Assembly: GCF_030433685.1 (NCBI RefSeq)
Contig: NZ_JAROCF010000001.1
Span: forward strand, 3,720,001 to 3,784,000
Direction of reading: 5' to 3'
Source: Leifsonia williamsii
GTDB lineage: Bacteria > Actinomycetota > Actinomycetes > Actinomycetales > Microbacteriaceae
DNA length: 64,000 nucleotides
The translations under genes were made by a program, and so were the position numbers. The notes under the pieces were generated by a model, which saw nothing but the letters and a program-made list of their open reading frames with translations, ran no database searches and had not been told where the DNA came from. Below, piece after piece: positions 1-64,000 of this stretch (the first letter of the stretch is position 1; every line of letters starts with the position of its first letter).

Positions 1-2
1 CG

Positions 3-908
3 GCGCTCGAGACGGCTCTGTGGGACCTCGCCTGGTCCGGGCTCGTGACCAACGACACGCTCGCGCCGCTGCGCGTGCTGACCGCGGGCGGCACCGCGGC
101 GCACAAGCGGCCGCGGCAGCCGACGCGCTCGCGCATGTACCGTGGGCGCGCTGCCACCCGCTCGGCGATGGTGACCAGGATGGGGCCGCCGACCGTCGCC
201 GGCCGGTGGTCGCTGCTCCCCGAGCGCGACCTCGACTCCACCGTCCGGGCGCACGGCCAGGCCGAGACGCTGCTCGACCGGTACGGCGTGGTGACCCGCG
301 GGTCGGTGATGAACGAGGGGACGCCCGGCGGATTCGCGCTCGCCTACAAGGTGCTGAGCGGCTTCGAGGAGACCGGGCGCGCCCGCCGCGGCTACTTCGT
401 GGAGACGCTGGGCGCCGCGCAGTTCGCGGCCGGCGCGACCGTGGACCGGCTGCGCTCGTTCACGCGCGATCACACGCAGGAGCGCCCCTTCGAGGCCGTC
501 GCCCTGGCAGCGACCGACCCCGCCAACCCGTACGGTGCCGCGCTCCCCTGGCCTGCTGTCCCCGCACCGCCGGGCGGCACCGAGGGCGGCACCGGCCACC
601 GTCCGGGTCGCAAGGCCGGCGCACTGGTGGTCCTGGTCGACGGCGAGCTGACGCTCTACGTCGAGCGCGGCGGCAAGAGCCTGCTGTGCTTCGTCGACCC
701 GTCGGCGGAGGGGCCGGAGGCGGAGGAGGCCGCGGCGGCGATGCGCGCAGCCTCCCGCGCCCTCGCCTCCCTCGTGACGGCCCGCCGGGTCGACAAGCTC
801 GCCATCGAGACCGTCAACGGTGGTTTCGTGCTCGGCACCGGCCTCGGCGACGCGCTGACCGAGGCCGGGTTCACGGCGACACCGCGCGGACTGCGACTGC
901 GGGGCTGA
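3..908 (+). CDS. lhr: Lhr-family ATP-dependent helicase, C-terminal end (5' partial)
   Basis: The frame is already open at the first bases of the window, so only the last 301 residues are present and the helicase motor domains lie upstream. The visible part opens with ALETALWDLAWSGLVTNDTL, the winged-helix-type segment that follows the motor in large actinobacterial Lhr proteins, and continues into the RWSLLPERD region and the C-terminal Lhr domain. Lhr is a superfamily 2 3'-5' DNA helicase linked to DNA repair. The stop lies 3 bp before a nei-type DNA glycosylase, which supports a shared transcript and a repair role. The family call is from recognised sequence; the missing N-terminus limits what can be said about activity. 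Confidence 0.9.
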   Translation, partial: ALETALWDLAWSGLVTNDTLAPLRVLTAGGTAAHKRPRQPTRSRMYRGRAATRSAMVTRMGPPTVAGRWSLLPERDLDSTVRAHGQAETLLDRYGVVTRGSVMNEGTPGGFALAYKVLSGFEETGRARRGYFVETLGAAQFAAGATVDRLRSFTRDHTQERPFEAVALAATDPANPYGAALPWPAVPAPPGGTEGGTGHRPGRKAGALVVLVDGELTLYVERGGKSLLCFVDPSAEGPEAEEAAAAMRAASRALASLVTARRVDKLAIETVNGGFVLGTGLGDALTEAGFTATPRGLRLRG

Positions 909-911
909 CGG

Positions 912-1688
912 ATGCCCGAGGGAGACACCGTCTACCGGGCGGCGCGGAGGCTCAATGACGCGCTGGCCGGAAAAGTGCTGACCGCGACCGACTTCCGGGT
1001 ACCCGCGTACGCGACCGTCGACCTCTCCGGCGACCGGGTCGACGAGGTGGTGAGCCGCGGCAAGCACCTGCTGATGCGCGTGGGTGAGCACACCATCCAC
1101 AGCCACCTGAAGATGGAGGGCTCGTGGGAGCTGTACCCGGCCGGCGGCCGCTGGCGGCATCCCGCGCACCAGGCCCGCGCCGTGCTGCGGACCGCGGACA
1201 CCGACGCGGTCGGCTTCCTGCTCGGGATCCTGGAGGTGCTGCCGCGGAATCAAGAGGAGGAGGCGGTCGGCTATCTCGGCCCCGACCTCCTCGGCCCCGA
1301 CTGGGATGCGGCGGAGGCGGTGCGCCGGGTGGAGGCGCACCCCGAGGTGCCGGTCGCCGTCGCCCTGCTCGACCAGCGCAACCTGGCGGGCCTCGGCAAC
1401 GAGTACGTCAACGAGCTGTGCTTCCTGCGCGGGATGCTGCCGACCCGGCCGGTGAGCGACGCGGACATCCCTGCGGCGGTCGCGCTGGGCCACCGGATGA
1501 TCGTCGCGAACCGCAACCGGCCGGTTCGCGTGACCACCGGCGACACGCGGCGCGGCAAGTCGAGCTGGGTGTACGGCCGCAAGGGGCAGCCGTGCCGGCG
1601 GTGCGGGACGCCCATCCAGCGCTCGGAGCTCGGCCGCACGGAGCTGGAGGAGCGCGTCACCTACTTCTGCCCGGTCTGCCAGACCTGA
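912..1688 (+). CDS. nei: Nei-type DNA glycosylase/AP lyase (endonuclease VIII, Nei2-like)
   Basis: A 258-residue Fpg/Nei family enzyme that removes oxidised bases and nicks the abasic site. It starts MPEGDTV; Pro2 is the Schiff-base nucleophile and Glu3 the proton donor in this family. The HSHLKMEGSW segment, an H2TH region around AGLGNEYVNELCF and a C-terminal zinc finger (CRRC ... CPVC) are all visible, and the length is normal. It begins 3 bp after the lhr stop, so helicase and glycosylase are probably cotranscribed. Substrate preference cannot be read from sequence; the MPEGDTV start favours Nei over Fpg (MPELPEV). Confidence 0.93.
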   Translation: MPEGDTVYRAARRLNDALAGKVLTATDFRVPAYATVDLSGDRVDEVVSRGKHLLMRVGEHTIHSHLKMEGSWELYPAGGRWRHPAHQARAVLRTADTDAVGFLLGILEVLPRNQEEEAVGYLGPDLLGPDWDAAEAVRRVEAHPEVPVAVALLDQRNLAGLGNEYVNELCFLRGMLPTRPVSDADIPAAVALGHRMIVANRNRPVRVTTGDTRRGKSSWVYGRKGQPCRRCGTPIQRSELGRTELEERVTYFCPVCQT

Positions 1689-1712
1689 CGGCGCGCTCCC
1701 GAACATGCCACG

Positions 1713-1765
1713 AGGGCCGTCGTTGTGTCGGAATCCGGGCGGAATAACGACACAACGACGCCCCT
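1713..1765. terminator. Inverted-repeat intergenic element A between convergent genes
   Basis: A 13-bp perfect inverted repeat (CGTCGTTGTGTCG at 1718-1730, its complement at 1748-1760) with a 17-nt loop sits between the convergent nei and FMN-reductase genes. The flanks gaggg/ccctc extend the stem imperfectly. The loop holds two CGGAAT copies. There is no T-tract. A bidirectional terminator is the simplest reading; it resembles elements B-D but lacks the middle third copy of the word. Confidence 0.6.
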
Positions 1766-1785
1766 CGGCGCCGGGCAGGTGCGGG

Positions 1786-2367
1786 TTACGCGGCGGCGGA
1801 CTCCGCGGCGGATTCGGCGCGCACGGTCTCGAGCGCGCGCGACCAGGACTCGACCTGGTCGAAGAGCGGGGTGAGCGCGGCCTCCTGCTGCTGCGTCGGC
1901 TTGAGCGCCCAGTTCTCGAAGTCGTGGGCGAGGCTCAGGCCCACGTGGGCGCTGACGGTCGCGACCTGGAGCTGCGAGAGCACGAGGCGCAGGTGCTCGA
2001 CAGCGCGGGCGCCGCCGAAGACGCCGTAGCTGACGAAGCCGGCCGCCTTGTTGAACCACTCGGCGCCGACGTAGTCGATCGCGTTCTTGAGCGCGCCGGA
2101 GGTGCTGTGGTTGTACTCGGGGGTGACGAAGATGTAGCCGTCGAACTCGTCGATCTTCGCAGCCCACGCCTTGGTGTGCTCGCCGGCGTACTGGCCCATC
2201 GCGGCGGGCATCGCCTCGTCGAGGTGCGGCAGGTCCCAGTCCTTGAGGTCGACGAGCTCGTACTCGACGCCCGTGCGCTTCGCGGCGTGCTCGTGGACCC
2301 AGCGGGCGACGGCCTCGCCGTTGCGTCCGGGGCGGGTGCTGCCGATGATGATGGCGATCCTGGTCAT
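1786..2367 (-). CDS. NADPH-dependent FMN reductase family oxidoreductase
   Basis: A 193-residue flavodoxin-fold flavoprotein that probably transfers electrons from NAD(P)H through FMN to quinones, azo compounds or similar acceptors. The N-terminal GSTRPGRNGEAVA loop is the FMN phosphate-binding site, and TPEYNHSTSGALKNAIDY is the conserved second flavin motif. The start at 2367 (MTRIAIIIGS) is chosen because an AAAGG ribosome site lies just upstream; an upstream in-frame ATG would add 13 unconserved residues. It is divergent from the membrane-protein gene at 2459. An imperfect palindrome GTTGA-N7-TCAAC at 2391-2407 lies in the shared promoter region. The substrate is unknown. Confidence 0.88.
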   Translation of the reverse strand: MTRIAIIIGSTRPGRNGEAVARWVHEHAAKRTGVEYELVDLKDWDLPHLDEAMPAAMGQYAGEHTKAWAAKIDEFDGYIFVTPEYNHSTSGALKNAIDYVGAEWFNKAAGFVSYGVFGGARAVEHLRLVLSQLQVATVSAHVGLSLAHDFENWALKPTQQQEAALTPLFDQVESWSRALETVRAESAAESAAA

Positions 2368-2458
2368 GTCAGCCTTTCGTGTCGGATGAAGTTGACGTGT
2401 CATCAACGGGCGAACGCGCGCCGGCCCTCCCGCATTCCCGGCTCGCTAAGCTCGTCCC

Positions 2459-3004
2459 ATGGCTGCGCCGGACCCCGAACGCCACGATGACCGGTACCTC
2501 CCCGCCGACGCCACGGAGGATCAGCGGCGACAGGCCGGCGACCGCCTGCGCGAGCGCATCTATGCGACCTTCACCGCGCTGGCCGTACTGATGGCCATCA
2601 ACGGCCACGGCGGCCACCTCGACCCGCTGGACACGCTCTTCACGCTGGTCATCTCGGTCGTCGGCGTGCTCCTCGCCGGGCTCGCCTCCGACTTCGTGTC
2701 GCACATGATCGTGCACAACACCCTCCCCTCGGCCGGGGAGTTCGGGCACATGGCCGCCGTCGCCTCCCGCGCCCTCGGCGTGATCGGCGTGCCGGTGGTC
2801 GTGCTCGGGCTGGCGGCGGCGGACGTGATGGAGACGCGCACGGCGATGATCGTGGCCATCGTCGCCCTGATCGTGTCGCTCGCGGTGGTCGGGCGCATCG
2901 CGGTGAACCGCACCGGCCTCCCCTGGTGGAAGCAGCTGATCGTGCTCGGGGCGATCACCCTGCTCGGCGTGCTCGTCGTGTTTCTGGAGCAGCTCGCGCA
3001 CTGA
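2459..3004 (+). CDS. Integral membrane protein of unknown function
   Basis: 181 residues. A charged N-terminal 30 residues (MAAPDPERHDDRY...) is followed by four or five hydrophobic segments at about 35-50, 60-80, 98-118, 122-142 and 155-176. Between the second and third lies VSHMIVHNTLPSAGEFGHM, with three histidines near the membrane face. I do not recognise the family. A -10-like TAAGCT at 2447-2452 ends 6 nt before the ATG, so the mRNA is probably leaderless. The MarR gene follows 39 bp downstream on the same strand, but that gene appears to have its own -10. Confidence 0.75.
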   Translation: MAAPDPERHDDRYLPADATEDQRRQAGDRLRERIYATFTALAVLMAINGHGGHLDPLDTLFTLVISVVGVLLAGLASDFVSHMIVHNTLPSAGEFGHMAAVASRALGVIGVPVVVLGLAAADVMETRTAMIVAIVALIVSLAVVGRIAVNRTGLPWWKQLIVLGAITLLGVLVVFLEQLAH

Positions 3005-3043
3005 CGACGACCGGCCGGGCCGCGCGCGTGCGAGGATGGCGGC

Positions 3044-3574
3044 ATGGCCACCGCGCGCACCCGGCCCGACCCGCGCAAGCTCAGCGACGACGAGCTGCGG
3101 CTGTTCCATGAGTTCTATCTCATGCGCCGCGGGTTCGACCGGGCGCTCGACCAGCAGCTCCAGCGCGACGCCGGCATCTCCATCTCCGAGCTGGAGGTGC
3201 TGATGGCGCTGATCCGCTCCCCCGGCCGTCGTCTCCGTGTGCGCGACCTCGTCGCGGCGACCGGGTGGGAGAAGAGCCGCGTCTCGCACCAGGTCACCCG
3301 GATGGAGGCGCGGGGCTTCGTCGAGCGGCAGGACTGCGCCGAGGACCGCCGGGCCAGCTGGATCCACCTGACCGGCGACGGGCGCCGCAAGGTCGTCCGG
3401 GTGCTGCCGGAGCACACGGCGACCATCCGCCGCATCCTCTACGACGCCCTCAGCCCGGAGCAGCAGGAGGAGCTGCTCGCCATCTCCACCCGCATGACGG
3501 AGGCGATGGGCCGCGAGCCGGGCGCGGAGCCCGAGGACGTCGTCGTTCCGGGCGTCCAGGAGGCAGCCGGCTGA
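3044..3574 (+). CDS. MarR-family transcriptional regulator
   Basis: 176 residues with a MarR winged helix: helices from about residue 18, ISISELEVLMALIRSPGRRLRVRDLVAATGWEKSRVSHQVTRM as the HTH (here quoted by its ends: ISISELEV to SRVSHQVTRM), then the wing DCAEDRRASWIHLTGDGRRK. The Asp/Arg-rich wing tip is typical. A possible -10 GAGGAT at 3032-3037 would give a leaderless start at the ATG. Its target is not evident; the neighbours are the membrane protein upstream and the LCP gene downstream, the latter with its own promoter. No clear palindrome is seen directly upstream. Confidence 0.88.
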   Translation: MATARTRPDPRKLSDDELRLFHEFYLMRRGFDRALDQQLQRDAGISISELEVLMALIRSPGRRLRVRDLVAATGWEKSRVSHQVTRMEARGFVERQDCAEDRRASWIHLTGDGRRKVVRVLPEHTATIRRILYDALSPEQQEELLAISTRMTEAMGREPGAEPEDVVVPGVQEAAG

Positions 3575-3660
3575 GAGCGGCGCCGGGAATTGCTGGCGAT
3601 TCGTCGGGAACGCGCTCGGAAAACAGGGGGTTCCAAGGCGGCGCCCTCTAGCGTTTCCGT

Positions 3661-5430
3661 GTGAGACGCCCGACTGATCCCGCCTCCGGCCCCGGTGCCG
3701 ACCGCCCCGGTTCCGCCCGGGGCGACTCCGTCGACCCCGCGACCGCGGTGTTCGGGCGCGTGCCCGACGCCGATCCCCGCCGCCCGGTCCGCGCGACGCG
3801 ACCGGCGTCGCGGGTGCCGGCGGGTGCGGGCGGCGGCGCAGGTGCGGTGAGCGGAGGCGCGAGCGGCGCGGCGGGCTCGCCCTTCGACGACCTCGGCCTC
3901 GGCGGCGGCAACAGTGGCGGCAGCGGCGGCGGCAACGGCCGGGGCGGACGCGGCGGTCGCGGCGGAGACGGCGGACGCGGCGACGGCGGAGGCGGCGACG
4001 ACTCCGGCCGCGGCGACGGCTCCACCCCGCCTCCCGGCAAGCGTCCGCGGCGTCGTCGCGCCAAGCGCATCATCGCGTGGACGGCCGCCGCGCTGGCCGT
4101 GATCCTCGTGGTCGTCGGCGGGTACGCGGCGTACAGCTACTTCCGCTTCGTGGGCGGCGTGACCCACGTCGACGTGATCGGCAAGAAGGGCAACGACGTC
4201 GACGGGCAGGACCAGAACATCCTGCTGGTGGGCGACGACCACCGGCCCGACAACGCGACGCCCGAGCAGCTCGCCCAGCTCAGCACCACCGAGGACGGCG
4301 GCAGCACCAACACCGACACGATGATGATCCTGCACCTCCCGGCGGACGGGAAGTCGGCGACCCTCATCTCCCTCCCCCGCGACTCCTGGGTGGATGTGCC
4401 GGGGCACGGGATGAACAAGCTCAACTCCGCCTTCTCGCTCGGAGGCGGCGCGACCGATCCGACGGCCGGCGCGAAGCTGCTGATCGACACCGTGCAGAAC
4501 CTCACCGGCCTCTCGATCGATCACTACGTGCGCGTCTCGCTGCTCGGCTTCTACACGATCGCCGACGCGCTCGGGCCGGTGCAGGTCTGCCTCAACGAGG
4601 CCGTGGACGACCCGTACTCGGGCGCGAACTTCCCGGCGGGCGTGTCGACGCTGAACGCGCAGCAGGCGCTCTCGTTCGTGCGCCAGCGGCACGGGCTGCC
4701 GCGCGGCGACCTCGACCGCGTGGTGCGGCAGCAGTACTTCCTCTCGGTGGAGGCGCACAAGGCCCTCTCCGCCGGCACGCTGCTGAACCCGGGCAAGCTG
4801 ACGAAGGTGCTCGACGCGGTCAGCGGGTCGCTCGAGACCGATCCCGGGCTCAACTTCCTGCAGCTCGCGGCGCAGATGCAGGGACTCACCGGCGGCAAGA
4901 TCCAGTCGGCGACCATCCCGATCTCCGGCACGCCGACGATCGACGTCGACGGCGACGAGATCTCGGTGGTGGAGGTCGACACGGCCGCGATGCCCGCGTT
5001 CATCCAGAGCCTGATGGGCACGCCCGGCGACTATGAGAAGGCGACCGCGGCGAAGCCCGCCGACACGACGGTGACCGTGCTCAACGGCGGCAGCGCGGAC
5101 GGCGCGGCGACCACCGCGACGCAGACCCTCGCCGCAGCCGGGTTCAAGACGGGCGCGCCCGGAGACGCGGACACGACGGCGACCACGACCATCCAGTACC
5201 CGAAGGGCCAGGAGGCGCAGGCGAAGGCGGTCGCCGCCTTCGTGCCGGGCGCGGTCGTGCAGGAGACCGGCTCGGTGAGCGGCGTGACGCTGGTGCTCGG
5301 CGACGACGGCATCATGCCGGCCGCGCCGGCCACCGGCGACGCCGGTGCGGCGCCCGCCCCGGCTCCCGCGCCCGCCGCGACCCCGACCTCCCCGGCCCAG
5401 TCCTACTCGGACCAGGTCTGCATCAACTAG
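3661..5430 (+). CDS. LytR-CpsA-Psr (LCP) family cell-wall glycopolymer ligase
   Basis: 589 residues. LCP proteins transfer lipid-linked polymers onto peptidoglycan outside the membrane. A long cytoplasmic N-terminus is proline-rich, then almost pure Gly/Arg/Ser/Asp (about residues 80-120), followed by a basic stretch and one membrane segment (about 137-160). The LCP domain has the conserved NTDTMM, SLPRDSWV, KLNSAFSLGG and DRVVRQQYF motifs. A LytR C-terminal domain (from VTVLNGGSADG, about 475-545) and an Ala/Pro tail follow. GTG 3661 is chosen because TAGCGT at 3649-3654 ends 6 nt before it, fitting leaderless transcription. The Gly-rich N-terminus is unusually long and may be a disordered partner-binding region. 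Confidence 0.9.
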   Translation: MRRPTDPASGPGADRPGSARGDSVDPATAVFGRVPDADPRRPVRATRPASRVPAGAGGGAGAVSGGASGAAGSPFDDLGLGGGNSGGSGGGNGRGGRGGRGGDGGRGDGGGGDDSGRGDGSTPPPGKRPRRRRAKRIIAWTAAALAVILVVVGGYAAYSYFRFVGGVTHVDVIGKKGNDVDGQDQNILLVGDDHRPDNATPEQLAQLSTTEDGGSTNTDTMMILHLPADGKSATLISLPRDSWVDVPGHGMNKLNSAFSLGGGATDPTAGAKLLIDTVQNLTGLSIDHYVRVSLLGFYTIADALGPVQVCLNEAVDDPYSGANFPAGVSTLNAQQALSFVRQRHGLPRGDLDRVVRQQYFLSVEAHKALSAGTLLNPGKLTKVLDAVSGSLETDPGLNFLQLAAQMQGLTGGKIQSATIPISGTPTIDVDGDEISVVEVDTAAMPAFIQSLMGTPGDYEKATAAKPADTTVTVLNGGSADGAATTATQTLAAAGFKTGAPGDADTTATTTIQYPKGQEAQAKAVAAFVPGAVVQETGSVSGVTLVLGDDGIMPAAPATGDAGAAPAPAPAPAATPTSPAQSYSDQVCIN

Positions 5431-5433
5431 CCC

Positions 5434-5510
5434 GGGCAACCGTCGAGTACGCGCGAATTCCCGAGAAAACCGCCGAGTACGCGGAGAATCTGCGTACTCG
5501 ACGGTTTGCC
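5434..5510. repeat. Self-similar intergenic element B (word twice direct, once inverted)
   Basis: Between the convergent LCP and poxB genes. The word CCGTCGAGTACGC (5440-5452) recurs as CCGCCGAGTACGC (5470-5482) and inverted as GCGTACTCGACGG (5492-5504). The outer pair extends to about 17 bp with one bulge (ggcaacc ... ggtttgcc). The inverted arm can pair with either direct copy, giving two exclusive hairpins. It probably serves as a bidirectional terminator; there is no T-tract beyond a short TTT. Confidence 0.7.
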
Positions 5511-5519
5511 AACCGGGGG

Positions 5520-7253
5520 TCAGTCGAAGAGGCGGCGGAAGACGTTCGTGTCGGCGAGGTCGATGAGCTCGTCGCCGCGGCCGGACATGATCGTGCGCAG
5601 CGCGTAGAGGGTGAAGCCGCTGACCTGCTTCGCGGTGATCGCCGGCGGGATGCTGAGCTCCTGCCGGGCGGTCACCACGTCGATCAGGGCGGGACCGTCG
5701 TGCGCGAACGCCTCGCGCAGGGCGCCCTCGAGGTCGTCCGGCTCCTCCACCCGCCGGCCGTACAGGCCGATCGCCTGCGCGACCTTCGCGAAGTCGGGGT
5801 TCTCGAGGCCGGTGCCGTAGTTGACGAAGCCGGCGGCCTTCATCTCCACCTCGACGAAGTTCAGCGAGGAGTTGTTGAACACCACGATCTTCACCGGCAG
5901 CTTGTTCTGCCGCAGCGTCAGCAGCTCGCCGAGCAGCATCGCGAGGCCGCCGTCTCCGGCGAGCGCCACCACCTGCCGGCCGGGGAAGGCGGTCTGCGCG
6001 CCGATGGCCTGCGGCAGCGCGTTCGCCATCGAGCCGTGCGTGAACGACCCGATCAGCCTCCGCCGGCCGTTCATCTTCAGGTAGCGCGCCGCCCAGACGA
6101 CGGGCGAGCCGACGTCGGGGATGAACACCGCGTCCTCGCTGGCGAGCTCGCTGACCAGCCGGGCGACGTACTGGGGGTGGATGGGCTGGCGGTTGCGGTC
6201 GTTGACGGCCAGCTCGTCGAGACTCTTGCGGGCCTTGGCGTAGTGGTTGGTGGAGGCGTCGAGATGCTTGCTGTCGGAGCGCTCCGACAGCAGCGGGAGC
6301 AGCGCCTTCACCGTGTCCTTGACGCTGCCGACCAGCCCGAGGTCGAGCGGCGTGCGGCGGCCGAGGACCTCGCCGCGGATGTCGACCTGGATGATCTTCG
6401 CCTTGGACGGGTAGAACTGCGGGTACGGGAAGTCGGTGCCGAGCATGAGCAGCGCGTCGCACGCCTCCATCGCCCGGTAGCCGGAGGAGAAGCCGAGCAG
6501 GCCGGTCATGCCGACGTCGTAGGGGTTGTCGTACTCGACGAACTCCTTGCCGCGCATGGCGTGGACGACGGGAGCCTGGAGCGCCTTCGCGATCGAGATC
6601 AGCTCGGAATGCGCGCCCTCGACACCCGCGCCGGCGAGGATCGTCACCTTCTTGGCCGCGTTGAGGATGTCGGCGGCGGACTGCAGCTCGGCGTCGGAGG
6701 GGCGGGTGACGCGCGGCGCCTCCACGATGGGGGCGGACTTGCGGCGGCCGGCGGCGTCGGCGAGGAAGATCTCGCCCGGGATGACGATGACGGCGACGCC
6801 GCGCTTCTCGACCGCTGCGCGCATCGCGATCTCCAGGATGCGCGGCAGCTGCTCCGGCTGGCTGACCAGCTCGGTGTAGACGGACGCCTCGCGGAACAGC
6901 TCCTGCGGGTGCGTCTCCTGGAAGTAGCCGGTGCCGATCTCGGCCTGCGGGATCTGCGCCGCGATCGCGAGCACGGGCACGCGGCTGCGGTTTGCGTCGT
7001 ACAGCCCGTTGATCAGGTGCGTGTTGCCGGGCCCGCAGCTGCCGGCGCAGACGGCGAGACCGCCGGTGAGCGCCGCCTCCGCCGACGCCGCGAACGCCGC
7101 GGCCTCCTCGTGCCGCACATGCTCCCACGCGACCTCGCCCGAGCGGCGCAGCGCGTCGGTGAACCCGTTGAGGGAGTCGCCGGGGATCCCGTAGACGCGG
7201 TTCACCCCCGCGTCGTGGAGGATCTCGACGATGGTGTCGGCGACGGTGGTCAT
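5520..7253 (-). CDS. poxB: Pyruvate oxidase / quinone-dependent pyruvate dehydrogenase (PoxB-like, ThDP enzyme)
   Basis: 577 residues, matching PoxB length. It belongs to the thiamine-diphosphate family that converts pyruvate to acetate and CO2 with FAD and passes electrons to quinone. Visible are the N-terminal YGIPGDSLNGFTDAL and RHEEAAAFAASAEA with the catalytic Glu, GSCGPGNTHLINGLYDA, the FAD-binding centre, and a ThDP motif beginning GDGGLAMLLGELLTL and running to NNSSLNFVEVE. The start at 7253 (MTTVADT) follows an AGGAGAGG ribosome site. It is divergent from a ScbR-like TetR gene, so that regulator may control it. A -10-like TAGCGT (complement of 7293-7298) lies about 40 nt upstream. 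Membrane attachment at the C-terminus is not obvious. Confidence 0.87.
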   Translation of the reverse strand: MTTVADTIVEILHDAGVNRVYGIPGDSLNGFTDALRRSGEVAWEHVRHEEAAAFAASAEAALTGGLAVCAGSCGPGNTHLINGLYDANRSRVPVLAIAAQIPQAEIGTGYFQETHPQELFREASVYTELVSQPEQLPRILEIAMRAAVEKRGVAVIVIPGEIFLADAAGRRKSAPIVEAPRVTRPSDAELQSAADILNAAKKVTILAGAGVEGAHSELISIAKALQAPVVHAMRGKEFVEYDNPYDVGMTGLLGFSSGYRAMEACDALLMLGTDFPYPQFYPSKAKIIQVDIRGEVLGRRTPLDLGLVGSVKDTVKALLPLLSERSDSKHLDASTNHYAKARKSLDELAVNDRNRQPIHPQYVARLVSELASEDAVFIPDVGSPVVWAARYLKMNGRRRLIGSFTHGSMANALPQAIGAQTAFPGRQVVALAGDGGLAMLLGELLTLRQNKLPVKIVVFNNSSLNFVEVEMKAAGFVNYGTGLENPDFAKVAQAIGLYGRRVEEPDDLEGALREAFAHDGPALIDVVTARQELSIPPAITAKQVSGFTLYALRTIMSGRGDELIDLADTNVFRRLFD

Positions 7254-7338
7254 GGGCAGGCCCCTCTCCTGGAATGTCGGCTCCTCCGCAACGCTACGCC
7301 CGGACCGCGGGCGGCGGAGGCGGCGTGGACGAACGTTC

Positions 7339-7368
7339 ACCGTGGTCGGAGGAACGGTGGGTTAACGT
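7339..7368. promoter_or_regulatory. Candidate operator between poxB and ScbR-like regulator
   Basis: ACCGT (7339-7343) and ACGGT (7354-7358) form an inverted pair with a 10-nt gap. Flanking CGTTC and GGTTAACG extend the similarity imperfectly. It directly precedes TAACGT (7363-7368), a possible -10 of the TetR gene. Position and symmetry suit an autoregulatory site; I cannot confirm it. Confidence 0.35.
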
Positions 7369-7405
7369 GTGACGAGCCCCTCCACCCTCGACGCCCAGGA
7401 GCCCC

Positions 7406-8044
7406 ATGGTCAAGCAAGCGCGCGCCCGGATCACGAGGGACGCGATCGTCGCGGGCGCAGCGGAGGTCTTCCGGCGCCGGGGCTACGGCTCGGCGTCGGT
7501 GGCCGAGATCGCGGCGGAGTCGGGGATGACCAAGGGCGCGCTGTACTTCCACTTCGTCTCCAAGGACGACCTCGCCCGGGCGGTCATCGAGGAGCAGCAC
7601 CGCCGCACCATGACCGCGGTCGCGGCGACGCTCGAGGAGGGCAGGCCGGCGCTGGAGACGATGGTGGTGCTGTGCCTGGGCCTGGCGGAGCAGCTGCAGG
7701 CCGACCGGGTCGTGCAAGCCGGGGTGCGGCTCACGACCGACGTCTCGACGTTCGAGCAGCCGGTGGCCGACCCGTACCGCGACTGGATGCGCACGCTCGC
7801 CGAGCTGACCCGGCGCGGGATCGCGGAGGGCGACCTGCGCCCCGAGGTCGACCCGGAGACGTTCGCGCGCTTCCTCTCACCCGCGTTCACCGGCGTGCAG
7901 CTGGTGTCGGAGACGCTCACCGACCACGCCGATCTGCTGCAGCGGGTGCGCGAGCTGTGGGCGTTCGTGCTGCCGGGCATCGTCGCGACCGGCCGCGCGA
8001 AGGCGCTGCAGGGCCTGCCGGAGTCCGTCGGCGTCTCCCGCTAG
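7406..8044 (+). CDS. TetR-family regulator of the ScbR/ArpA (gamma-butyrolactone receptor-like) type
   Basis: 212 residues. The N-terminal HTH reads RDAIVAGAAEVFRRRGYGSA, then MTKGALYFHFVSKDDLARAV and IEEQHRR. This wording, together with GVQLVSETLTDHADLLQRV in the ligand domain, is the signature of the ScbR/ArpA autoregulator-receptor subgroup rather than generic TetR. In Streptomyces these repress genes until a butyrolactone signal binds. No butyrolactone synthase (AfsA/ScbA) is in this window, so the ligand may come from elsewhere or differ. It is divergent from poxB and has a short 5' leader with AGGAG. The subgroup call is from memory of family wording. Confidence 0.8.
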   Translation: MVKQARARITRDAIVAGAAEVFRRRGYGSASVAEIAAESGMTKGALYFHFVSKDDLARAVIEEQHRRTMTAVAATLEEGRPALETMVVLCLGLAEQLQADRVVQAGVRLTTDVSTFEQPVADPYRDWMRTLAELTRRGIAEGDLRPEVDPETFARFLSPAFTGVQLVSETLTDHADLLQRVRELWAFVLPGIVATGRAKALQGLPESVGVSR

Positions 8045-8098
8045 ACTGAGCCGAGGGGACCGCCGATCACCGGCGGCAGCGGTACCTGGGGAGGTCGC

Positions 8099-8479
8099 GT
8101 GGCGGCACGCACGAAGAAGCAGACGCGACGCGCCGTCATGCGCCTGGTCTACATCGACTTCTGGTCGGCGCTGAAGATGTCGTTCCTGGTGAGCCTCATC
8201 GTGGCCGCGGTCACCGTCGTGCTGATGCTGCTGCTGTGGAGCGTGCTGGAGAAGTTCGGGCTGGTGCAGACGGCCCGCGATCTGCTGGACGGCATCGCCG
8301 GTGAGCAGGGCGCCGCCCTCGTGGCCGACCTGACCTTCCCGAACGTGATGACCTTCACGCTCGTCGTCGCGGTGCTCGAGCTGATCGTCGTGTCGGCGCT
8401 CGGCGCCATCGCGGCCGCGCTGTTCAACCTCGCCACCCACGTCGTGGGCGGCTGGAAGGTCACGTTCGGGAGCGACTGA
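8099..8479 (+). CDS. DUF3566 transmembrane protein
   Basis: 126 residues with two strong membrane segments (about 29-52 and 84-112) and the DUF3566 signature: a basic N-terminus (MAARTKKQTRRAVMRLVYID), FWSALKMSFLVSLIVAAVTV, an extracellular LLDGIAGEQG stretch, and a C-terminal ALFNLATHVVGGWKVTF. GTG 8099 is set by GGGGAGG just upstream. In actinobacteria this family usually sits right after gyrA; here it stands alone, suggesting a paralogue or a relocated gene. Its stop overlaps the convergent bioQ gene by 20 bp. Molecular function is unknown. Confidence 0.85.
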   Translation: MAARTKKQTRRAVMRLVYIDFWSALKMSFLVSLIVAAVTVVLMLLLWSVLEKFGLVQTARDLLDGIAGEQGAALVADLTFPNVMTFTLVVAVLELIVVSALGAIAAALFNLATHVVGGWKVTFGSD

Positions 8480-9059
8480 CCCGCTCCAGTCCGCCGACCA
8501 GCAGGTCGATTCCGAAGGCGAACGCCTCCGCCGAGTCCGTGCCCGCCTCCGCGGAGGCGCTGTCGGCCAGCACGCCCAGGCTGTCGTACTGCAGGCGCTG
8601 CTGCTCGTGCGAGACATGCCCGAGCACGAAGTGCAGGAGGGCCGTGGCCGCGCGCCGGGCGGTCTCGTCGTCGAAGCCGCCGGCGGTCACCGCGTCGGTG
8701 AAGCGGTCGAGCGGTGCGCCAGCGCCGAGGCCGAGCGCGAAGGTGCTGGAGACGACCTCGGCGCCGTCGCGGTAGGCGAGGAGCGCGTCGCGCAGGGCGG
8801 CGGCCTCCGCGCGGACGGTGTCGCTCCAGTCGAGCCCGCTCGCCGGTTGGGCGGCACGCGCCACGATGCGGTCCGCGAGCTCGGCAAGCAGCGTCTGCTT
8901 GTTCGGGAAGTGGTGGTAGAGCGCGCTGGGCTGCACGTCGAGGGCGGCGGCGAGGCGGCGCATCGTCAGATCCGGGAGGCCGTCGTCGTCGAGGATGCGG
9001 AGCGCCGTGCGCGCGACGTCGTCCCTGGTGTGCCTGCGGCCGCTTTCGTTCGACGTCAC
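8460..9059 (-). CDS. bioQ: TetR-family biotin regulator, BioQ-like
   Basis: 199 residues. The N-terminal HTH runs from TRDDVARTALRILDDDGLPD to QPSALYHHFPNKQTLLAELA; the C-terminal domain is of the TetR repressor-class type (ALLHFVLGHVSHEQQRLQ). It is divergent from bioY-bioM-bioN, and the gap between them has two TGAAC-N3-GTTCA palindromes, matching the known BioQ operator of Corynebacterium and Mycobacterium. GTG 9059 is chosen because the shared palindromic -10 at 9065-9074 places transcription start on or next to this codon (leaderless). BioQ represses biotin uptake and synthesis genes when biotin is plentiful; that role here is inferred from context and operator. Confidence 0.85.
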   Translation of the reverse strand: MTSNESGRRHTRDDVARTALRILDDDGLPDLTMRRLAAALDVQPSALYHHFPNKQTLLAELADRIVARAAQPASGLDWSDTVRAEAAALRDALLAYRDGAEVVSSTFALGLGAGAPLDRFTDAVTAGGFDDETARRAATALLHFVLGHVSHEQQRLQYDSLGVLADSASAEAGTDSAEAFAFGIDLLVGGLERVSRSRT

Positions 9060-9064
9060 GCTCC

Positions 9065-9100
9065 CACTATAGTGAACGGCGTTCAGGTGAACACCGTTCA
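9065..9100. promoter_or_regulatory. bioQ/bioY divergent promoter with two BioQ operators
   Basis: CACTATAGTG (9065-9074) is a perfect palindrome that supplies TATAGT as a -10 on both strands. Next to it lie two operators, TGAACGGCGTTCA (9073-9085) and TGAACACCGTTCA (9088-9100), 15 bp centre to centre. On the plus strand transcription would start inside operator 1; on the minus strand it would start at the bioQ GTG. Confidence 0.85.
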
Positions 9101-9113
9101 GGTTAGGACTGAG

Positions 9114-9749
9114 ATGACCGACTCCCCCACCACCGCACCCGCCCCTGCGCCTTCTCCTACCGCGCCGGCCGCACGCTCCCGCCGCCTCGACGCGACGGAC
9201 CTCGCGCGCGTCGCCGTCTTCGCCGCGATCGTCGCCGTGCTCGGACTGCCCGGCGGACTCAGCGTGTTCGGGTCCGTGCCGATCACCGCCCAGACGCTCG
9301 GCGTGATGCTCGCCGGTGCCATCCTCGGTCCCTGGCTCGGGGCGCTGTCGATGGCGGTGCTGCTCGCCCTCGTCGCCGTCGGCCTCCCGCTCCTCGTCGG
9401 CGGGCGCGGCGGCATCGCGGTCTTCGTCGGCCCGAGCGGAGGCTACGCGCTCGGCTGGATCGCGGGCGCGCTCGTCATCGGGCTGATCGTGCACGCGGCT
9501 CACCGCAAGCCGGTGTGGTGGCGCACCTTCCTCGGCATGCTCGTCGGGGGCGTACTCGTGATCTATGCGGTCGGCATCCCGTGGCAGGCGGCCGTGACGC
9601 GCCTCCCGCTGGCCGAGACCGCGCTGACCAGCCTGGTGTTCGTGCCGGGCGACCTGGTGAAGGCCGTGCTCGCGACGCTGATCGTCATGACGCTCGTGCG
9701 GGCCTACCCACGGGCGTTCCGCCGCAGCTGGAGCACGCGGGCCGCGTGA
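9114..9749 (+). CDS. bioY: Biotin transporter substrate-binding subunit BioY (ECF S-component)
   Basis: 211 residues. It is the membrane biotin-binding component of an energy-coupling-factor transporter. Five to six membrane helices follow a 28-residue Pro/Ala N-terminus. BioY hallmarks are present: VPITAQTLGVMLAGAILGPW, a GGRGG loop, and FVGPSGGYALGW. GGACTGAG lies just before the ATG, and the promoter with two BioQ operators is 14-50 bp upstream. The stop overlaps the next start in GTGA, so bioY, bioM and bioN are translationally coupled. Confidence 0.94.
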   Translation: MTDSPTTAPAPAPSPTAPAARSRRLDATDLARVAVFAAIVAVLGLPGGLSVFGSVPITAQTLGVMLAGAILGPWLGALSMAVLLALVAVGLPLLVGGRGGIAVFVGPSGGYALGWIAGALVIGLIVHAAHRKPVWWRTFLGMLVGGVLVIYAVGIPWQAAVTRLPLAETALTSLVFVPGDLVKAVLATLIVMTLVRAYPRAFRRSWSTRAA

Positions 9750-10462
9750 GCGCGAACGTGCCGGCACACGAGCAGCACCCCGCCATCGAGTTGCGGGAGG
9801 CTGCTGTGCGGCTGGGCGAGACGGACGCGCTGCACGCCTCCACTCTCGCCGTCGACGCCAGGACCGTCGCCGTCATCGGCGAGAACGGCTCGGGCAAGTC
9901 GACCCTGGCGCGCCTTCTCTGCGGGCTGGTCGCGCCGACGGGAGGCCGGGTGCGGGTGCTCGGGCTCGACCCGGTGCGGCAGGCCGGCGAGCTGCGGCGG
10001 CGCGTCGCCGTGCTGTTCAGCAACCCCGACGCCCAGATCGTGATGCCGACCGTCGCCGAGGACGTGGCGTTCTCGCTGCGCGCCGACCGCCTCCCACGCG
10101 CCGAGTCGGCCGCGCGGGTGGCCGAAGCGCTCGACCGGTTCGGGCTGACCGACCTCGCCGAGCGGTCGGCGCACGACCTCTCGGGCGGCCAGAAGCAGCT
10201 GCTGGCGCTGGCCGGCGCGTTCGTGCGGCGGCCCGAGCTGGTCGTCGCCGACGAGCCGACGGCGTACCTCGACGCGAGGAACGCGCGGCTGGTCGCCGGG
10301 CACCTCCTGGCCGACACCGGGCACCGGCTCGTGCTCGTGACCCACGACCTGAGCCTGGCCGCGCGCTGCGACGCGGCCGTGCTCGTGGCCGACGGCACGG
10401 TCGCCGCGGTGGGTGCGCCCGAGCAGATCATCGACGCGTACGAGGCGGCGCTCGCGTGCTGA
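9746..10462 (+). CDS. bioM: ECF transporter ATPase BioM
   Basis: 238 residues, cytoplasmic ABC ATPase that powers biotin uptake through BioN and BioY. Walker A is GENGSGKST, the Q-loop region FSNPDAQIVMPTVAEDV is typical of ECF A-subunits, the signature is LSGGQKQLLALA, Walker B is LVVADEPTAYLD, and the H-switch is LVTHDLS. The GTG at 9746 overlaps the bioY stop by 4 bp, and the end overlaps bioN by 7 bp. A single A-subunit matches the dedicated (group I) BioMNY arrangement. Confidence 0.94.
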   Translation: MSANVPAHEQHPAIELREAAVRLGETDALHASTLAVDARTVAVIGENGSGKSTLARLLCGLVAPTGGRVRVLGLDPVRQAGELRRRVAVLFSNPDAQIVMPTVAEDVAFSLRADRLPRAESAARVAEALDRFGLTDLAERSAHDLSGGQKQLLALAGAFVRRPELVVADEPTAYLDARNARLVAGHLLADTGHRLVLVTHDLSLAARCDAAVLVADGTVAAVGAPEQIIDAYEAALAC

Positions 10463-11052
10463 CGCTCTACCGCCCGGGCGACGGGCTGCTGCACCGGATG
10501 CCCGCGGGGCCGAAGCTGCTGCTCGTACTCGCCGTGGTGCTGGCGGTCTCGCTGCTGCCCTCCGCCTGGTGGGCGGCAGCGGTCGCGACCGTCGTCGCGG
10601 TGGCGTGCTACCTGATCGCCGGCGTCGGGCTCGCGGAGCTCGGCCGCCAGGTGCTCGCGGTGCGCTGGCTGATCGTCGTCACGCTCGGCTTCCAGCTGAT
10701 CTTCCTCGGGGTGGAGGCCGCCGTCGCGAACACGGCGCGCGTCACCGCGGCCGTCGTGCTGGCCGGGCTGCTCGTCCTGACGACGCGGGTCACCGACCTG
10801 CTCGACGCGGTGGAGCGCGGACTCGCCCCGCTGCAGCGCCTCCGCGTCGACCCGCAGCGGGTGGCGCTGCTGCTGACGGTCACGCTCGGCACGGTGCCTG
10901 TGCTGGCGCGGCTCGCGGGCGAGGTGCGGGAGGCGCAGCGGGCGCGCGGCGGACGTGCGAGCCTCCGGGCGTTCGCGGTACCGTTCCTGGTGCTGGCGCT
11001 GAAGCACGCGGACCAGCTGGGCGACGCGCTGAGCGCGCGAGGGGTGCGGTGA
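10456..11052 (+). CDS. bioN: ECF transporter transmembrane subunit BioN (EcfT)
   Basis: 198 residues with about five membrane helices. This is the coupling component that links BioM to BioY. Both Ala-Arg-Gly coupling motifs of EcfT proteins can be seen, in REAQRARGG near residue 160 and in LSARGVR at the C-terminus. It begins with GTG inside the end of bioM. The stop overlaps a possible GTG start of the CHY zinc-finger gene, extending the operon. Length is short but normal for BioN. Confidence 0.92.
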   Translation: MLTLYRPGDGLLHRMPAGPKLLLVLAVVLAVSLLPSAWWAAAVATVVAVACYLIAGVGLAELGRQVLAVRWLIVVTLGFQLIFLGVEAAVANTARVTAAVVLAGLLVLTTRVTDLLDAVERGLAPLQRLRVDPQRVALLLTVTLGTVPVLARLAGEVREAQRARGGRASLRAFAVPFLVLALKHADQLGDALSARGVR

Positions 11053-11060
11053 GGGCGGTG

Positions 11061-11393
11061 ATGATGGAGGACGACAGCAGGGTCGCCGTGCTCGGACCCG
11101 TCGTCGACGATCAGACGCGCTGCATCCACTACCGGTCCGCGCTCGACGTGGTGGCGATCCGGTTCGCGTGCTGCGGCGAGTACTACCCCTGCCATCTGTG
11201 CCACGAGGAGGCGGCGGGGCACCCGGCGACGCCGTGGCCGCTCGACGCCAGGGGCGAGCGGGCGGTGCTGTGCGGGGTCTGCCGCACCGAGCTGACGATC
11301 GCCGACTATCTGACGGCGACCGCCTGCCCGGCGTGCGGGGCCGCGTTCAACCCGGGCTGCAACCTCCACACCCACCTGTACTTCGAGGTCTGA
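11061..11393 (+). CDS. CHY-type zinc-finger protein
   Basis: 110 residues rich in Cys/His pairs: CIHY, CCGEYYPCHLCHEEAAGH, CGVCRTEL, CPACGAAFNPGCNLHTHLYF. This is the CHY zinc-finger family (relatives of yeast Hot13), thought to bind several zinc ions; the bacterial role is unknown. ATG 11061 follows GAGGG; GTG 11049, overlapping the bioN stop as in the upstream pairs, would add four residues and is a real alternative. Cotranscription with biotin uptake genes is likely from spacing, but a functional link is not evident. Confidence 0.85.
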   Translation: MMEDDSRVAVLGPVVDDQTRCIHYRSALDVVAIRFACCGEYYPCHLCHEEAAGHPATPWPLDARGERAVLCGVCRTELTIADYLTATACPACGAAFNPGCNLHTHLYFEV

Positions 11394-11428
11394 GCGGCCG
11401 GAGGCCCGAGCGGCCGCCGCCGCCCGGT

Positions 11429-12415
11429 TCAGGCGCGGACGGCCAGGAGACCGAGGTCGCGCAGGCTCTCCGCAGTCTCGACGATCGTCGCCACCGCGGG
11501 GCGGGGGCGGAGTCCCAGTTCGCGCTTCGCCCGCTCGTTGTGGATCGTCAGCGGTGCGGGCTCGTCGCCGGACGCCTCCACCGTGGGGACGCGCTCGGCG
11601 AGCGGGCCGAGCTCGCGGCGCAGCACGTCCGCCACGTCGAGGAACGTCATCGTCGGGCCGTCCGCCAGGATCAGGTAGCGCTTGCCCGCCGCCTCCGGCG
11701 TCGACATCGCGGCGAGGTGCGCCGCCGAGACGTCGCGCACATCCGCCATCCCGAAGCGCTGGCGCGGCGTCGCGGTCATGGTGCCGTCGAGCATGCCGGT
11801 GAAGACGGCGAGCGACGAACGGGCCGAGGCGGTCAGGGTGGGTCCGGCGATCCACGTCGGGTTGAGGGCGACCAGCTCGAGGCCGGCTCCCTCGCGCTCG
11901 ACGAAGTCCCACGCGGCGCGCTCGGCCACCGCCTTCGACAGCGGGTAGGCGGGGAGGCCCGGCGTCTCCGGGTCGGTCCAGTCGCTCTCGTCGTAGTCGC
12001 GCACCGGCTTCGGCGAGTAGCCGACGGCGGCGAAGGAGGAGGTGAGCACCACCCGCCGGACTCCCGCGTGGCTGGCGGCCCGCAGCACGCGGAGTGCGCC
12101 GTCGCGGGCGGGGATCACGACCTCGTCGGGGACGGCGGTCTGGATCATCGGGGACGCGGTGTGGTGCACCTCCTCGATGCCGGCGAGCGCGGCCTCCCAC
12201 CCCTCGTCGTCCGTGAGGGAGGCCGCGACGAACGAGAGCGCGCCGTCGTCGGCCCCTGCCCGGCGGACGGCCGCGCGCACCTCCTCCTCGCGGTCGAGCG
12301 AGCGGACCGTCGTGCGGACGGCGGCGCCGGATGCGAGCAGGTCGGCGAGCAGCCGGGTGGCGAGGTAGCCGGTACCGCCCGTGACGAGGACGGTGGGAGT
12401 GGAGCTGGAGGTCAT
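11429..12415 (-). CDS. NAD-dependent epimerase / dihydroflavonol-reductase-like SDR
   Basis: 328 residues, extended short-chain dehydrogenase. It has the Rossmann motif TGGTGYLATRLLADLL, the substrate-side HTASP, LTSSFAAVGYSP as the active-site Ser segment, and YPLSKAVAERAAW with the catalytic Tyr-X3-Lys. This wording resembles dihydroflavonol-4-reductase-like and aldehyde-reductase SDRs. The start overlaps the merR stop in ATGA, so the two form an operon driven by the MerR promoter at 12859-12889. A role in aldehyde detoxification is plausible given the regulator type, but it is inference. Confidence 0.87.
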   Translation of the reverse strand: MTSSSTPTVLVTGGTGYLATRLLADLLASGAAVRTTVRSLDREEEVRAAVRRAGADDGALSFVAASLTDDEGWEAALAGIEEVHHTASPMIQTAVPDEVVIPARDGALRVLRAASHAGVRRVVLTSSFAAVGYSPKPVRDYDESDWTDPETPGLPAYPLSKAVAERAAWDFVEREGAGLELVALNPTWIAGPTLTASARSSLAVFTGMLDGTMTATPRQRFGMADVRDVSAAHLAAMSTPEAAGKRYLILADGPTMTFLDVADVLRRELGPLAERVPTVEASGDEPAPLTIHNERAKRELGLRPRPAVATIVETAESLRDLGLLAVRA

Positions 12416-12852
12416 CGGAAGGTCTCCTCGAGTCGGGGAAGGATGGATGCGAGCTGCGCGTGGGTGCGCTCCTCGTCGGCGGCGTCGTCGCGCTCGCGCG
12501 CGTCCCAGAGGGCCGCCTTGACCCGCAGGTAGTCGAGGTGCACGCGCAGCCGCGCGAGCTCCTCCTCCACCCGCTCGGCGTGGCGGAGCAGGATGTCGCG
12601 CTGCTCGCCCGCCGCCGCGCGACCGCGGCGGCGGTTGGCCTGGTACGTGCGCATGTCCTGGATGCCGACGCCCATCGCGCGCAGGCACGCCAGCACCTGC
12701 GCGTCGTCGAGGTCGCCCTCGGCGTACCGGCGGTGGCCGCTGCTCTCGTCGCGGGCGATCGGGCCGAGCAGGCCGACCTCCTCGTAGTAGCGCAGCGTGG
12801 GCTCGCTGAGCCCGCTCTGCCGGGAGACGTCCTGGATGGTCAGTGCGGTCAT
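12412..12852 (-). CDS. MerR-family transcriptional regulator
   Basis: 146 residues. The winged HTH reads IQDVSRQSGLSEPTLRYYEE, then VGLLGPIARDESSGHRRY, followed by a long dimerisation helix (about residues 75-115). There are no paired cysteines, so metal sensing is unlikely; it fits the NmlR/AdhR aldehyde- or thiol-stress type. It is first gene of a two-gene operon with the SDR. Its promoter has the 19-bp spacer that MerR proteins remodel, and the -10 ends 6 nt before the ATG, so the message is leaderless. Confidence 0.9.
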   Translation of the reverse strand: MTALTIQDVSRQSGLSEPTLRYYEEVGLLGPIARDESSGHRRYAEGDLDDAQVLACLRAMGVGIQDMRTYQANRRRGRAAAGEQRDILLRHAERVEEELARLRVHLDYLRVKAALWDARERDDAADEERTHAQLASILPRLEETFR

Positions 12853-12858
12853 GACCCC

Positions 12859-12889
12859 ATCAGAACAGACCTCAAGCGCTTGAAGTCAA
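12859..12889 (-). promoter_or_regulatory. MerR-type promoter with 19-bp spacer and central palindrome
   Basis: On the minus strand: -35 TTGACT (12889-12884), -10 TCTGAT (12864-12859), spacer exactly 19 bp. The spacer contains TCAAGCGCTTGA, flanked as ACTTCAAGCGCTTGAGGT. Such an over-long spacer with a dyad is the hallmark of promoters activated by DNA-untwisting MerR proteins. Confidence 0.85.
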
Positions 12890-12911
12890 GCGCGGTGTCG
12901 AGGGGATCCGA

Positions 12912-13862
12912 TCAGAGGGTGACGACCACCTTGCCGCGAGCGCGGCCGGCGCCGATGTGCTCCACGGCGTCCGCGGTGTGCTCCAGCGGATAGACCGTGT
13001 CGATGACCGGGCGGACGGCTCCCTGCGCCCAGAGCGAGACGAGCTCGCGCTCGTCGTCGGCGTTCTCGGTCGAGACGAGGCCGACGAGATGCTGCGTGCT
13101 GACGGCGTTGAGGAGGCCCGCGGCCGCCGTGCGGCCGATGCCGCCGGTGAGCGGTCCCGCGGCCTCCCCACCGACGATCACCAGGGACCCCGTCGGAGAC
13201 AGGATGCGGCGGAGCGCGCCGAGCGGGCGATTGCCGGCCGTGTCGATGATGACGTCCCAGATGCGGCCGAGGGCGAGCACGTCGGTCGTCGTGTAGTCGA
13301 CGACCTCCTCGGCGCCGAGCTCACGGACGAGGTCGGCCTTCGCGCCGCTGCACACGCCCGTCACCCGGCCGCCCTGCGCGGTCGCCAGCTGCACGGCGAA
13401 GTGGCCGACGCCTCCCGCCGCTCCGAGCACCAGCACCCGGTCGCCCTCGCGGATGCCGGCGGCCCGGACCGCCTGCAGGGCCGTCACGCCGGAGATCGGC
13501 AGGGCCGCGGCCTCCACCGCGCCGAGATCGTCGGGGCGCGCCACCAGGTCGGACGCCTTCACGGCGACGTATTCGGCGAGCGCGCCGTCGGCCGAGCCGA
13601 GGACGCGCTCACCGGTCCCCTCCACCACGCCGGCGAAAGCCATGCCGCGGATGCGCGCCTTCGGGCCGCGGAACCCGAGACCGATGGCGCGCATCAGGTA
13701 GGGGCGACCCGTCGTGAGGTGCCAGGTGCCCGCGTCGATGCCGGCGGTCTCCACCCGGACCAGCACCTCATCATCGGCGGGTGCCGGGATCGGCACCTGC
13801 TCGACGTGCAGCGCGCTCGGCGGGCCGTACACGTCTTGCGTCACCGCTCGCATCGTCGTCAT
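12912..13862 (-). CDS. Zinc-independent medium-chain dehydrogenase (quinone-oxidoreductase-like)
   Basis: 316 residues, NADP-dependent MDR family. The GroES-like N-terminal half (ALHVEQVPIPAPADDEVLVR) lacks the structural-zinc cysteine loop. The cofactor half contains VLVLGAAGGVGHFAVQLA. The C-terminal KVVVTL is typical. Probable activity is reduction of quinones, enones or related electrophiles. It starts 12 bp after the XRE regulator on the same strand and has GAGAAGAGA ahead of the ATG, so it may be the third gene of the operon starting at 14509. Confidence 0.87.
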   Translation of the reverse strand: MTTMRAVTQDVYGPPSALHVEQVPIPAPADDEVLVRVETAGIDAGTWHLTTGRPYLMRAIGLGFRGPKARIRGMAFAGVVEGTGERVLGSADGALAEYVAVKASDLVARPDDLGAVEAAALPISGVTALQAVRAAGIREGDRVLVLGAAGGVGHFAVQLATAQGGRVTGVCSGAKADLVRELGAEEVVDYTTTDVLALGRIWDVIIDTAGNRPLGALRRILSPTGSLVIVGGEAAGPLTGGIGRTAAAGLLNAVSTQHLVGLVSTENADDERELVSLWAQGAVRPVIDTVYPLEHTADAVEHIGAGRARGKVVVTL

Positions 13863-13874
13863 GATCGTCTCTTC

Positions 13875-14099
13875 TCAGCTCTCGGTCGTCTCGGGGTACG
13901 CGAACACGTCGTCGAGCGGGACCCCGAACACCCGCGCGATCTGGAACGCCAGCTCGAGCGACGGCGAATAGCGGCCCTGCTCGATGGCGATGATGGTCTG
14001 CCGGGTCACGCCGACGCGGTCGGCGAGCTCGGCCTGCGTCATCTCGTCGGCGCCGAACCGCAGCGCCCGGATGGAGTTGGTCACCCGCGTCGGCTTCAC
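13875..14099 (-). CDS. Small XRE-family HTH regulator
   Basis: 74 residues, nearly only a helix-turn-helix: SIRALRFGADEMTQAELADR, then VGVTRQTIIAIEQGRYSPSL and ELAFQIARVFGVPLDDVF. GTG 14099 overlaps the upstream membrane-protein stop (GTGA); a GTG five codons later is an alternative. Such short regulators paired with a small membrane protein are common in Firmicutes and Actinobacteria, usually autoregulated. The 20-bp direct repeats at 14520-14539 and 14566-14585 are its likely binding sites. Confidence 0.9.
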   Translation of the reverse strand: MKPTRVTNSIRALRFGADEMTQAELADRVGVTRQTIIAIEQGRYSPSLELAFQIARVFGVPLDDVFAYPETTES

Positions 14100-14509
14100 C
14101 ACGCGGGCATCCCCTTGCGGTAGGCGACCAGGGTCGCGATCGAGCCGACCACCGCGGACAGGACGAACGCGAGGTAGACGGCGTTCGCGATCCAGAACCA
14201 CGGCGTCTCGAACATCGCGAGGACGAGCGCGGCGACAGCGCCGATGACCACGAAGGCCTGGCCGATGCGCTCGCCGAACGCCTTGACCTCGCGGTCGCGC
14301 TGGTCGCGCTTGTCGGCGTCCTTCGGGTTCGTCGCCGAGACGACGATGCTCGCCAGGATGTTGACGACGATGGCGCCGCCGACGGTCCAGAGCAGCAGCG
14401 GCACGTAGGCGCCCGGACCGAGGACCGCCAGCAGGATCAGGTAGGTCGCGTACCCGATGACCGCTGTCACCAGGAAGACCCAGGAGTTCTTCTCGTCGTA
14501 CGACACCAC
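14096..14509 (-). CDS. Small membrane protein paired with XRE regulator
   Basis: 137 residues with four membrane helices (about 10-30, 37-57, 84-104, 110-130) and a charged cytoplasmic loop SATNPKDADKRDQRDREVKA between the second and third. It resembles the DUF2178-type proteins that precede small HTH regulators. GTG 14509 follows GAGGTG; the next codon is also GTG. It is first in the operon with the XRE gene (4-bp overlap). The function is unknown; the pairing suggests a sensor or target of the regulator. Confidence 0.8.
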   Translation of the reverse strand: MVSYDEKNSWVFLVTAVIGYATYLILLAVLGPGAYVPLLLWTVGGAIVVNILASIVVSATNPKDADKRDQRDREVKAFGERIGQAFVVIGAVAALVLAMFETPWFWIANAVYLAFVLSAVVGSIATLVAYRKGMPAW

Positions 14510-14519
14510 ACACCTCGCA

Positions 14520-14585
14520 TGTCAAAGATTCTGTACATGGCGAGTGTAAAGCGGGGCTGACACCGTGTCAAGAATTTTGTACATG
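14520..14585 (-). promoter_or_regulatory. Consensus promoter with two 20-bp direct repeats (XRE operator)
   Basis: Minus-strand -35 TTGACA (14571-14566) and -10 TACACT (14548-14543) are separated by 17 bp, a near-perfect sigma-70-type promoter. Two direct repeats, TGTCAAAGATTCTGTACATG (14520-14539) and TGTCAAGAATTTTGTACATG (14566-14585), agree at 17 of 20 positions and lie 46 bp apart. One covers the -35 element, the other the start-site region. This suits repression by the XRE protein. Confidence 0.85.
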
Positions 14586-14616
14586 TCGCTATCGATGCGG
14601 CGATGGGGAACGGCGA

Positions 14617-14650
14617 ACGGCCGCCGGAGGTGTGCACCTCCGACGGCCGT
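14617..14650 (-). terminator. Terminator hairpin of the nuclease/nucleotidase gene
   Basis: ACGGCCGCCGGAGGTG pairs with CACCTCCGACGGCCGT across a 2-nt loop, 16 bp with one mismatch, about 20 bp after the stop codon at 14671. No T-tract follows, as is common in high-GC actinobacteria. Confidence 0.75.
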
Positions 14651-14670
14651 CCGTCGCCGTCAGTTGCGGG

Positions 14671-17600
14671 TCAGTGCCCGAACAGCCAGCCGAGGATGCC
14701 GCCGATCACATCGACGATCCAGTCGATCAGGCCGTTGCCGCTGCCGTGGCCGTTGTCGGCCTTCACCTTGATGGTCGTCCAGCCGAGCACGTCGTTCTGG
14801 GCGTCCTGCACCGACAGCTTGTGGTTGCCGTTGCCGATGTCCTTCGGGAGGGTGAGCGTCAGCACACCGCTCGCCGGCACCTGCACCCAGCCGCCGCCGA
14901 TGTTCTGCGGCTGCGAGTAGGCCCAGACCGAGACCCACTGGCCGGCCAGCTTCTTCCCGACGGTGATCGAGATCTGCTCGCCCGGCTTGTAGGTCGCCTT
15001 GTCGGTGCTGACGAGACCCTCCAGGGCCTTCTTCAGCGCCGACTCCTTGGCGGCCTTCGGGTCCTTCGTCGGCTTCGGGTCGCCGGGCTCGGCGGCCGCC
15101 ACGGTGAGCGGCACCTGCACGGTCGTGCCCGTCGGGGTCGCCCGCAGCACCAGGCTGCTCGCGCCCGCCGCGTCGGCCGGGACCGTGAAGGTCACGGTCG
15201 CGTTGCCCGTGGCGTCCACCGCCGCGGTGCCGAGGGAGGCCGAGCTGCCCGCCCAGGTCAGCTCCAGCGCGGTGTTCGCCGGGCTGCCGAGGGAGGTCAG
15301 GTTGAGACCCTTCACCTGGAACGAGACCTGCTGGCCGCGCTGGAGGGTGCCCGTCGGCACGCCGGTCACGCCGACGCCGCGCTTGGCGAAGTCGGGCGAC
15401 ACCGGGCTGTGCTGCTGGAGGTAGCCGATCCACGCGTCCCGGTCGATGAGACCCGAGTCGCGGGTGTCGCTGCCCACGAAGGCGCGGAAGTTGTCCCCGC
15501 CCTGCAGCAGGAACGAGAACGACCCGATCCGGTACGACTTCGCCGGGTCGATCGGCTGCCCGTTCACGAGGATGCTCGTGATCCGGTCGCCCTCGGGGCG
15601 GGTCTCGTCGAACGTGTAGTTCACGTTCTTCGAGAGGCCGAGCGCGAGGAACGGCCGGCTGGGCACGGTGCCGTCGGCGTTGCGCTGCCACTGCTGCTCG
15701 AGCGCCTGCTTGAACTGGGCCCCGGTCAGGGTCGTGGTCCACAGGTTGTTCACGAACGGCAGGACCGCGTTCGCCTGGGCGTACGTGATCGAGCCGTCGG
15801 TGCCGTACAGCAGCTCGGCGCGCAGGCCGCCCGGGTTGACGACGCCGATCTCGGCGCCGCCCAGCTCGGCCGGCTTGAGGGTGTCGAGCAGCGAGTCCGC
15901 GACGAGGCCGCCGAGGGTGGACTGGCTGGCGCGGTCGTCACGCAGGCCGTTGGCGTAGGCCGTCGTGATGTCCGCGGTGACCGAGCCGACCTTCTGGTTG
16001 CCGATCACGGCCGCGTCGGCGAGCGCCTTGTCGACGATCGTCTTGACCTGCGCGACCCGCGGGTACGCCGCGACCAGCGCGTCGTCCGCGTCGGTCGTGC
16101 GGGCCACGTTGCGGGCCGTGTGGGCCGTCACCGTGTCGGTGTCGGGGTCGACGGTGAGCTGCACCTGGCCGATGTTCTCGCCGTAGCTGCCGGTCTGGAC
16201 GACCGGACGGGTCGCACCGTCGACACCGGGCACCGGGGCGTCCCACGCGTACTGCTTGTGGGTGTGGCCGGTGAAGATGGCCGCGACCTTGTTGGAGGTC
16301 TTGGTCACGATGTCGGCGAAGGCGCCGCCCGCGGCGACCTCCTGCTCGAGGGTCGCGCCGTCCGGCGTGCCGGCTCCGGCGCCCTCGTGGTACTCGGCCA
16401 CCAGCACGTCGGCCTCGCCGTTGGCGGGGTCGCCGTCGGTGAGCTCGCCCGCGACGCGGTTGACCGCCTCCACCGGGTCGCCGAAGTCGAGGTCGGCGAT
16501 GCCGCCCGGCGAGACCAGGGTCGGGGTCTCCTGCGTGACGGCGCCGATGACGCCGACCTTCAGGCCGTCGACCGTGAACACGGCGTACTCGGGCAGGGCC
16601 GGGTCCTTCGTGCCCTTCTTGTAGACGTTCGCGCCGAGGTAGCTGACGTCGGCCGCGTCTTCCACCCGGCCGGTCAGGTCGGCGAAGCCCTTGTCGAACT
16701 CGTGGTTGCCCACCGAGCTCGTCTTCAGGCCGAGCGCGTTCAGCACGTCGAGCGTCGGGATGTCGCCGGCCGAGGCCGAGGCGAACAGGGAGGCGCCGAT
16801 GTTGTCGCCGTCCGAGAGGAAGAGGGTGTTGCCCTCGCCGCCCTCGGCGCGCAGCTTCTCGATCGTGCCCGCGAACTTCACGGTGTTGCTGTCGATGCGA
16901 CCGTGGAAGTCGTTGATGTTCAGCAGGTTCAGCGTCACGGGCGCCGCCTTCAGGCCGAGGCCCACGACGATCGGGTCGTGGTCGCTCGACCGGTACGGGT
17001 CGGCCGCGTAGAAGTTCGTGACGTTGTAGTTGTACCGGCTGTACTCCAGCGCGATGGACTCGCCCGAGTTGATGTTCCACACGTCCGCGCCGGTGATGGT
17101 CCTGTTCATCGCGGGCGAGGCGAGCACGTGGTCGAGCGAGCCGACCGTGCCGTCGAACGAGTAGGTGTACTTGCTCGTGCGGGTGCTCACCTGGTCGACG
17201 TAGCCGGCGTCGGTGAGGACCGTGATCGGGTCCTCCTTGAGGTAGGCGTTGAAGTCGCCGATCAGCAGCACCTTGTCGGTGCCCAGCGTCTTCTGCCGCT
17301 CGTCCGAGAACGCGACCAGAGCCTTGGCCTGGGCGACGCGGGAGGCGTTGGAGGCGCCCTGGCCGTCGCCCTGGTCGGCGTCGGCCCCGCTGCCCGAGCC
17401 CTTCGACTTGAAGTGGTTGACGATCGCGATGAACGTCGAGGAGTCGCCGGCGCCGACCTTCTTGAAGGCCTGCGCGAGCGGCTGGCGCGCGTTCGAGAAC
17501 GCGGCGTCGTCGAGGATCTTGGCGTCGCCGACCGGCTCGGCGGTCGCCTTCTTGTAGATGAAGGCGGTGCGGATGACATCCTCGGTGGCGGGGAGCTTCG

Positions 17601-19476
17601 ACGGCGACTTCACGTACGCCCAGACCTCGCTGCCGGCGGCGGCGTTGAGTGCGGCGACGAGCTTCGAGAGCGCGTCGTCGCGGTCCTTGCCGAACCGGGC
17701 CGAGTTCTCGATCTCCTCGAGCGAGACGACGTCGGCGCCGAGGCCGTTGATGGCCGCGACGATCTTGTCCTGCTGGCGCTTGAGGTCGTCGGCGTCGGCG
17801 GCGCCGCGGGCGTCGCAGCCGGAGTTGACGGTGACCTTCTCGCCGGCGCGGTCGGTGTAGTAGGTGCAGCCGCTCAGCTGGTCGCCGGTCGTGGTGAAGT
17901 AGTTCAACACGTTGAACGTGGCCAGGCGCAGGTCTCCGCCCACGTTCTCCGGCGCCGCGGTGCGGGTGTTGCCGAAGGTGACGGGCTGCACGTCGGCCGC
18001 GTCGGCCGGGGTCAGCTCGGCGACGGGCTGGAACTTCCAGGCGTCGTTGCGGTAGTCGAGGATGACCGGCTTGGTGAAGGTGACCGGCTCGCCGACGCGT
18101 ACTGGGTTCTGCAGCGACACATACGGCAGCGGCTTGGCCTTGTTCGCCGCGCTGCCGAGGAAGTTGGTCGAGCCGCCGTCATCGAGGATGACGCCGCGGG
18201 CCTTCACATCGGCCACGGCCGCCGCGTACTCGGGCGTGCCGGGGCGCGCGACCTCGGTCGGCTGCACGAGCGGCTTGTCGCCGGCGGCGAGGCCCACCTC
18301 GCCGTACTGGTTGGTCGAGTACGTGTCGGTGACGGTGAACGCGCCCTGCGGGGCGAGCAGCATGCCCTCGAGGCCCTCGCGCTGCGCGTCGGTGGCCGGG
18401 AGGCCGACCGTGGCGGGCGTGGGAGCGGCGACCGTGCTCTTGTCGAGCTGGTCGACCTTCGTGGCGGTGAGCTCGGTGAGGCCGTTGAACTCGCTGACCG
18501 CGCCGGTGACTTGCACGTAGTCGCCGGTCTTCACCGCGGCGGCGGAGGAGGAGCCGTACACGAAGACCGCGTCGGACGCGGTGTGCGTCGCCAGGTCGAC
18601 AGCGCCTCCGGTGCCGGGGGTCTGGAGGTAGAAGCCGTTGAAGCCGCCCGTCGCGTACTGCGCGGTGACGATGCCGGCGGTCGTGACCGTCTGGCCCGCC
18701 TTGGGGCTGGCGTCGCCGGTGCCCTGCAGCTCGGCGATCGTGATCGCGCCGGCCGGGGGACCCGGGTCGCCGCCGTTGCCGGGGTCGGTGCCCTCGCCCG
18801 GGTCGGTGCCGGGGTCGCCGCCGGTCGACGACGAGTTCTGCGGCGTGATGGTGGCGTTCAGGGAGAAGTCGGCGCTGTTGTCGTCCGCGTCCTTGAAGGA
18901 GGTGCGGTTCAGCGACTTCACGTCGCTGTTGGCCGTGGGGGCGGTCGCCTTGGCGGTCTCGAAGGTGTTGGAGGTGCCGTAGCCGAGGAGGTCGGCGACG
19001 TCGGCGTTGCCGGTCACCGAGCCGGTGGGCAGGGTGAGCGCCGTGGCCTTCTTCGCCAGGATGAGCGTGCCGGTGGTGCCGCTCGGGTTGAGGCCGTTCG
19101 CCGCGGCGTCAGGCGTCGGGAGGGCCTGGCCGTTCGTGCCGTTGGAGCCTCCTGCCACCAGGTAGTAGCCCTTGGCGGCGATCGAGCCGGAGAGCGGGAC
19201 GACGCCGTTCGCGGCGCCCGTGCCGGTCGCGGAGCGGTACTGCACGCTCCAGCCGCCCAGGTCGACGGCGGCGTCGCCCGGGTTGTACAGCTCGACGAAC
19301 TTGTTCGTGTAGGCCGCGCCGGCGCTGCCGCCGGAGAGGTAGGCCTCGTTGATGACGACACCGGTGCCGTCGGTGCTCGCGAGCGCAGGGGCCGCGACGA
19401 TCGGGGCGGCGGCCAGGCCGGCGCCGACGATGGTGGCGGTGGCGACGCGCCACAGCCTCCCCAGTCTGGTTGACAT
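14671..19476 (-). CDS. Secreted ExeM/NucH-type endonuclease fused to 5'-nucleotidase
   Basis: 1601 residues. A signal peptide (residues 1 to about 34, cleavage near APALA) precedes a lamin-tail domain (about 35-150), an OB-fold (about 245-345), an endonuclease/exonuclease/phosphatase domain (about 515-845: ATFNVLNYF, SLEEIEN, LIGDFNAY, SSDHDPIVV), a metallophosphatase domain (about 850-1110: NINDFHGR, SDGDN, GNHEFDKG, GHTHK), a 5'-nucleotidase C-terminal domain (to about 1345) and two Ig-like modules. It would degrade extracellular DNA or RNA and strip phosphate from the nucleotides. ATG 19476 follows GAGGAGAAGA. There is no sorting motif; the hydrophobic end (DWIVDVIGGILGWLFGH) may aid retention. 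Fusion of both activities makes it a complete nucleic-acid scavenger. A possible PHO-type box lies upstream. Confidence 0.9.
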   Translation of the reverse strand: MSTRLGRLWRVATATIVGAGLAAAPIVAAPALASTDGTGVVINEAYLSGGSAGAAYTNKFVELYNPGDAAVDLGGWSVQYRSATGTGAANGVVPLSGSIAAKGYYLVAGGSNGTNGQALPTPDAAANGLNPSGTTGTLILAKKATALTLPTGSVTGNADVADLLGYGTSNTFETAKATAPTANSDVKSLNRTSFKDADDNSADFSLNATITPQNSSSTGGDPGTDPGEGTDPGNGGDPGPPAGAITIAELQGTGDASPKAGQTVTTAGIVTAQYATGGFNGFYLQTPGTGGAVDLATHTASDAVFVYGSSSAAAVKTGDYVQVTGAVSEFNGLTELTATKVDQLDKSTVAAPTPATVGLPATDAQREGLEGMLLAPQGAFTVTDTYSTNQYGEVGLAAGDKPLVQPTEVARPGTPEYAAAVADVKARGVILDDGGSTNFLGSAANKAKPLPYVSLQNPVRVGEPVTFTKPVILDYRNDAWKFQPVAELTPADAADVQPVTFGNTRTAAPENVGGDLRLATFNVLNYFTTTGDQLSGCTYYTDRAGEKVTVNSGCDARGAADADDLKRQQDKIVAAINGLGADVVSLEEIENSARFGKDRDDALSKLVAALNAAAGSEVWAYVKSPSKLPATEDVIRTAFIYKKATAEPVGDAKILDDAAFSNARQPLAQAFKKVGAGDSSTFIAIVNHFKSKGSGSGADADQGDGQGASNASRVAQAKALVAFSDERQKTLGTDKVLLIGDFNAYLKEDPITVLTDAGYVDQVSTRTSKYTYSFDGTVGSLDHVLASPAMNRTITGADVWNINSGESIALEYSRYNYNVTNFYAADPYRSSDHDPIVVGLGLKAAPVTLNLLNINDFHGRIDSNTVKFAGTIEKLRAEGGEGNTLFLSDGDNIGASLFASASAGDIPTLDVLNALGLKTSSVGNHEFDKGFADLTGRVEDAADVSYLGANVYKKGTKDPALPEYAVFTVDGLKVGVIGAVTQETPTLVSPGGIADLDFGDPVEAVNRVAGELTDGDPANGEADVLVAEYHEGAGAGTPDGATLEQEVAAGGAFADIVTKTSNKVAAIFTGHTHKQYAWDAPVPGVDGATRPVVQTGSYGENIGQVQLTVDPDTDTVTAHTARNVARTTDADDALVAAYPRVAQVKTIVDKALADAAVIGNQKVGSVTADITTAYANGLRDDRASQSTLGGLVADSLLDTLKPAELGGAEIGVVNPGGLRAELLYGTDGSITYAQANAVLPFVNNLWTTTLTGAQFKQALEQQWQRNADGTVPSRPFLALGLSKNVNYTFDETRPEGDRITSILVNGQPIDPAKSYRIGSFSFLLQGGDNFRAFVGSDTRDSGLIDRDAWIGYLQQHSPVSPDFAKRGVGVTGVPTGTLQRGQQVSFQVKGLNLTSLGSPANTALELTWAGSSASLGTAAVDATGNATVTFTVPADAAGASSLVLRATPTGTTVQVPLTVAAAEPGDPKPTKDPKAAKESALKKALEGLVSTDKATYKPGEQISITVGKKLAGQWVSVWAYSQPQNIGGGWVQVPASGVLTLTLPKDIGNGNHKLSVQDAQNDVLGWTTIKVKADNGHGSGNGLIDWIVDVIGGILGWLFGH

Positions 19477-19516
19477 TCTTCTCCTCGGTCGGTGAGGTGC
19501 TGGTGATCCGGGCGCC

Positions 19517-19560
19517 ACCCTAGGAAATGCGGGGAACGGGCCGCTGACCCTTCTGTGAAC
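19517..19560 (-). promoter_or_regulatory. Putative promoter with PHO-box-like direct repeats for the nuclease gene
   Basis: On the minus strand GTTCACAGAAG (19560-19550) and GGTCAGCGGCC (19549-19539) are adjacent 11-nt units that both start G(T/G)TCA, the pattern of actinobacterial PhoP boxes. They cover the -35 position of a possible -10 TAGGGT (19522-19517). Unit 2 matches only partly, so this is tentative. Confidence 0.4.
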
Positions 19561-19686
19561 GTACAGAAAACTCGTTCGGGGGTAGACCGCTCATTTGAGC
19601 AGACATGCGTTTTCACGCCCATGCGGGTGGGACCCGGTCGGGGGTCGTGGCGCGCGGATGCTATACGCGCGGGCCATGATGGGAGG

Positions 19687-20592
19687 ATGCGCATCGACGA
19701 GATCGCCCAGTTCCGCGCGCTGGCCGCCGAGGGGTACCTCGCGCTGGCCGCCGACGCGCTCGGCATCTCGCAGTCGACGCTGTCGCGGACCCTGGCGAAG
19801 CTGGAGGCGGAGGCCGGCGTCGAGCTGTTCGACCGCCGCCGCGGCCGGCTCGAGCTGAACCAGTACGGGGAGATCCTGCTGGCCCACGCCGTGCGCGCCG
19901 AGACCGAGCTCGAGAACGCCAGGGCGCGCATCGACGCGCTGCGCGACCCGTCCGGCGGCACGGTCTCGATCGCGTACGTGTCGTCGTTCGGCGGCTGGCT
20001 CATCCCCCGGGTCGTGCGGGAGTACCGGGCGCTGTTCCCCGACATCCGGTTCGTGCTGCGCGGCGGCACGGCCGACACCGTGCTCGACGCGCTGCGAGAG
20101 GGATCGGCGGACCTCGCCTTCCTCAGCCCGGACCCGCGCGACCCCGACATCGACTGGCACCCGCTGACCGCCGAGCGGCTGGTGCTCGGTGTGCCGGTCG
20201 GGCATCCCCTCGCCGATCGCGCGAGCGTGACGGTCGCGGACCTCGACACGGTGGAGCTGGTGGCTCTGCGGCCGGGGTCCGGCCTTCGGCACATCGCCGA
20301 CGCGTACTTCTCGGCGCACGGCGTCGTCCTGGACCCGGTCATCGAGGTGACCGAGCTCGCGACCCTGCGCGCGCTCGTGCGCGACGGCGTCGGCGTCGCG
20401 CTCATCCCCGACGCGCCGGCCGACCCCGGCATCGTCGCCGTGCCGCTCGCCGACGAGGCGTCGCGGATCGTGGGGCTCGCCCGCAACCGCACCCGGTCGG
20501 AGTCGGCGGCCGCCGCGCAGTTCGCGCGCTTCGTTCGCGAGGAGTACGCAGTGCTGCCGGAGGAGGACCGGCGCGGAGAACCGACCGCGTAG
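19687..20592 (+). CDS. LysR-family transcriptional regulator
   Basis: 301 residues. The N-terminal HTH reads IAQFRALAAEGYLALAADAL, GISQSTLSRTLAKLEAEAGV, then ELFDRRRGRLELNQYGE. The periplasmic-binding-type effector domain begins near 90 (GTVSIAYVSSFGGWLIP). It resembles the CynR/YbhD-like branch; no ligand can be assigned. It is divergent from the secreted nuclease. TATACG at 19662-19667 gives a short leader. A GCTCA-TT-TGAGC palindrome at 19589-19600 in the shared region is a candidate site. Confidence 0.9.
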   Translation: MRIDEIAQFRALAAEGYLALAADALGISQSTLSRTLAKLEAEAGVELFDRRRGRLELNQYGEILLAHAVRAETELENARARIDALRDPSGGTVSIAYVSSFGGWLIPRVVREYRALFPDIRFVLRGGTADTVLDALREGSADLAFLSPDPRDPDIDWHPLTAERLVLGVPVGHPLADRASVTVADLDTVELVALRPGSGLRHIADAYFSAHGVVLDPVIEVTELATLRALVRDGVGVALIPDAPADPGIVAVPLADEASRIVGLARNRTRSESAAAAQFARFVREEYAVLPEEDRRGEPTA

Positions 20593-20593
20593 A

Positions 20594-20998
20594 ATGGTTC
20601 TCGCTCCGGACAGCGGCGTCCTCCCGCCCCATCACCTCCGGGAGCCTCCCATCAGCAGAGAACTGCGCGTCCACTTCGTCGTCCGCGACCACCTCGGCTC
20701 GGTCACCACCCTCTTCACGTCCGAGGGCGTCGTCGACGCCGCCGCCGCGGTCGCCGACATCGAACGCGGCGCCGTCGCCTACGTGACCGGTCACGACACG
20801 TGGTCGCGCGTCCCGGTCAAGACCATGTCGGGCCTCGGCGGCGGCTTCCTGTTCGCCAACTGGGACGGCACCGGCCGCAACAACCTGCACGACCTCGCCG
20901 CCGACCCGCCGACGATCGCGAGCGCGTGCGTGCACGTGCGACCGCAGCGCCAGGGGCTGTGGCGGCGGGTCCGCGGGCTGATCGCCGGGCGGGCCTAG
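20594..20998 (+). CDS. Hypothetical protein with uncertain start
   Basis: Up to 134 residues: RELRVHFVVRDHLGSVTTLF, a helix GVVDAAAAVADIERG, then AYVTGHDTWSRVPVKTMSGL, FLFANWDGTGRNNLHDLA and a basic tail RPQRQGLWRRVRGLIAGRA. I do not recognise the family. The only ATG (20594) lies inside a -10-like TAGAAT (20591-20596), so true translation probably begins downstream, perhaps at ATC (codon 20) behind GGGAG, or at CTG (codon 24). The stop TAG shares the CTAG palindrome (20995-20998) with the stop of the convergent gene. Confidence 0.6.
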   Translation: MVLAPDSGVLPPHHLREPPISRELRVHFVVRDHLGSVTTLFTSEGVVDAAAAVADIERGAVAYVTGHDTWSRVPVKTMSGLGGGFLFANWDGTGRNNLHDLAADPPTIASACVHVRPQRQGLWRRVRGLIAGRA

Positions 20999-21468
20999 CA
21001 GGAGTCGGCGAAGAGGCGGCGCGGGCGCTCGGGGTCGAGGTCGTCCAGCAGCACCGACGCGACCTCGCGCGGCGCACCGAGCGGATCCTTGCGGCCGGTC
21101 GAGACGAACGACCAGTCCGCGCTGCGCTCCGGGTCGTGCTCGACCCAGAGCGAGAAGTTGAAGAAGCCGCGGAAGGCCGGCTCCAGGAGGCCAGGACCGT
21201 CGACGACCAGCACGCCCTCGTGCGTGCGGAACGGCACCACGACCTCCTGCCGGAACGCGTCGGGATCGGTACCCGCCGCGACGCTCGCACGCTCGACCGT
21301 CTCGCCGGCAGCGCGCAGGGCGGCGCCGAGGTCGTCGGCGGCGGAGGCGGGGTCGGCGCCGGGCACCCCGGTGACCGCGATGAAGCGCGGGCCGCGCGTG
21401 TAGTGCTGGTGGAACTCCGCCGCGATGCCCTCGTAGAAGGCGGCGCGGTCGGTGGAGGTGTCGGTCAT
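20995..21468 (-). CDS. Uridine-kinase-like protein with degenerate P-loop
   Basis: 157 residues. The order of elements follows uridine/pantothenate-kinase-like NTPases: strand FIAVTG, a P-loop position reading GVPGADPASAADDL, a central Asp-rich segment AAGTDPDAF, strand VLVVDGPGLLEPAFRGFFNF, then SLWVEHDPE. The Walker A Lys-Thr/Ser is missing, so ATP binding is doubtful. A -10-like GATACT ends 6 nt before ATG 21468, suggesting a leaderless message. It may be a regulatory or substrate-binding relative of such kinases. The family link is judged by eye. Confidence 0.65.
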   Translation of the reverse strand: MTDTSTDRAAFYEGIAAEFHQHYTRGPRFIAVTGVPGADPASAADDLGAALRAAGETVERASVAAGTDPDAFRQEVVVPFRTHEGVLVVDGPGLLEPAFRGFFNFSLWVEHDPERSADWSFVSTGRKDPLGAPREVASVLLDDLDPERPRRLFADSC

Positions 21469-21504
21469 GGGGCGAGTATCCCACCGAATGCCGGTGGATG
21501 CCCC

Positions 21505-21573
21505 GCCGAGTCGTGACATCGTGTCGCTTCTCGCGCCGAGTCGCGACATCCTGTCACGACTCGGCGCGAGAAG
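21505..21573. repeat. Self-similar intergenic element C, terminator of the lectin/Ig gene
   Basis: GCCGAGTCGTGACAT (21505-21519), GCCGAGTCGCGACAT (21535-21549) and the inverted TGTCACGACTCGGC (21552-21565). The second and third copies form a 22-bp stem with one mismatch and a 3-nt loop (21527-21573), ending 8 bp after the surface-protein stop. The first and third copies could form the competing stem. The spacing of the two direct words is 30 bp, the same as in element B. Confidence 0.75.
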
Positions 21574-21581
21574 GGTGTCCG

Positions 21582-24521
21582 CTAGGCGCGGCGGCGGCGG
21601 AGCTGCAGCAGCACCAGGCCGCCGGCGAGCAGGGCGAGGGCTGCCAGGGCGATGCCGCCGACAGCGACGTCCGAGCCGGTGTGCGCCAGGCCGGAGGCCG
21701 CGGCGACCGGAGTCGCGCTCGGCGACGGGGCGGGCGCGTCGGGCGTGGCCGTCGGGGTCGCGGTCGGGGTGACGACCGGGGGTGCCGGCGGCGCCGGGGC
21801 GGCCTCCACGGTGACCGTCACCTGGGAGGTGGAGGCGGCGAACGACGCGTCCCCGCTGTAGAAGGCGGTCACGATGTGGTCGCCGGCGGCGAGGCCGGTG
21901 GTGTCGCAGGACTCCGCGGGCAGCGTCACGGTGCAGAGCTCGGTGCCGTCGGCGAGGCGGAAAGCGACCGTTCCGGTCGCGCCGGCCGGGAGGCCGCTCA
22001 CTCGCAGGGTGACGGTGCCGTTCTTCGCGGTGGTCTGGTGCGCGACGATCGCGGTCGACTGGGCGGCCACCACGAGCGTGAACGGGTCGCCCGTCGCCGG
22101 CTCGTAGTTGTCGTCGCCGCTGTAGACGGCCTTCACCGTGTAGGTGCCGCCCGGGAGGTCGCCGGGCACGGTGCAGGTGGTGGCCGGGAGGGTCGCGGTG
22201 CAGAGCACCTTGCCGTCGTCGGTCACCAGCGAGATCGTGCCGGTGGCGTCCTTGGGGAGCGTCGGCACCGGGACGCCGGTCGGCTCGCCGTGGGTCACGG
22301 TGACGACGTCCGGGTCGCCCGTGCCGGGGTTGCCACCGTTACCGGGGTTGCCGGGGTTGCCGCCGTTACCGGGGTCGCCGGGTGTCCCGCTGATCGGCGT
22401 CGCCGCCTTGCGGATCGTGAGCGTGGCCTCCATCGAGTCGGACGGCTTGTAGGTGTCGTCGCCCGAGTACGCGACCGTGATCGGGTACGCGCCCGCCGGA
22501 AGCGAGGTGGAGGTGGCGCAGCTGGTCACCGGGAGCTGGGTCGCGCACAGGGTATCGCCGCCGCTGGTGAAGGTGAGCGTCCCCGTCGCGTCGGCCGGCA
22601 GGCCCGTCGCCGAGAGCGTCGCGGCGGTGCCGTAGGCGGCCTCGGCAGGAACGATCGCTATGGCGACCGTGGTCGAGACCTTGGTGATGTCGAGCGCGGA
22701 GGCGGCACGGTCTGCGCCGGTCACGGCCTCATGGTCGGCGTCACCGGTGTACGACGTCAGCACGGTGTGCGCGCCGACCTGCCCGGCCGCGGGGGCGGTG
22801 CAGCTCGCGACGCCCGCCGCGTTCACCGGCGCGGTGCAGAGCTCGGCGCCGGTGGTGTCGTCGGTGAAGGTGACGCTGCCCGTCGGCGTCGTCGGCGCGT
22901 ACTTCGAGGTCGACGCCACGGTCGCGGTGAAGGTCGCGGTCGCGCCGAGCTCGGCGGTCACGTCGCCGACGGTCACGCTCACCGGCTGCTTCAGCACGGT
23001 GACGGCGCTGGAGGCGGTGACGGCCTCCGCGTCGGTGGAGGCGACGACCGACGAGATGGTCGCGGTGCGGGTGGTGCCGGAGACGGTGTACGGCACGGCC
23101 AGCTCGGCCACGGCGGTGCCGGGCTGGATCGGCGCTGCGGGGTCGACCGCGTAGTCGCAGGTCGCGACCTGTCCGGCGACGGTGCAGCTCCAGCCGGCCG
23201 ACGGCGTCGCCGCCGAGGGCGTGAAGCCGGCGGGGAAGGTCGTGGTCGCGCGGATGAGCTGCGACTCCGTCCCTCCACCGCTCGTCACGGTCGGGGTGAC
23301 CGTGTACAGGCCGTTGCCGCCGTGGGCGACCTCGGCATCCGCCCCCGCCGTCGCCGACAGGACGGGCACGGGACCCGCGGCCGTCTTGGCCTCGAGGTAG
23401 TTGACCTCGTGCACGTCGGAGGCGCCGCCGGTGCCGGCGACCCAGCCGTAGGTGAGCTTGTACGGGTACTGCGTGGCCGGGTCGATCCACGAGGCCGGGA
23501 TGCTGGCCTGGTTGCCTGCCGGGTTCAGCTTGGGGAGGGTGCCGGTCAGCGTCTGCCGGGTGCCGCCGATCGGGGTGAAGATGACCGCGAACTGGCCCGC
23601 GTTCACGGTGACGTCCGTCGCGCGCTGCGCCTGCAGCGGGGCCGCTGTCGGGTTGATCACGATCTCCACCGGCACCTTCGCCTGCGAGCGGTCGGTGACG
23701 CCGGACTTGCTGAGCGAACCGGTGAGCGCGGTGCCGGCGGTCGAGGTGACCACGCAGTAGCCGGTGGTGCCGTCGCCGGGGCCGCGGACGGTGACGTTGT
23801 TCGGGTAGCGCGGGCGGCTCGCGTCCGCGGCGCAGCCGTTGCCGCCGAAGTTCGGGTGGTTGAAGTTGCCGTAGCGGTCGAGGCCGAGGCCGAGGTAGGC
23901 GTGCGCCAGGCCGCTCGCGGTCTTCGTGCCGCTGTAGCCGAGCGAGCCGCCGAGCTGGCCGATCTGGGTCGGCACGGTCGGGTTGTACGGGTCGGTCGCG
24001 GCCAGGTAGAAGACGATGCCGTCGGCGGTGCCCGTGCCGTCGGAGACGCCGTTGTACTGGTAGCTGTCGAAGATCGCGTCGATGCCCTTGGTGATCGGCA
24101 CGGACTGCTTCGCGCCGACGCCGCCGGTCATGTTGAGGGTGGCCGAGGTGAGGCGGAGGGCGCCGCTGCCGTCGGCGTCGGCCGTGCCTCCACAGCCCGG
24201 GATGGTGTCGGAGGCCGTCGCCGTCGTCGATGTGCGGGCGGTGAGGCAGGCGCTGTTGGTGACGAACGACCCGGGGGCCGCGCTCGGGAGCGTGTAGCCG
24301 GCGCCCGCGGAGGTGCCGGTGAAGCCCTCGTTGACGAAGGTGGTCTGCGGCTGCGCAGCACCGTACGACGCCGTCGCGCCGGTGAGCGCGAGGCCCGCGA
24401 GGCCGAGTACGGCGGCCGCGGTGACCGCGGTGCGGCGCAGCGCGCGGCGGGCGTGCGAGGTGTGCGCGCGGAGCGAGGTGAGGGCGGGAACGACGGGACG
24501 TGCGTCGGATTTCGGGCGCAA
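21582..24521 (-). CDS. Surface protein: L-type-lectin-like domain, Ig repeats, LAHTG sorting signal
   Basis: 979 residues. A basic leader and signal peptide (to about residue 56) are followed by a legume/L-type lectin-like domain (about 60-290: FVNEGFTGTS, ADGIVFYLAATDP, YLGLGLDRYGNF, NHPNFGGNGC), then a DUF11-like segment (about 385-480) and four or five Ig-like repeats of the VTFTDDTTGAELCTAPV / TLTFTSGGDTLCATQL type, with a Pro-Gly-Asn linker near 710-735. The C-terminus is LAHTG, a hydrophobic helix and RRRRA, a class E sortase signal. It is expected to be covalently wall-attached and to bind glycans or act as an adhesin. The TTG start at 24521 has GAGG upstream; the exact start is less certain. 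Confidence 0.85.
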   Translation of the reverse strand: MRPKSDARPVVPALTSLRAHTSHARRALRRTAVTAAAVLGLAGLALTGATASYGAAQPQTTFVNEGFTGTSAGAGYTLPSAAPGSFVTNSACLTARTSTTATASDTIPGCGGTADADGSGALRLTSATLNMTGGVGAKQSVPITKGIDAIFDSYQYNGVSDGTGTADGIVFYLAATDPYNPTVPTQIGQLGGSLGYSGTKTASGLAHAYLGLGLDRYGNFNHPNFGGNGCAADASRPRYPNNVTVRGPGDGTTGYCVVTSTAGTALTGSLSKSGVTDRSQAKVPVEIVINPTAAPLQAQRATDVTVNAGQFAVIFTPIGGTRQTLTGTLPKLNPAGNQASIPASWIDPATQYPYKLTYGWVAGTGGASDVHEVNYLEAKTAAGPVPVLSATAGADAEVAHGGNGLYTVTPTVTSGGGTESQLIRATTTFPAGFTPSAATPSAGWSCTVAGQVATCDYAVDPAAPIQPGTAVAELAVPYTVSGTTRTATISSVVASTDAEAVTASSAVTVLKQPVSVTVGDVTAELGATATFTATVASTSKYAPTTPTGSVTFTDDTTGAELCTAPVNAAGVASCTAPAAGQVGAHTVLTSYTGDADHEAVTGADRAASALDITKVSTTVAIAIVPAEAAYGTAATLSATGLPADATGTLTFTSGGDTLCATQLPVTSCATSTSLPAGAYPITVAYSGDDTYKPSDSMEATLTIRKAATPISGTPGDPGNGGNPGNPGNGGNPGTGDPDVVTVTHGEPTGVPVPTLPKDATGTISLVTDDGKVLCTATLPATTCTVPGDLPGGTYTVKAVYSGDDNYEPATGDPFTLVVAAQSTAIVAHQTTAKNGTVTLRVSGLPAGATGTVAFRLADGTELCTVTLPAESCDTTGLAAGDHIVTAFYSGDASFAASTSQVTVTVEAAPAPPAPPVVTPTATPTATPDAPAPSPSATPVAAASGLAHTGSDVAVGGIALAALALLAGGLVLLQLRRRRA

Positions 24522-24710
24522 AGAAGCCTCGGTTCGGGCAGGGCGGCGCAGCGGCGCCGAGGTCGGGCAGTCGGGGGCGGCCCGGCGCGGCGGCGGGGAC
24601 GCGCGCTCCGGGACGTGATCACGCTAGTGATCGGGCGCAGCCCTGGCGGCGGCGGGTACGGCTGGTCCCCTCCCTGGTCGGGGGGCAGAACGCGCGTGCG
24701 CGCGTCAGCA

Positions 24711-24791
24711 GCTCCGGAGATCCCGCCGCCGGGACGGCGTGTCGGCCGCTTCAGCCGGAGATCGCGCGAGCGGGTCGCACGATCTCCGGAG
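24711..24791. repeat. Self-similar intergenic element D
   Basis: CTCCGGAGATC (24712-24722), a variant GCCGGAGATCG (24754-24764) and the inverted CGATCTCCGGAG (24780-24791). It lies just after the stop of the ABC permease gene (24815) and ahead of the surface-protein gene. Architecture is as in B and C: word, word, inverted word. Between the ABC operon and the TTG start of the surface protein (24522-24814) I see nothing else apart from a G/C-rich promoterless-looking stretch. Confidence 0.65.
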
Positions 24792-24814
24792 TTACGAACG
24801 GAGGAGGGCGGGCC

Positions 24815-25654
24815 TCAGCGGGCCGAGCCCGCGGTGAGGCCGGCGACCAGGCGGCGCTGGAAGAAGGCGGCGGCGGCGAAGACGGGGATGAGGCCGATGA
24901 CGCTCGCGGCGGCGAGCTTGCCGTAGTCCGTGATCCGCTCCCCCAGCATCAGGGTGAGCACGACGGGGAGCGTCTGCGCGTCCGGCGACTGGGTGAGGAA
25001 CGCGGCGAGCAGGAACTCGTTGTAGTTCAGCACCGCCACGATGATGCCGATGGCGACGAGGGCGGGGACGAGCAGCGGCGTGACGATCGAGAAGAGCACG
25101 CGGTAGCCTCCTGCGCCGTCCAGCTGAGCGGCCTCGTCCAGCTCGACCGGGATGCGGCGGGTGAAACCCTCGAGCAGCCAGACCGCGACCGCGACGTTGG
25201 CGAGGCCGTAGACGAGCGTGAGGCCGAGCAGCGTGTTGTTGAGCGACAGCGTCCGCAGCAGAGTGAAGAGCGGGATGACGGCGACGATCGGTGGCAGCAG
25301 CCACGGGCTCAGCACGGTCGCCGCGAGCGTGCGGCCTCCCGCCCGGTAGCGCGTGATCGCCCAGGCGGCGGGCACGGCGAACAGCAGCGTGATCGCCGCG
25401 CCGGCGAGGGCCGCGATCAGGGAATTGGCGATGCCCTGCAGCAGCCCGCCCGACGCGGCGTTGGCCCAGTTCTGCGGCTGGGGGTGGGCGGGCACGAGGA
25501 GTCCGGCCCCCACATCCGCCCGCGACATCAGCGAGACCGAGACGAGATAGAGGATCGGGAGGAGCGTCCCGGCGAGCACGACAGCCAGCACGACGATCGC
25601 GGCGGCCGGGCGGCGGGTGCGCGAGCCGGCGCCGGCGAGCAGGCGGTCAGTCAT
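24815..25654 (-). CDS. Carbohydrate-type ABC transporter permease (MalG-like)
   Basis: 279 residues with six membrane helices. The EAA loop reads ELDEAAQLDGAGGYRVLFSI, the MalG-type coupling motif. It is the last gene of a three-gene ABC operon (binding protein, MalF-like, MalG-like), overlapping the previous gene by 8 bp. No ATPase gene is present nearby, so it must rely on a shared MsmX/MsiK-type ATPase elsewhere. The substrate is unknown. Confidence 0.9.
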   Translation of the reverse strand: MTDRLLAGAGSRTRRPAAAIVVLAVVLAGTLLPILYLVSVSLMSRADVGAGLLVPAHPQPQNWANAASGGLLQGIANSLIAALAGAAITLLFAVPAAWAITRYRAGGRTLAATVLSPWLLPPIVAVIPLFTLLRTLSLNNTLLGLTLVYGLANVAVAVWLLEGFTRRIPVELDEAAQLDGAGGYRVLFSIVTPLLVPALVAIGIIVAVLNYNEFLLAAFLTQSPDAQTLPVVLTLMLGERITDYGKLAAASVIGLIPVFAAAAFFQRRLVAGLTAGSAR

Positions 25655-26585
25655 TGTGGAGCCTCCGGGCGATGGCGATGACCGGCAGCGTCACGACGGT
25701 GACGACGACGGCGAGGAGCAGGGTGATGGCGGAGGCGCGGCCGAGGTCGAACTGCTGCAGCGCGGCCTGGTAGATCAGGTACGCGGGCACGCTCGTGGAC
25801 GTGCCGGGGCCTCCCGAAGTCAGCACGAACACCAGGTCGAACACCTTGAACGCCAGCACGAGCCGGATGAGGAAGGCCGCCGCGACGGTCCCCGCGATGG
25901 CCGGCAGCGTGATGCTGCGGAAGAAGCGGAAGCCGTGCGCGCCGTCGAGCGCGGCGGCCTCGGCGACCTCGCGGTCCTGGCCGAGCAGGGCGGCGAAGAC
26001 GAGGAGGGCGACCAGCGGCGTCCACTCCCACACGTCGGCGACGCCGATGCCGACGAGCGCCCAGGCCGGGTTCGAGAGCACCGCCACGGGGTCCCCGGCG
26101 TACCCGAACAGGCCGAGCACGGTGTTCAGCAGGCCGCCGGACGGGTTGAAGATCAGCTTCCACAGCACGCCGACGATCACGGGCGGGGTGATCAGCGGGA
26201 GGAGCAGGAGGGTGCGCACGAGCGAGCCGCGGCTGGTCGCGCTGCGCAGGGCGAGCGCGGTGACGACGCCGAGCGCCACGCTCGCGGCCGTCACGATCAC
26301 CGCATAAACGGTGTTGCGGAGGAGGGAGGCGGTCACGTCGCCGTCGGTCAGCACCTCCGCGAGGTTCGCGCCGCCGACCCACGCCTGGAACGGGCGCCCC
26401 AGCGACGACTCCGAGAACGCGGTCAGCAGGATGAAGACGAGCGGATACGCGCCGATCACCAGCGTCGCGAGCACGGTCGGCGTGACCATGCTCCGGCGCA
26501 GCCAGGCGCCGCCCGGCCGCCCGGCGCGCACCCGGGTGGGTGCGGCCGGACGGCGGGCGGCGGTGTCGAGGGCGACCTCGGTCAC
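25647..26585 (-). CDS. Carbohydrate-type ABC transporter permease (MalF-like)
   Basis: 312 residues. Six membrane helices follow a 30-residue basic N-terminus. The EAA loop is EVAEAAALDGAHGFRFFRSI, and the C-terminal FDLVFVLTSGGPGTSTSVPA is typical of MalF/UgpA relatives. GTG 26585 overlaps the binding-protein stop by 4 bp, and the end overlaps the MalG-like gene by 8 bp: strict coupling of all three subunits. Stoichiometric pairing with the MalG-like subunit is expected. Confidence 0.9.
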   Translation of the reverse strand: MTEVALDTAARRPAAPTRVRAGRPGGAWLRRSMVTPTVLATLVIGAYPLVFILLTAFSESSLGRPFQAWVGGANLAEVLTDGDVTASLLRNTVYAVIVTAASVALGVVTALALRSATSRGSLVRTLLLLPLITPPVIVGVLWKLIFNPSGGLLNTVLGLFGYAGDPVAVLSNPAWALVGIGVADVWEWTPLVALLVFAALLGQDREVAEAAALDGAHGFRFFRSITLPAIAGTVAAAFLIRLVLAFKVFDLVFVLTSGGPGTSTSVPAYLIYQAALQQFDLGRASAITLLLAVVVTVVTLPVIAIARRLHND

Positions 26586-27913
26586 TTGAGGATGCTCTCC
26601 CACTTCTTCTGGATGTCGTCCATCGTCTGCTTCGCCGTCCCGCCCTGGCCGGCGAGCAGCTTGGCGAGGCCGTCGGTCAGCACCTGTGCGAGCTCCGTGG
26701 CGTGCTCGCCGGTCGGCCAGGCGAGGGTGCCCTGCAGGGTCGTCTCGTTGACCTTCTGGATCTCGGGGAAGTCCTTGCCGTAGGTGGCGTCCTCCAGCGA
26801 GCTCTTGCGGTTCGGGTCGATACCGGTGGGCGGGGAGGCGACGAGCAGCTTGGCGTTCGTCTCCGACGAGGTGGCGAACTGGATGAACGCCTTCGCCAGG
26901 TCGGCCTTCTTCGTGTTCGCCGTGATCACCCAGGTGAAGCCGGCCACGAGCGACGCGCGCGGCGTCGTGTTGGAGCCGCCGACCGGAAGGGTGACGACGC
27001 CCCACTTGCCGGCGACCGTGGAGTCGCTCGACGGGTCCTCCGAGCGGACGCCGAGGTCGGTCCAGTTCTCGATGAAGCCGACCTTGCCGGCGAACCAGGC
27101 GCTGTTCCCTGCGCCGAAGTCGGTCTCGGCGGGGGTGGGGAGCGCGTACGTGTTCACGTCCACGAGGGCCTGGGCGGCCTCCACCGCGGCCTCGGAGTCG
27201 AGCGCCGGCTTGCCGCTCTTGTCGAGGAACTCGCCGCCGAATCCGGCGAGCCGGTTGGCGTAGCTGGCGCCGAGGATGAGCGGGGACTTCTGGCCGAAGA
27301 CCGCGGCGCCGTAGACGCCCTTCGCCCCCTCGTTCGCCGTGATCGTCTTGACGTCGGCGAGGTACTCGTCCCAGGTCTTCGGCGGGTTCGCGATGCCGTT
27401 CCTGGCGAGGATCTCCTTGTTGTAGAACAGCACGTGCGTGTCGCCGTCGAACGGGAGGCCGTAGCGCTTGTCGCCGACCTTCGAGTACGCGTCGTAGATC
27501 GACGGGATGAAGTCGGAGGTGTCCAGCGCCTTGTCGTCCTTGATCCACGACGACAGGTCCTGAATCGCGCCGTCGGCGGCGAGGTCGCCCAGCGAGACGT
27601 ACCAGGGCGCGGCGGCGTCGATGGTGTTCGCGCCGGACTGCTGGTCGAGGGCGATCTTCGAGCCGATCTCGTCGTAGGGGACGATGACGGGCTTGATGGT
27701 CGCGCCGGTCTCCTTCTTGAACTCGGCGGCCAGCCACTTCGCGGCGCCCTCGTGCGACGAGATCATCTCGACGGTCAGGGTCTGGCCGGCGAACTTCTTG
27801 TCGCCGGAGCCGGAGGCGGTGGAGGCGTCGGAGCCGGTCGCGCAGCCGGTCAGCGCGAGGGCCGTCGCGGCCAGCGCGGCGACCGCCGCGGTGAGGCGTC
27901 GTCGTGAGGTCAT
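26582..27913 (-). CDS. ABC transporter substrate-binding lipoprotein (family 1)
   Basis: 443 residues. The lipoprotein signal peptide ends in LTGC, so the mature protein is membrane-anchored outside the cell. The fold is the MalE/UgpB type: LTVEMISSHEGAAKWLAAEF, AAPWYVSLGDLAADGAIQDL, YGLPFDGDTHVLFYNKEIL, FITTNTKKA-type end region. ATG 27913 follows GGGAG. Operon with two permeases. The divergent genes (28076 onward) are sulfur- or carbon-oxidising flavin enzymes, so the ligand may not be a sugar; nothing in the sequence fixes it. Confidence 0.9.
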   Translation of the reverse strand: MTSRRRLTAAVAALAATALALTGCATGSDASTASGSGDKKFAGQTLTVEMISSHEGAAKWLAAEFKKETGATIKPVIVPYDEIGSKIALDQQSGANTIDAAAPWYVSLGDLAADGAIQDLSSWIKDDKALDTSDFIPSIYDAYSKVGDKRYGLPFDGDTHVLFYNKEILARNGIANPPKTWDEYLADVKTITANEGAKGVYGAAVFGQKSPLILGASYANRLAGFGGEFLDKSGKPALDSEAAVEAAQALVDVNTYALPTPAETDFGAGNSAWFAGKVGFIENWTDLGVRSEDPSSDSTVAGKWGVVTLPVGGSNTTPRASLVAGFTWVITANTKKADLAKAFIQFATSSETNAKLLVASPPTGIDPNRKSSLEDATYGKDFPEIQKVNETTLQGTLAWPTGEHATELAQVLTDGLAKLLAGQGGTAKQTMDDIQKKWESILK

Positions 27914-28075
27914 GGGTGCTGCTCCCTGCTGGGGTTCGGGTTTGCTGTGTGGGTCGGGACTGTAGAGGCGGCACGGGCGGCGGGGCAACCGAATGTGACG
28001 CTGTGCGACGCGGGCGCAACGTGGCGTCACACGCGCTGGTCAGCCTCCCCGAGCCGCCGCTAGAGTCCCCCGACT

Positions 28076-29494
28076 ATGGCCGATCGGATCATCCTCAACG
28101 CGTTCGACATGAGCTGCGTCACCCACCAGGCGCCCGGGCTGTGGCGCCACCCCGACAACCAGGCGCACCGCTACACCGACCTGGACTACTGGACGTCGCT
28201 CGCGCAGACCCTGGAGCGCGGCGGGTTCGACGCGCTGTTCCTCGCCGACGTGCTCGGCATCTACGACGTGTACCGCGACTCCGCCGCTCCCCCGCTCGTC
28301 GACGCCGACCAGGTGCCGCTGAACGACCCGATCGGCCAGATCAGCGCGATGGCCGCGGTCACCGAGCGCCTCGGCTTCGGCGTGACGGTCGCCACGACGT
28401 ACGAGCAGCCGTACCTCCTCGCCCGCCGCTTCTCGACGCTCGACCACCTGACGAAGGGCCGGATCGGCTGGAACGTCGTCACCTCGTACCTCGACTCCGC
28501 CGCGCGCAACCTCGGCCTCGACAAGCAGATCGGGCACGACGACCGGTACGGGATCGCCGAGGAGTTCCTCGACGTGACGTACAAGCTCTGGGAGGGGTCG
28601 TGGGAGGACGGCGCCGTCGTCCGCGACCGCGAGACCGGCGTCTTCACCGACCCGGCGAAGGTGCACCCGATCGAGCACGACGGCGCGTTCTTCCGCGTGC
28701 CCGGCATCCACCTCAGCGAGCCGAGCCCGCAGCGCACGCCGGTGATTTTCCAGGCGGGCGCGTCGCCGCGCGGCCGGGAGTTCGCGGCGCGGCACGGCGA
28801 GGCGATCTTCATCAACGGCCTCCGGCCCGAGCTGACGCGGAAGCTGACCGACGACATCCGCGACCGGGCAGAGCGTCTCGGCCGGCCGCGCGACACCGTG
28901 AAGATCCTCACGCTCGCAACCGTGGTCGTCGCACCGACCGACGAGGAGGCGCAGGCGAAGCTCGACGAGTACCGCACCTACGTCTCCACCGAGGGCGCCC
29001 TCGCCCTCTACGGCGGCTGGTCGGGCCTCGACCTGTCGCAGGTGCCGCTGGACGAGCCGCTGGAGTACATCGACACGGATGCGGCCCGCTCGGCGCTCTC
29101 CATCTTCACCACCGCCGACCCCACCCGGCAGTGGACCGCCCGCGACATCGCCGAGTACGTCGGCATCGGTGGCATCGGCCCGGTGATCGTCGGCAGCCCG
29201 GCGACCGTGGCCGACGAGCTGGAGCGCTGGATCGAGGTCGGCGGCATCGACGGCTTCAACCTCGCCTACGTGGTCACGCCCGGCAGCTTCGAGGAGTTCG
29301 TGGAGCTGGTGGTCCCCGAGCTGAAGGCCCGTGGGCGTCTCGACGAGCAGCCTGGCGCCACCCTCCGCGGCCGCCTGAGCGGCACGGGCGACGCTGTCGT
29401 GCCGAGCTGGCATCCCGCGCACGCGTACCGCGGTGCGTTCGCAGACCGACCGAGCGCCGCGGACGCCCGCGCGCGCGTCACCGAAGGAGCATGA
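28076..29494 (+). CDS. LLM-class flavin monooxygenase (NtaA/SnaA/DszA family)
   Basis: 472 residues, the long bacterial-luciferase-like monooxygenase class that uses FMNH2 from a separate reductase. Key stretches are LNAFDMSCVTHQAPGLWRHP, GFDALFLADVLGIYDVY, TKGRIGWNVVTSY, HDDRYGIAEEFLDVTYKLW, RVPGIHLSEPSPQRTPVIFQ and AGASPRGREFAARHGEAIF. DszA (dibenzothiophene sulfone), NtaA (nitrilotriacetate) and SnaA relatives share these. TAGAGT at 28061-28066 ends 9 nt before ATG, so the leader is absent or nearly so. It overlaps the next gene at the stop. The substrate is probably an organosulfur or amine compound; this is inferred from the neighbours. Confidence 0.9.
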   Translation: MADRIILNAFDMSCVTHQAPGLWRHPDNQAHRYTDLDYWTSLAQTLERGGFDALFLADVLGIYDVYRDSAAPPLVDADQVPLNDPIGQISAMAAVTERLGFGVTVATTYEQPYLLARRFSTLDHLTKGRIGWNVVTSYLDSAARNLGLDKQIGHDDRYGIAEEFLDVTYKLWEGSWEDGAVVRDRETGVFTDPAKVHPIEHDGAFFRVPGIHLSEPSPQRTPVIFQAGASPRGREFAARHGEAIFINGLRPELTRKLTDDIRDRAERLGRPRDTVKILTLATVVVAPTDEEAQAKLDEYRTYVSTEGALALYGGWSGLDLSQVPLDEPLEYIDTDAARSALSIFTTADPTRQWTARDIAEYVGIGGIGPVIVGSPATVADELERWIEVGGIDGFNLAYVVTPGSFEEFVELVVPELKARGRLDEQPGATLRGRLSGTGDAVVPSWHPAHAYRGAFADRPSAADARARVTEGA

Positions 29495-30702
29495 TGGCCC
29501 GCAGTTTCTGGACCGGACAGGCGACCCCCGAAGAGCTGAGCCGCTGGGAGGCGGTGGCCGACGAGGCCGCCGAGACCCTCGCCGTCGACGCCCTCGAGCG
29601 CGACCGCGCCAACCTCGACCCGCACCGCGAGCTGCAGCACCTGCGTGACGTCGGTCTCGTGAATCTGCTCGACCCGGCGGAGTTCGGCGGCGGAGGCGCG
29701 CACTGGGAGACCGCGTTCCGCGCGATCCGCGTGCTGTCGCGCGCCGACGCCTCCGTCGCCCAGGTGCTGGCGTACCACTACATCAACTCGGGCAACATCG
29801 GCTTCGCCGTCGACCCGGCGCGGCAGCCGGAGCTGTACCGCCGCACGGTCGCGGGCCGCTGGGTGTGGGGCGACTCGGTCAACCCGGTCGACCCCGACCT
29901 CACGCTGACCGCGCTCGACGACGGCTCGTACCGGCTCGACGGCACCAAGCGGTTCTCGACCGGCGCCTCGGTCGGCGACGTCGTGCTCGCGTCCGCGACG
30001 GTCGCGGGCGGACCGCTGGACGGCCGCCCGGTGTTCGTGCTGCTCGACCACGACCGTGCCGGCATCCGGTACCACGGGGACTGGGACGCGCTGGGCCAGC
30101 GGCTCTCGGCCAGCGGCTCCGTCACCTTCGAGCAGGTCGCGGTGGCGGCCTCCGACATCCTGGGCGAGCTGAGCGACGAGCCGTTCTCGACGCTCATCAC
30201 GCCCGGCATCCAGCTCGCGTTCGGCAACCTGTACCTCGGCATCGCGCAGGGCGCACTCAGGAAGGCGCGGGAGCTGACCCTGGCGCGCAACAACTCCTGG
30301 TTCCTCTCGGGCGTCGACCGCTACGCGGAGGACCCGTTCGTGCTGCGCGTCTTCGGCGAGCTGCTGTCGAAGGTGGAGGCGGTGGAGGCGCTGGCCGACG
30401 CGGTCGGCCGCGAGTTCGACGCGGTCGTGGCGAAGGGCGCCGAGGTGACCGCCGAGGATCGCGGCGTGCTCGCGCAGCGGATCGCCCGGCTGAAGGTCGT
30501 CTCCACCGAGGTCTCGATCGAGGTGACCACGCGCGTGTTCGAGGTCACCGGCTCCAGCTCGGCGAAGGCGTCGGTCGGGCTCGACCTGTGGTGGCGGAAC
30601 GTGCGCACGCACACCCTCCACGATCCCGTCGACTACAAGAAGCTGGAGGTCGGCGCGTACTACGTCAACGGCGACCTGCAGCCGATCTCGCTGTACACCT
30701 GA
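29494..30702 (+). CDS. Acyl-CoA-dehydrogenase-fold flavin oxidoreductase (DszC/SfnB-like)
   Basis: 402 residues. The fold is acyl-CoA dehydrogenase, but the wording (LSRADASVAQVLAYHYINSG, VWGDSVNPVDPDLTLT, LDGTKRFSTGASVGDVVLAS, GDWDALGQRLSASGSVTFEQ, and WWRNVRTHTLHDPVDYK) is that of DszC/SfnB monooxygenases, where flavin and O2 hydroxylate or oxidise sulfur compounds. The catalytic glutamate of true acyl-CoA dehydrogenases is not evident. AAGGAG precedes two ATGs; 29494 gives the better spacing, 29491 adds one Met. It follows the LLM gene with overlap, so both should act together. Confidence 0.87.
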   Translation: MARSFWTGQATPEELSRWEAVADEAAETLAVDALERDRANLDPHRELQHLRDVGLVNLLDPAEFGGGGAHWETAFRAIRVLSRADASVAQVLAYHYINSGNIGFAVDPARQPELYRRTVAGRWVWGDSVNPVDPDLTLTALDDGSYRLDGTKRFSTGASVGDVVLASATVAGGPLDGRPVFVLLDHDRAGIRYHGDWDALGQRLSASGSVTFEQVAVAASDILGELSDEPFSTLITPGIQLAFGNLYLGIAQGALRKARELTLARNNSWFLSGVDRYAEDPFVLRVFGELLSKVEAVEALADAVGREFDAVVAKGAEVTAEDRGVLAQRIARLKVVSTEVSIEVTTRVFEVTGSSSAKASVGLDLWWRNVRTHTLHDPVDYKKLEVGAYYVNGDLQPISLYT

Positions 30703-30714
30703 TCGGAGACCGTG

Positions 30715-31953
30715 ATGACCGACACGACACTGGTCGAGGCCGTTGCGCCCGAGGGGGCTGCACCGACCGGATCGGCCGCGGCGCGCGAGCGGTTCGCGCC
30801 GCTGTTCGAGCGGATCGCCGCCGACGCCGCGCGGCGCGAGCGCGAGCACGAGCTGCCGACGGCCCTCGTGCGGGGGCTGGCGGACGCGGGCTTCGGTGCG
30901 CTGCGCCTCCCCGTCTCCGCGGGAGGCTCGGGGCTGACGTTCGCGGAGCTGGGCGAGCTGCTCGTCGAGCTGGCGGCGGCCGACTCCAACCTGCCGCAGA
31001 TCTTCCGGGGGCACCTGGCCTTCGTGGAGGACCGGCTCGCCGCTCCCCCGTCGGCCTCGCGCGACGCGTGGCTGGCGCGCTTCGCCGCGGGCGAGGTCGT
31101 CGGCAACGCGTGGAGCGAGACCGGGCCGGTGACGCTCGGCGAGTCGGGCACGCGGGTGCGGCGCACCTCCGGCGGCGTGCTGCTGAGCGGCCGCAAGTTC
31201 TACACGACCGGCAGCCTCTACGCCGACTGGATCGACGCGACCGCGACCGATGAGGACGGCAACGCCGTCACCGTGCTCGTGCGCGTCGACCAGCCCGGCG
31301 TCACGGTGAGCGACGACTGGGACGGCTTCGGCCAGCAGCTCACCGGCACCGGGACCGCGGTGTTCGCGAACGCCGTGGTCGAGCCGGAGAACGTGTTCCG
31401 GTTCGAGGACCGCTTCCGCTACCAGACCGCGCTCTACCAGTGGACGCTCGTGTCGGTGCTCGCCGGCATCGCGCAGGCGGTGGAGCGGGAGGCGGGGGCC
31501 GCCCTGCGCGCCCGCACCCGCGTGTACAGCCACGGCCTGGCGCCGCTCGCGAAGGACGACGGGCAGCTGCAGGCCGTCATCGGGGAGATCTCGGCGACCG
31601 CGTTCACCGCGCGGGCGCTGGTGCGTTCGGTATCGGATGCGCTCGATGCGGCCGCCGCGACGGCTGCGCAGCGCGACTCCGCGGAGGACGTGGAGGCCAA
31701 CGTGCGCGCCGAGATCGCCTCGGCGCAGGCGCAGATCGCGCTGAGCCAGGCGGTCCCCGTCGCGGCGACGCGGCTCTTCGACACGCTCGGAGCCTCCGCC
31801 GTCAGCCGCTCCGCCGGACTCGACCGGCACTGGCGGAACGCCCGCACCGTGGCCTCCCACAACCCCTGGGTCTACAAGGCGCGGATCGTCGGCGACTGGA
31901 GCGTCAACGGCACCGCCCCCACCCCCATCTGGCACGTCGGCACGTCACGCTGA
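30715..31953 (+). CDS. Second DszC/SfnB-like flavin oxidoreductase
   Basis: 412 residues, the same family as the preceding gene but diverged: GLTFAELGELLVELAAADSN, NAWSETGPVTLGESGTRVRR, LLSGRKFYTTGSLYADWIDA, DDWDGFGQQLTGTGTAVFAN, and HWRNARTVASHNPWVYKARI. CGGAG lies 7 nt before ATG 30715. It is third in the operon, 12 bp after the previous stop. Two DszC-type enzymes with one DszA-type enzyme suggest stepwise oxidation of a sulfur compound or of two related substrates. No desulfinase (DszB) or dedicated flavin reductase (DszD) gene is present in the cluster. Confidence 0.87.
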   Translation: MTDTTLVEAVAPEGAAPTGSAAARERFAPLFERIAADAARREREHELPTALVRGLADAGFGALRLPVSAGGSGLTFAELGELLVELAAADSNLPQIFRGHLAFVEDRLAAPPSASRDAWLARFAAGEVVGNAWSETGPVTLGESGTRVRRTSGGVLLSGRKFYTTGSLYADWIDATATDEDGNAVTVLVRVDQPGVTVSDDWDGFGQQLTGTGTAVFANAVVEPENVFRFEDRFRYQTALYQWTLVSVLAGIAQAVEREAGAALRARTRVYSHGLAPLAKDDGQLQAVIGEISATAFTARALVRSVSDALDAAAATAAQRDSAEDVEANVRAEIASAQAQIALSQAVPVAATRLFDTLGASAVSRSAGLDRHWRNARTVASHNPWVYKARIVGDWSVNGTAPTPIWHVGTSR

Positions 31954-31998
31954 CCCGCTGACCGCTGACCTGCTGGGCCGCTAGCCGCCGAGCACGGG

Positions 31999-32463
31999 TC
32001 AGAGGAGGGGGAGGCGGCCGACGAGCTTGTCGATGCGGTTGCGCGGGCCGACGAGACCGACCGCGTAGTAGGAGAGGTCGGCGGGGGCTGCCGCGGCGAC
32101 CGTTTCGAGGTACTCGTCGTAGACGCGGGTGAGCTGCGCGGCGGCGGGCATGTCGGCAACGAACACGGTGTCGCTCGCCGCGGCGCGCGCGTGGAGGGCC
32201 GCGAGCTGCTCCGCGCTGCCCTTGAGAACGCTGCACCCTGCCCACGGCAGCCCCGGGTGGGCGTGGCCGCCGCTATCGACCGCCTCGGGGCCGAGGAGGC
32301 CGGCGACGTGCGGTGCGGTCGCCGCGGCGACGCACGCGGCGGCGTTCGTCGCGATGCCGGCCGGGAGCGCCTCGTCGACGACGATCACCCACTTGAGCCG
32401 GGCCGAGCGGGTGGGCGCGCCGGTGTCCACCTCGTGGGGAGCGAAGCCGACGACTGGATTCAT
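31999..32463 (-). CDS. DUF2000 family protein
   Basis: 154 residues: LKWVIVVDEALPAGIATNAA, a central GHAHPGLPWAGCSVLKGSAEQ segment, FVADMPAAAQLTRVYDEYLE, and SYYAVGLVGPRNRIDKLVGR. This matches the DUF2000 family, whose peptidyl-tRNA-hydrolase-like fold suggests a small-ligand or nucleic-acid role, not established. It is divergent from the Lrp/AsnC gene at 32571 with a palindrome between them, so it may be that regulator's target. Confidence 0.8.
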   Translation of the reverse strand: MNPVVGFAPHEVDTGAPTRSARLKWVIVVDEALPAGIATNAAACVAAATAPHVAGLLGPEAVDSGGHAHPGLPWAGCSVLKGSAEQLAALHARAAASDTVFVADMPAAAQLTRVYDEYLETVAAAAPADLSYYAVGLVGPRNRIDKLVGRLPLL

Positions 32464-32541
32464 TAGCGGCCCTTTCGGATGCGCGGTCGGATGCCCAGGA
32501 GGCTACCGAATCACCGGGATCGCCGCTCGATCATCGAACTT

Positions 32542-32562
32542 CGTTCGGCGAACGGCTACGCT
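32542..32562. promoter_or_regulatory. Palindrome and -10 upstream of the Lrp gene
   Basis: CGTTCGGCGAACG (32542-32554) is a perfect 13-bp palindrome directly before TACGCT (32557-32562), a -10 ending 8 nt from the Lrp start codon. It overlaps the -35 zone, as expected for an autoregulatory Lrp/AsnC site. Confidence 0.55.
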
Positions 32563-32570
32563 GAGCCTCC

Positions 32571-33026
32571 ATGGACGAACTTGATCGGGCGATCCTGCGC
32601 GAACTCCAGTCGGATGCGCGGCGCAGCAACCGCGACGTCGCAGCGGCGGTCGGCGTCTCGCCGAGCACCGCGCTCGAGCGCACGCGCGCGCTGCGGCAGC
32701 GCGGGATCATCCGCGGCGCGACCCTCGACGTCGACCTCGCCCAGCTCGGCCGCGGGGTGCAGGCGCTCATCGCCGTCCGCATCCGTCCGCCCGCGCGCCC
32801 GGTGATCGAGGGGTTTCGGGACTGGGTGGCGGCGCTGCCGGAGACGCTGGGCGTGTTCGTGACGAGCGGGAACGAGGACTTCATCATCCACGTGGCCGTC
32901 GCCGACAACGAGGGGCTGTACGCCTTCGTCATCGACCGGCTCACCCAGCGGCGCGAGGTCGCCGACGTGCGCACGTCGGTCGTCTACGAGCACCTGCGCA
33001 GCGGGCGGGTGGAGCCGCTGGGCTGA
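32571..33026 (+). CDS. Lrp/AsnC-family transcriptional regulator
   Basis: 151 residues. The HTH is ILRELQSDARRSNRDVAAAV, then GVSPSTALERTRALRQRGII; the RAM effector domain follows from about 65 (QALIAVRIRPPARPVIEGFR, VFVTSGNEDFIIHVAVADNE). Such regulators respond to amino acids or related metabolites. It is divergent from the DUF2000 gene. Transcription start appears to lie at or within 2 nt of ATG 32571. Confidence 0.92.
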   Translation: MDELDRAILRELQSDARRSNRDVAAAVGVSPSTALERTRALRQRGIIRGATLDVDLAQLGRGVQALIAVRIRPPARPVIEGFRDWVAALPETLGVFVTSGNEDFIIHVAVADNEGLYAFVIDRLTQRREVADVRTSVVYEHLRSGRVEPLG

Positions 33027-33103
33027 GCCTGGTGGCAGGACGCATGCGATCACTAGCCTGGGCCTGAGGCCGCGCCCTCGGAGCCGGCCGGAGGAGGGAC
33101 ATC

Positions 33104-33277
33104 GTGGACGATCTTCGAGGCTCTGCGCAGGAGCGGCTCACGCAGCTGGACGCCGCGGTGGGGCGCGGCGGCGCGACGTCCGAGTGGCTGGAGCGGCAGT
33201 TGCGCGCGGCCCTCACCGAGCTGACGCAGCTGGAGCCGGTGGCCGACGCCGAGCAGGACCGGCGCGAGGACTACTGA
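33104..33277 (+). CDS. Small hypothetical protein (57 aa)
   Basis: GTG 33104 follows a strong GGAGGAGGG site 4 nt upstream and the frame stays open for 57 codons: MDDLRGSAQERLTQLDAAVG, then a helical stretch SEWLERQLRAALTELTQLEP and an acidic tail ending RREDY. It is mostly alpha-helical and strongly charged, with no membrane segment. TAGCCT at about 33052 is a possible -10. I do not recognise a family. It ends 14 bp before the convergent MFS gene. Confidence 0.65.
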   Translation: MDDLRGSAQERLTQLDAAVGRGGATSEWLERQLRAALTELTQLEPVADAEQDRREDY

Positions 33278-33291
33278 GCGCCTCCCCGCGG

Positions 33292-34740
33292 TCAGCGGGT
33301 GAGCGCGTGCTGGTGCGCGGCGGGCTCGGGGGTGGTCGGGTCGGCGGCGCGGGGGTTGCGGATGCCCGCGGCCGAGACCAGCGCGCCGACCGCGAGCGAG
33401 ACGGCGGCCGCGCCGGCGAGAGCGTGGAAGCCGTCGACTCCCGAGAGCCCGCCGCTCATCGTGCCCGCGACCGAGCCGGCGAGCGCCACCGTCACCAGCC
33501 CGGCGACGCGCGAGACGGCGTTGTTGACGGCGGAGGCGATGCCCGACCGCGCCGAGTCGACCGCGCCGAGGATGGTCGCGGTCAGCGGCGCGACGGTGAT
33601 CGACATCCCGAGCCCGAACAGCGCGACCGCCGGCAGCACCTCGGTGACGTAGTCGGCGTGCGTGCCGATCCGCAGCATCAGCGCGAAGCCGCCCGCGGCG
33701 ACCAGCGGGCCGGCCGTCATCAGGAGGCGCGGCCCGATGCGCCCGCTCAGCCGGCCGAACATGGCCGAGAGGGCGATCAGGAGGACGCTGGAGGGCACCA
33801 TCGCGAACCCGGCGAGCGTCGCGCTGTAGCCGGCGCCCTGCTGCAGGAAGAGGGCGAGCGCGAACGTGCCGACGGCGACGCCGCCGTAGATGAACGCGGT
33901 CGCGACGTTGCCCACCGAGAAGTCGCGCTCGCGGAAGATCGCCAGCGGCAGCATCGGCCGGGCCGCGCGGCGCTCCCACAGCACGAACGCCACCGCGGCG
34001 GCGAGGCCGACGACCAGCGACCCGAGGATGACCGGGGAGGTCCAGCCGTAGCGGCCGTGCTCGATCAGCGCGAACACCGACAGCCCGAGCCCGACCACGG
34101 CGAGCGCCGCACCGACTCCGTCCACCCGGGCGCCGGCGGCTCGCGGCGGGTCGGCGGGCAGGCCGCGCAGCAGGAGCAGGGTGACCGCGATCGGCAGGAG
34201 GTTGATGCCGAACACCCAGCGCCACGACAGCGTGTCGACGAGCACGCCGCCGACGACCGGTCCGGCGATGCTGGCGAGGCTGGTCACCGCTGTCCAGGCG
34301 CCGATCGCGCGCGCCTGGGCGGCCCCGCGGAAGGCGCTGAGGATCAGCGCGAGCGAGCTGGGGACGAGGAGCGCCCCGGCGACGCCCTGCGCCCCGCGCG
34401 CGACGATCAGCACCCCGGCGGTCGGCGCGAGCGCGCAGACCGCGGATGCGACGGCGAAGCCGACGAGCCCCCAGAGCAGCACCCGGCGGCGCCCGTACAG
34501 GTCGGAGAGCGACCCGGCCAGCAGGATGACCGCGCCGAGGGTCAGGAGGTACGCATCCACGATCCACTGCTGTGCGGCGAGTCCGCCGCCGAGCTCACGG
34601 CCGATCGCGGGCAGTGCGACGTTCACGACGCTGCCGTCGAGGAAGGCGATGAACGTCGCGAGGATCGCGACCGCGAGGACGGTCCGCTGCTGGGGTGTGT
34701 TCGGGCTGCCCACCGTCGTGGAGGTGCTCCGTCGGGCCAT
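33292..34740 (-). CDS. MFS drug exporter, DHA2 (14-TM, EmrB/QacA-like)
   Basis: 482 residues with about 14 membrane helices. Motif D1-like FLDGSVVNVALPAIGREL, motif A GSLSDLYGRRRVLLWG and motif C GPVVGGVLVDTLSWRWVF identify the drug/H+ antiporter-2 family, which exports hydrophobic or cationic toxicants using proton motive force. ATG 34740 follows GGAG. It lies downstream of an NTF2-like gene on the same strand with a 95-bp gap. No regulator is adjacent. Confidence 0.9.
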   Translation of the reverse strand: MARRSTSTTVGSPNTPQQRTVLAVAILATFIAFLDGSVVNVALPAIGRELGGGLAAQQWIVDAYLLTLGAVILLAGSLSDLYGRRRVLLWGLVGFAVASAVCALAPTAGVLIVARGAQGVAGALLVPSSLALILSAFRGAAQARAIGAWTAVTSLASIAGPVVGGVLVDTLSWRWVFGINLLPIAVTLLLLRGLPADPPRAAGARVDGVGAALAVVGLGLSVFALIEHGRYGWTSPVILGSLVVGLAAAVAFVLWERRAARPMLPLAIFRERDFSVGNVATAFIYGGVAVGTFALALFLQQGAGYSATLAGFAMVPSSVLLIALSAMFGRLSGRIGPRLLMTAGPLVAAGGFALMLRIGTHADYVTEVLPAVALFGLGMSITVAPLTATILGAVDSARSGIASAVNNAVSRVAGLVTVALAGSVAGTMSGGLSGVDGFHALAGAAAVSLAVGALVSAAGIRNPRAADPTTPEPAAHQHALTR

Positions 34741-34835
34741 GGTCGTCGTCTCCGCTCCCGGCGCACCGGGTGTGCGCCAGCAGCTTCGACCGGGTGGAGG
34801 GTGCCGTTGTGACACCCGGGAGGGCTGCGGCCGGC

Positions 34836-35276
34836 TCAGACGGTCACGCCGTGGCGCAGCGGCGCAGGGTGCATCCGCACCCACACGAGGCTGATCAGCG
34901 CGCCGGTGAAGTCGACGGCGAGCGCCGCGACCGGCGTCCCCGAGTCGACGACCATCAGGCCGGGACGGCTGTTGACCGCGCGCTCCTGCACGACCACGCC
35001 CGGGCCGGCCGCGAGACCGTGCGCGAGCACCTCGGCCGCGTCGTAGGGGCCGCGCACCACCCGCACCTCCGACCCGTCCGGCTCACCGCGGTCGACGACC
35101 ACCGCCACGCCCGGATGCAGCAGGGAGCGCAGCCGGTCGAGGTCGCCCGCGGCTCCGGCCTCGCCGAGGCCGTGCACGGTCGCGTGGCGCAGGCCGAAGG
35201 CGAAGTGGCGGCGCAGGCCCGCCGGGTGCCGGCCGCTGGCCGGTCGTGTCGTCGTCCCACTATCGCTCTTGCGCAC
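34836..35276 (-). CDS. NTF2-like (SnoaL/SigJ C-terminal type) protein
   Basis: 146 residues. After a basic N-terminus the sequence GLGEAGAAGDLDRLRSLLHP, GVAVVVDRGEPDGSEV, GPYDAAEVLAHGLAAGP and VDFTGALISLVWVRMHPAPL follows the cone-shaped NTF2/SnoaL fold found free or at the end of SigJ-type sigma factors. GTG 35276 is chosen for GGGAGG 5 nt upstream; a TTG 13 codons earlier is possible. No sigma domains precede it, so it may be a stand-alone small-ligand protein. Confidence 0.7.
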   Translation of the reverse strand: MRKSDSGTTTRPASGRHPAGLRRHFAFGLRHATVHGLGEAGAAGDLDRLRSLLHPGVAVVVDRGEPDGSEVRVVRGPYDAAEVLAHGLAAGPGVVVQERAVNSRPGLMVVDSGTPVAALAVDFTGALISLVWVRMHPAPLRHGVTV

Positions 35277-35471
35277 CGCAGCCTCCCGCGTCCCGTCGTG
35301 TCCCTCCCAGAGCAAGGTCCCTCACAGAACAAGACCGTGCAGGTCTCCCGGATGTGACTCCGCCTGGCCGAATGCTGCGCTTCCGCTGTGCACGCGACCC
35401 TCGCCCTCCCGCCGCCCGGCCTGGCGGCCTACCCTGGCAGCATCGATCGACGCCAAGGGTGAGGAGCGGTC

Positions 35472-36638
<1,167 letters not shown>

Positions 36639-36662
36639 GCGGGCCCGTGCCACGATGAGGTC

Positions 36663-37892
36663 ATGCGGGGGACGACAGCGGCCAGGGCAGCACGCGCCGC
36701 CGCGCTCCTCCTCACGCCCCTGCTCGCGCTCACGACGCTGACCGCGTGCACCCAGGAGCTCCGCGGCGAGGAGGACCTCGGCGCCCGTCCCTACACCGGC
36801 CGGTTCTACGAGGACCCGCCGAGCGCGGTCGGGGCGCCCGGCGTGGTGGTGCGGTCGGAGGTGGCGGCCGGAGCGCCGGAGGGGGCGACCGCGTGGCGCA
36901 TCCTGTTCCGGTCGACGGATCTGCGCGGGGATGCGGTGCTCAACAGCGGGATGCTCGTCGTGCCCGACGGCCCGGCGCCGGACGACGGGCGCACGATCGT
37001 ATCGTGGGGGCATCCGACCACGGGGAGCGCCGAGAAGTGCGCGCCGTCGCGATCCGTCGACCCGTATCTGTGGATGGAGGGGCTGCCGAGCCTCCTGAAG
37101 CAGGGCTACGCCGTCGTCTCCACCGACTACACCGGCATGGGGGTCCCCGGCCCCGACTCCTACCTGATCGGCGCGACCGAGGGGCGCAACGTGCTCGACG
37201 CGGCCCGCGCGGCCCGCGGCTTCCTCGGCGACGCCGCGAGCGACAGGGTGCTCCTGTGGGGGCACTCGCAGGGCGGCCAGGCCGTGCTGTTCGCGGCGCA
37301 GCTGTCGCGGGAGTACGCGCCGGAGCTGGACGTGCGCGCGGTCGCCGTCGCCGCACCCGCCACCGACCTCGCAGCGCTGCTGCGGGCCGACATCGGCGAT
37401 GTGTCGGGGGTGAGCATCGGCTCGTACGCCTTCGCCGCGTACTCGGAGGTGTACGACGCACCGCTCGACAGCATCCTGACGCCGGAGGCGGAGGCCGCGC
37501 TCCCCGCCATGAACGGCTTCTGCCTCATCACCCAGAACGCCGCCCTGCACAAGGTCGCGCAACCGCTGGTCGGCCGGTTCGTCACCGCCGACCCCGGTGC
37601 GACGCAGCCGTGGGCGGACCTCCTCGCGGCCAACACTCCCGGCACCTCCGCGCTGCCGATGCCGCTGCTGGTGGCGCAGGGACGGGCGGACCAGCTCGTA
37701 CGGCCGGCAGCGACCTCCGCCTTCGTCGAGCGCGAGAAGCGGCTCGGGACGGCGGTGACGTACGACGAGATCGCGGGGGCGACGCACGGGTCGATCGCGG
37801 ACAAGGCGCTTCCGGGGGTGCTGCGGTTCTTCGCGGAGGAGGTTCGGGCATCGGCCTCGCGGTCGTCCGCTCCTTCCTCGGGGAGCCGGTAG
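36663..37892 (+). CDS. Secreted alpha/beta-hydrolase, LIP-family lipase (lipoprotein)
   Basis: 409 residues. The signal peptide ends in LTAC (Cys29), predicting a lipoprotein. The fungal-type secretory lipase fold shows AWRILFRSTDLRGDAVLNSG, HPTTGSAEKCAPS, GYAVVSTDYTGMGVPG, the nucleophile elbow WGHSQGGQAVLFAAQ, and a late GATHGSIAD with the likely catalytic His. It would hydrolyse lipids or esters outside the cell. CACGAT (36651-36656) ends 6 nt before ATG, so the mRNA may be leaderless. It converges on the DUF4326 gene with 5 bp between stops. Confidence 0.87.
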   Translation: MRGTTAARAARAAALLLTPLLALTTLTACTQELRGEEDLGARPYTGRFYEDPPSAVGAPGVVVRSEVAAGAPEGATAWRILFRSTDLRGDAVLNSGMLVVPDGPAPDDGRTIVSWGHPTTGSAEKCAPSRSVDPYLWMEGLPSLLKQGYAVVSTDYTGMGVPGPDSYLIGATEGRNVLDAARAARGFLGDAASDRVLLWGHSQGGQAVLFAAQLSREYAPELDVRAVAVAAPATDLAALLRADIGDVSGVSIGSYAFAAYSEVYDAPLDSILTPEAEAALPAMNGFCLITQNAALHKVAQPLVGRFVTADPGATQPWADLLAANTPGTSALPMPLLVAQGRADQLVRPAATSAFVEREKRLGTAVTYDEIAGATHGSIADKALPGVLRFFAEEVRASASRSSAPSSGSR

Positions 37893-37897
37893 GCAGT

Positions 37898-38218
37898 TCA
37901 GCCTTCGTCGGTGCCTCTGTTCGCGATCTCGAGCAGAACGTCGGCGTGGCAGAGCTGATCCAGCGGGCACCAGCACGCCAGGTTCTTTCCCACGAGTCGC
38001 TCGCGGATCTCGTCGGGCCCCGGGTAGTCCAGCGCCGCTCGCGCGGCCGGGTCGTCGAGCATCGCGCGGAATGCTGCGATCGCGTGCGCGCGGCCGTGCT
38101 CGGCGATCGAGAACGGGTTGCCCCACTTCGACGGGCGCGCGACGACGACCGTGTTCTCCGGCTTCCGCCACCCCTTGCGGCGGGACAGCTGGATGCGTCG
38201 GGGGGTGTCGCCTCTCAT
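37898..38218 (-). CDS. DUF4326 domain protein
   Basis: 106 residues: TVVVARPSKWGNPFSI, HAIAAFRAMLDDPAARAAL, and LVGKNLACWCPLDQLCHADV. The CWC/LC(H) cysteines and the R-P-S-x-W-G-N-P opening are the DUF4326 signature, a family common in phages and bacteria and possibly metal-binding. GAGAGGCGGC precedes ATG 38218. A 15-bp tandem repeat lies just upstream. Function is unknown. Confidence 0.85.
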   Translation of the reverse strand: MRGDTPRRIQLSRRKGWRKPENTVVVARPSKWGNPFSIAEHGRAHAIAAFRAMLDDPAARAALDYPGPDEIRERLVGKNLACWCPLDQLCHADVLLEIANRGTDEG

Positions 38219-38246
38219 GCCGCCTCTCCCTTCTCGCCGATCAGCT

Positions 38247-38300
38247 CGGCCTCGATCTCTTCGGTCTCGATCTCTTCGGTCTCGTTCTCTTCGGTCTCGA
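38247..38300. repeat. 15-bp tandem repeat, 3.6 copies
   Basis: The unit CGGTCTCGATCTCTT recurs at 38247, 38262, 38277 and partly at 38292, with three substitutions in total. It fills the divergent promoter region between the DUF4326 gene and the SDR gene. Confidence 0.9.
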
Positions 38301-38332
38301 CACGGGCCCGCCGGTGGCCCTAGCCTCCCGCT

Positions 38333-39106
38333 GTGGACCTCCGACTCACAGGCAAGCACGCCGTCGTCACCGGCGCGAGCCGCGGCATCGGCCTCGCGAT
38401 CGTCCGCTCCTTGCTCGCGGAGGGGGTCGGCGTCGTCGGCGTCGCCCGCCGGGGCACGGCCGAGACGGCCGAGCTCGAGCGCGCGGGCTCCTTCGAGCTT
38501 CTGGAGGCCGACCTCGGCGCCGAGGAGGGCATCCTCGCCGCGGCGGCGCGGATCGACGGCCCGGTCGACATCCTCGTCAACAACGTCGGCTCGGCGCCCC
38601 CGCGGCCCGGCGGCTTCGCGAGCATCACCGACGAGCAGTGGACGGCGACGTACGGCTTGAACGCGCTCGCGGCGGTGCGGACCACGCGCGCCCTCCTCGA
38701 TCGCATCCCCGACGGCGGCTGCATCGTGAACATCGCCTCCGAGAACGCGATGCTCGCCGATCCGCTCGTCATGGACTACAGCGCGGCGAAGGCCGCCCTG
38801 CTGAGCTTCACGAAGTCGCTGTCCAAAGAGCTCGGCCCGCGCGGCATCCGCGTCGACTCCATCAGTCCCGGCCCCGTGGCCACCGACCTGTGGCTGGGTG
38901 ACGGTGGCGTCGCGCGGACGGTCGCGGCCGCCACCGGCGCGGACCCCGACCAGGTGCGCAAGGGCGCCGAGCAGTCGATGGCGACCGGGCGCTTCACGAC
39001 GCCGGAGGAGGTGGCGGCGCTGACCGCGATGCTGGCCAGCCCGCTGCTCGGCAACCTGACCGGCGCGGATGTGGTGATCGACGGCGGCCTGCGGCAGACC
39101 ATGTGA
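38333..39106 (+). CDS. Short-chain dehydrogenase/reductase
   Basis: 257 residues, classical SDR: cofactor motif VTGASRGIGLAIV, NNVGS, the catalytic Ser region IVNIASENAM, YSAAKAALLSFTKSL (Tyr-X3-Lys), and the C-terminal GADVVIDGGLRQTM. NADP preference is suggested by Arg residues after the second strand (VARRG). GTG 38333 is set by TAGCCT at 38321-38326, ending 6 nt upstream: leaderless. The substrate is unknown. Confidence 0.9.
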   Translation: MDLRLTGKHAVVTGASRGIGLAIVRSLLAEGVGVVGVARRGTAETAELERAGSFELLEADLGAEEGILAAAARIDGPVDILVNNVGSAPPRPGGFASITDEQWTATYGLNALAAVRTTRALLDRIPDGGCIVNIASENAMLADPLVMDYSAAKAALLSFTKSLSKELGPRGIRVDSISPGPVATDLWLGDGGVARTVAAATGADPDQVRKGAEQSMATGRFTTPEEVAALTAMLASPLLGNLTGADVVIDGGLRQTM

Positions 39107-39140
39107 GCGAGGTGCCACGGGCGTGGGCCGCGTGCGCCCG

Positions 39141-39956
39141 TCACGGCACCGCGTCTCTCACGACGTCGACGATGCCGCGGGGCGGTCGGCCCAGCAGGGC
39201 GGCGAGGTCGCCGGTCTCGGCGGCGAGCAGGCCTCGCGCTGCGAGCGCCTGCAGCGGACCCAACGGCCCAGCGGCTTCCGGCGCCACGCGCTCGTGCGCG
39301 ACCGGCCTGCCGAGGGCGGCGGCGAGTGCAGCGGCGAGCGCGTCGTACGTCCACGCCGGGCCGCGCAGCTCCAGCACGTGCTCCCGCGGCGGGCGCAGCG
39401 CTGCGGCGGCCGCCGCCTCGGCGAGATCGCGCAGCGACGCCGTCGCCAGCGGGCCGTCACCCGCCGCCGATGCGATGCGCCCGGCCTCCGCCTCCGCGAG
39501 CGCCCGCTCCACGAACGGCTCGGTGTAGAAGCCGTTGCGCAGGATCGTCGCGCCGCGCCCGTCGCGGTCGAAGGCGTCCAGCAGGAGTCCCTCCGTCGTC
39601 GCATGACCCGGATCGTGTTGAGCGCCGAACGCGCTGGTGTAGACGACCCGGCGGACGCCTGCGGTGAGCGCCGCCTCGACGACGGCCCGGTGCTGCGGGA
39701 CGCGGACGCCCGGGTCGAGCGCCGGACTCGACACGAACACCAGCGTGTCGATGCCCGCGAAGGCGGCGGCCAGCGTCGCGGGGTCGTCGTAGTCGCCCGC
39801 GCGGGTCGGGAGGCGCCGGTCGGCGAAGGCACGTGCGTCGCCGGCGCGGCGGACGAGCGCGTGCACGCGGCCCGGCGCGCGGTCGGCGAGAGTGGCGACG
39901 ATCGCGCCGCCGAGGCGCCCGGTGGCGCCGGTGATGAGGATGTGGTGCCCGCTCAC
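39141..39956 (-). CDS. NmrA-like NAD(P)-binding reductase (atypical SDR)
   Basis: 271 residues. It begins MSGHHILITGATGRLGGAIV, has DTLVFVSSPALDPGVRVPQH, RRVVYTSAFGAQHDPGHATT and a C-terminal substrate region resembling quinone oxidoreductase QOR2/NmrA proteins. The SDR Tyr-X3-Lys pair is not conserved, as in redox-sensing members. GTG 39956 is the start. It converges on the preceding SDR gene with 34 bp between stops. Between 39957 and 40226 there is no gene; the only structure is the hairpin at 40097-40122. Confidence 0.85.
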   Translation of the reverse strand: MSGHHILITGATGRLGGAIVATLADRAPGRVHALVRRAGDARAFADRRLPTRAGDYDDPATLAAAFAGIDTLVFVSSPALDPGVRVPQHRAVVEAALTAGVRRVVYTSAFGAQHDPGHATTEGLLLDAFDRDGRGATILRNGFYTEPFVERALAEAEAGRIASAAGDGPLATASLRDLAEAAAAAALRPPREHVLELRGPAWTYDALAAALAAALGRPVAHERVAPEAAGPLGPLQALAARGLLAAETGDLAALLGRPPRGIVDVVRDAVP

Positions 39957-40096
39957 GGGCAGGCCGGAGGGGCGGACCGTCAGGCCCGCACCGGGTCGAT
40001 CGAAGGAATCGGCATCTGCGCGGCAGCTTACGGCATCCGCGGCCGGCTGTGATTCATCCCCCGTTCACCGCGGGATGCCACACTCCCGGAACCGCC

Positions 40097-40122
40097 GCGG
40101 GCGTTCCGGGGGGAGCGCCCGC
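40097..40122 (-). terminator. Hairpin downstream of the 91-aa membrane protein
   Basis: GCGGGCG (40097-40103) and CGCCCGC (40116-40122) form a 7-bp stem with a 12-nt loop about 105 bp after the stop at 40227. It is a weak terminator candidate. Confidence 0.4.
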
Positions 40123-40226
40123 AGATGCCCGGCCTCATGTCGACGGCGGTCCCGGTCGTGACCGCCGGTCCGAGCCGCCCCAGGGTGTGCCGCGGCGGTC
40201 ACGCCTCGGCGCCCGGACGGCGCACC

Positions 40227-40502
40227 CTACCCGAGCGCGGACATCGCCCACAGCACCACCGCCGCCACACCCACGATGACCACGCAGGCCGCCACGACCG
40301 ACGCGAGCACGACGAAGCCGCGCCGCACCCTCCTGGCGCCGAGCGTCCCCGGCGCGAACGTCCGGGCCGTGATCTTGTCGAGGTTCGGCGCGACGATCGC
40401 GACGTACGGCTCCTGGGGGTCGTCGGGGAGCCCGTACGGCAGCGGCTGCTCCGGCTCACGGGCGCGGAACACGCCGTCCCCGTCCTCCCGCATCTCGATC
40501 AT
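40227..40502 (-). CDS. Small single-pass membrane protein
   Basis: 91 residues. A cytoplasmic N-terminal half (MIEMREDGDGVFRAREPEQP, then PYVAIVAPNLDKITARTFAP) precedes a basic GARRVRRG and one C-terminal membrane helix (about 61-88). The pattern suggests a tail-anchored protein. I do not recognise the family. It lies downstream of the MarR gene on the opposite side of a 90-bp gap and is probably separately transcribed. Confidence 0.65.
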   Translation of the reverse strand: MIEMREDGDGVFRAREPEQPLPYGLPDDPQEPYVAIVAPNLDKITARTFAPGTLGARRVRRGFVVLASVVAACVVIVGVAAVVLWAMSALG

Positions 40503-40592
40503 CGTCCCCCGATCCCCGCATCCGTGCGGAAGCCCGTCACCCGGTCACCCGGTCACCCGTCTCCACCGTAACCGCCGGCAACCCGCTGATCA

Positions 40593-41072
40593 TCACACCG
40601 GGCGCCACGGCGCCTGCACGCGCTGCAGCTCCACCGCCAGCTCCCTCAGCCCGTCCTCGAGCTCCCGCAGGCGCCCGTCGCCGAGCCTCGTCGCGAGCCG
40701 GTCCTTGAGCCGGTCGAACGCCTCGGCGCCGATGCGGTGCATCTCGACGCCGCGGGGTGTGACGACGAGGCGCTTGCGGCGGGCGTCCTGCGGGTCGGCC
40801 TGCCGCTCCACATAACCGAGCTGCTCGAGGGACGCGATCGATTTCGCGGCCGCCTGCTTCGAGACCCCGAGGCTGCGGCCCAGCTCAGAGGCTGTTCCCG
40901 CGCCCTCGGCGATCGCCCGCAGCGCGAACTCGAGGTTCGCCGTCGCGCCGGGGTGACCGGCCTCCTTCAACTCCGCCACCACTTCGTCGACCATCAGCGT
41001 GAAGCCGTCGAGGAGCAGGAGGGCGAACTCCGCCCCGCGGGTGATCGGCAGCTGCGGCGCATCCGTGGACAT
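40593..41072 (-). CDS. MarR-family transcriptional regulator
   Basis: 159 residues. The winged helix shows TASELGRSLGVSKQAAAKSI, ASLEQLGYVERQADPQDARR and KRLVVTPRGVEMH. ATG 41072 is chosen because TTGTCA-N17-TAGATT (minus strand, -10 at 41085-41080) ends 7 nt upstream, giving a leaderless start. Two GACAACC-N-GGTTGTC-type operators lie between it and the divergent hydrolase gene, one overlapping its own -35; it should repress both genes. Confidence 0.9.
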   Translation of the reverse strand: MSTDAPQLPITRGAEFALLLLDGFTLMVDEVVAELKEAGHPGATANLEFALRAIAEGAGTASELGRSLGVSKQAAAKSIASLEQLGYVERQADPQDARRKRLVVTPRGVEMHRIGAEAFDRLKDRLATRLGDGRLRELEDGLRELAVELQRVQAPWRPV

Positions 41073-41079
41073 GGCCACC

Positions 41080-41146
41080 AATCTAGGACATGACGACAGT
41101 ATTGACAACCAGGTTGTCTTCATCTCAGAATGACAACCACGTTGTC
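41080..41146. promoter_or_regulatory. Divergent promoters with two MarR operators
   Basis: Operators GACAACCAGGTTGTC (41104-41118) and GACAACCACGTTGTC (41132-41146), 28 bp centre to centre. Plus-strand promoter: TTGACA (41102-41107), 18-bp spacer, CAGAAT (41126-41131). Minus-strand promoter: TTGTCA (41108-41103), 17-bp spacer, TAGATT (41085-41080). Operator 1 covers both -35 elements and operator 2 the hydrolase start site. Confidence 0.85.
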
Positions 41147-41180
41147 CATTCCGGCGACGTCTTCACGGAAGGTTCCCGCC

Positions 41181-42053
41181 ATGACCCCGAACACGATCCC
41201 CGAGGTGCAGCACGCGACAGCGGCTGTCAACGGGACCACGCTGCACTACGTCTCCGCCGGCGCGACCGGCACTCCCCTCCTGCTCGTCCACGGGTTCCCC
41301 GAGTCGTGGTGGGCGTTCCACCGCGCGATCCCGCTGCTGGCCCGGCATCACCGGGTCTTCGCCGTCGACCTCCGCGGCTTCGGCGACTCGGCCCCGGCGA
41401 CCAGCCCGTTCACGAGCGCCGACGCGGCCGAGGACCTGCACAGCTTCATCCAGCACCTGGACGTCGGCCCGGTCCACCTCGCCGGGCAGGACATCGCGGG
41501 CGCGACGGTGTACCGACTCGCCGCCCAGCACCCGGAGGACGTGCGCAGCCTCATCGCCACCGAGATGGGCCTCGCCGGCTTCGGACTGGAGGCGCTCGCG
41601 GATGTCACCCACGGCGGCTCGTGGCACATCGGGGTGCTCGCCTCCCCGGGCATCGCTGAACTGCTGCTCACCGGGCGCGAACGCCGCGTGCTGGGCGAGT
41701 GGGCCTTCCCGTCGATGACCGGACGCCCGGGCACCATCACGGACGACGACGTCGCGGAGTTCGCGCGCACCTACGAGCGCGCGTCGGGCTGGCAGGGCGC
41801 CGTCAGCCTTTACCGGTCGATGCTCGCCGAGGGCGACGAGCTGCGCGCGCTCGCACGCACCAGCCCGGTCGCCGCACCGGCCCTGGCGATCGGAGGCTTC
41901 GGCGGCTCCTTCACCGCCGACACCCTGAGCCAGGTGGTCACGGGCGACGTCACCTCGGTGCTGATCCCCGACGTCGGACACTACGTGGCACTGGAGGCTC
42001 CCGACGAGTTCGCGGCGGCGGTCATCGCGTTCACGGGCCGGGTCGACGGCTGA
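41181..42053 (+). CDS. Alpha/beta-hydrolase, epoxide-hydrolase-like
   Basis: 290 residues. The motifs are LLLVHGFPESWWAFHRAIPL (oxyanion HGFP), FAVDLRGFGDSAPA, LAGQDIAGATVYRLA where Asp takes the nucleophile position, and PDVGHYVALEAPDEF with the catalytic His. The Asp nucleophile favours epoxide hydrolase or haloalkane-dehalogenase-like chemistry over esterase. ATG 41181 is preferred to ATG 41130, which lies inside operator 2 and next to the -10. Control by the divergent MarR protein suggests induction by a xenobiotic or signalling compound. Confidence 0.87.
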   Translation: MTPNTIPEVQHATAAVNGTTLHYVSAGATGTPLLLVHGFPESWWAFHRAIPLLARHHRVFAVDLRGFGDSAPATSPFTSADAAEDLHSFIQHLDVGPVHLAGQDIAGATVYRLAAQHPEDVRSLIATEMGLAGFGLEALADVTHGGSWHIGVLASPGIAELLLTGRERRVLGEWAFPSMTGRPGTITDDDVAEFARTYERASGWQGAVSLYRSMLAEGDELRALARTSPVAAPALAIGGFGGSFTADTLSQVVTGDVTSVLIPDVGHYVALEAPDEFAAAVIAFTGRVDG

Positions 42054-42062
42054 GCGCGCGCC

Positions 42063-42097
42063 GAGGGCGGCGGACCGCCGATCGGTCCGCCGCCCTC
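42063..42097. terminator. Bidirectional terminator hairpin
   Basis: GAGGGCGGCGGACCG (42063-42077) and its exact complement (42083-42097) form a perfect 15-bp stem with loop CCGAT between two convergent genes. Confidence 0.85.
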
Positions 42098-42138
42098 TCC
42101 TGTCGCCTCAGCCCTCCCCGCGCAGTGCGGGGCGCCTC

Positions 42139-43308
42139 CTACTCGATCCCCGGAACCTCCACCCACTCCCCGGTCTCCGCCGACTGCACGATCGCGTCGT
42201 CGATAAGCGCCGTCTTGTAGCCGTCCGCGAAGTTCGGGCGCACCTCCGTGCCGTTGGCGATGGCGCTGAAGAAGTCGTGCGCCTCGATGATCTTCGTCTC
42301 CCCGTAGCCGATGCCCAGCGCCGGGATCGGCCACAGTGCGCCGCCGTTGGGGTGCGCCGGCCCGGTGTAGATGGTGCGGAAGCCGCGGCGGTCGTCGCCG
42401 TCGGAGGCGAAGCAGACCTGCAGCTCGTCGCGGCGCTCGTAGTTGAAGACGAGGCTGCCCTCGGTGCCGTGGATCTCGAAGGTGATGTAGTTGTTGCGGC
42501 CGTAGCCGTTGCGGGTGGCCTCCACCGAGCCGATCGCCCCGTTCTCGAAGCGGATCATGGTCATCACCTGGTCGTCCACATCCACCGCTCCACGCGGGCC
42601 CTGGCCGCCGCGGGCGGTGCCGAGGCTGTCCGCTCCTCCGGTCTGCAGCGGGCGCTCCGGGATCCAGGTCTGCATCATCGCGTTGACCGAGCCGAACTCG
42701 CCGACGAGGTAGCGGGCGATGTCGATGACATGGGTGGCGATGTCGCCGAGCGCGCCCGAACCGGCGATGGACTTCTGGAAGCGCCAGGACAGCGGCGAGT
42801 CGGGGTTCGCGCTCCAGTCCTGGAGGTAGGTGCCGCGGAAGCTCAGGATGCGGCCGATCGCGCCCTCCTCGATGAACTTCTTCGCCAGGGCGATCGCGGG
42901 GGTGCGCCGGTAGTTGAAGGCGACCATGTTGACGACGCCCGCCGCCGTCACGGCCTCGTACATCTGCTTCGCCTCCTGGGCAGTGCGGGCCAGCGGCTTC
43001 TCGCTGATGATGTGCTTGCCCGCCTGCGCTGCGGCGATCGCGATCTCGGCATGGAGGTGGTTGGGCGTCGCGATGTCGACCACGTGGATGTCCGGGTCGT
43101 TCACCACGCTCCGCCAATCGGAGGTGGAGCGTTCGAACCCGAAGCGGCGTGCGGCCTCCGCCGCGAGCTCGTCGGTCGCCTCGGCGATGGTGTGCCGGAC
43201 GGGGAGAGCCGGCGCCGGCCAGAAGAACATCGGCATGGCCGCGTACGCGAGCGAGTGGGCCTTGCCCATGAATCCGCCGCCGATCAGCCCGACGTTGAGG
43301 TGCTGCAT
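42139..43308 (-). CDS. Gfo/Idh/MocA-family sugar or polyol dehydrogenase
   Basis: 389 residues. The N-terminal Rossmann motif is VGLIGGGFMGKAHSLAY; the catalytic lysine lies in SEKPLART; the C-terminal domain has NNYITFEIHGTEGSLVFNYE and a late EAHDFFSAIANGTE. These enzymes oxidise or epimerise sugars, inositols or their derivatives with NAD(P). It is the last gene of the minus-strand operon with transporter and isomerase, so it likely acts on the imported compound. Its stop faces the terminator at 42063-42097. Confidence 0.9.
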   Translation of the reverse strand: MQHLNVGLIGGGFMGKAHSLAYAAMPMFFWPAPALPVRHTIAEATDELAAEAARRFGFERSTSDWRSVVNDPDIHVVDIATPNHLHAEIAIAAAQAGKHIISEKPLARTAQEAKQMYEAVTAAGVVNMVAFNYRRTPAIALAKKFIEEGAIGRILSFRGTYLQDWSANPDSPLSWRFQKSIAGSGALGDIATHVIDIARYLVGEFGSVNAMMQTWIPERPLQTGGADSLGTARGGQGPRGAVDVDDQVMTMIRFENGAIGSVEATRNGYGRNNYITFEIHGTEGSLVFNYERRDELQVCFASDGDDRRGFRTIYTGPAHPNGGALWPIPALGIGYGETKIIEAHDFFSAIANGTEVRPNFADGYKTALIDDAIVQSAETGEWVEVPGIE

Positions 43309-43348
43309 GGTGATGGTGTTCCTTTCGAGAGGGGTCGTTGTGTGGCCG

Positions 43349-44170
43349 TCAGGCCGCGAGCAGACGGCGCAGGGAGTCGCGGCTCGCCCGGGCGGCGTCC
43401 TTCGGATCGCCGTCGTAGTCGTCGAGCTCGACCATCAGCCAGCCGTCGTAGCCGGTGTCGCGGAGGGCCGCGAGGATGCCGGGGAGGTCGAGGTCGCCAG
43501 CACCGAGCGGCTGGAAGGTCACCGACTCCCTGGTCAGGTCCTTCAGGTGGACGTGGTTGATGCGGTCCCCGTAGGCACGGATGATCGCCGCAGGGTCTCC
43601 ACCGCCGGCCGCGAGGTGGGCGACGTCGGGGCAGAACCCGATGCGCGTCGCCGGCAGCAGCCGGTCGAGCTCCTCCGGGCTCTCGACGATCGTCGAGAGG
43701 TGCGGGTGGTAGCTCGCCTCGACGCCCGCGGCCTCGGCGATGTCCGTCACCTGGTTCAGGGAGTCCGCCAGTCGGCCGTAGTCCTCGTCCGTCGTGCCGG
43801 CCGCCCGGCGGGCGCCTCCTCCGATGACGAGCCGGCCCGCTCCGAACTGCGCCGCGAGGTCGGCGGAACGGCGGATGCGGTCGAGCTCGTCCGGCAGGAT
43901 GTCGGGGTAGATGAAGTTGGCGCCGCTGTAGACGCTGACCAGCTCGAGGCCGGCGTCGCGCAGGTGGCCGGTGAGCACCTCCGGCCGGTCGGCGAACTCC
44001 ACGAGGTTGCCGTCGAACATCTCGACGCCCTCGTAGCCGGCCGCACCGATGTCCTCCACCGCCCGCTGCATGTCGCCGTGCGTGAGGTAGAAGAGGTCTT
44101 TGACGCTGGTCACCCCGGTCGGGTGGCCGACGACGCCGCCCCAGGTGATGGAGCAGTATCCGAGTCGCAT
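43349..44170 (-). CDS. TIM-barrel sugar phosphate isomerase/epimerase (IolE/IolI-like)
   Basis: 273 residues of the AP-endonuclease-2-like barrel: LGYCSITWGGVVGHPTGVTS, YEGVEMFDGNLVEF, EASYHPHLSTIVESPEEL, GFCPDVAHLAAGGGDPAAII, INHVHLKDL and WLMVELDDYD. The Glu/Asp/His/Glu metal ligands of the family are present. With the Gfo/Idh dehydrogenase it resembles inositol- or keto-sugar catabolic pairs. The gap to the permease gene is 29 bp. Confidence 0.88.
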   Translation of the reverse strand: MRLGYCSITWGGVVGHPTGVTSVKDLFYLTHGDMQRAVEDIGAAGYEGVEMFDGNLVEFADRPEVLTGHLRDAGLELVSVYSGANFIYPDILPDELDRIRRSADLAAQFGAGRLVIGGGARRAAGTTDEDYGRLADSLNQVTDIAEAAGVEASYHPHLSTIVESPEELDRLLPATRIGFCPDVAHLAAGGGDPAAIIRAYGDRINHVHLKDLTRESVTFQPLGAGDLDLPGILAALRDTGYDGWLMVELDDYDGDPKDAARASRDSLRRLLAA

Positions 44171-44199
44171 TGCTTGTCGCCTTTCTGGAGGGAGGAGGG

Positions 44200-45176
44200 T
44201 CACTTCTTGCGGGCCAGGGCCACGGCGAGGATGATGATGCCGCCGCGCACGACCTGCTGCTGGCTGCTGTCGAGGCCGGCGAGGATGAGGCCGTTGTTGA
44301 TCAGGCCGATCAGCAGCGAGCCGAACAGCGTGCCGATCACGGTGCCGCTGCCGCCGAAGAGGCTGGTGCCGCCGAGGATCACGGCGGCGATCGCCGAGAG
44401 CTCGTCGCCTGTCCCCCACTGGAACCGCCCGGACTGCAGGCGGCCGGCGTAGAGCATGCCCGCCACGCTGGCGACGAGACCCGAGAGCAGCAGCACCTGG
44501 AAGGTGATCCGCTTGGTGTTGATGCCGGTGAAGTCGGCGGCGGTGCGGTTGCCGCCGGTCGCGAGCACCTGGCGGCCGAACTTGGTGCGCGCGAGCACGA
44601 CGGCTCCCGCGGCGACGAAGACGCCCGACCAGATGATCAGCCCCGGGATCGGCCCGATGTTGCCCGAGCCGAAGATCGTGTTGTACGTGTCGTCGAGGAT
44701 CGGGATGGGCGCCGACGCGGTGATCCACTGCGCCGTCCCGACGGCGATCCCGAGCATCCCGAGCGTCACGAGGAACGACGGGATGCCGAGCATGCTCACC
44801 AGAGCGCCGTTGATCGAGCCGACGACGGCTCCGACCGCGAGCCCGCAGAGGATGCCGGGGAGCGGGCCCCAGGAGGCGATCCCCATCGCCGTCACGACGC
44901 TGGCGAGACCCGCCGTCGACCCGACGCTCAGGTCGATCTGCGCGGCCGCGATGACGTAGGTCATCCCGACGGCGATGATCGTGATGGTCGAGGTCTGCCG
45001 GAAGATGTTGAGCAGGTTGTTCGGCGACAGGAACCCCTGGTCGTGGAGCAGGATCGCGAAGAAGACGAAGACGACCACGAAGCCGATGTAGATGACGTAG
45101 CGGCGCCAGTCCCAGCTCTTGAGGGCTTCACCGAAGCCGGTGCGCCGCGCGGGCGCGTCGATGGTTGCCGGTTGGT

Positions 45177-45180
<4 letters not shown>
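44200..45180 (-). CDS. Sugar ABC transporter permease, RbsC-like
   Basis: 326 residues with eight to ten membrane helices and the RbsC/XylH wording: LDLSVG-type segment AAQIDLSVGSTAGLASVV, GTAQWITA, GGNRTAADFTGINTKRITFQ, and AVILGGTSLFGGSGTVIGTL. It forms the channel for sugar or polyol uptake with the RbsA- and RbsB-like partners. ATG 45180 overlaps the RbsA-like stop by 4 bp. Confidence 0.92.
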
Positions 45181-46691
<1,511 letters not shown>

Positions 46692-46710
46692 GGATCCGCC
46701 TTCCGCGTGG

Positions 46711-46736
46711 CGGGGAGCGCGACCGTGCGCTCCCCG
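46711..46736 (-). terminator. Intercistronic hairpin between rbsB-like and rbsA-like genes
   Basis: CGGGGAGCGC (46711-46720) and GCGCTCCCCG (46727-46736) form a 10-bp perfect stem with a 6-nt loop, 8 bp after the binding-protein stop. In transporter operons such stems usually give partial termination or protect the upstream mRNA, allowing more binding protein than ATPase. Confidence 0.75.
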
Positions 46737-46744
46737 CCCGCTCC

Positions 46745-47899
46745 CTACTTCTTGTACGAGTCCTTCAGGTCCTTCGGCGGGTCCTGGTGATAGACCTTCT
46801 TCCACGCGTCGAGCACGTTCTCGTGGTCGACGGGGAGGGCGCTCAGCGCGATGTACGGCGGAGCGGTCTTCCCGAGCAGCGCGCCGGCGCCGAGACGGGC
46901 CTCTGTCACGCCCTGGTCGAACGGCACCTGGGCGCCGAGCCCGACGACGAGCTGGTCCTTGGCGAGGGCGATGGCGACGTTCTTGCCGAGGTCCTCGGTG
47001 GCGATCTTGAGGTCGGTGCGGCCGGAGGCGCGGGCTGCTGCCATCACGCCCTCGGCGGGGACGTCCCAGACGGCCCAGATGCCGGAGAGGTCCGCGTGCT
47101 TGCTCAGCATGGCGTTGGCCGCCGCCTGCGCGTCTCCGGCGAAGTCGGGACCGGCGATGCCCTTCTCCTCGACGATCTTGATGTCGGGGTACTCCTTGGT
47201 GATCGTGTCCTTGAAGCCGTCGTAGCGCTGCTTGGTCACGAAGAAGTCGGCCTGGTGGAAGATCGTGCCGATGGTGCCCTTGCCGCCGAGCGCCTTCGCG
47301 AGCTCGTGCGCCGAGACCACGCCGTTGCCGTAGTTGTCGGCCGAGACGACCGACACGTAGTCCTTGCCGGCCTCGAGCCCCTGCGGCACGTTGTCCATGA
47401 ACACGAGCTTCGCGCCCGCCGCGGCCGCCGCCTTGTACGCGGAGGCGGTGGCCACCGGGTCGGTCGGGATGGAGACGATGATGTCCGGCTTCTTGGTCAG
47501 AACGGTCTCGAGGTCGGAGACCTGCTTGTCCGGCTTGAAGTCGGCGTCGGTCGTCGCCACGACCGTGATGCCGAGCTTCGCGAACTCGCTCTTGAGCCCG
47601 GCGATCTGAGCGGTCGCCCAGTCGTTGCCGCCGTAGTGCATGACGATGGCGGCGGTGGCGCCGAGGGCCTTCACCTCGGCGATCTCGTCGTCGGTGAGGT
47701 CGGCGTCGGAGGCGGGCGACGGGTCCTCGCCGTTCGGACCCTTGCTGAACACCTGGCCGGTCACCTCCTCGAGCGCCTTCTCGGCCTTCTGGGAGGCGGC
47801 GGAGTCCTGAGTGCCGCCGGAGCCCGTTGTCGAGCTGCAACCGGCGATCCCGATGATCAGGGCCGCGCTCGCTGCGAACAGTGCTGTCTTTCGGAGCAT
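46745..47899 (-). CDS. Sugar ABC transporter substrate-binding lipoprotein, RbsB-like
   Basis: 384 residues. The lipobox is IAGC (Cys21). The periplasmic-binding-protein type 1 fold shows ATAAIVMHYGGNDWATAQIA, GLKSEFAKLGITVVATTDAD, KPDIIVSIPTDPVATASAYK, KLVFMDNVPQGLEAGKDY and GIWAVWDVPAEGVMAAA. It is longer than classical RbsB (about 296) by an N-terminal linker and extra loops. It is first gene of the operon; the leader is about 200 nt, and a LacI operator lies at 48109-48122. Confidence 0.92.
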   Translation of the reverse strand: MLRKTALFAASAALIIGIAGCSSTTGSGGTQDSAASQKAEKALEEVTGQVFSKGPNGEDPSPASDADLTDDEIAEVKALGATAAIVMHYGGNDWATAQIAGLKSEFAKLGITVVATTDADFKPDKQVSDLETVLTKKPDIIVSIPTDPVATASAYKAAAAAGAKLVFMDNVPQGLEAGKDYVSVVSADNYGNGVVSAHELAKALGGKGTIGTIFHQADFFVTKQRYDGFKDTITKEYPDIKIVEEKGIAGPDFAGDAQAAANAMLSKHADLSGIWAVWDVPAEGVMAAARASGRTDLKIATEDLGKNVAIALAKDQLVVGLGAQVPFDQGVTEARLGAGALLGKTAPPYIALSALPVDHENVLDAWKKVYHQDPPKDLKDSYKK

Positions 47900-48108
47900 G
47901 CTTCTCCAGTCCTTTCTGGATTGCGTGGAACGAGGGTGCATGTGATGCCCGGCGGCGCACCCTGCTGACGAGCGCAGGCGTGCGGGCACGGGTGTCGGAC
48001 GTCGCCCGGGACCGGGATCCGCCCCTGGACAGTCGTCACTGACGTCGGAGCCGATCGGTCTCGCGGACTTCGCCGGCGGCGGTCCGTCGACTCCGCCAGC
48101 GCCTCTAT

Positions 48109-48136
48109 CGTGAACGTTCACGGAACCATTTGTCAA
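48109..48136 (-). promoter_or_regulatory. LacI operator in the sugar-transport operon promoter
   Basis: CGTGAACGTTCACG (48109-48122) is a perfect 14-bp palindrome. On the minus strand it sits just after TTGACA (48136-48131) and so occupies the spacer and -10 region of the promoter. A near copy lies upstream of the LacI gene itself (49242-49255). Confidence 0.85.
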
Positions 48137-48184
48137 GCGCCGCGTCGGCCACCCCGCGCACCGGCGCGAGACGGCCGGACGGCG

Positions 48185-49192
48185 TCAGGAGGCTCTGATC
48201 GCGCTCCTGCGCACCACGAGCGTCGGCACGCTGGGCGTGCGATCGACCTCGCGCCCTTCCACCGCCCCCAGGAGCACCTCGATCGTCGCGCGGGCCAGCG
48301 CGGGGAAGTCCTGCCGGACGGTGGTCAGCGGCGGCAGGAAGTAGTCCGACCCCTCCAGGTCGTCGAAGCCGACGATGCTGACGTCCTCGGGGACGCGCAC
48401 GCCGTTCTCCGAGAAGGCGCGGATGAGCCCGAGCGCGGTGTGGTCGCTCACGGCGAAGATCGCGGAGGGGACGCGGCGCTCCTCGATCAGGCGCAGGCCC
48501 GTCTCGTACGCCCACTTGGGGCTCCAGTCGCCCTCGAGACAGAGCCCCGGCCGCAGCCCCGCGGCGGCGAGCGCCGCCTCCCAGCCGCTCTTGCGCACAC
48601 GCCCGTCGAACCAGTCCATCGACCCCGCGATGTGGGCGATGTCGGTGTGGCCCAGCTCGATCAGGTGCTGCGTGGCCATGCGCGCCCCCAGCTCCTGGTC
48701 CTCGGAGTACGTGAAGACCTTGGGGGTTCCGGAGGCGCCCGCCGCGATCATCTCGACCGGCACGCGGACCGACGCGCGCCGGGTCGCCTCCGCCATCGAC
48801 AGGCGCGGCGCGATGACGATGATCCCGTCGACGCCGATCTCGTCGAGGGTGTCGAACGCCCCCTGCATCGACTGCTCGAAGGGCTCGTTCGCGGCGACCA
48901 CGGTCACGACGTAGCCGCGCTCCCGCGCCTCCCGCTCCAGGGAGAGCAGGGTCCCGACGGGCCCGAAGCGGGGAGAGCCGTCGGTGACGATGCCGATGGA
49001 TGTCGACCGATTGGTGACCAGCGCCGCCGCCGAGCGGTTGCGGCGATAGCCGACCTCCGCGATGATCTCCTGGATCCGCGCACGGGTGGCGGCGTTCACA
49101 TCGGGCGCGTCGTTGATGACCCGCGAGACCGTCTGGTAGGAGACGCCGGCGATCCGCGCGACGTCGGTGATCGAGGGCTTCCGGGTCGGCAC
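48185..49192 (-). CDS. LacI-family transcriptional repressor
   Basis: 335 residues. The HTH reads SITDVARIAGVSYQTVSRVI, then NDAPDVNAATRARIQEIIAE; the sugar-binding domain follows (TSIGIVTDGSPRFGPVGTLL, VDGIIVIAPRL, ELGHTDIAHIAGSMDWFDGR, IVGFDDLEGSDYFLPPLTTV). GTG 49192 (MPTRKPS) is chosen because AAAGGAGG lies 6 nt upstream; an ATG seven codons earlier overlaps that site. It is expected to bind GAACGTTC sites before the ABC operon and before itself and to release them on binding the imported sugar or a derivative. Confidence 0.93.
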   Translation of the reverse strand: MPTRKPSITDVARIAGVSYQTVSRVINDAPDVNAATRARIQEIIAEVGYRRNRSAAALVTNRSTSIGIVTDGSPRFGPVGTLLSLEREARERGYVVTVVAANEPFEQSMQGAFDTLDEIGVDGIIVIAPRLSMAEATRRASVRVPVEMIAAGASGTPKVFTYSEDQELGARMATQHLIELGHTDIAHIAGSMDWFDGRVRKSGWEAALAAAGLRPGLCLEGDWSPKWAYETGLRLIEERRVPSAIFAVSDHTALGLIRAFSENGVRVPEDVSIVGFDDLEGSDYFLPPLTTVRQDFPALARATIEVLLGAVEGREVDRTPSVPTLVVRRSAIRAS

Positions 49193-49673
49193 GGGCGCCT
49201 CCTTTCGCGACATCCTGTCCTGACGGACTCTATCTGTCGCTCGCGAACGTTCACGCTCGCTCTCGGGAGACTCGAACACCTGCTTCGCGTCGCGCAACGC
49301 GACGCGCAGGGCCTGATCCGGGCCGACGCGTGCTATCTGGCGGCGGCTCTCGAGGAGGGGTCGGCCGGCCGTTGACGCCGACGCCGGCACGTCACCCCCG
49401 CCCCGGCACCACGACGGCGACGTCCACCCCCGCACTGGGCACCTCCGCGCTCTTGACGCAATAACCCGTGTTCTGATCACTGGTGGCTTTTTTATTTCGC
49501 CCCGTAAACGTCCTGTTACCAGTCTGTTTCCGCGGCCATGAGAGGCCTGTGCGACCCCCTAGCTTCGATCCTGAGAGGGCGTTCAGTCGCTCTCTCGTGC
49601 TCCTCTCGCCGCCCCTTCGGCCCCTGCACCTGGCCGCGGGCGACTCCCCCACCCGTTTCGAGCTAGGAGAACC
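49193..49673. other. 481-bp intergenic region between lacI-like gene and secreted hydrolase gene
   Basis: It holds the LacI operator (49242-49255), a perfect 9-bp inverted repeat with a 3-nt loop (CGCGTCGCG 49286-49294, CGCGACGCG 49298-49306), and an AT-rich block at about 49450-49530 that includes TTGACG (49453-49458), a TTTTTTATTT run and GTAAAC-N5-GTTACC. The last block probably carries the promoter of the secreted protein. No credible gene was found. Confidence 0.55.
49242..49255. promoter_or_regulatory. LacI operator upstream of the LacI gene
   Basis: CGCGAACGTTCACG differs from the perfect palindrome at 48109 by one base and lies 50 bp before the GTG start, suiting autoregulation. Confidence 0.75.
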
Positions 49674-52600
49674 TTGCCTGCACGCATGTCCGTGCGGCGC
49701 CGAATCGCGCTGAGCGTCGCTGCCGCACTCGTCCCCGTCGTGGCCCTCACGACCGCCCCCGCCGCCGTCGCGGCGCCCGAACCCGATCCGGTCGTGGCGT
49801 CCGGATCCGACTGGGCCGTCACCACCGCCCCCGGCGGCTACCTCGTCACGCTCGAGCTCGATGAGCCGCTGCCGATGGTCGACGACGCGCCCACCCTGCT
49901 GGTCGACGGCGAGCCGATCGGCCTGGCGACGGAGTCGGCCGACGGCCTGAGCCTCGCCGTCGTCACCGCCGATCCCGCCGTGGGCGATGCCGGCGCGGTG
50001 ACCAAGGGCTGGTCGAGCGGCGAGGAGGACAAGGCCGCGGAGACCCCGGTCGCGCCCGAGACGCCGGCGGTGCCCGAGAACAAGACACTCACCAGGCAGA
50101 TGAAGTCCTTCGCAGGGCTTGCCGCCGTCGACGACCCGTCGGCGCTCGGTTCGTACGGTGTCACGGAGGCCGAGTACGACTTCGGCGACCAGGCCGTCCC
50201 GCTCGCCGCGATCGGCGGCATCCGCGGTGAGCTCACCGGCAAGATGTACCTCACGAACGCGACGGGCGCGCGCCCCACGGTCGTGCTGCTGCACGGACGC
50301 CACACGTCCTGCTCCGGCACCGGCGCCAACCCGCTGCGGTGGCCCTGCGGCCCGACGCAGATGAACATCCGCTCCTACCTCGGCTACGAGGGCACAGCCC
50401 GATCGCTGGCGTCGCACGGCTACAACGTGCTGTCGATCGCCGCCAACGCGGTCAACTCCAACGACAACCAGCTCGCCCTCGACTACGGCGCGCAAGCGCG
50501 CGGCCAGCTCATCCTGGACACCCTCGGGATGCTCGCCAAGGCCGACGCGGGCGAGGCCGTCGCCTACGACGACATCACCACAGCGACCGACACGGTGCCG
50601 AGCACCACGACCACCCGCACCCTGGACGAGGCGTTCGTCCGCGCCACCACGCGCGCCGATCAGCCTGCAGCGGCGTCCGCTGTGACGGCTGCCTCGCTGA
50701 AGGGCCGTTTCGACCTCGGGCACGTCGGCATCATGGGGCACTCCCGCGGCGGCGAGGGCGTGGTCTCGGCGGCCACGCTGAACCAGGCGCTCGCGAAGCC
50801 GTACGGCATCGAGTCGGTCCTCCCGCTCGCCCCGGTCGACTTCGGCCGGATGACGCTGCCGGACGTGCCCACCGCCGTGTTCCTCCCCTACTGCGACGGG
50901 GACGTCTCCAACCAGCAGGGCCAGCACTTCATCGACGACTCGCGCCATGCGTTCGACGACGACGTGCTCCGCTCGGCCGTCTGGGTCATGGGCGCCAACC
51001 ACAACTTCTTCAACACGGTCTGGACGCCCGGCCTCTACCCGGCGGCGACCGGCGACGACTGGCGCACCAGCGACACGACCTCCACCTGCGCGACGACGAA
51101 CCCGACCCGCATGACGGCAGCCCAGCAGTACCAGGTCGGCGTCAGCTACATGACGGGCTTCTTCCGCCTCACGATGGGCGGCGAGACGCAGTTCCAGTCG
51201 CTGTTCGACGGCTCGGTCAAGCCCTCCACCACTGCGACCTCCTACGCCGACGTGCGCGTGATGGCGACGCAGCCCGCGTCGAAGACGGCGCTCGTCACCG
51301 ACTTCACGGAGACCAGCTCGCTCGTGCGGGTGTCAGGAGGCGCGACCGCCGCGGTCTGCACCAACCTCACCGGCCGCACGGTGCCGCAGTCCCTCCCCTT
51401 CTGCGCCACCACCAAGGCGTCCGCGCAGGTGCCGCACTGGACGCCCGGGTCGTTCGCGCCGAACGTCCCCGAGTTCCCGGTGACCCGGTTCCTCTGGACC
51501 GGAGCGTCGACGACGGACCCGACGGCGCCCAGCACCGGTGAGCTCCGCATCACGGTCCCGGCGAAGCTCCGCGACGTCTCCCGCCAGGCGCAGCTGACGC
51601 TGAAGACCGCCCCCGACGAGGCGGTCCAGACGGGCACCGACTTCACGATCACCGTCGTGGACGGCACGGGCAAGACCTTCGCCGTCGCCGCCTCCGCGGT
51701 CAACCCGCTCGCCGTGAACCGGATGCCGGGCGGCACGAACACCACGCTGAACAAGGTGGTGCTGCAGCAGCTGACCATCCCCACCTCCACCATCACGGGA
51801 ATCGACCTGACCGATGTGCGGGAGGTCCGGCTCACGGCGAAGGTCGGTGCCGACGGCACCGGCACGGGCGGCGTCTACCTCTCCGACCTCGCGTTCGACA
51901 CCCCGTCGGTCGGCACCGCCGTGGTGCAGACGCGCACGACGGTCAACGTCGCTCCGACCGCGGTCGAGGAGGGTTCCGGGCCCGGCACCGCCGACGTCGC
52001 GGTCTACCTGAACCGCGCCGAGAAGTCGCCCGTCACCGCGTACGTCAGCGTCATCGGCTCGGCCACCGGGCTCGTCGGGGTGGGGATGGAGAAGGTCTCC
52101 TTCGCGCCCGGCGAGACGTGCAAGGCCGTCACCGTGCCCACTCTCGGGAACACGGCGACGTCCACCTCGGCCAGCACGGCGTTCAAGGTGAGCGTCACGA
52201 ACACGACCGACGCCGTCATGGGAGCGGGCGCCTTCGCCAACCTCACCGTCCGCGAGGACGACGGGGTCACCGGCACCGCGACCGCCCTGCCGCCCGTCGG
52301 CGCCCAGGGCGAGGCGTGTGCAGAGCTCGCCGCCGCCACCACCCCCGTCCCGCTGACGACGTCGGCCGAGGATGTCGCCCCCGGCGGCGCCTTCACCCTC
52401 ACGGCGACGGGCTTCCGCGCCGGTGAGACCGTCGCCTTCACGTACGGCGGCACCGGCCTGGGGACCGCGATCGCCACGGCCGAGGGCACCGCGACGATGG
52501 AGGTGCCGGTCGCGGAGGACGCCGACCTCGGCCCCGCTGACGCGACGGCCACCGGCTCCGGCTCCGGCCGGCGCGCGACCGTCGCCGTGTCGGTGCTCGC

Positions 52601-53201
52601 GCCGACGGAGACCACCCTCGCGGCGACCCCGAAGAAACCGGCCGCCGGAGAGAAGGTCGTGCTCACTGCGACGGTCACCGGTCGCGACGCCACCGGTACG
52701 GTCTCGTTCGTGGACGGGGAGACGCCGGCCGCGAACCCGGCGCCGGGAACCGCTGCCGCCCTCGCGGCGGGCCAGACGGTGCTCGGCGAGATCGAGGTCG
52801 TTGATGGGGTCGCGACGCTGACCCTGCCCTCGGGCCTCGCCGCCGGCGAGCACACCATCACGGCCTCCTTCGCCCGCACGGCCACGGCCGACGCCTCGAC
52901 CTCCGACCCGATCACCGTGACGGTGGCGGCGGCTCCTCCTGCGGGCGGACCGGACGGACCGGGCAACGGCTCGGGCGGCGGCGCGGGAGGCGGCTCGGGC
53001 AACGGCCCGGGCAGCGGCCCGGGCAGCGGCTCGGGCAGCGGTTCGGGCACTGAGGTCGCCGGCAGCGGCGACACCACCGGCATGGACTCGCTCGCCGAGA
53101 CCGGCTCGGCCATCGGCCTGTGGCTGCTCGCCGCCACGACGGCGCTCCTCCTGGGAGGCGGCGTGCTCGCCGTATCGCGGCGGCGGCGGGCCATGAGCTG
53201 A
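49674..53201 (+). CDS. Large secreted hydrolase-like protein with LAETG sorting signal
   Basis: 1175 residues. A signal peptide (to about 33, APAAVA) is followed by an alpha/beta-hydrolase-like region (about 165-500: TVVLLHGRHTSCSGTG, HGYNVLSIAANAVNSNDNQL, GIMGHSRGGEGVVSAA with a lipase-type nucleophile elbow, VFLPYCDGDVSNQQGQHFID, WVMGANHNFFNTVWTPG with a late His). Then come a beta-sandwich region, an Ig/filamin-like repeat area (about 750-1090), a Gly/Ser linker (about 1095-1130) and LAETG, a hydrophobic helix and RRRRAMS for sortase anchoring. TTG 49674 is chosen for AGGAGA close upstream; ATG 49686 is the alternative. It probably acts as a wall-attached esterase, lipase or peptidase; the substrate is unknown. 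Confidence 0.82.
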   Translation: MPARMSVRRRIALSVAAALVPVVALTTAPAAVAAPEPDPVVASGSDWAVTTAPGGYLVTLELDEPLPMVDDAPTLLVDGEPIGLATESADGLSLAVVTADPAVGDAGAVTKGWSSGEEDKAAETPVAPETPAVPENKTLTRQMKSFAGLAAVDDPSALGSYGVTEAEYDFGDQAVPLAAIGGIRGELTGKMYLTNATGARPTVVLLHGRHTSCSGTGANPLRWPCGPTQMNIRSYLGYEGTARSLASHGYNVLSIAANAVNSNDNQLALDYGAQARGQLILDTLGMLAKADAGEAVAYDDITTATDTVPSTTTTRTLDEAFVRATTRADQPAAASAVTAASLKGRFDLGHVGIMGHSRGGEGVVSAATLNQALAKPYGIESVLPLAPVDFGRMTLPDVPTAVFLPYCDGDVSNQQGQHFIDDSRHAFDDDVLRSAVWVMGANHNFFNTVWTPGLYPAATGDDWRTSDTTSTCATTNPTRMTAAQQYQVGVSYMTGFFRLTMGGETQFQSLFDGSVKPSTTATSYADVRVMATQPASKTALVTDFTETSSLVRVSGGATAAVCTNLTGRTVPQSLPFCATTKASAQVPHWTPGSFAPNVPEFPVTRFLWTGASTTDPTAPSTGELRITVPAKLRDVSRQAQLTLKTAPDEAVQTGTDFTITVVDGTGKTFAVAASAVNPLAVNRMPGGTNTTLNKVVLQQLTIPTSTITGIDLTDVREVRLTAKVGADGTGTGGVYLSDLAFDTPSVGTAVVQTRTTVNVAPTAVEEGSGPGTADVAVYLNRAEKSPVTAYVSVIGSATGLVGVGMEKVSFAPGETCKAVTVPTLGNTATSTSASTAFKVSVTNTTDAVMGAGAFANLTVREDDGVTGTATALPPVGAQGEACAELAAATTPVPLTTSAEDVAPGGAFTLTATGFRAGETVAFTYGGTGLGTAIATAEGTATMEVPVAEDADLGPADATATGSGSGRRATVAVSVLAPTETTLAATPKKPAAGEKVVLTATVTGRDATGTVSFVDGETPAANPAPGTAAALAAGQTVLGEIEVVDGVATLTLPSGLAAGEHTITASFARTATADASTSDPITVTVAAAPPAGGPDGPGNGSGGGAGGGSGNGPGSGPGSGSGSGSGTEVAGSGDTTGMDSLAETGSAIGLWLLAATTALLLGGGVLAVSRRRRAMS

Positions 53202-53223
53202 CCACTGCCGACAGAATGGACGG

Positions 53224-53259
53224 GGCGCCGCGCCCGCTCTCTCGAGCGGGAGCGGCGCC
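53224..53259. terminator. Bidirectional terminator hairpin
   Basis: GGCGCCGC-g-CCCGCTC pairs with GAGCGGG-a-GCGGCGCC across the loop TCTC: 15 of 16 bp. It separates the convergent secreted-hydrolase gene and the end of the stress operon. Confidence 0.85.
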
Positions 53260-53300
53260 TCGGGGCGAAGTGGCCGAATGGTCCGCGAGCCGCGCTCTCG

Positions 53301-54965
53301 TCAGAGCCGGGCCCCTCCCGTGGTGAGGTAGTCGTGGACCATCGTCACGACGCTCGCTCCTTCGCCCACCGCGGCCGACATCCGTTTGACCGATCCGCTG
53401 CGCACGTCGCCCGCGGCGAACACGCCCGGTATCGAGGTCTCGAACGGCTGGGTGCGCACGTCGCCCTCCCCCGGTCGCGGTCCCGTGAGGAGGAAGCCGC
53501 GCTCGTCCCGCTGGATGTCGTGGCCGAGCCATGCCGTCGCGGGGACCGCCCCGATGAAGACGAACAGGTGGGCGGTCTCGAGCTCCTCGCGTTCGCCGGA
53601 GGGCCGGTGCACGACCGTGACGGACTCGAGCCGGGCCTGTCCCCTGGCCTCCACCACTTCGGATCGCGTGTGGACGGTGATGCGCGGGTGATCGCGGATC
53701 TGGACGATCAGGTATCGCGACATGTCACGACCGAGGTCGGCCGCGCGGACGATCAGGTGGACGCGGGACGCGGTCCCGGCGAGGAAGACGGCCGCCTGTC
53801 CTGCCGAGTTGCCGCCGCCCACCACGACTACGGGGTCGGTGCCGCACTCACGCGCCTCGTTGATCGTCGCCGCGTAGTAGACGCTGGTGTACTCGAACCG
53901 TTCGAGGTCCCTCACCTCCAGGCGGCGGTAGTCCATCCCCGACGCGACGACGACCGCGCCGGGACTCACGGTCGATCCGTCGGCGAACCGCACGGTCAGC
54001 GCCGCACCGGCGACGTCGAGCCCTTCCGCGGCGGCCGGGACCAGGACGGTGGCCCCGAACTTGGCCGCTTGAAGACGGGCGCGCTCGGCGAGCTCGGCGC
54101 CCGAGATCCCCGCCGGGAAGCCGAGATAGTTCTCGATCCGGGCGGATCGTGCGGCTTGGCCGCCGGTGGCGATCGCGTCGCTGAGCACGACCGACAGCCC
54201 GTCGGAGGCGGCGTAGACCGTCGCCGCCAGTCCCGCCGGCCCCGCACCGACGACGAGGAGATCGCACGTCGGTTGCGGCCGCACTCCGCGGATGCCGAGC
54301 GCCTCCGAGACGTCCGCGACGGACGGATTGCGCATGATCCGCTCACCGCCGACGATGACGACGGGAAGGTCGCCGACCTCCAGGCGCAGCCGCCGGACGA
54401 TGACCTCGGCGGCGTGATCGCCGTCCAGGTCGAGCAGCCGATGCGGGATCCGGTTGCGCGCGGCGAGATCCAGCAGCCTGCGGGTGTCCGGCGAGAAGCG
54501 CGAGCCCACGATACGGAGCCCGGCCCCGGACCCGATCGCCAGCGACCGGCGGATGAGATACGCGCGCAGGATGATATCGCCGAGCACCGGGTCGCGGGTG
54601 ACGATCCGCTGCAGCGCCGGTATCGGCACGGCGAGCACGGTGCCGGCCTGGAGCGCCCTCACCGTGGCGAAGGACGGCTGTCCCTCCAGCAGCCCGATGT
54701 CGCCGACGAACCGGCCGGGCCCGTGCACCTCGGTTCGTGCACCCTGCCCGTCCTGGCCGGTGTCCTCGACGACGACCCGGCCCTCGATCACCGTGAAGAA
54801 GGAGCCGATCGGCTCGCCCGCCCGCGCGAGCACCTGGCCCGCAGAAACGGGTTCGGTGGTGCCGTGCTCGCCGAGCGCCTGCAACTGCGGCGACGTGAGT
54901 CGCGGGTACGCGCCGAACGCGTCCGGCGTCTCCGCCGCCTGCGTCTCCGGGCCGGGGCCGGTCAT
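53301..54965 (-). CDS. Cyclic-nucleotide-binding domain / thioredoxin-reductase-like flavoprotein
   Basis: 554 residues. A Crp-type cyclic-nucleotide-binding domain (about 20-135: PIGSFFTVIEGRVVVEDTGQ, GRFVGDIGLLEGQPSFATV) is joined by a glutaredoxin/GST-N-like segment (about 150-215) to a thioredoxin-reductase fold (about 233-550: VVGAGPAGLAATVYAA, ATGGQAARSARIENYLGFP, VVGGGNSAGQAAVFLAG, GVFAAGDVRSGSVKRM). The redox CxxC of true thioredoxin reductases is absent, so electrons probably go from NADPH through FAD to a partner other than its own disulfide. It is the last gene of the nine-gene stress operon, overlapping the UBP zinc-finger stop by 1 bp. The sensor domain suggests control by cAMP or another nucleotide. 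Confidence 0.88.
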   Translation of the reverse strand: MTGPGPETQAAETPDAFGAYPRLTSPQLQALGEHGTTEPVSAGQVLARAGEPIGSFFTVIEGRVVVEDTGQDGQGARTEVHGPGRFVGDIGLLEGQPSFATVRALQAGTVLAVPIPALQRIVTRDPVLGDIILRAYLIRRSLAIGSGAGLRIVGSRFSPDTRRLLDLAARNRIPHRLLDLDGDHAAEVIVRRLRLEVGDLPVVIVGGERIMRNPSVADVSEALGIRGVRPQPTCDLLVVGAGPAGLAATVYAASDGLSVVLSDAIATGGQAARSARIENYLGFPAGISGAELAERARLQAAKFGATVLVPAAAEGLDVAGAALTVRFADGSTVSPGAVVVASGMDYRRLEVRDLERFEYTSVYYAATINEARECGTDPVVVVGGGNSAGQAAVFLAGTASRVHLIVRAADLGRDMSRYLIVQIRDHPRITVHTRSEVVEARGQARLESVTVVHRPSGEREELETAHLFVFIGAVPATAWLGHDIQRDERGFLLTGPRPGEGDVRTQPFETSIPGVFAAGDVRSGSVKRMSAAVGEGASVVTMVHDYLTTGGARL

Positions 54966-55228
54966 CACACGTAGTCCTCGTCGATGTAGCACCACTGCCA
55001 GCTCTCACCCGGCTCGTGCGAGCGGACGATGGGATGCCCTTCGTGCGCCGCATGCGCCCGCGCGTGCCGCATGGGTGAGGCGTCGCAGCAGCCCACCGTG
55101 CCGCAGGTGAGGCACAACCGGAGGTGCACCCACGGCGTTCCGAGCGCCAGGCATGCCTCGCACGCACCCGGCGTGCGCGGCGTCACCGGACGGATGAAGG
55201 CGATGTGGGGATCCCTACGAACGGTCAT
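54965..55228 (-). CDS. UBP-type zinc-finger protein
   Basis: 87 residues. The zinc ligands are CEACLALGTPWVHLRLCLTC, GTVGCCDASPMRHARAHAAH and EGHPIVRS, ending ESWQWCYIDEDYV. This is the ubiquitin-hydrolase-type (ZnF-UBP) fold found as stand-alone proteins in actinobacteria, usually beside a cyclic-nucleotide-binding flavoprotein, as here. Bacteria lack ubiquitin, so it may bind a C-terminal peptide or bring redox partners together. Start ATG 55228 lies inside the thioredoxin gene end (14-bp overlap). Confidence 0.88.
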   Translation of the reverse strand: MTVRRDPHIAFIRPVTPRTPGACEACLALGTPWVHLRLCLTCGTVGCCDASPMRHARAHAAHEGHPIVRSHEPGESWQWCYIDEDYV

Positions 55229-55718
55229 GGGGCGTTCCTCCCTCCCCGCCGTCGCGCGCGCCCTTCCGGGCGCGCCGCTGCCGCAGCATCGCGTCGTCGA
55301 ACCAGCGGCGCAGCACGGCAACGGGCGCCGCCCCGGCCTGCCGGGCGATCACCTCCCCGTGGTCGATGATCATGAGGGTCGGAACGGCCTGCACCGTGAA
55401 CCGGGACGACAGCAGGGGCGCCCGGTCGACATCCACCTTCACCAGCTTCACCTCGCCCGCACGCTCGGCAGCCAATTCCTCCAGGACCGGGCTGACCATC
55501 CGGCAGGGGCCGCACCAGGTCGCCCACATGTCGACGATCACGGGCAGGTCCGCCTGCTCGGCGATCTCCGCGAACGTGTCGTCGAGAGCGTCCGCGATCC
55601 ACGGGAGGGTCTGGTGGCAGTTCGCACAGCGCGGACGTCCGCTCGCAGCCGCGGGCACACGGTTCTTGCGCCCGCAGTTCGGGCAGCGGATCACCCTGGT
55701 GGCATCGACGGCGCTCAT
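55215..55718 (-). CDS. trxC: Thioredoxin with N-terminal zinc ribbon (Trx2/TrxC-like)
   Basis: 167 residues. An N-terminal zinc ribbon ([11 protein letters not shown] ... [10 protein letters not shown]) precedes the thioredoxin fold with active site [13 protein letters not shown] and the cis-Pro loop AVPTLMI. E. coli Trx2 has the same layout; its ribbon responds to oxidative stress and its partner is a thioredoxin reductase. A charged C-terminal extension ([14 protein letters not shown]) is extra. The start overlaps the clpB stop by 4 bp. In this operon it would repair oxidised client proteins alongside the chaperones. Confidence 0.9.
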
Positions 55719-58366
55719 GCGGTCGCCTGCGCTTCCGCGTCCGCCGTCGTCGGCGCATCCACCACGTCGACGACGATGTCGCCGTCCCGGACGTCGATGC
55801 GCACGGTCGATCCGTCACCGACCGTCCCCGACAGCAGCGCCCTGCCCAAGCGGGTCTCGATGTCGTGCGAGATGTATCGGCGCAGCGGTCTGGCGCCGTG
55901 GAGCGGGTCATAGCCGCGCTCGGCGATGAGGCGCCGGGCCTCGGGCGTGACCTCGAGCCCGATCTGGCGTTCCGCGAGACGGCGCGCCAGGTCGCCCATC
56001 AGCAGATCGACGATCGACTCGATCTGCTCCAGGCCGAGAGGCGCGAAGACGATGATGTCGTCGACCCGGTTGAGGAACTCCGGCCGGAAGCGGCCTCGCA
56101 GCTCGGCCAGCACCAGATCCTTGACGTTCTGCGGGATGCCCCCCGCGGTGTCGCGGGAACCGGTGAGCAGATGCTCCGCTCCGATGTTGGACGTCATGAT
56201 CACGATGGTGTTGCGGAAGTCGACGGTGCGACCCTGGCTGTCGGTGATCCGTCCATCGTCGAGCACCTGCAGCAGCGTGTTGAACACGTCAGGATGCGCC
56301 TTCTCGATCTCGTCGAAGAGGACGACGCAGTAGGGGCGCCGGCGGACGGCTTCCGTGAGCTGGCCGCCCTCGTCGTAGCCGACGTACCCGGGAGGGGCGC
56401 CGACGAGCCTGCTCACGGTATGGCGCTCCTGATACTCGCTCATGTCGAGCCGGATCATCGCGGAATCGCTGTCGAAGAGCGCACCGGCCAGGGCCTTCGC
56501 GAGCTCGGTCTTACCGACGCCCGTCGGCCCGAGGAAGATGAACGAGCCGATGGGTCTCCTGGCATCCCGGATGCCGGAGCGCGCTCGGATGATCGCGTCG
56601 GTGACGAGCCGCACGGCCTCCTCCTGGCCGACGACACGCTCATGCAGGATCTCGTCGAGCTTCAGCACCTTCGCGCGCTCCCCCTCCTGCAGCCGGGCGA
56701 CGGGGATGCCCGTCCAGGCCGCGACGATCTCGGCGATCTCCTCCTCGGTCACCACCTCGCGCAGGAGCCGCTGGCGGCCCTGCTTCTGCTGAAGCCTCTG
56801 CTCCTCGGCGGCGAGCTGACGCTCGAGATCGGAGAGCCTGCCGTAGCGCAACTCGGCTGCGCGGTTGAGGTCGTACCTGCGTTCGGCGTCCTCGGCTTCG
56901 CGCCGCACCTGCTCCAGTTCGCTCCGGAGCTCCTGGACCTTGCGGATGGCCTGGCGCTCCGCCTCCCACTGGGCGCGTTTCGCGTTCGCCTCCGCCTGGA
57001 GGTCGGCGAGTTCGCGCCGCAACTCCTCCAGCCGGATCCGGCTCGGCTGGTCCTTCTCCTTCTCCAGCGCCGCCTCCTCGATCTCGAGCCGGGTCACGCG
57101 GCGCGTGAGCTCGTCGAGGTCGGCGGGCATCGAGTCGATCTCCGTCCGCAGCCGCGCACAGGCCTCGTCGACGAGATCGATGGCCTTGTCCGGCAGGAAC
57201 CGGTCGGTGATGTAGCGATGCGAGAGCGTCACGGCCGCCACGAGCGCGTTGTCCTGGATGCGCACCCCGTGGAAGACCTCGAGCCGCTCGCGCAGCCCGC
57301 GGAGGATCGAGATGGCGTCTTCGACGCTCGGCTCATCCACCAGCTCCGTCTGGAAGCGTCGTTCGAGCGCGGCGTCCTTCTCGATGTGCTGCCGGTATTC
57401 GTCCAACGTGGTCGCCCCGATGAGGTGCAGCTCCCCGCGGGCGAGCATGGGCTTGAGCATATTGCCCGCGTCCATCGCGCCCTCGGTGGCACCGGCTCCG
57501 ACGAGGGTGTGGAGCTCGTCGATGAACAGCAGGATGCGCCCCTCTGCGGCCACGACCTCCGCGAGAACGGCCTTCATCCGCTCCTCGAACTCGCCGCGGT
57601 ACTTCGCGCCGGCGACGAGGGCCGCGAGATCGAGCTGGAACACCGTCTTGTCGCGGAGCCCTTCCGGGACGTCCGTGTTGACGATCCGCTGGGCCAGCCC
57701 CTCCACGATCGCCGTCTTGCCGACACCCGGCTCGCCGATCAGCACCGGGTTGTTCTTCGTCTTGCGCGACAGGATCTGGATGACCCGGCGGATCTCGGTG
57801 TCGCGCCCGATGACGGGGTCGAGCCGGCCGGCGCGGGCATCCGCCACGAGGTCGCGCCCGTACTTCTCGAGCGCCTCGTACGTCTGCTCGGGTGTCGCGG
57901 AGTTCACGTGCTGATTGCCGCGGACGGCAGTCAGCGCCTGGAGGAAGGACTCCCTCGTCACGCCGTTGCTCCGCAGGACGCGCGCGGACTGCCCTCCGCT
58001 CGGGTCGTCGGCCAGCGCGAGGAGCAGGTGCTCGACCGAGACGTACGAGTCCTTCAGCCGGTTCGCCTCCCTCTCGGCGCGGTCGAGGGTGGCCGCCAAC
58101 GTGCGGGAGAGGAACACCTGACCAGGGGTCGCCCCTGGGCCGGTCGTCCGCGGTTTCCGTTCGATTGCCTGCTGCACCTCGGTGAGGAGGTCGGCCACGT
58201 CGACCCCGGCGGCTTCGAGCAGCCGCGGGATCAGACCGTCCTCCTGCGTGAGAAGGGCGAGCAGGAGGTGCTCGTTCTCGGTCTCGGTCTGCCCGTTCCT
58301 GGTGGCGATGCTCTGGGCCTCCTGCAGGGCCTCCTGGGACTTCTGAGTCAGCTTGTTCATCTCCAT
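55715..58366 (-). CDS. clpB: ClpB protein disaggregase
   Basis: 883 residues. The layout is: N-terminal repeat domain (1 to about 150, [15 protein letters not shown]), first AAA+ (Walker [14 protein letters not shown]), the coiled-coil middle domain (about 405-530, [38 protein letters not shown]), and second AAA+ ([34 protein letters not shown]). The middle domain makes it ClpB rather than ClpA/ClpC, and there is no ClpP-docking tripeptide loop visible. ATG 58366 is 8 nt after AAGGAGA; it overlaps cbpM by 10 bp. It works with the DnaK system upstream to reactivate aggregates. Confidence 0.95.
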
Positions 58367-58674
58367 GGCGGAGTCTCCTTCCCGGAGCGGATGACGGATC
58401 GCTGCGCTTCGAGCACGTCGATCCGGGCGAGCAGGTCGATGACGAGTGCGACAGCGGCGTAGTTGAGGGACAGGTCGGCGTGCAGGCGCACGATGCGCCG
58501 CACCTGTTCCGGCACGTCCGGCGTGAACCACAGCCGACCGGACGCGTCGACCGCCGCCGCTACGAGCCCGAGCTCGACGAACCGCCGGACCAGCTCGGGA
58601 TGGACGCGTGCGGCATGAGCGACCATCCCGAGGTCGAGGCGGGGCGGGATCACCGGAAGCAGGGGGGAGCTCAT
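58357..58674 (-). CDS. cbpM: CbpM-like chaperone modulator (MerR-fold)
   Basis: 105 residues. A MerR-type small fold: [40 protein letters not shown], then [20 protein letters not shown] and [15 protein letters not shown]. This last helix matches CbpM, which binds and inhibits the J-domain of CbpA. In most actinobacterial dnaK operons this place is taken by the repressor HspR; this protein is too short in the HTH region and lacks the HspR C-terminal tail. It overlaps cbpA by 4 bp. Confidence 0.82.
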
Positions 58675-59609
58675 GACGACGACCTCGGATCGAAGCGGGA
58701 TTCGCGCTGCAGCTGCTCGAAGAGCTCGCGTTCACGCTGCGTGGGGTGCGGGGGGACCATGATCCTCACCTTCGCGAACAAGTCGCCCGGCCTCCCTCCG
58801 GGTTGCGGCATCCCCTGGCCCTTCAGCCGCAGCCGGCGCCCGCTCGACGAGCCGGGCGGGACGCGCACGGTGATGGGTCCTCCGGGGGCTCGCGTCGACA
58901 CGCTCGCGCCGAGGGCGGCCTCCCACGGCGAGATCAGCAGGTCCATCTCGATGTTCTTGCCGTCGAGGCGGAGGCGCCGGTCCGGCTTGACCCTGAGCGT
59001 GATGACCAGATCGCCGGCTCCGCCGTCCTGCCGCCCCGGCTGCCCTCCGCCGGAGACGCGGATGCGCTGCCCGTCGAGGGCGCCTGGCGGGATCTGGATG
59101 TCGAACGACTCGCGTTCGCCCTCGGGACCCGCGAGGATCACCGTCCGGGGGCCACCGCGGAACGCCTCCTCGACCGTCAGCTCCAGTTCGGCCTCGGAGT
59201 CCATCCCGCGGCGCGAACCGAAGACGTCGCCGAAGAGGTCCTCCCAGTCCACGGACGCACCGCCCGGGCCCGCTCCCGCCTGCGCGCTCGACCAGCTGAA
59301 TCCGGACGGCCCCGGCCGGGCGCGCGTGCGGCCTCCCGGGCGTGCACCACCGGCCGGCTGCGATGCGTGCTCGCGTTCGGCCTCCGCGTAGCGGCGGAAC
59401 TCCGGCCCGAAGCGGTCGTACTGAGCCCGCGACTCCGGGTCGTTCAGCACGTGGTACGCCTCGCTGATCTTCTTGAAGGTGTCCTCCGCGCCGGGCTGCT
59501 TGTTCACATCCGGGTGGTACTTCCGGGCGAGCGAGCGGTAGGCGCGCTGGATCTCGTGGAAGTCGGCCGATCGCGGGACGCCCAGCAGCTGGTAGTAGTC
59601 GTCCGCCAC
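58671..59609 (-). CDS. cbpA: CbpA-type DnaJ co-chaperone without zinc finger
   Basis: 312 residues. The J-domain (1-70) has HPD at 32-34 and [21 protein letters not shown] Gly/Pro-rich linker with [13 protein letters not shown] follows, then the two C-terminal substrate-binding domains (from [54 protein letters not shown]). There is not one cysteine in the protein, so the DnaJ zinc-finger domain is missing: it is CbpA type. It stimulates DnaK ATPase. The pairing with CbpM supports the assignment. The gap to grpE is 3 bp. Confidence 0.92.
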
Positions 59610-59612
59610 GGC

Positions 59613-60113
59613 TCACTCCCGCGCCGGGGTGACGACGACGCCCGCAGGTCGCAGCAGCCGCTCGGGGGTCCCGAATCCCAGCCGGGCGACCGCCACGACG
59701 GTCTGCGGCGGCAGGTCGCCGCTCTCGACCACGGAGACGACCTCGTGGATGCGCGGATCGAACGGCACACCCACGCCGTCGATGCGCGGGTAGTCGAGCC
59801 GCTCGAGGGCGGCGACGGCCTGCTCGCGGATCGACTCCATGCCCTCTCCGAGCGGGTCGTTCACCTGCTTCGCGTAGACGACGGCATCCGTCAGTCCGTC
59901 CACCACGGGAAGGAAGACGGACGCGGCGCGGGCCCGCTCCACGTCTCGGACGAGGGCGAGTTCGCGGGCGGTGCGTTTCCGCACGTTGTCGAGATCCGCG
60001 GCCGCGCGCCTCCAGCGGTCGTCGAGCTCCGCGATCCTGGCGTCCCGTTCGTCGGGAGCCTGGGCGGTCGGCTCCGCGGTGGGCTCTGCCGTCGGTTCGT
60101 CCGAGGTGTCCAT
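59613..60113 (-). CDS. grpE: GrpE nucleotide exchange factor
   Basis: 166 residues, short for GrpE. A TAEPTAEPTA-repeat N-terminus precedes the long helix (DARIAELDDRWRRAAADLDN, RKRTARELALVRDVERARAA) and the beta-domain (PRIDGVGVPFDPRIHEVVSV, PQTVVAVARLGF, RPAGVVVTPA). PFDPRIHEVV is the family signature. It ejects ADP from DnaK. The gene is 11 bp after dnaK. Confidence 0.93.
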   Translation of the reverse strand: MDTSDEPTAEPTAEPTAQAPDERDARIAELDDRWRRAAADLDNVRKRTARELALVRDVERARAASVFLPVVDGLTDAVVYAKQVNDPLGEGMESIREQAVAALERLDYPRIDGVGVPFDPRIHEVVSVVESGDLPPQTVVAVARLGFGTPERLLRPAGVVVTPARE

Positions 60114-60124
60114 GTCCGGGTCCT

Positions 60125-62002
60125 TCAGTTCCGGTCGAAGTCGGCGTCGACCACATCGTCGTCGTCGTCCGCAGGGGCTCCCCCGCCTGCGGAGGTCGTC
60201 CCCTGATCCGGGCGGGCGACGGACAGGGCGGCGTCCACCTGCCGCAGTTCGCTCGTCAGCTCGCGCGCCTCCGACGCGGGGACCTCGCGTTCGACGGCCT
60301 CCCTCGCCTGCTGGACGAGCATCTCCGCGCGGGACCGCTCGTGCGCCGGCGCGGAGTCGCCGTGCTCGGCGAGCGCCCGCTCGACCCGGTAGGCGGCGGC
60401 GTCCAGCTCGTTCCGGGCGTCGATGTCCTCGCGCAGGCGCTGATCCTCGGCGCGGTTCTGCTCGGCCTCACGCACCATCCGGTCGATCTCGGCCTGGTCG
60501 AGGTTCGTGGTGCCGCTGATGGTGATGCCCTGCTCGGCTCCCGTGTCCTTGTCGCGCGCGGTGACGTTGAGGATGCCGTTCGCGTCGATGTCGAACGTGA
60601 CCTCGATCTGCGGCTCGCCCCGCGGCGCCGGTCGGATCCCGGTCAGCGAGAACCGGCCGAGGACGCGGTTGTCCGCCGCGCGTTCGCGCTCACCCTGGAG
60701 CACGACGATCTCGACCGAGTCCTGGTCGTCCTGCGCCGTCGAGAAGACCTCGCTCCGTCGCGCCGGGATGGTGGTGTTGCGCTCGATGATGGGCGTCATC
60801 ACCCCGCCGCGGGTCTCGACGCCGAGCGAGAGCGGGGTCACGTCGAGCAGGAGCACGTCGCTGACCTCGCCCTTCAGCACGCCCGCCTGGATCGCCGCGC
60901 CGACGGCGACGACCTCGTCCGGGTTGACGGTCATGTTGGGGTCCTTGCCGCCGGTGAGGCGCTTCACGAGCTCCTGCACCGCGGGGATTCGGGTCGAACC
61001 GCCGACGAGGATGACCTCGTCGATGTCGTTCTCGGTGACCTTCGCGTCCTGCATCGCCTGGCGCACCGGGCCGAGGCAGCGCTCGACCAGATCGGCGGTG
61101 ATGTTCTCGAAGGTGGCGCGCTTGAGCGTGGTCGTCAGGTGCTTCGGGCCCGCGGCGTCCGCGGTGATGAACGGCAGGCTCACCTGGGTCTGGCTCACCG
61201 AGCTGAGCTCGACCTTCGCCTTCTCCGCCGCCTCGAACAGCCGCTGGAGGGCCTGCGGATCGTTGCGCAGATCGATGCCGTTCTCCTTCTGGAACTCGTC
61301 GGCGAGGAAGTCGACGACGCGGCGGTCGAAGTCGTCGCCTCCGAGGTGCGTGTCCCCTGCGGTCGAACGCACCTCCACGACACCGTCGCCGACGTCGAGC
61401 AGGCTGACGTCGAACGTGCCGCCGCCGAGGTCGAACACCAGGACCGTCTCGTGCTCCTTCTTGTCGAGTCCGTAGGCGAGGGCGGCCGCGGTCGGCTCGT
61501 TGATGATGCGGAGGACCTCGAGACCGGCGATGCGACCGGCGTCCCGCGTCGCCGTGCGCTGCGCGTCGTTGAAGTACGCCGGGACGGTGATGACCGCCTC
61601 CGTGACCTTCTCGCCGAGGAATTTGGCGGCATCGTCGGCCAGCTTCCGCAGCACGAGAGCGCTGATCTCCTCCGGTGCGTACAGCTTGCCCCGGACGTCG
61701 AAGCGGGCTTCGCCGTTCGGGCCGGCGACGACGTCGAAGCCGACCGCCTTCGCCTCCTCCCCGATCTCGTCGAACGAGCGGCCGATGAACCGCTTGGCGG
61801 ACGAGATCGTCCCCTTCGGGTTCAGGATCGCCTGACGCCGCGCGAGCTGACCGACGAGTCGCTCACCGGTGTCGGTGAAGGCGACGACGGACGGGGTGGT
61901 TCTGGCGCCCTCGCTGTTCGGGATGACTCTCGCCTCACCGCCCTCCCACACGGCGATCACCGAATTGGTGGTGCCGAGATCGATGCCGACTGCCTTAGCC
62001 AT
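60125..62002 (-). CDS. dnaK: DnaK (Hsp70) chaperone
   Basis: 625 residues, full length. The ATPase domain shows [59 protein letters not shown] and [20 protein letters not shown] motif; the linker and substrate domain show [20 protein letters not shown] and [16 protein letters not shown]; the helical lid follows. The tail ends acidic ([14 protein letters not shown]). It starts within the end of hsp20 (8-bp overlap). Its placement after hsp20 and before cbpA suggests a second, stress-dedicated DnaK; whether another dnaK exists cannot be seen here. Confidence 0.96.
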
Positions 62003-62381
62003 GGGCTCCTCCTTCTTCGTGGTCCGTCGGGACGAGGACCGTCAGCACACCGCTGCCGAGGTGTGCCGTGAATCTCGAACTGTCGAGCATCTCGCCGACG
62101 AGGAGCCGCCGGACGAACTCCCCGCGCGGCCGTTCATCGACCAGGACGAGGTCGTCCGGTGCGAACGCGGGCCGGCGCTGCACCGTGATAGTGACGACGT
62201 TGCGCTCGACCCTCACGTCGATGTCGCGGATGTCGACCCCCGGCGCATCGGCGACAAGCACGTACTGATCGCCTCGCCGGTAGGCCTCCAGGGGGACCGC
62301 GTACGTGCGCCGGTTGGCGCCGCGTGCCTGCTCGATGGCGCTCTCGAGCTCCTGCGGCGGGTCGAACCCCAGCAGACTCAT
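61995..62381 (-). CDS. Hsp20 / alpha-crystallin small heat-shock protein
   Basis: 128 residues. The crystallin domain runs from [20 protein letters not shown] through [40 protein letters not shown] to the closing [18 protein letters not shown], with the G-V-L strand typical of the family end. It holds unfolding proteins for the DnaK-ClpB system. It is first gene of the operon; GAGGAGGGGG lies 4 nt before ATG. Upstream I find neither CIRCE nor a HAIR box. Confidence 0.92.
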
Positions 62382-62484
62382 CTCGCCCCCTCCTCGTCGA
62401 CCGCGCGGTGCTGTCGTGACGTGGATGGTGCGCCAGCTCCGCCGATTCCTCGTGGACCGGACGGAGCAGGAAATACGTGCGGCG

Positions 62485-62520
62485 GTAGACCTGTCAGGGT
62501 CATCGATCGAGGTCTACGGT
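62485..62520. promoter_or_regulatory. Inverted repeat and -10 between hsp20 operon and CdaR/PucR-like gene
   Basis: GTAGACCT (62485-62492) and AGGTCTAC (62510-62517) are exact complements with a 17-nt gap. The right arm overlaps TACGGT (62515-62520), a -10 ending 7 nt before ATG 62528, so that gene looks leaderless and the repeat could be an autoregulatory site. The site is 104-136 bp from the hsp20 start and could also control the stress operon. Confidence 0.6.
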
Positions 62521-62527
62521 CCAGGCC

Positions 62528-64000
62528 ATGAGTTCGTCGATCTCTCCGGACTCCGTCGCTCCGGCCTCCGTCGCTTCGGCCGGCGCCGCCACGGGCGCGC
62601 AGCCGGGCCTGTACGACGTCTTCCGCGTGGGCTCCGCGATGTTCGAGCGGCCCTCCACCCGCCGGACGTTCCGGCTCGCAGAGACGGCGGCGAGCGAGTT
62701 CGCGGGATGCATCGTGCACGCGGCCTACGTCATGTCGAGCGGGCACCTGGTTCGGTATTCCGGCAAGGAGGACCGCCGGCTCGACCTCCTCGTGGAGGCC
62801 AGGAGCGGGGCCAACGGCGTCCTCGCCCACGACGGTGCGTGGAGCTTCGCGCTCTTCTTCCGCGGGAACGGCAAGGTGAAAGGCGCGTTCGCGCTGCAGG
62901 CGGACGCGGAACCTTCGACGGAGACGATGGCCCTCCTCCTCGCGCTGGCGGAGCCGACCGGAGCAGCCCTGGCCGCGGCCGAGCTCATCGACCGGCAGCG
63001 CCGTCAGACGAAGGAGTTGCGCCGGCTGGGCAAGGCCACCGAGTCGTCGAGCCAGGTGATGGCCGCCACGATCGTGCGACTCAATGCGCAGCAGGCGATC
63101 CGGGACGCGATCGTCGTCGCGGCCGGTTCCGGCGGCGGTGAGACGCGGATCGTCGAGACCGCGAGCACAGCCACCGGTCGCCCGATCGTGCTGCAGGACT
63201 CCTTCGGGAACGACCTCGCGCTGGCGGGCGCCGGAGATCCGGCAGTGCGTCCGGTCGGGAACCTCTCCGTCGGCCCCGACCCCGCCTCCGGATGGCGCGC
63301 CTCCCCGATCCGCTCGCGCGGGGAGACACTCGGCATCCTCGGCATCTACGACCCGGACGACACCCGGAGCGACGACATCCGGTTCGCCCTCGACTACACG
63401 AGCGCGACGCTGGCGGTCGAGCTCGCGCATCGCCGCAGCGTCGCGGAGGTCGAGCTCCGGCTCGGCCGCGATCTCGCGGACGACCTCGTCTCGGGCCCCG
63501 AGGTGTTCGACGCCCTCGCTCGGGCGGGCGCCCTCGGCTTCGACCTGGGAGGCCTCCACCGCGCGGTCCTCGTCGCCTGGGAGACGCCGACGCCGAACGG
63601 CGTCGACGTGAGCGCCGCGGTCCGCTACCAGCTCGCGGCGATGCGCATCCCCGCGCTGGTCTCCCGGCGCCCCGAGGCGACACTCGCCATCGTCGCGGAC
63701 GGCCACGATCTCTCCCCGCTGTACGGCAGAGTGTCCGCCGCTCTGACAAGTCCCCGGGGAACGATCGGCATCGGGGGGCGCTGCGCCGCGAGCGACCTCC
63801 CCCGCTCGTTCGCCGAAGCGACGCGTGCGCTCCGCATCCGGGCCGATTCCCGGCAGCCGCTCGGGCTCTCGAACCACGACGAGCTGGGCCTCCTGCGAAT
63901 CCTCGACACCTCCGAGGACGGAGTCCGGCTGACGAGATACATCCAGGAGTGGCTCGGCGTCCTGATCGAGCACGACGCGCAGCACCGCGCCGACCTCGTC
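62528..64000 (+). CDS. CdaR/PucR-family transcriptional regulator with GAF sensor (3' partial)
   Basis: The frame from ATG 62528 is open to the last base: 491 residues without a stop; an in-frame TAG at 62486-62488 limits the start. After a Ser/Ala N-terminus, two GAF-like sensor regions are seen (about 35-165: CIVHAAYVMSSGHLVRYSGK, GVLAHDGAWSFALFFRGNGK, MALLLALAEPTGAALAAAEL; and about 215-310), then the degenerate GGDEF-like domain of CdaR (LGRDLADDLVSGPEVFDALA, GFDLGGLHRAVLVAWETPTP, TIGIGGRCAASDLPRSFAEA, LRILDTSEDGVRLTRYIQEW). The HTH_30 DNA-binding end should follow beyond the window. It is divergent from the stress operon and is the best candidate for its regulator; the ligand is unknown. 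Confidence 0.85.
   Translation, partial: MSSSISPDSVAPASVASAGAATGAQPGLYDVFRVGSAMFERPSTRRTFRLAETAASEFAGCIVHAAYVMSSGHLVRYSGKEDRRLDLLVEARSGANGVLAHDGAWSFALFFRGNGKVKGAFALQADAEPSTETMALLLALAEPTGAALAAAELIDRQRRQTKELRRLGKATESSSQVMAATIVRLNAQQAIRDAIVVAAGSGGGETRIVETASTATGRPIVLQDSFGNDLALAGAGDPAVRPVGNLSVGPDPASGWRASPIRSRGETLGILGIYDPDDTRSDDIRFALDYTSATLAVELAHRRSVAEVELRLGRDLADDLVSGPEVFDALARAGALGFDLGGLHRAVLVAWETPTPNGVDVSAAVRYQLAAMRIPALVSRRPEATLAIVADGHDLSPLYGRVSAALTSPRGTIGIGGRCAASDLPRSFAEATRALRIRADSRQPLGLSNHDELGLLRILDTSEDGVRLTRYIQEWLGVLIEHDAQHRADLV

Follow-up and report, generated by a model that had tools for sequence, protein, structure and literature searches.

The window, a 64-kb stretch of Leifsonia williamsii contig NZ_JAROCF010000001.1 (GCF_030433685.1; positions 3,720,001 to 3,784,000), contains nine open reading frames running from hsp20 to a reductase-like flavoprotein gene, all on the minus strand within 53301..62381 (Table 1). 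They encode a complete set of Hsp20, DnaK/GrpE/CbpA, and full-length ClpB and, in overlapping reading frames, a TrxC-type thioredoxin, a UBP finger, and the flavoprotein. Six neighboring pairs overlap (hsp20/dnaK by 8 bp, cbpA/cbpM by 4, cbpM/clpB by 10, clpB/trx by 4, trx/ubp by 14, and ubp/reductase by 1), while gaps of 11 and 3 bp separate dnaK from grpE and grpE from cbpA, respectively. The starts of ubp (ATG 55228) and the reductase gene (ATG 54965, giving 554 aa as in P0001) were chosen in this analysis. In a Pfam profile search, the expected family of each gene scored over its curated cut-off, and the ClpB contains the Walker A motifs GEPGVGKT and GPTGVGKT. The ORF and Pfam checks thus confirm the compact one-strand run, with gaps of at most 11 bp and six overlaps of 1 to 14 bp, that was described in the first-pass annotation. 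A scan of 53100-62700 detected neither sigma70-like promoters nor terminators (shuffle means of 0.2 and 2.1, respectively), and hence no internal promoters that would separate the chaperone and redox halves, but this is a weak test in such GC-rich DNA. The unit is nevertheless larger here than the nine genes first delimited, as a divergent PucR-type regulator gene stands beside the operon. Homologs of hsp20 occupy the same place in G020, G021, G023a, G009, and L043, and no match was found in G018.

Table 1 Features of the operon and its upstream neighbor (positions within the window)
Feature	Position	Strand	Evidence
hsp20, small heat-shock protein, 128 aa	61995..62381	-	PF00011, E 1e-12
dnaK2, operon-type DnaK, 625 aa	60125..62002	-	TIGR02350, 953 bits vs cut-off 822
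grpE2, 166 aa	59613..60113	-	PF01025, E 5.8e-30
cbpA-like class B J-protein, 312 aa, HPD at 32	58671..59609	-	PF00226 and PF01556 only; without zinc domain
cbpM-like MerR_2 protein, 105 aa	58357..58674	-	PF13591, 46 bits
clpB, 883 aa	55715..58366	-	TIGR03346, 1316.7 bits vs cut-off 1232; Clp_N; two Walker A
TrxC-type thioredoxin, 167 aa, four-Cys ribbon and WCGPC	55215..55718	-	PF00085, TIGR01068 over cut-off
UBP-type zinc finger, 87 aa, ATG 55228	54965..55228	-	PF02148 (zf-UBP), 47 bits
CNB, glutaredoxin-like, and thioredoxin-reductase-like flavoprotein, 554 aa	53301..54965	-	PF00027 (cNMP_binding), PF07992 (Pyr_redox_2)
Flavoprotein residues 363-367, YYAAT, at the TrxR CxxC place	53865..53879	-	Alignments
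Flavoprotein Cys374 codon	53844..53846	-	Invariant in 90/90 sequences
Divergent PucR/CdaR-type regulator, 557 aa	62528..64000, past the window to genome C1:3784201	+	HTH_30, 82 bits; GGDEF_2, 51 bits
Operon-regulator gap	62382..62527		Inverted repeat inside; no HspR box

The host genome encodes two DnaKs, and a genome search located dnaK-grpE-dnaJ-hspR and another clpB elsewhere, bearing out the earlier proposal that the window operon is separate from the housekeeping dnaK operon. DnaK2 shares 54-56% identity with the housekeeping DnaK of its own genome, and 30 operon DnaKs and 15 housekeeping DnaKs form two sides of a tree with a support of 100. In each of the 15 genomes searched, 14 of them known operon bearers, the operon-type DnaK is accompanied by a housekeeping one. 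According to Pfam, the operon ClpB possesses a Clp_N domain, which the housekeeping ClpB does not have. HspR control is a known trait of the housekeeping chaperone operons in Actinobacteria, and we scanned for the HspR box, CTTGAGT-N7-ACTCAAG. A similar site with one mismatch precedes the housekeeping dnaK, and one with three mismatches, weak alone and also seen in 25 of 200 shuffles, lies 28 bp upstream of the housekeeping clpB. The 64-kb window contains no HspR box at up to three mismatches, a count near chance given an expectation of 0.65, and on this basis we discarded the idea that HspR controls the operon. From these comparisons, the operon is a second set, distinct from the housekeeping one linked to HspR, and is apparently under separate control. 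Two more Clp ATPases, with 49-59% identity to the operon ClpB, are encoded at C1:1976-1979 kb and C1:3823.9-3826.4 kb.

The cbpM-like gene follows the J-protein gene just as hspR does in dnaK-grpE-dnaJ-hspR, and its product scores higher against the NCBIfam profile of HspR (30.7 bits) than against that of CbpM (25.7 bits), so it might be a real regulator, an HspR paralog repressing its own operon. We regard this as very doubtful. The protein passes neither cut-off (105 and 138, respectively), whereas the genome's own HspR passes the former with 138.5 bits, and the window lacks an HspR box. Moreover, the CbpM paper names a Tyr and an Arg in MerR-type DNA binding (PMC4063869), and the cbpM-like protein has Phe and Trp in their places. 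Its low HspR score, these substitutions, and the presence of HspR elsewhere in the genome led us to reject it, for now, as the HspR of the set. Plasmid records label its homologs CbpM. In CbpM, an acidic residue contacts the HPD histidine of the J-protein; Asp67 of the cbpM-like protein may match this residue, Glu62, in a register set by eye, but Streptomyces homologs have Gly there. Searching the PDB by sequence with this protein produced no significant match (best E 0.015), and a PHROGs search with it and the UBP protein gave no match.

The divergent neighbor has a PucR/CdaR-type C-terminal HTH_30 (81.9 bits) and a GGDEF_2-like domain (50.6 bits), both over their cut-offs. Some of the relatives likewise have a PucR-type gene close to their operon. 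No match was detected at the Mycobacterium/Mycolicibacterium loci, on five of the six plasmids, and at several other operon loci, so PucR-type control cannot be general. Upstream of hsp20, at 62485-62517, we found the inverted repeat GTAGACCT-N17-AGGTCTAC with 8-bp arms; since it is absent from all seven of the other upstream regions that we read, we place no weight on it. The promoter block that five relatives have in common is poorly conserved in the window.

The thioredoxin shows the zinc-ribbon TrxC pattern, with a four-Cys ribbon and WCxPC, and its cysteines C12, C15, C31, C34, C69, and C72 are kept at ≥95% in 29 operon thioredoxins. It scores over the TIGR01068 cut-off and, with 112 bits, just under that of PRK10996 TrxC (125). 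The window UBP finger is the sole zf-UBP match in the host genome, and its Cys/His pattern is conserved in 25 sequences. A role for the finger as a Pup reader was rejected, as PF05639 is unmatched in the host genome and matches in the control, Corynebacterium glutamicum. The pairing of UBP and flavoprotein, first noted for actinobacteria, is not limited to them, being present in Flavobacteriaceae, Bradyrhizobium, and others as well.

We located the CxxC place of the flavoprotein by alignment to solved TrxRs and in a 90-sequence alignment, where no sequence has Cys at columns 363-366. Residues 234 and 374 are the only cysteines of the window protein; Cys374 alone is invariant and does not lie at the CxxC site, and the Grx-like segment contains no Cys. 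These features argue against a complete refold-and-reduce unit, as initially envisaged, in which the flavoprotein would be a true NADPH-thioredoxin reductase recharging the operon thioredoxin. Such a role would fit the overlapping order trx-ubp-reductase, the TrxR fold of the flavoprotein, and database names of its homologs such as 'thioredoxin reductase (NADPH)'. However, the flavoprotein fails TIGR01292 (201.1 bits against a cut-off of 343.45), whereas a canonical TrxR elsewhere in the same genome passes it with 385.8 bits and has a CATC active site. We thus consider a true reductase here highly improbable. With the CxxC missing from all 90 sequences, the flavoprotein is probably not what recharges the neighboring thioredoxin, and it is unlikely that the operon encodes a self-contained 'reduce' arm of the NADPH-TrxR-Trx kind. 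The CxxC-less family, which spans several phyla and is often labeled thioredoxin reductase, is probably misnamed. In its cNMP-type domain, the phosphate-cassette Arg of CRP/PKA, which we presume to align with window Ser98 by motif and register, is found in none of the 90 flavoproteins; the acidic residue of the cassette is kept as Glu in 67 and Asp in 22 of them. The AlphaFold model of the flavoprotein is only moderate (pLDDT 73, pTM 0.50; best Foldseek match AhpF) and was therefore used for fold type rather than geometry.

A gene-neighborhood comparison, as the first-pass annotation had suggested, showed that the operon order recurs, with variations, in other Actinobacteria. Among 148 genomes of the class, 12 of 19 cbpM-like loci have the reductase no more than 11 kb away on their contig; given this and the recurrence, the gene order is not chance. 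Starting from the reductase alone, chaperone genes of the set were found at 22 of 80 loci, all 22 in the actinobacterial phylum. The joining of the chaperone and redox halves is hence a widespread actinobacterial arrangement and not peculiar to this genome. The redox tail is optional, because the reductase is not near the other 7 of the 19 cbpM-like loci and no UBP was detected at 6 of the 22 chaperone-bearing loci. The operon is patchy within the genus (6 of 28 genomes) and is also present on the six plasmids opened, from Rhodococcus, Nocardia, and Streptomyces.

The possible mobility of the unit between actinobacteria, raised at the outset, is partly borne out: copies do move, but movement between orders is not apparent in a 17-row DnaK+ClpB tree, which follows orders and has the Micrococcales operons on one side (support 100/99). 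The Nocardia and Rhodococcus plasmid copies are nearly identical; the housekeeping DnaKs of genomes G009 and G023 are almost the same but their type-B operons very different, and the G023 type-B copy is flanked on either side by transposase genes. These observations, with the plasmid copies in three genera, would suit a stress-tolerance island of recent mobility, comparable to the tLST of proteobacteria, that is passing from one actinobacterial order to another; we hold this to be unlikely in view of the tree and the chromosomal setting. The right flank of the window copy is common to the congeners G023, G018, and G020, indicating a shared chromosomal site, and G004 retains this flank together with the 5' end of orf593 but gave no cbpM match, which looks like operon loss. 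In addition, the operon GC3 of 0.85-0.93 is only slightly below that of most window genes. Patchiness, plasmid carriage, and recent transfer are features of this kind of operon, not of the window copy, and the tree does not call for inter-order transfer of the latter. A tree constrained to group the five Leifsonia-type operons to the exclusion of Diaminobutyricibacter was not rejected (p-AU 0.347). Forcing together G018 and G020, a pair picked after the first trees were seen, was rejected in the operon tree (p-AU 0.011), whereas the housekeeping tree pairs them (86/96); this conflict is a small sign of reshuffling within the genus.

Taken together, the locus is likely an accessory second proteostasis (heat-shock disaggregase) operon of Actinobacteria with a redox appendage, working as follows. 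A PucR-type protein, sensing some signal, would switch on one long transcript; Hsp20 would hold aggregates, from which DnaK-CbpA-ClpB would extract and refold chains, while the CbpM-like protein would tune the J-protein. Non-native disulfides of the extracted chains would be reduced by the thioredoxin, itself recharged by the canonical TrxR of the genome, leaving a different NADPH/FAD-linked job to the CxxC-less flavoprotein and its UBP partner. The flavoprotein would most likely be an electron donor to a partner other than a CxxC thioredoxin, or a sensor of redox state, and the set would be kept patchily through loss and movement, plasmids included. It is quite unlikely that flavoprotein and UBP form a new type of redox device, in which Cys374 or direct flavin transfer would, via UBP, pass electrons or the NADPH state to the chaperones and gate disaggregation by reducing power, here under the PucR-type regulator. 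The operon provides a second complete disaggregase set with no HspR box, its own candidate regulator, and a ClpB with the N domain that the housekeeping ClpB lacks. If it confers heat or thiol-stress tolerance, the plasmid copies would make this trait transferable among soil actinobacteria, and the operon offers a concrete setting for finding the real partner of the CxxC-less reductase family.

The whole unit was undescribed in the papers found by our literature search, whose scope mostly excluded subscription journals. A strain-specific 'heat shock island' of Propionibacterium freudenreichii JS9 and JS20 includes the chaperone half; the part of the report available to us names no thioredoxin, UBP, reductase, or regulator, and the likeness is by description only (PMC5644110). 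In Streptomyces avermitilis, a second operon, dnaK2-grpE2-dnaJ2, exists alongside dnaK1-grpE1-dnaJ1-hspR, and sigma8 bound dnaK1p but not the promoter probe of the second operon; the available text names three genes only, and this operon too is likened by description (PMC5402319). Other Streptomyces carry the gene order of the window operon. The HspR-type dnaK-grpE-dnaJ-hspR operon resembles the window operon in its first three genes and MerR-like fourth gene, whereas the latter shows 53-57% DnaK identity to it, has no HspR box, continues with clpB, trx, ubp, and the flavoprotein gene, and has a PucR-type neighbor. The tLST/LHR loci of proteobacteria, with ClpK/ClpG, FtsH, YfdX, and HdeD, are likewise an accessory mix of Hsp20, Clp disaggregase, and thioredoxin, but to our knowledge have no DnaK-GrpE set; the window ClpB fails both NCBIfam ClpK/ClpG models (799.5 and 783.5 bits against a cut-off of 1900). 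AhpF, TrxR-like FNR, and YpdA share the TrxR core with the window flavoprotein, and AhpF has an N-terminal thioredoxin-fold part too, whereas in the window protein a cNMP-type domain and the Cys-less Grx-like segment precede the CxxC-less core.

In transcription order, the operon comprises hsp20, dnaK, grpE, a cbpA-like gene for a class-B J-protein, a MerR_2/CbpM-like gene, clpB, a zinc-ribbon thioredoxin gene, a UBP zinc finger gene and a gene for a cNMP-domain flavoprotein. With the starts adopted for spacing, the genes overlap by 8, 4, 10, 4, 14, and 1 bp or are separated by 11 and 3 bp, matching the counts of the first-pass annotation. Inside the operon, a search revealed neither sigma70-like promoters nor intrinsic terminators, which is a weak test in DNA this rich in GC. 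The GC3 of the operon (0.85–0.93) lies slightly under that of most window genes. The gene adjoining downstream is convergent and unmatched in the congener stretches compared; it encodes a predicted secreted protein that, judged by eye, has an Ig-like repeat and an anchor-like C-terminal tail.

Coordinates of the operon and related features (C1, genome positions; L, positions within an examined stretch; all others, window positions)
Feature	Position	Strand	Description
Nine-gene operon	53301-62381	minus	hsp20 to flavoprotein gene
ubp start	55228		ATG
Flavoprotein start	54965		ATG
Secreted protein gene	49674-53201		1175 aa
PucR/CdaR-type regulator gene	from 62528		divergent; 557 aa, HTH_30 and GGDEF_2
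orf593	C1:3784189-3785970		593 aa; after the PucR-type gene, just past the window
Housekeeping dnaK	C1:354462-356321		grpE, dnaJ, and hspR alongside
Housekeeping clpB	near C1:329.5-331.7 kb (L129 4547-6748)		717 aa
Canonical thioredoxin reductase	C1:700950		motif CATC
Rhodococcus DK17 pDK2 (L124)	14679-27143		stress cluster after the operon
Rhodococcus DK176 pDK4 (L123)	19310-26565		transposition genes

The window spans C1:3720001-3784000 of a 3.89-Mb genome, and its closest named protein matches come from Leifsonia. The unit had been proposed to be separate from the housekeeping dnaK operon, and the genome bears this out, as it contains another dnaK-grpE-dnaJ-hspR set and another clpB. The HspR of that set scores above its NCBIfam cut-off (138.5 versus 105). 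The housekeeping ClpB is matched best by the ClpB model from model position 148 on, reaching 1141.8 bits against a cut-off of 1232 that is defined for the full-length protein; it lacks Clp_N, whereas the operon ClpB (883 aa) carries this domain and passes the cut-off. HspR-box-like sites lie ~110 bp upstream of the housekeeping dnaK (one mismatch, with a second site there at three) and 28 bp before the housekeeping clpB (three mismatches; weak alone, since 25 of 200 shuffles have one). At up to three mismatches, the 64-kb window has no such site, with 0.65 expected by chance.

The housekeeping DnaK was used as the query in 15 genomes, namely 14 known operon bearers and a Nonomuraea genome (L068) included for its flavoprotein. 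All 15 encode a housekeeping DnaK with 70 to 100% identity to that of the window genome as well as at least one further DnaK at 53 to 57%, Nonomuraea having two. A quick tree built from 45 DnaKs placed the 30 proteins from operons and the 15 housekeeping proteins on opposite sides with a support of 100, and this split indicates that the operon is an old paralogous set and not a recent duplicate. The operon is real and conserved and, it appears, separately controlled.

The chaperone half of the actinobacterial set has already been noticed in print, as a strain-specific "heat shock island" of Propionibacterium freudenreichii JS9 and JS20 (PMC5644110). The accessible text on Streptomyces avermitilis names a dnaK2-grpE2-dnaJ2 operon alongside dnaK1-grpE1-dnaJ1-hspR, and among the heat-shock promoter probes tried with sigma8, the dnaK1 probe alone bound (PMC5402319). 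Likewise, the available portion of an expression study of P. freudenreichii names dnaK1/dnaK2 and grpE1/grpE2 (PMC3880035). No account linking the chaperones with redox genes or with a PucR-type regulator was found in the portions of the literature searched. The union of chaperone and redox halves put forward in the first-pass annotation is real and conserved, but it is common in Actinobacteria and one half of it was in print already. New here are the PucR-type partner and the CxxC-less flavoprotein, together with the copies on plasmids and an N domain that only one of the two ClpBs has.

The CbpM-like protein falls under both relevant NCBIfam cut-offs (HspR, 30.7 of 105; CbpM, 25.7 of 138). 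MerR regulators contact DNA by a Tyr and an Arg that are both replaced in CbpM, according to the sections available of the CbpM-CbpA structure paper (PMC4063869). With the register set by eye, these positions are Phe and Trp in the operon protein and Tyr and Arg in the HspR of the genome. The CbpM-like protein would more likely modulate the J-protein than act as a repressor. Asp67 is a possible counterpart of the acidic residue through which CbpM contacts the J-domain, but it is not kept in Streptomyces homologs; CbpM itself is described as conserved in gamma-proteobacteria in the accessible part of a further paper (PMC8215388).

Solved thioredoxin reductases align with the flavoprotein over about residues 236 to 550, and the place of their C-x-x-C motif is taken by YYAAT in the window protein. 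Across 90 aligned flavoproteins (the window protein, 80 loci, and 9 others), none has a Cys at columns 363 to 366, and CxxC occurs elsewhere in two. Cys374 is the sole invariant cysteine of the alignment (90/90), and the window protein has just one other, Cys234. Residues 150 to 222 have a predicted b-a-b-a-b-b-a order, which is glutaredoxin-like, and contain no Cys in the window protein. The CNB domain of CRP and PKA has an Arg at one set column; this column is Arg in none of the 90 proteins, and the acidic residue is kept (Glu in 67, Asp in 22). The best Foldseek match of the flavoprotein model (pLDDT 73) is AhpF. With TIGR01292, the flavoprotein scores 201 bits and misses the cut-off of 343, which the canonical thioredoxin reductase of the same genome passes at 386 bits. 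Because of these scores and the missing CxxC, the label "thioredoxin reductase" that many entries of this family carry in databases seems doubtful. The cysteines of the ribbon and of WCxPC in the operon thioredoxin are kept in 29 operons, and this thioredoxin is most likely recharged via the canonical enzyme. The CxxC-less flavoprotein thus speaks against a simple refold-and-reduce unit, as the operon had been read.

To follow the distribution of the set, 84,980 species genomes were searched with the flavoprotein alone, and the analysis covered the 80 best-scoring loci. Operon chaperone genes were present in the examined DNA at 22 of these, all in the actinobacterial phylum (Diaminobutyricibacter, Streptomyces, Actinacidiphila, Mycolicibacterium/Mycobacterium, Amycolatopsis, Nocardioides, Paractinoplanes, Arthrobacter, Streptosporangiaceae, Solirubrobacterales, and unnamed bins). 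The flavoprotein gene follows the chaperones on the same strand at 18 of the 22 and is upstream of or divergent from them in L045, L048, L054, and L063; L047 and L056 have an insertion of ~1 kb between the two, and some chaperone genes were not found at L058 and L065. UBP is present at 16 of the 22 loci and was not seen at L043, L044, L045, L054 (which ends at a contig edge), L059, and L062. No chaperone run was found in the 56 loci from L066 to L122, L071 excepted, L085 having two distant ClpB-like matches. Since UBP lies near the flavoprotein in 15 of these 56 loci, including Flavobacteriaceae and Bradyrhizobium, this pair extends beyond Actinobacteria, the group to which it had been ascribed; among the best 80 loci, its union with the chaperones is seen solely in Actinobacteria.

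A survey of 148 genomes of the class at E ≤ 3e-10 gave 19 cbpM-like loci, spread over 18 genomes. This cut, set after a gap in the table was seen, excluded seven weaker rows (1.3e-6 to 9.7e-6) that fall where HspR-like matches also score. The flavoprotein (E ≤ 1e-60, up to nine candidates scored per genome) was present in 78 of the 148; at 12 of the 19 loci it shares a contig with the cbpM-like gene and is no more than 11 kb away (genomes G000, G088, G095, G103, G107, G124, G128 twice, G143, G156, G167, and G198). It was not near the gene in G071, G074, G080, G110, G112, G141, and G144, mostly many-contig drafts. Both matches are interrupted by a stop in G198 and at the second G128 locus. The operon belongs to a set that is widespread in Actinobacteria. 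In congener G021 (L134), the cbpM-like gene has an in-frame TGA in the matched stretch, and the ORF stops at 96 aa, perhaps just a shorter C terminus.

The nine genes stand as first described, yet the unit is larger here, as a divergent PucR-type gene adjoins it. Homologs of this regulator adjoin the operon in G018, G020, G021, one G023 copy (G023a), and Diaminobutyricibacter (63–74%), and more distant ones (31–40%) lie nearby in Amycolatopsis, Streptomyces, Actinacidiphila, and Arthrobacter loci (L046, L047, L050, L052, L055, L057, L063, L066, L071, and L126). The homolog comes after the flavoprotein in L063, and UBP and the flavoprotein alone were found near it in L066. No match was found at the Mycobacterium/Mycolicibacterium loci, on the five Rhodococcus and Nocardia plasmids, at L135 and L136 ("type-B" copies of the operon), or at L044, L045, L048, L049, L054, L058, L059, L062, and L065, some with a short upstream stretch; the regulator would thus accompany only some members of the family. 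The 146-bp stretch that separates operon and regulator gene is likely a control region; a CAGTGCA...TTCTT block in it is common to five relatives and poorly kept in the window. Position and conservation make the PucR-type protein a putative operon regulator. Beyond it, orf593 encodes a predicted protein with no Pfam match and, by eye, a hydrophobic N-terminal part; it is kept beside the regulator gene in G018, G020, and G023, and in its 5' part only in G004.

Strong cbpM matches occurred in 6 of 28 same-genus genomes, the window genome counted, and in none of the 32 other relatives searched. The run from dnaK to the flavoprotein was confirmed around the same-genus matches; hsp20 had no match in the G018 operon. 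A tblastn search of PLSDB with the flavoprotein matched 597 records, 30 of them listed, and all six plasmids examined among the first 14 carry dnaK-grpE-J-protein-cbpM-clpB-trx-ubp-flavoprotein (Rhodococcus DK176 pDK4, DK17 pDK2, R. pyridinivorans pA, R. aetherivorans pN1, Nocardia farcinica unnamed1, and Streptomyces angustmyceticus p1). Five of them have a gene annotated as "general stress protein" at the position of hsp20, with a YflT domain in the pDK4 copy; pN1 has nothing annotated there, though entries may be missing from its gene table. Copies from Nocardia and Rhodococcus are almost identical (end branches 0.003–0.017).

While the housekeeping DnaKs of G009 and G023 are nearly the same (end branches 0.004 and 0.002), their type-B operons differ (0.16 and 0.15), which would be most simply explained by separate acquisition; transposase genes lie at both sides of the G023 type-B copy. 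In a 17-row DnaK and ClpB tree, the Micrococcales operons form one side (100/99). The right-hand neighbors of the window copy are common to G023, G018, and G020, except that the window genome has ~8 kb of additional genes there. G004 has no cbpM match yet keeps this right flank and the 5' part of orf593, a pattern that looks like loss. The actinobacterial set is old, patchily kept, and moved at times, including by plasmids. The mobility suggested for the operon would fit the plasmid and type-B copies, but the window copy, with a flank common to three congeners, shows no sign of recent arrival.

On pDK2, the operon is followed by a DUF1931 gene, a pair of Hsp20 genes, and genes for a Dyp-type peroxidase and a family 1 encapsulin, which make up a larger stress cluster. 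On pDK4, TniQ/TniB/TnsA-like transposition genes (TniQ confirmed) and a recombinase lie ~4 to 12 kb past the DUF1931 gene that closes the run.
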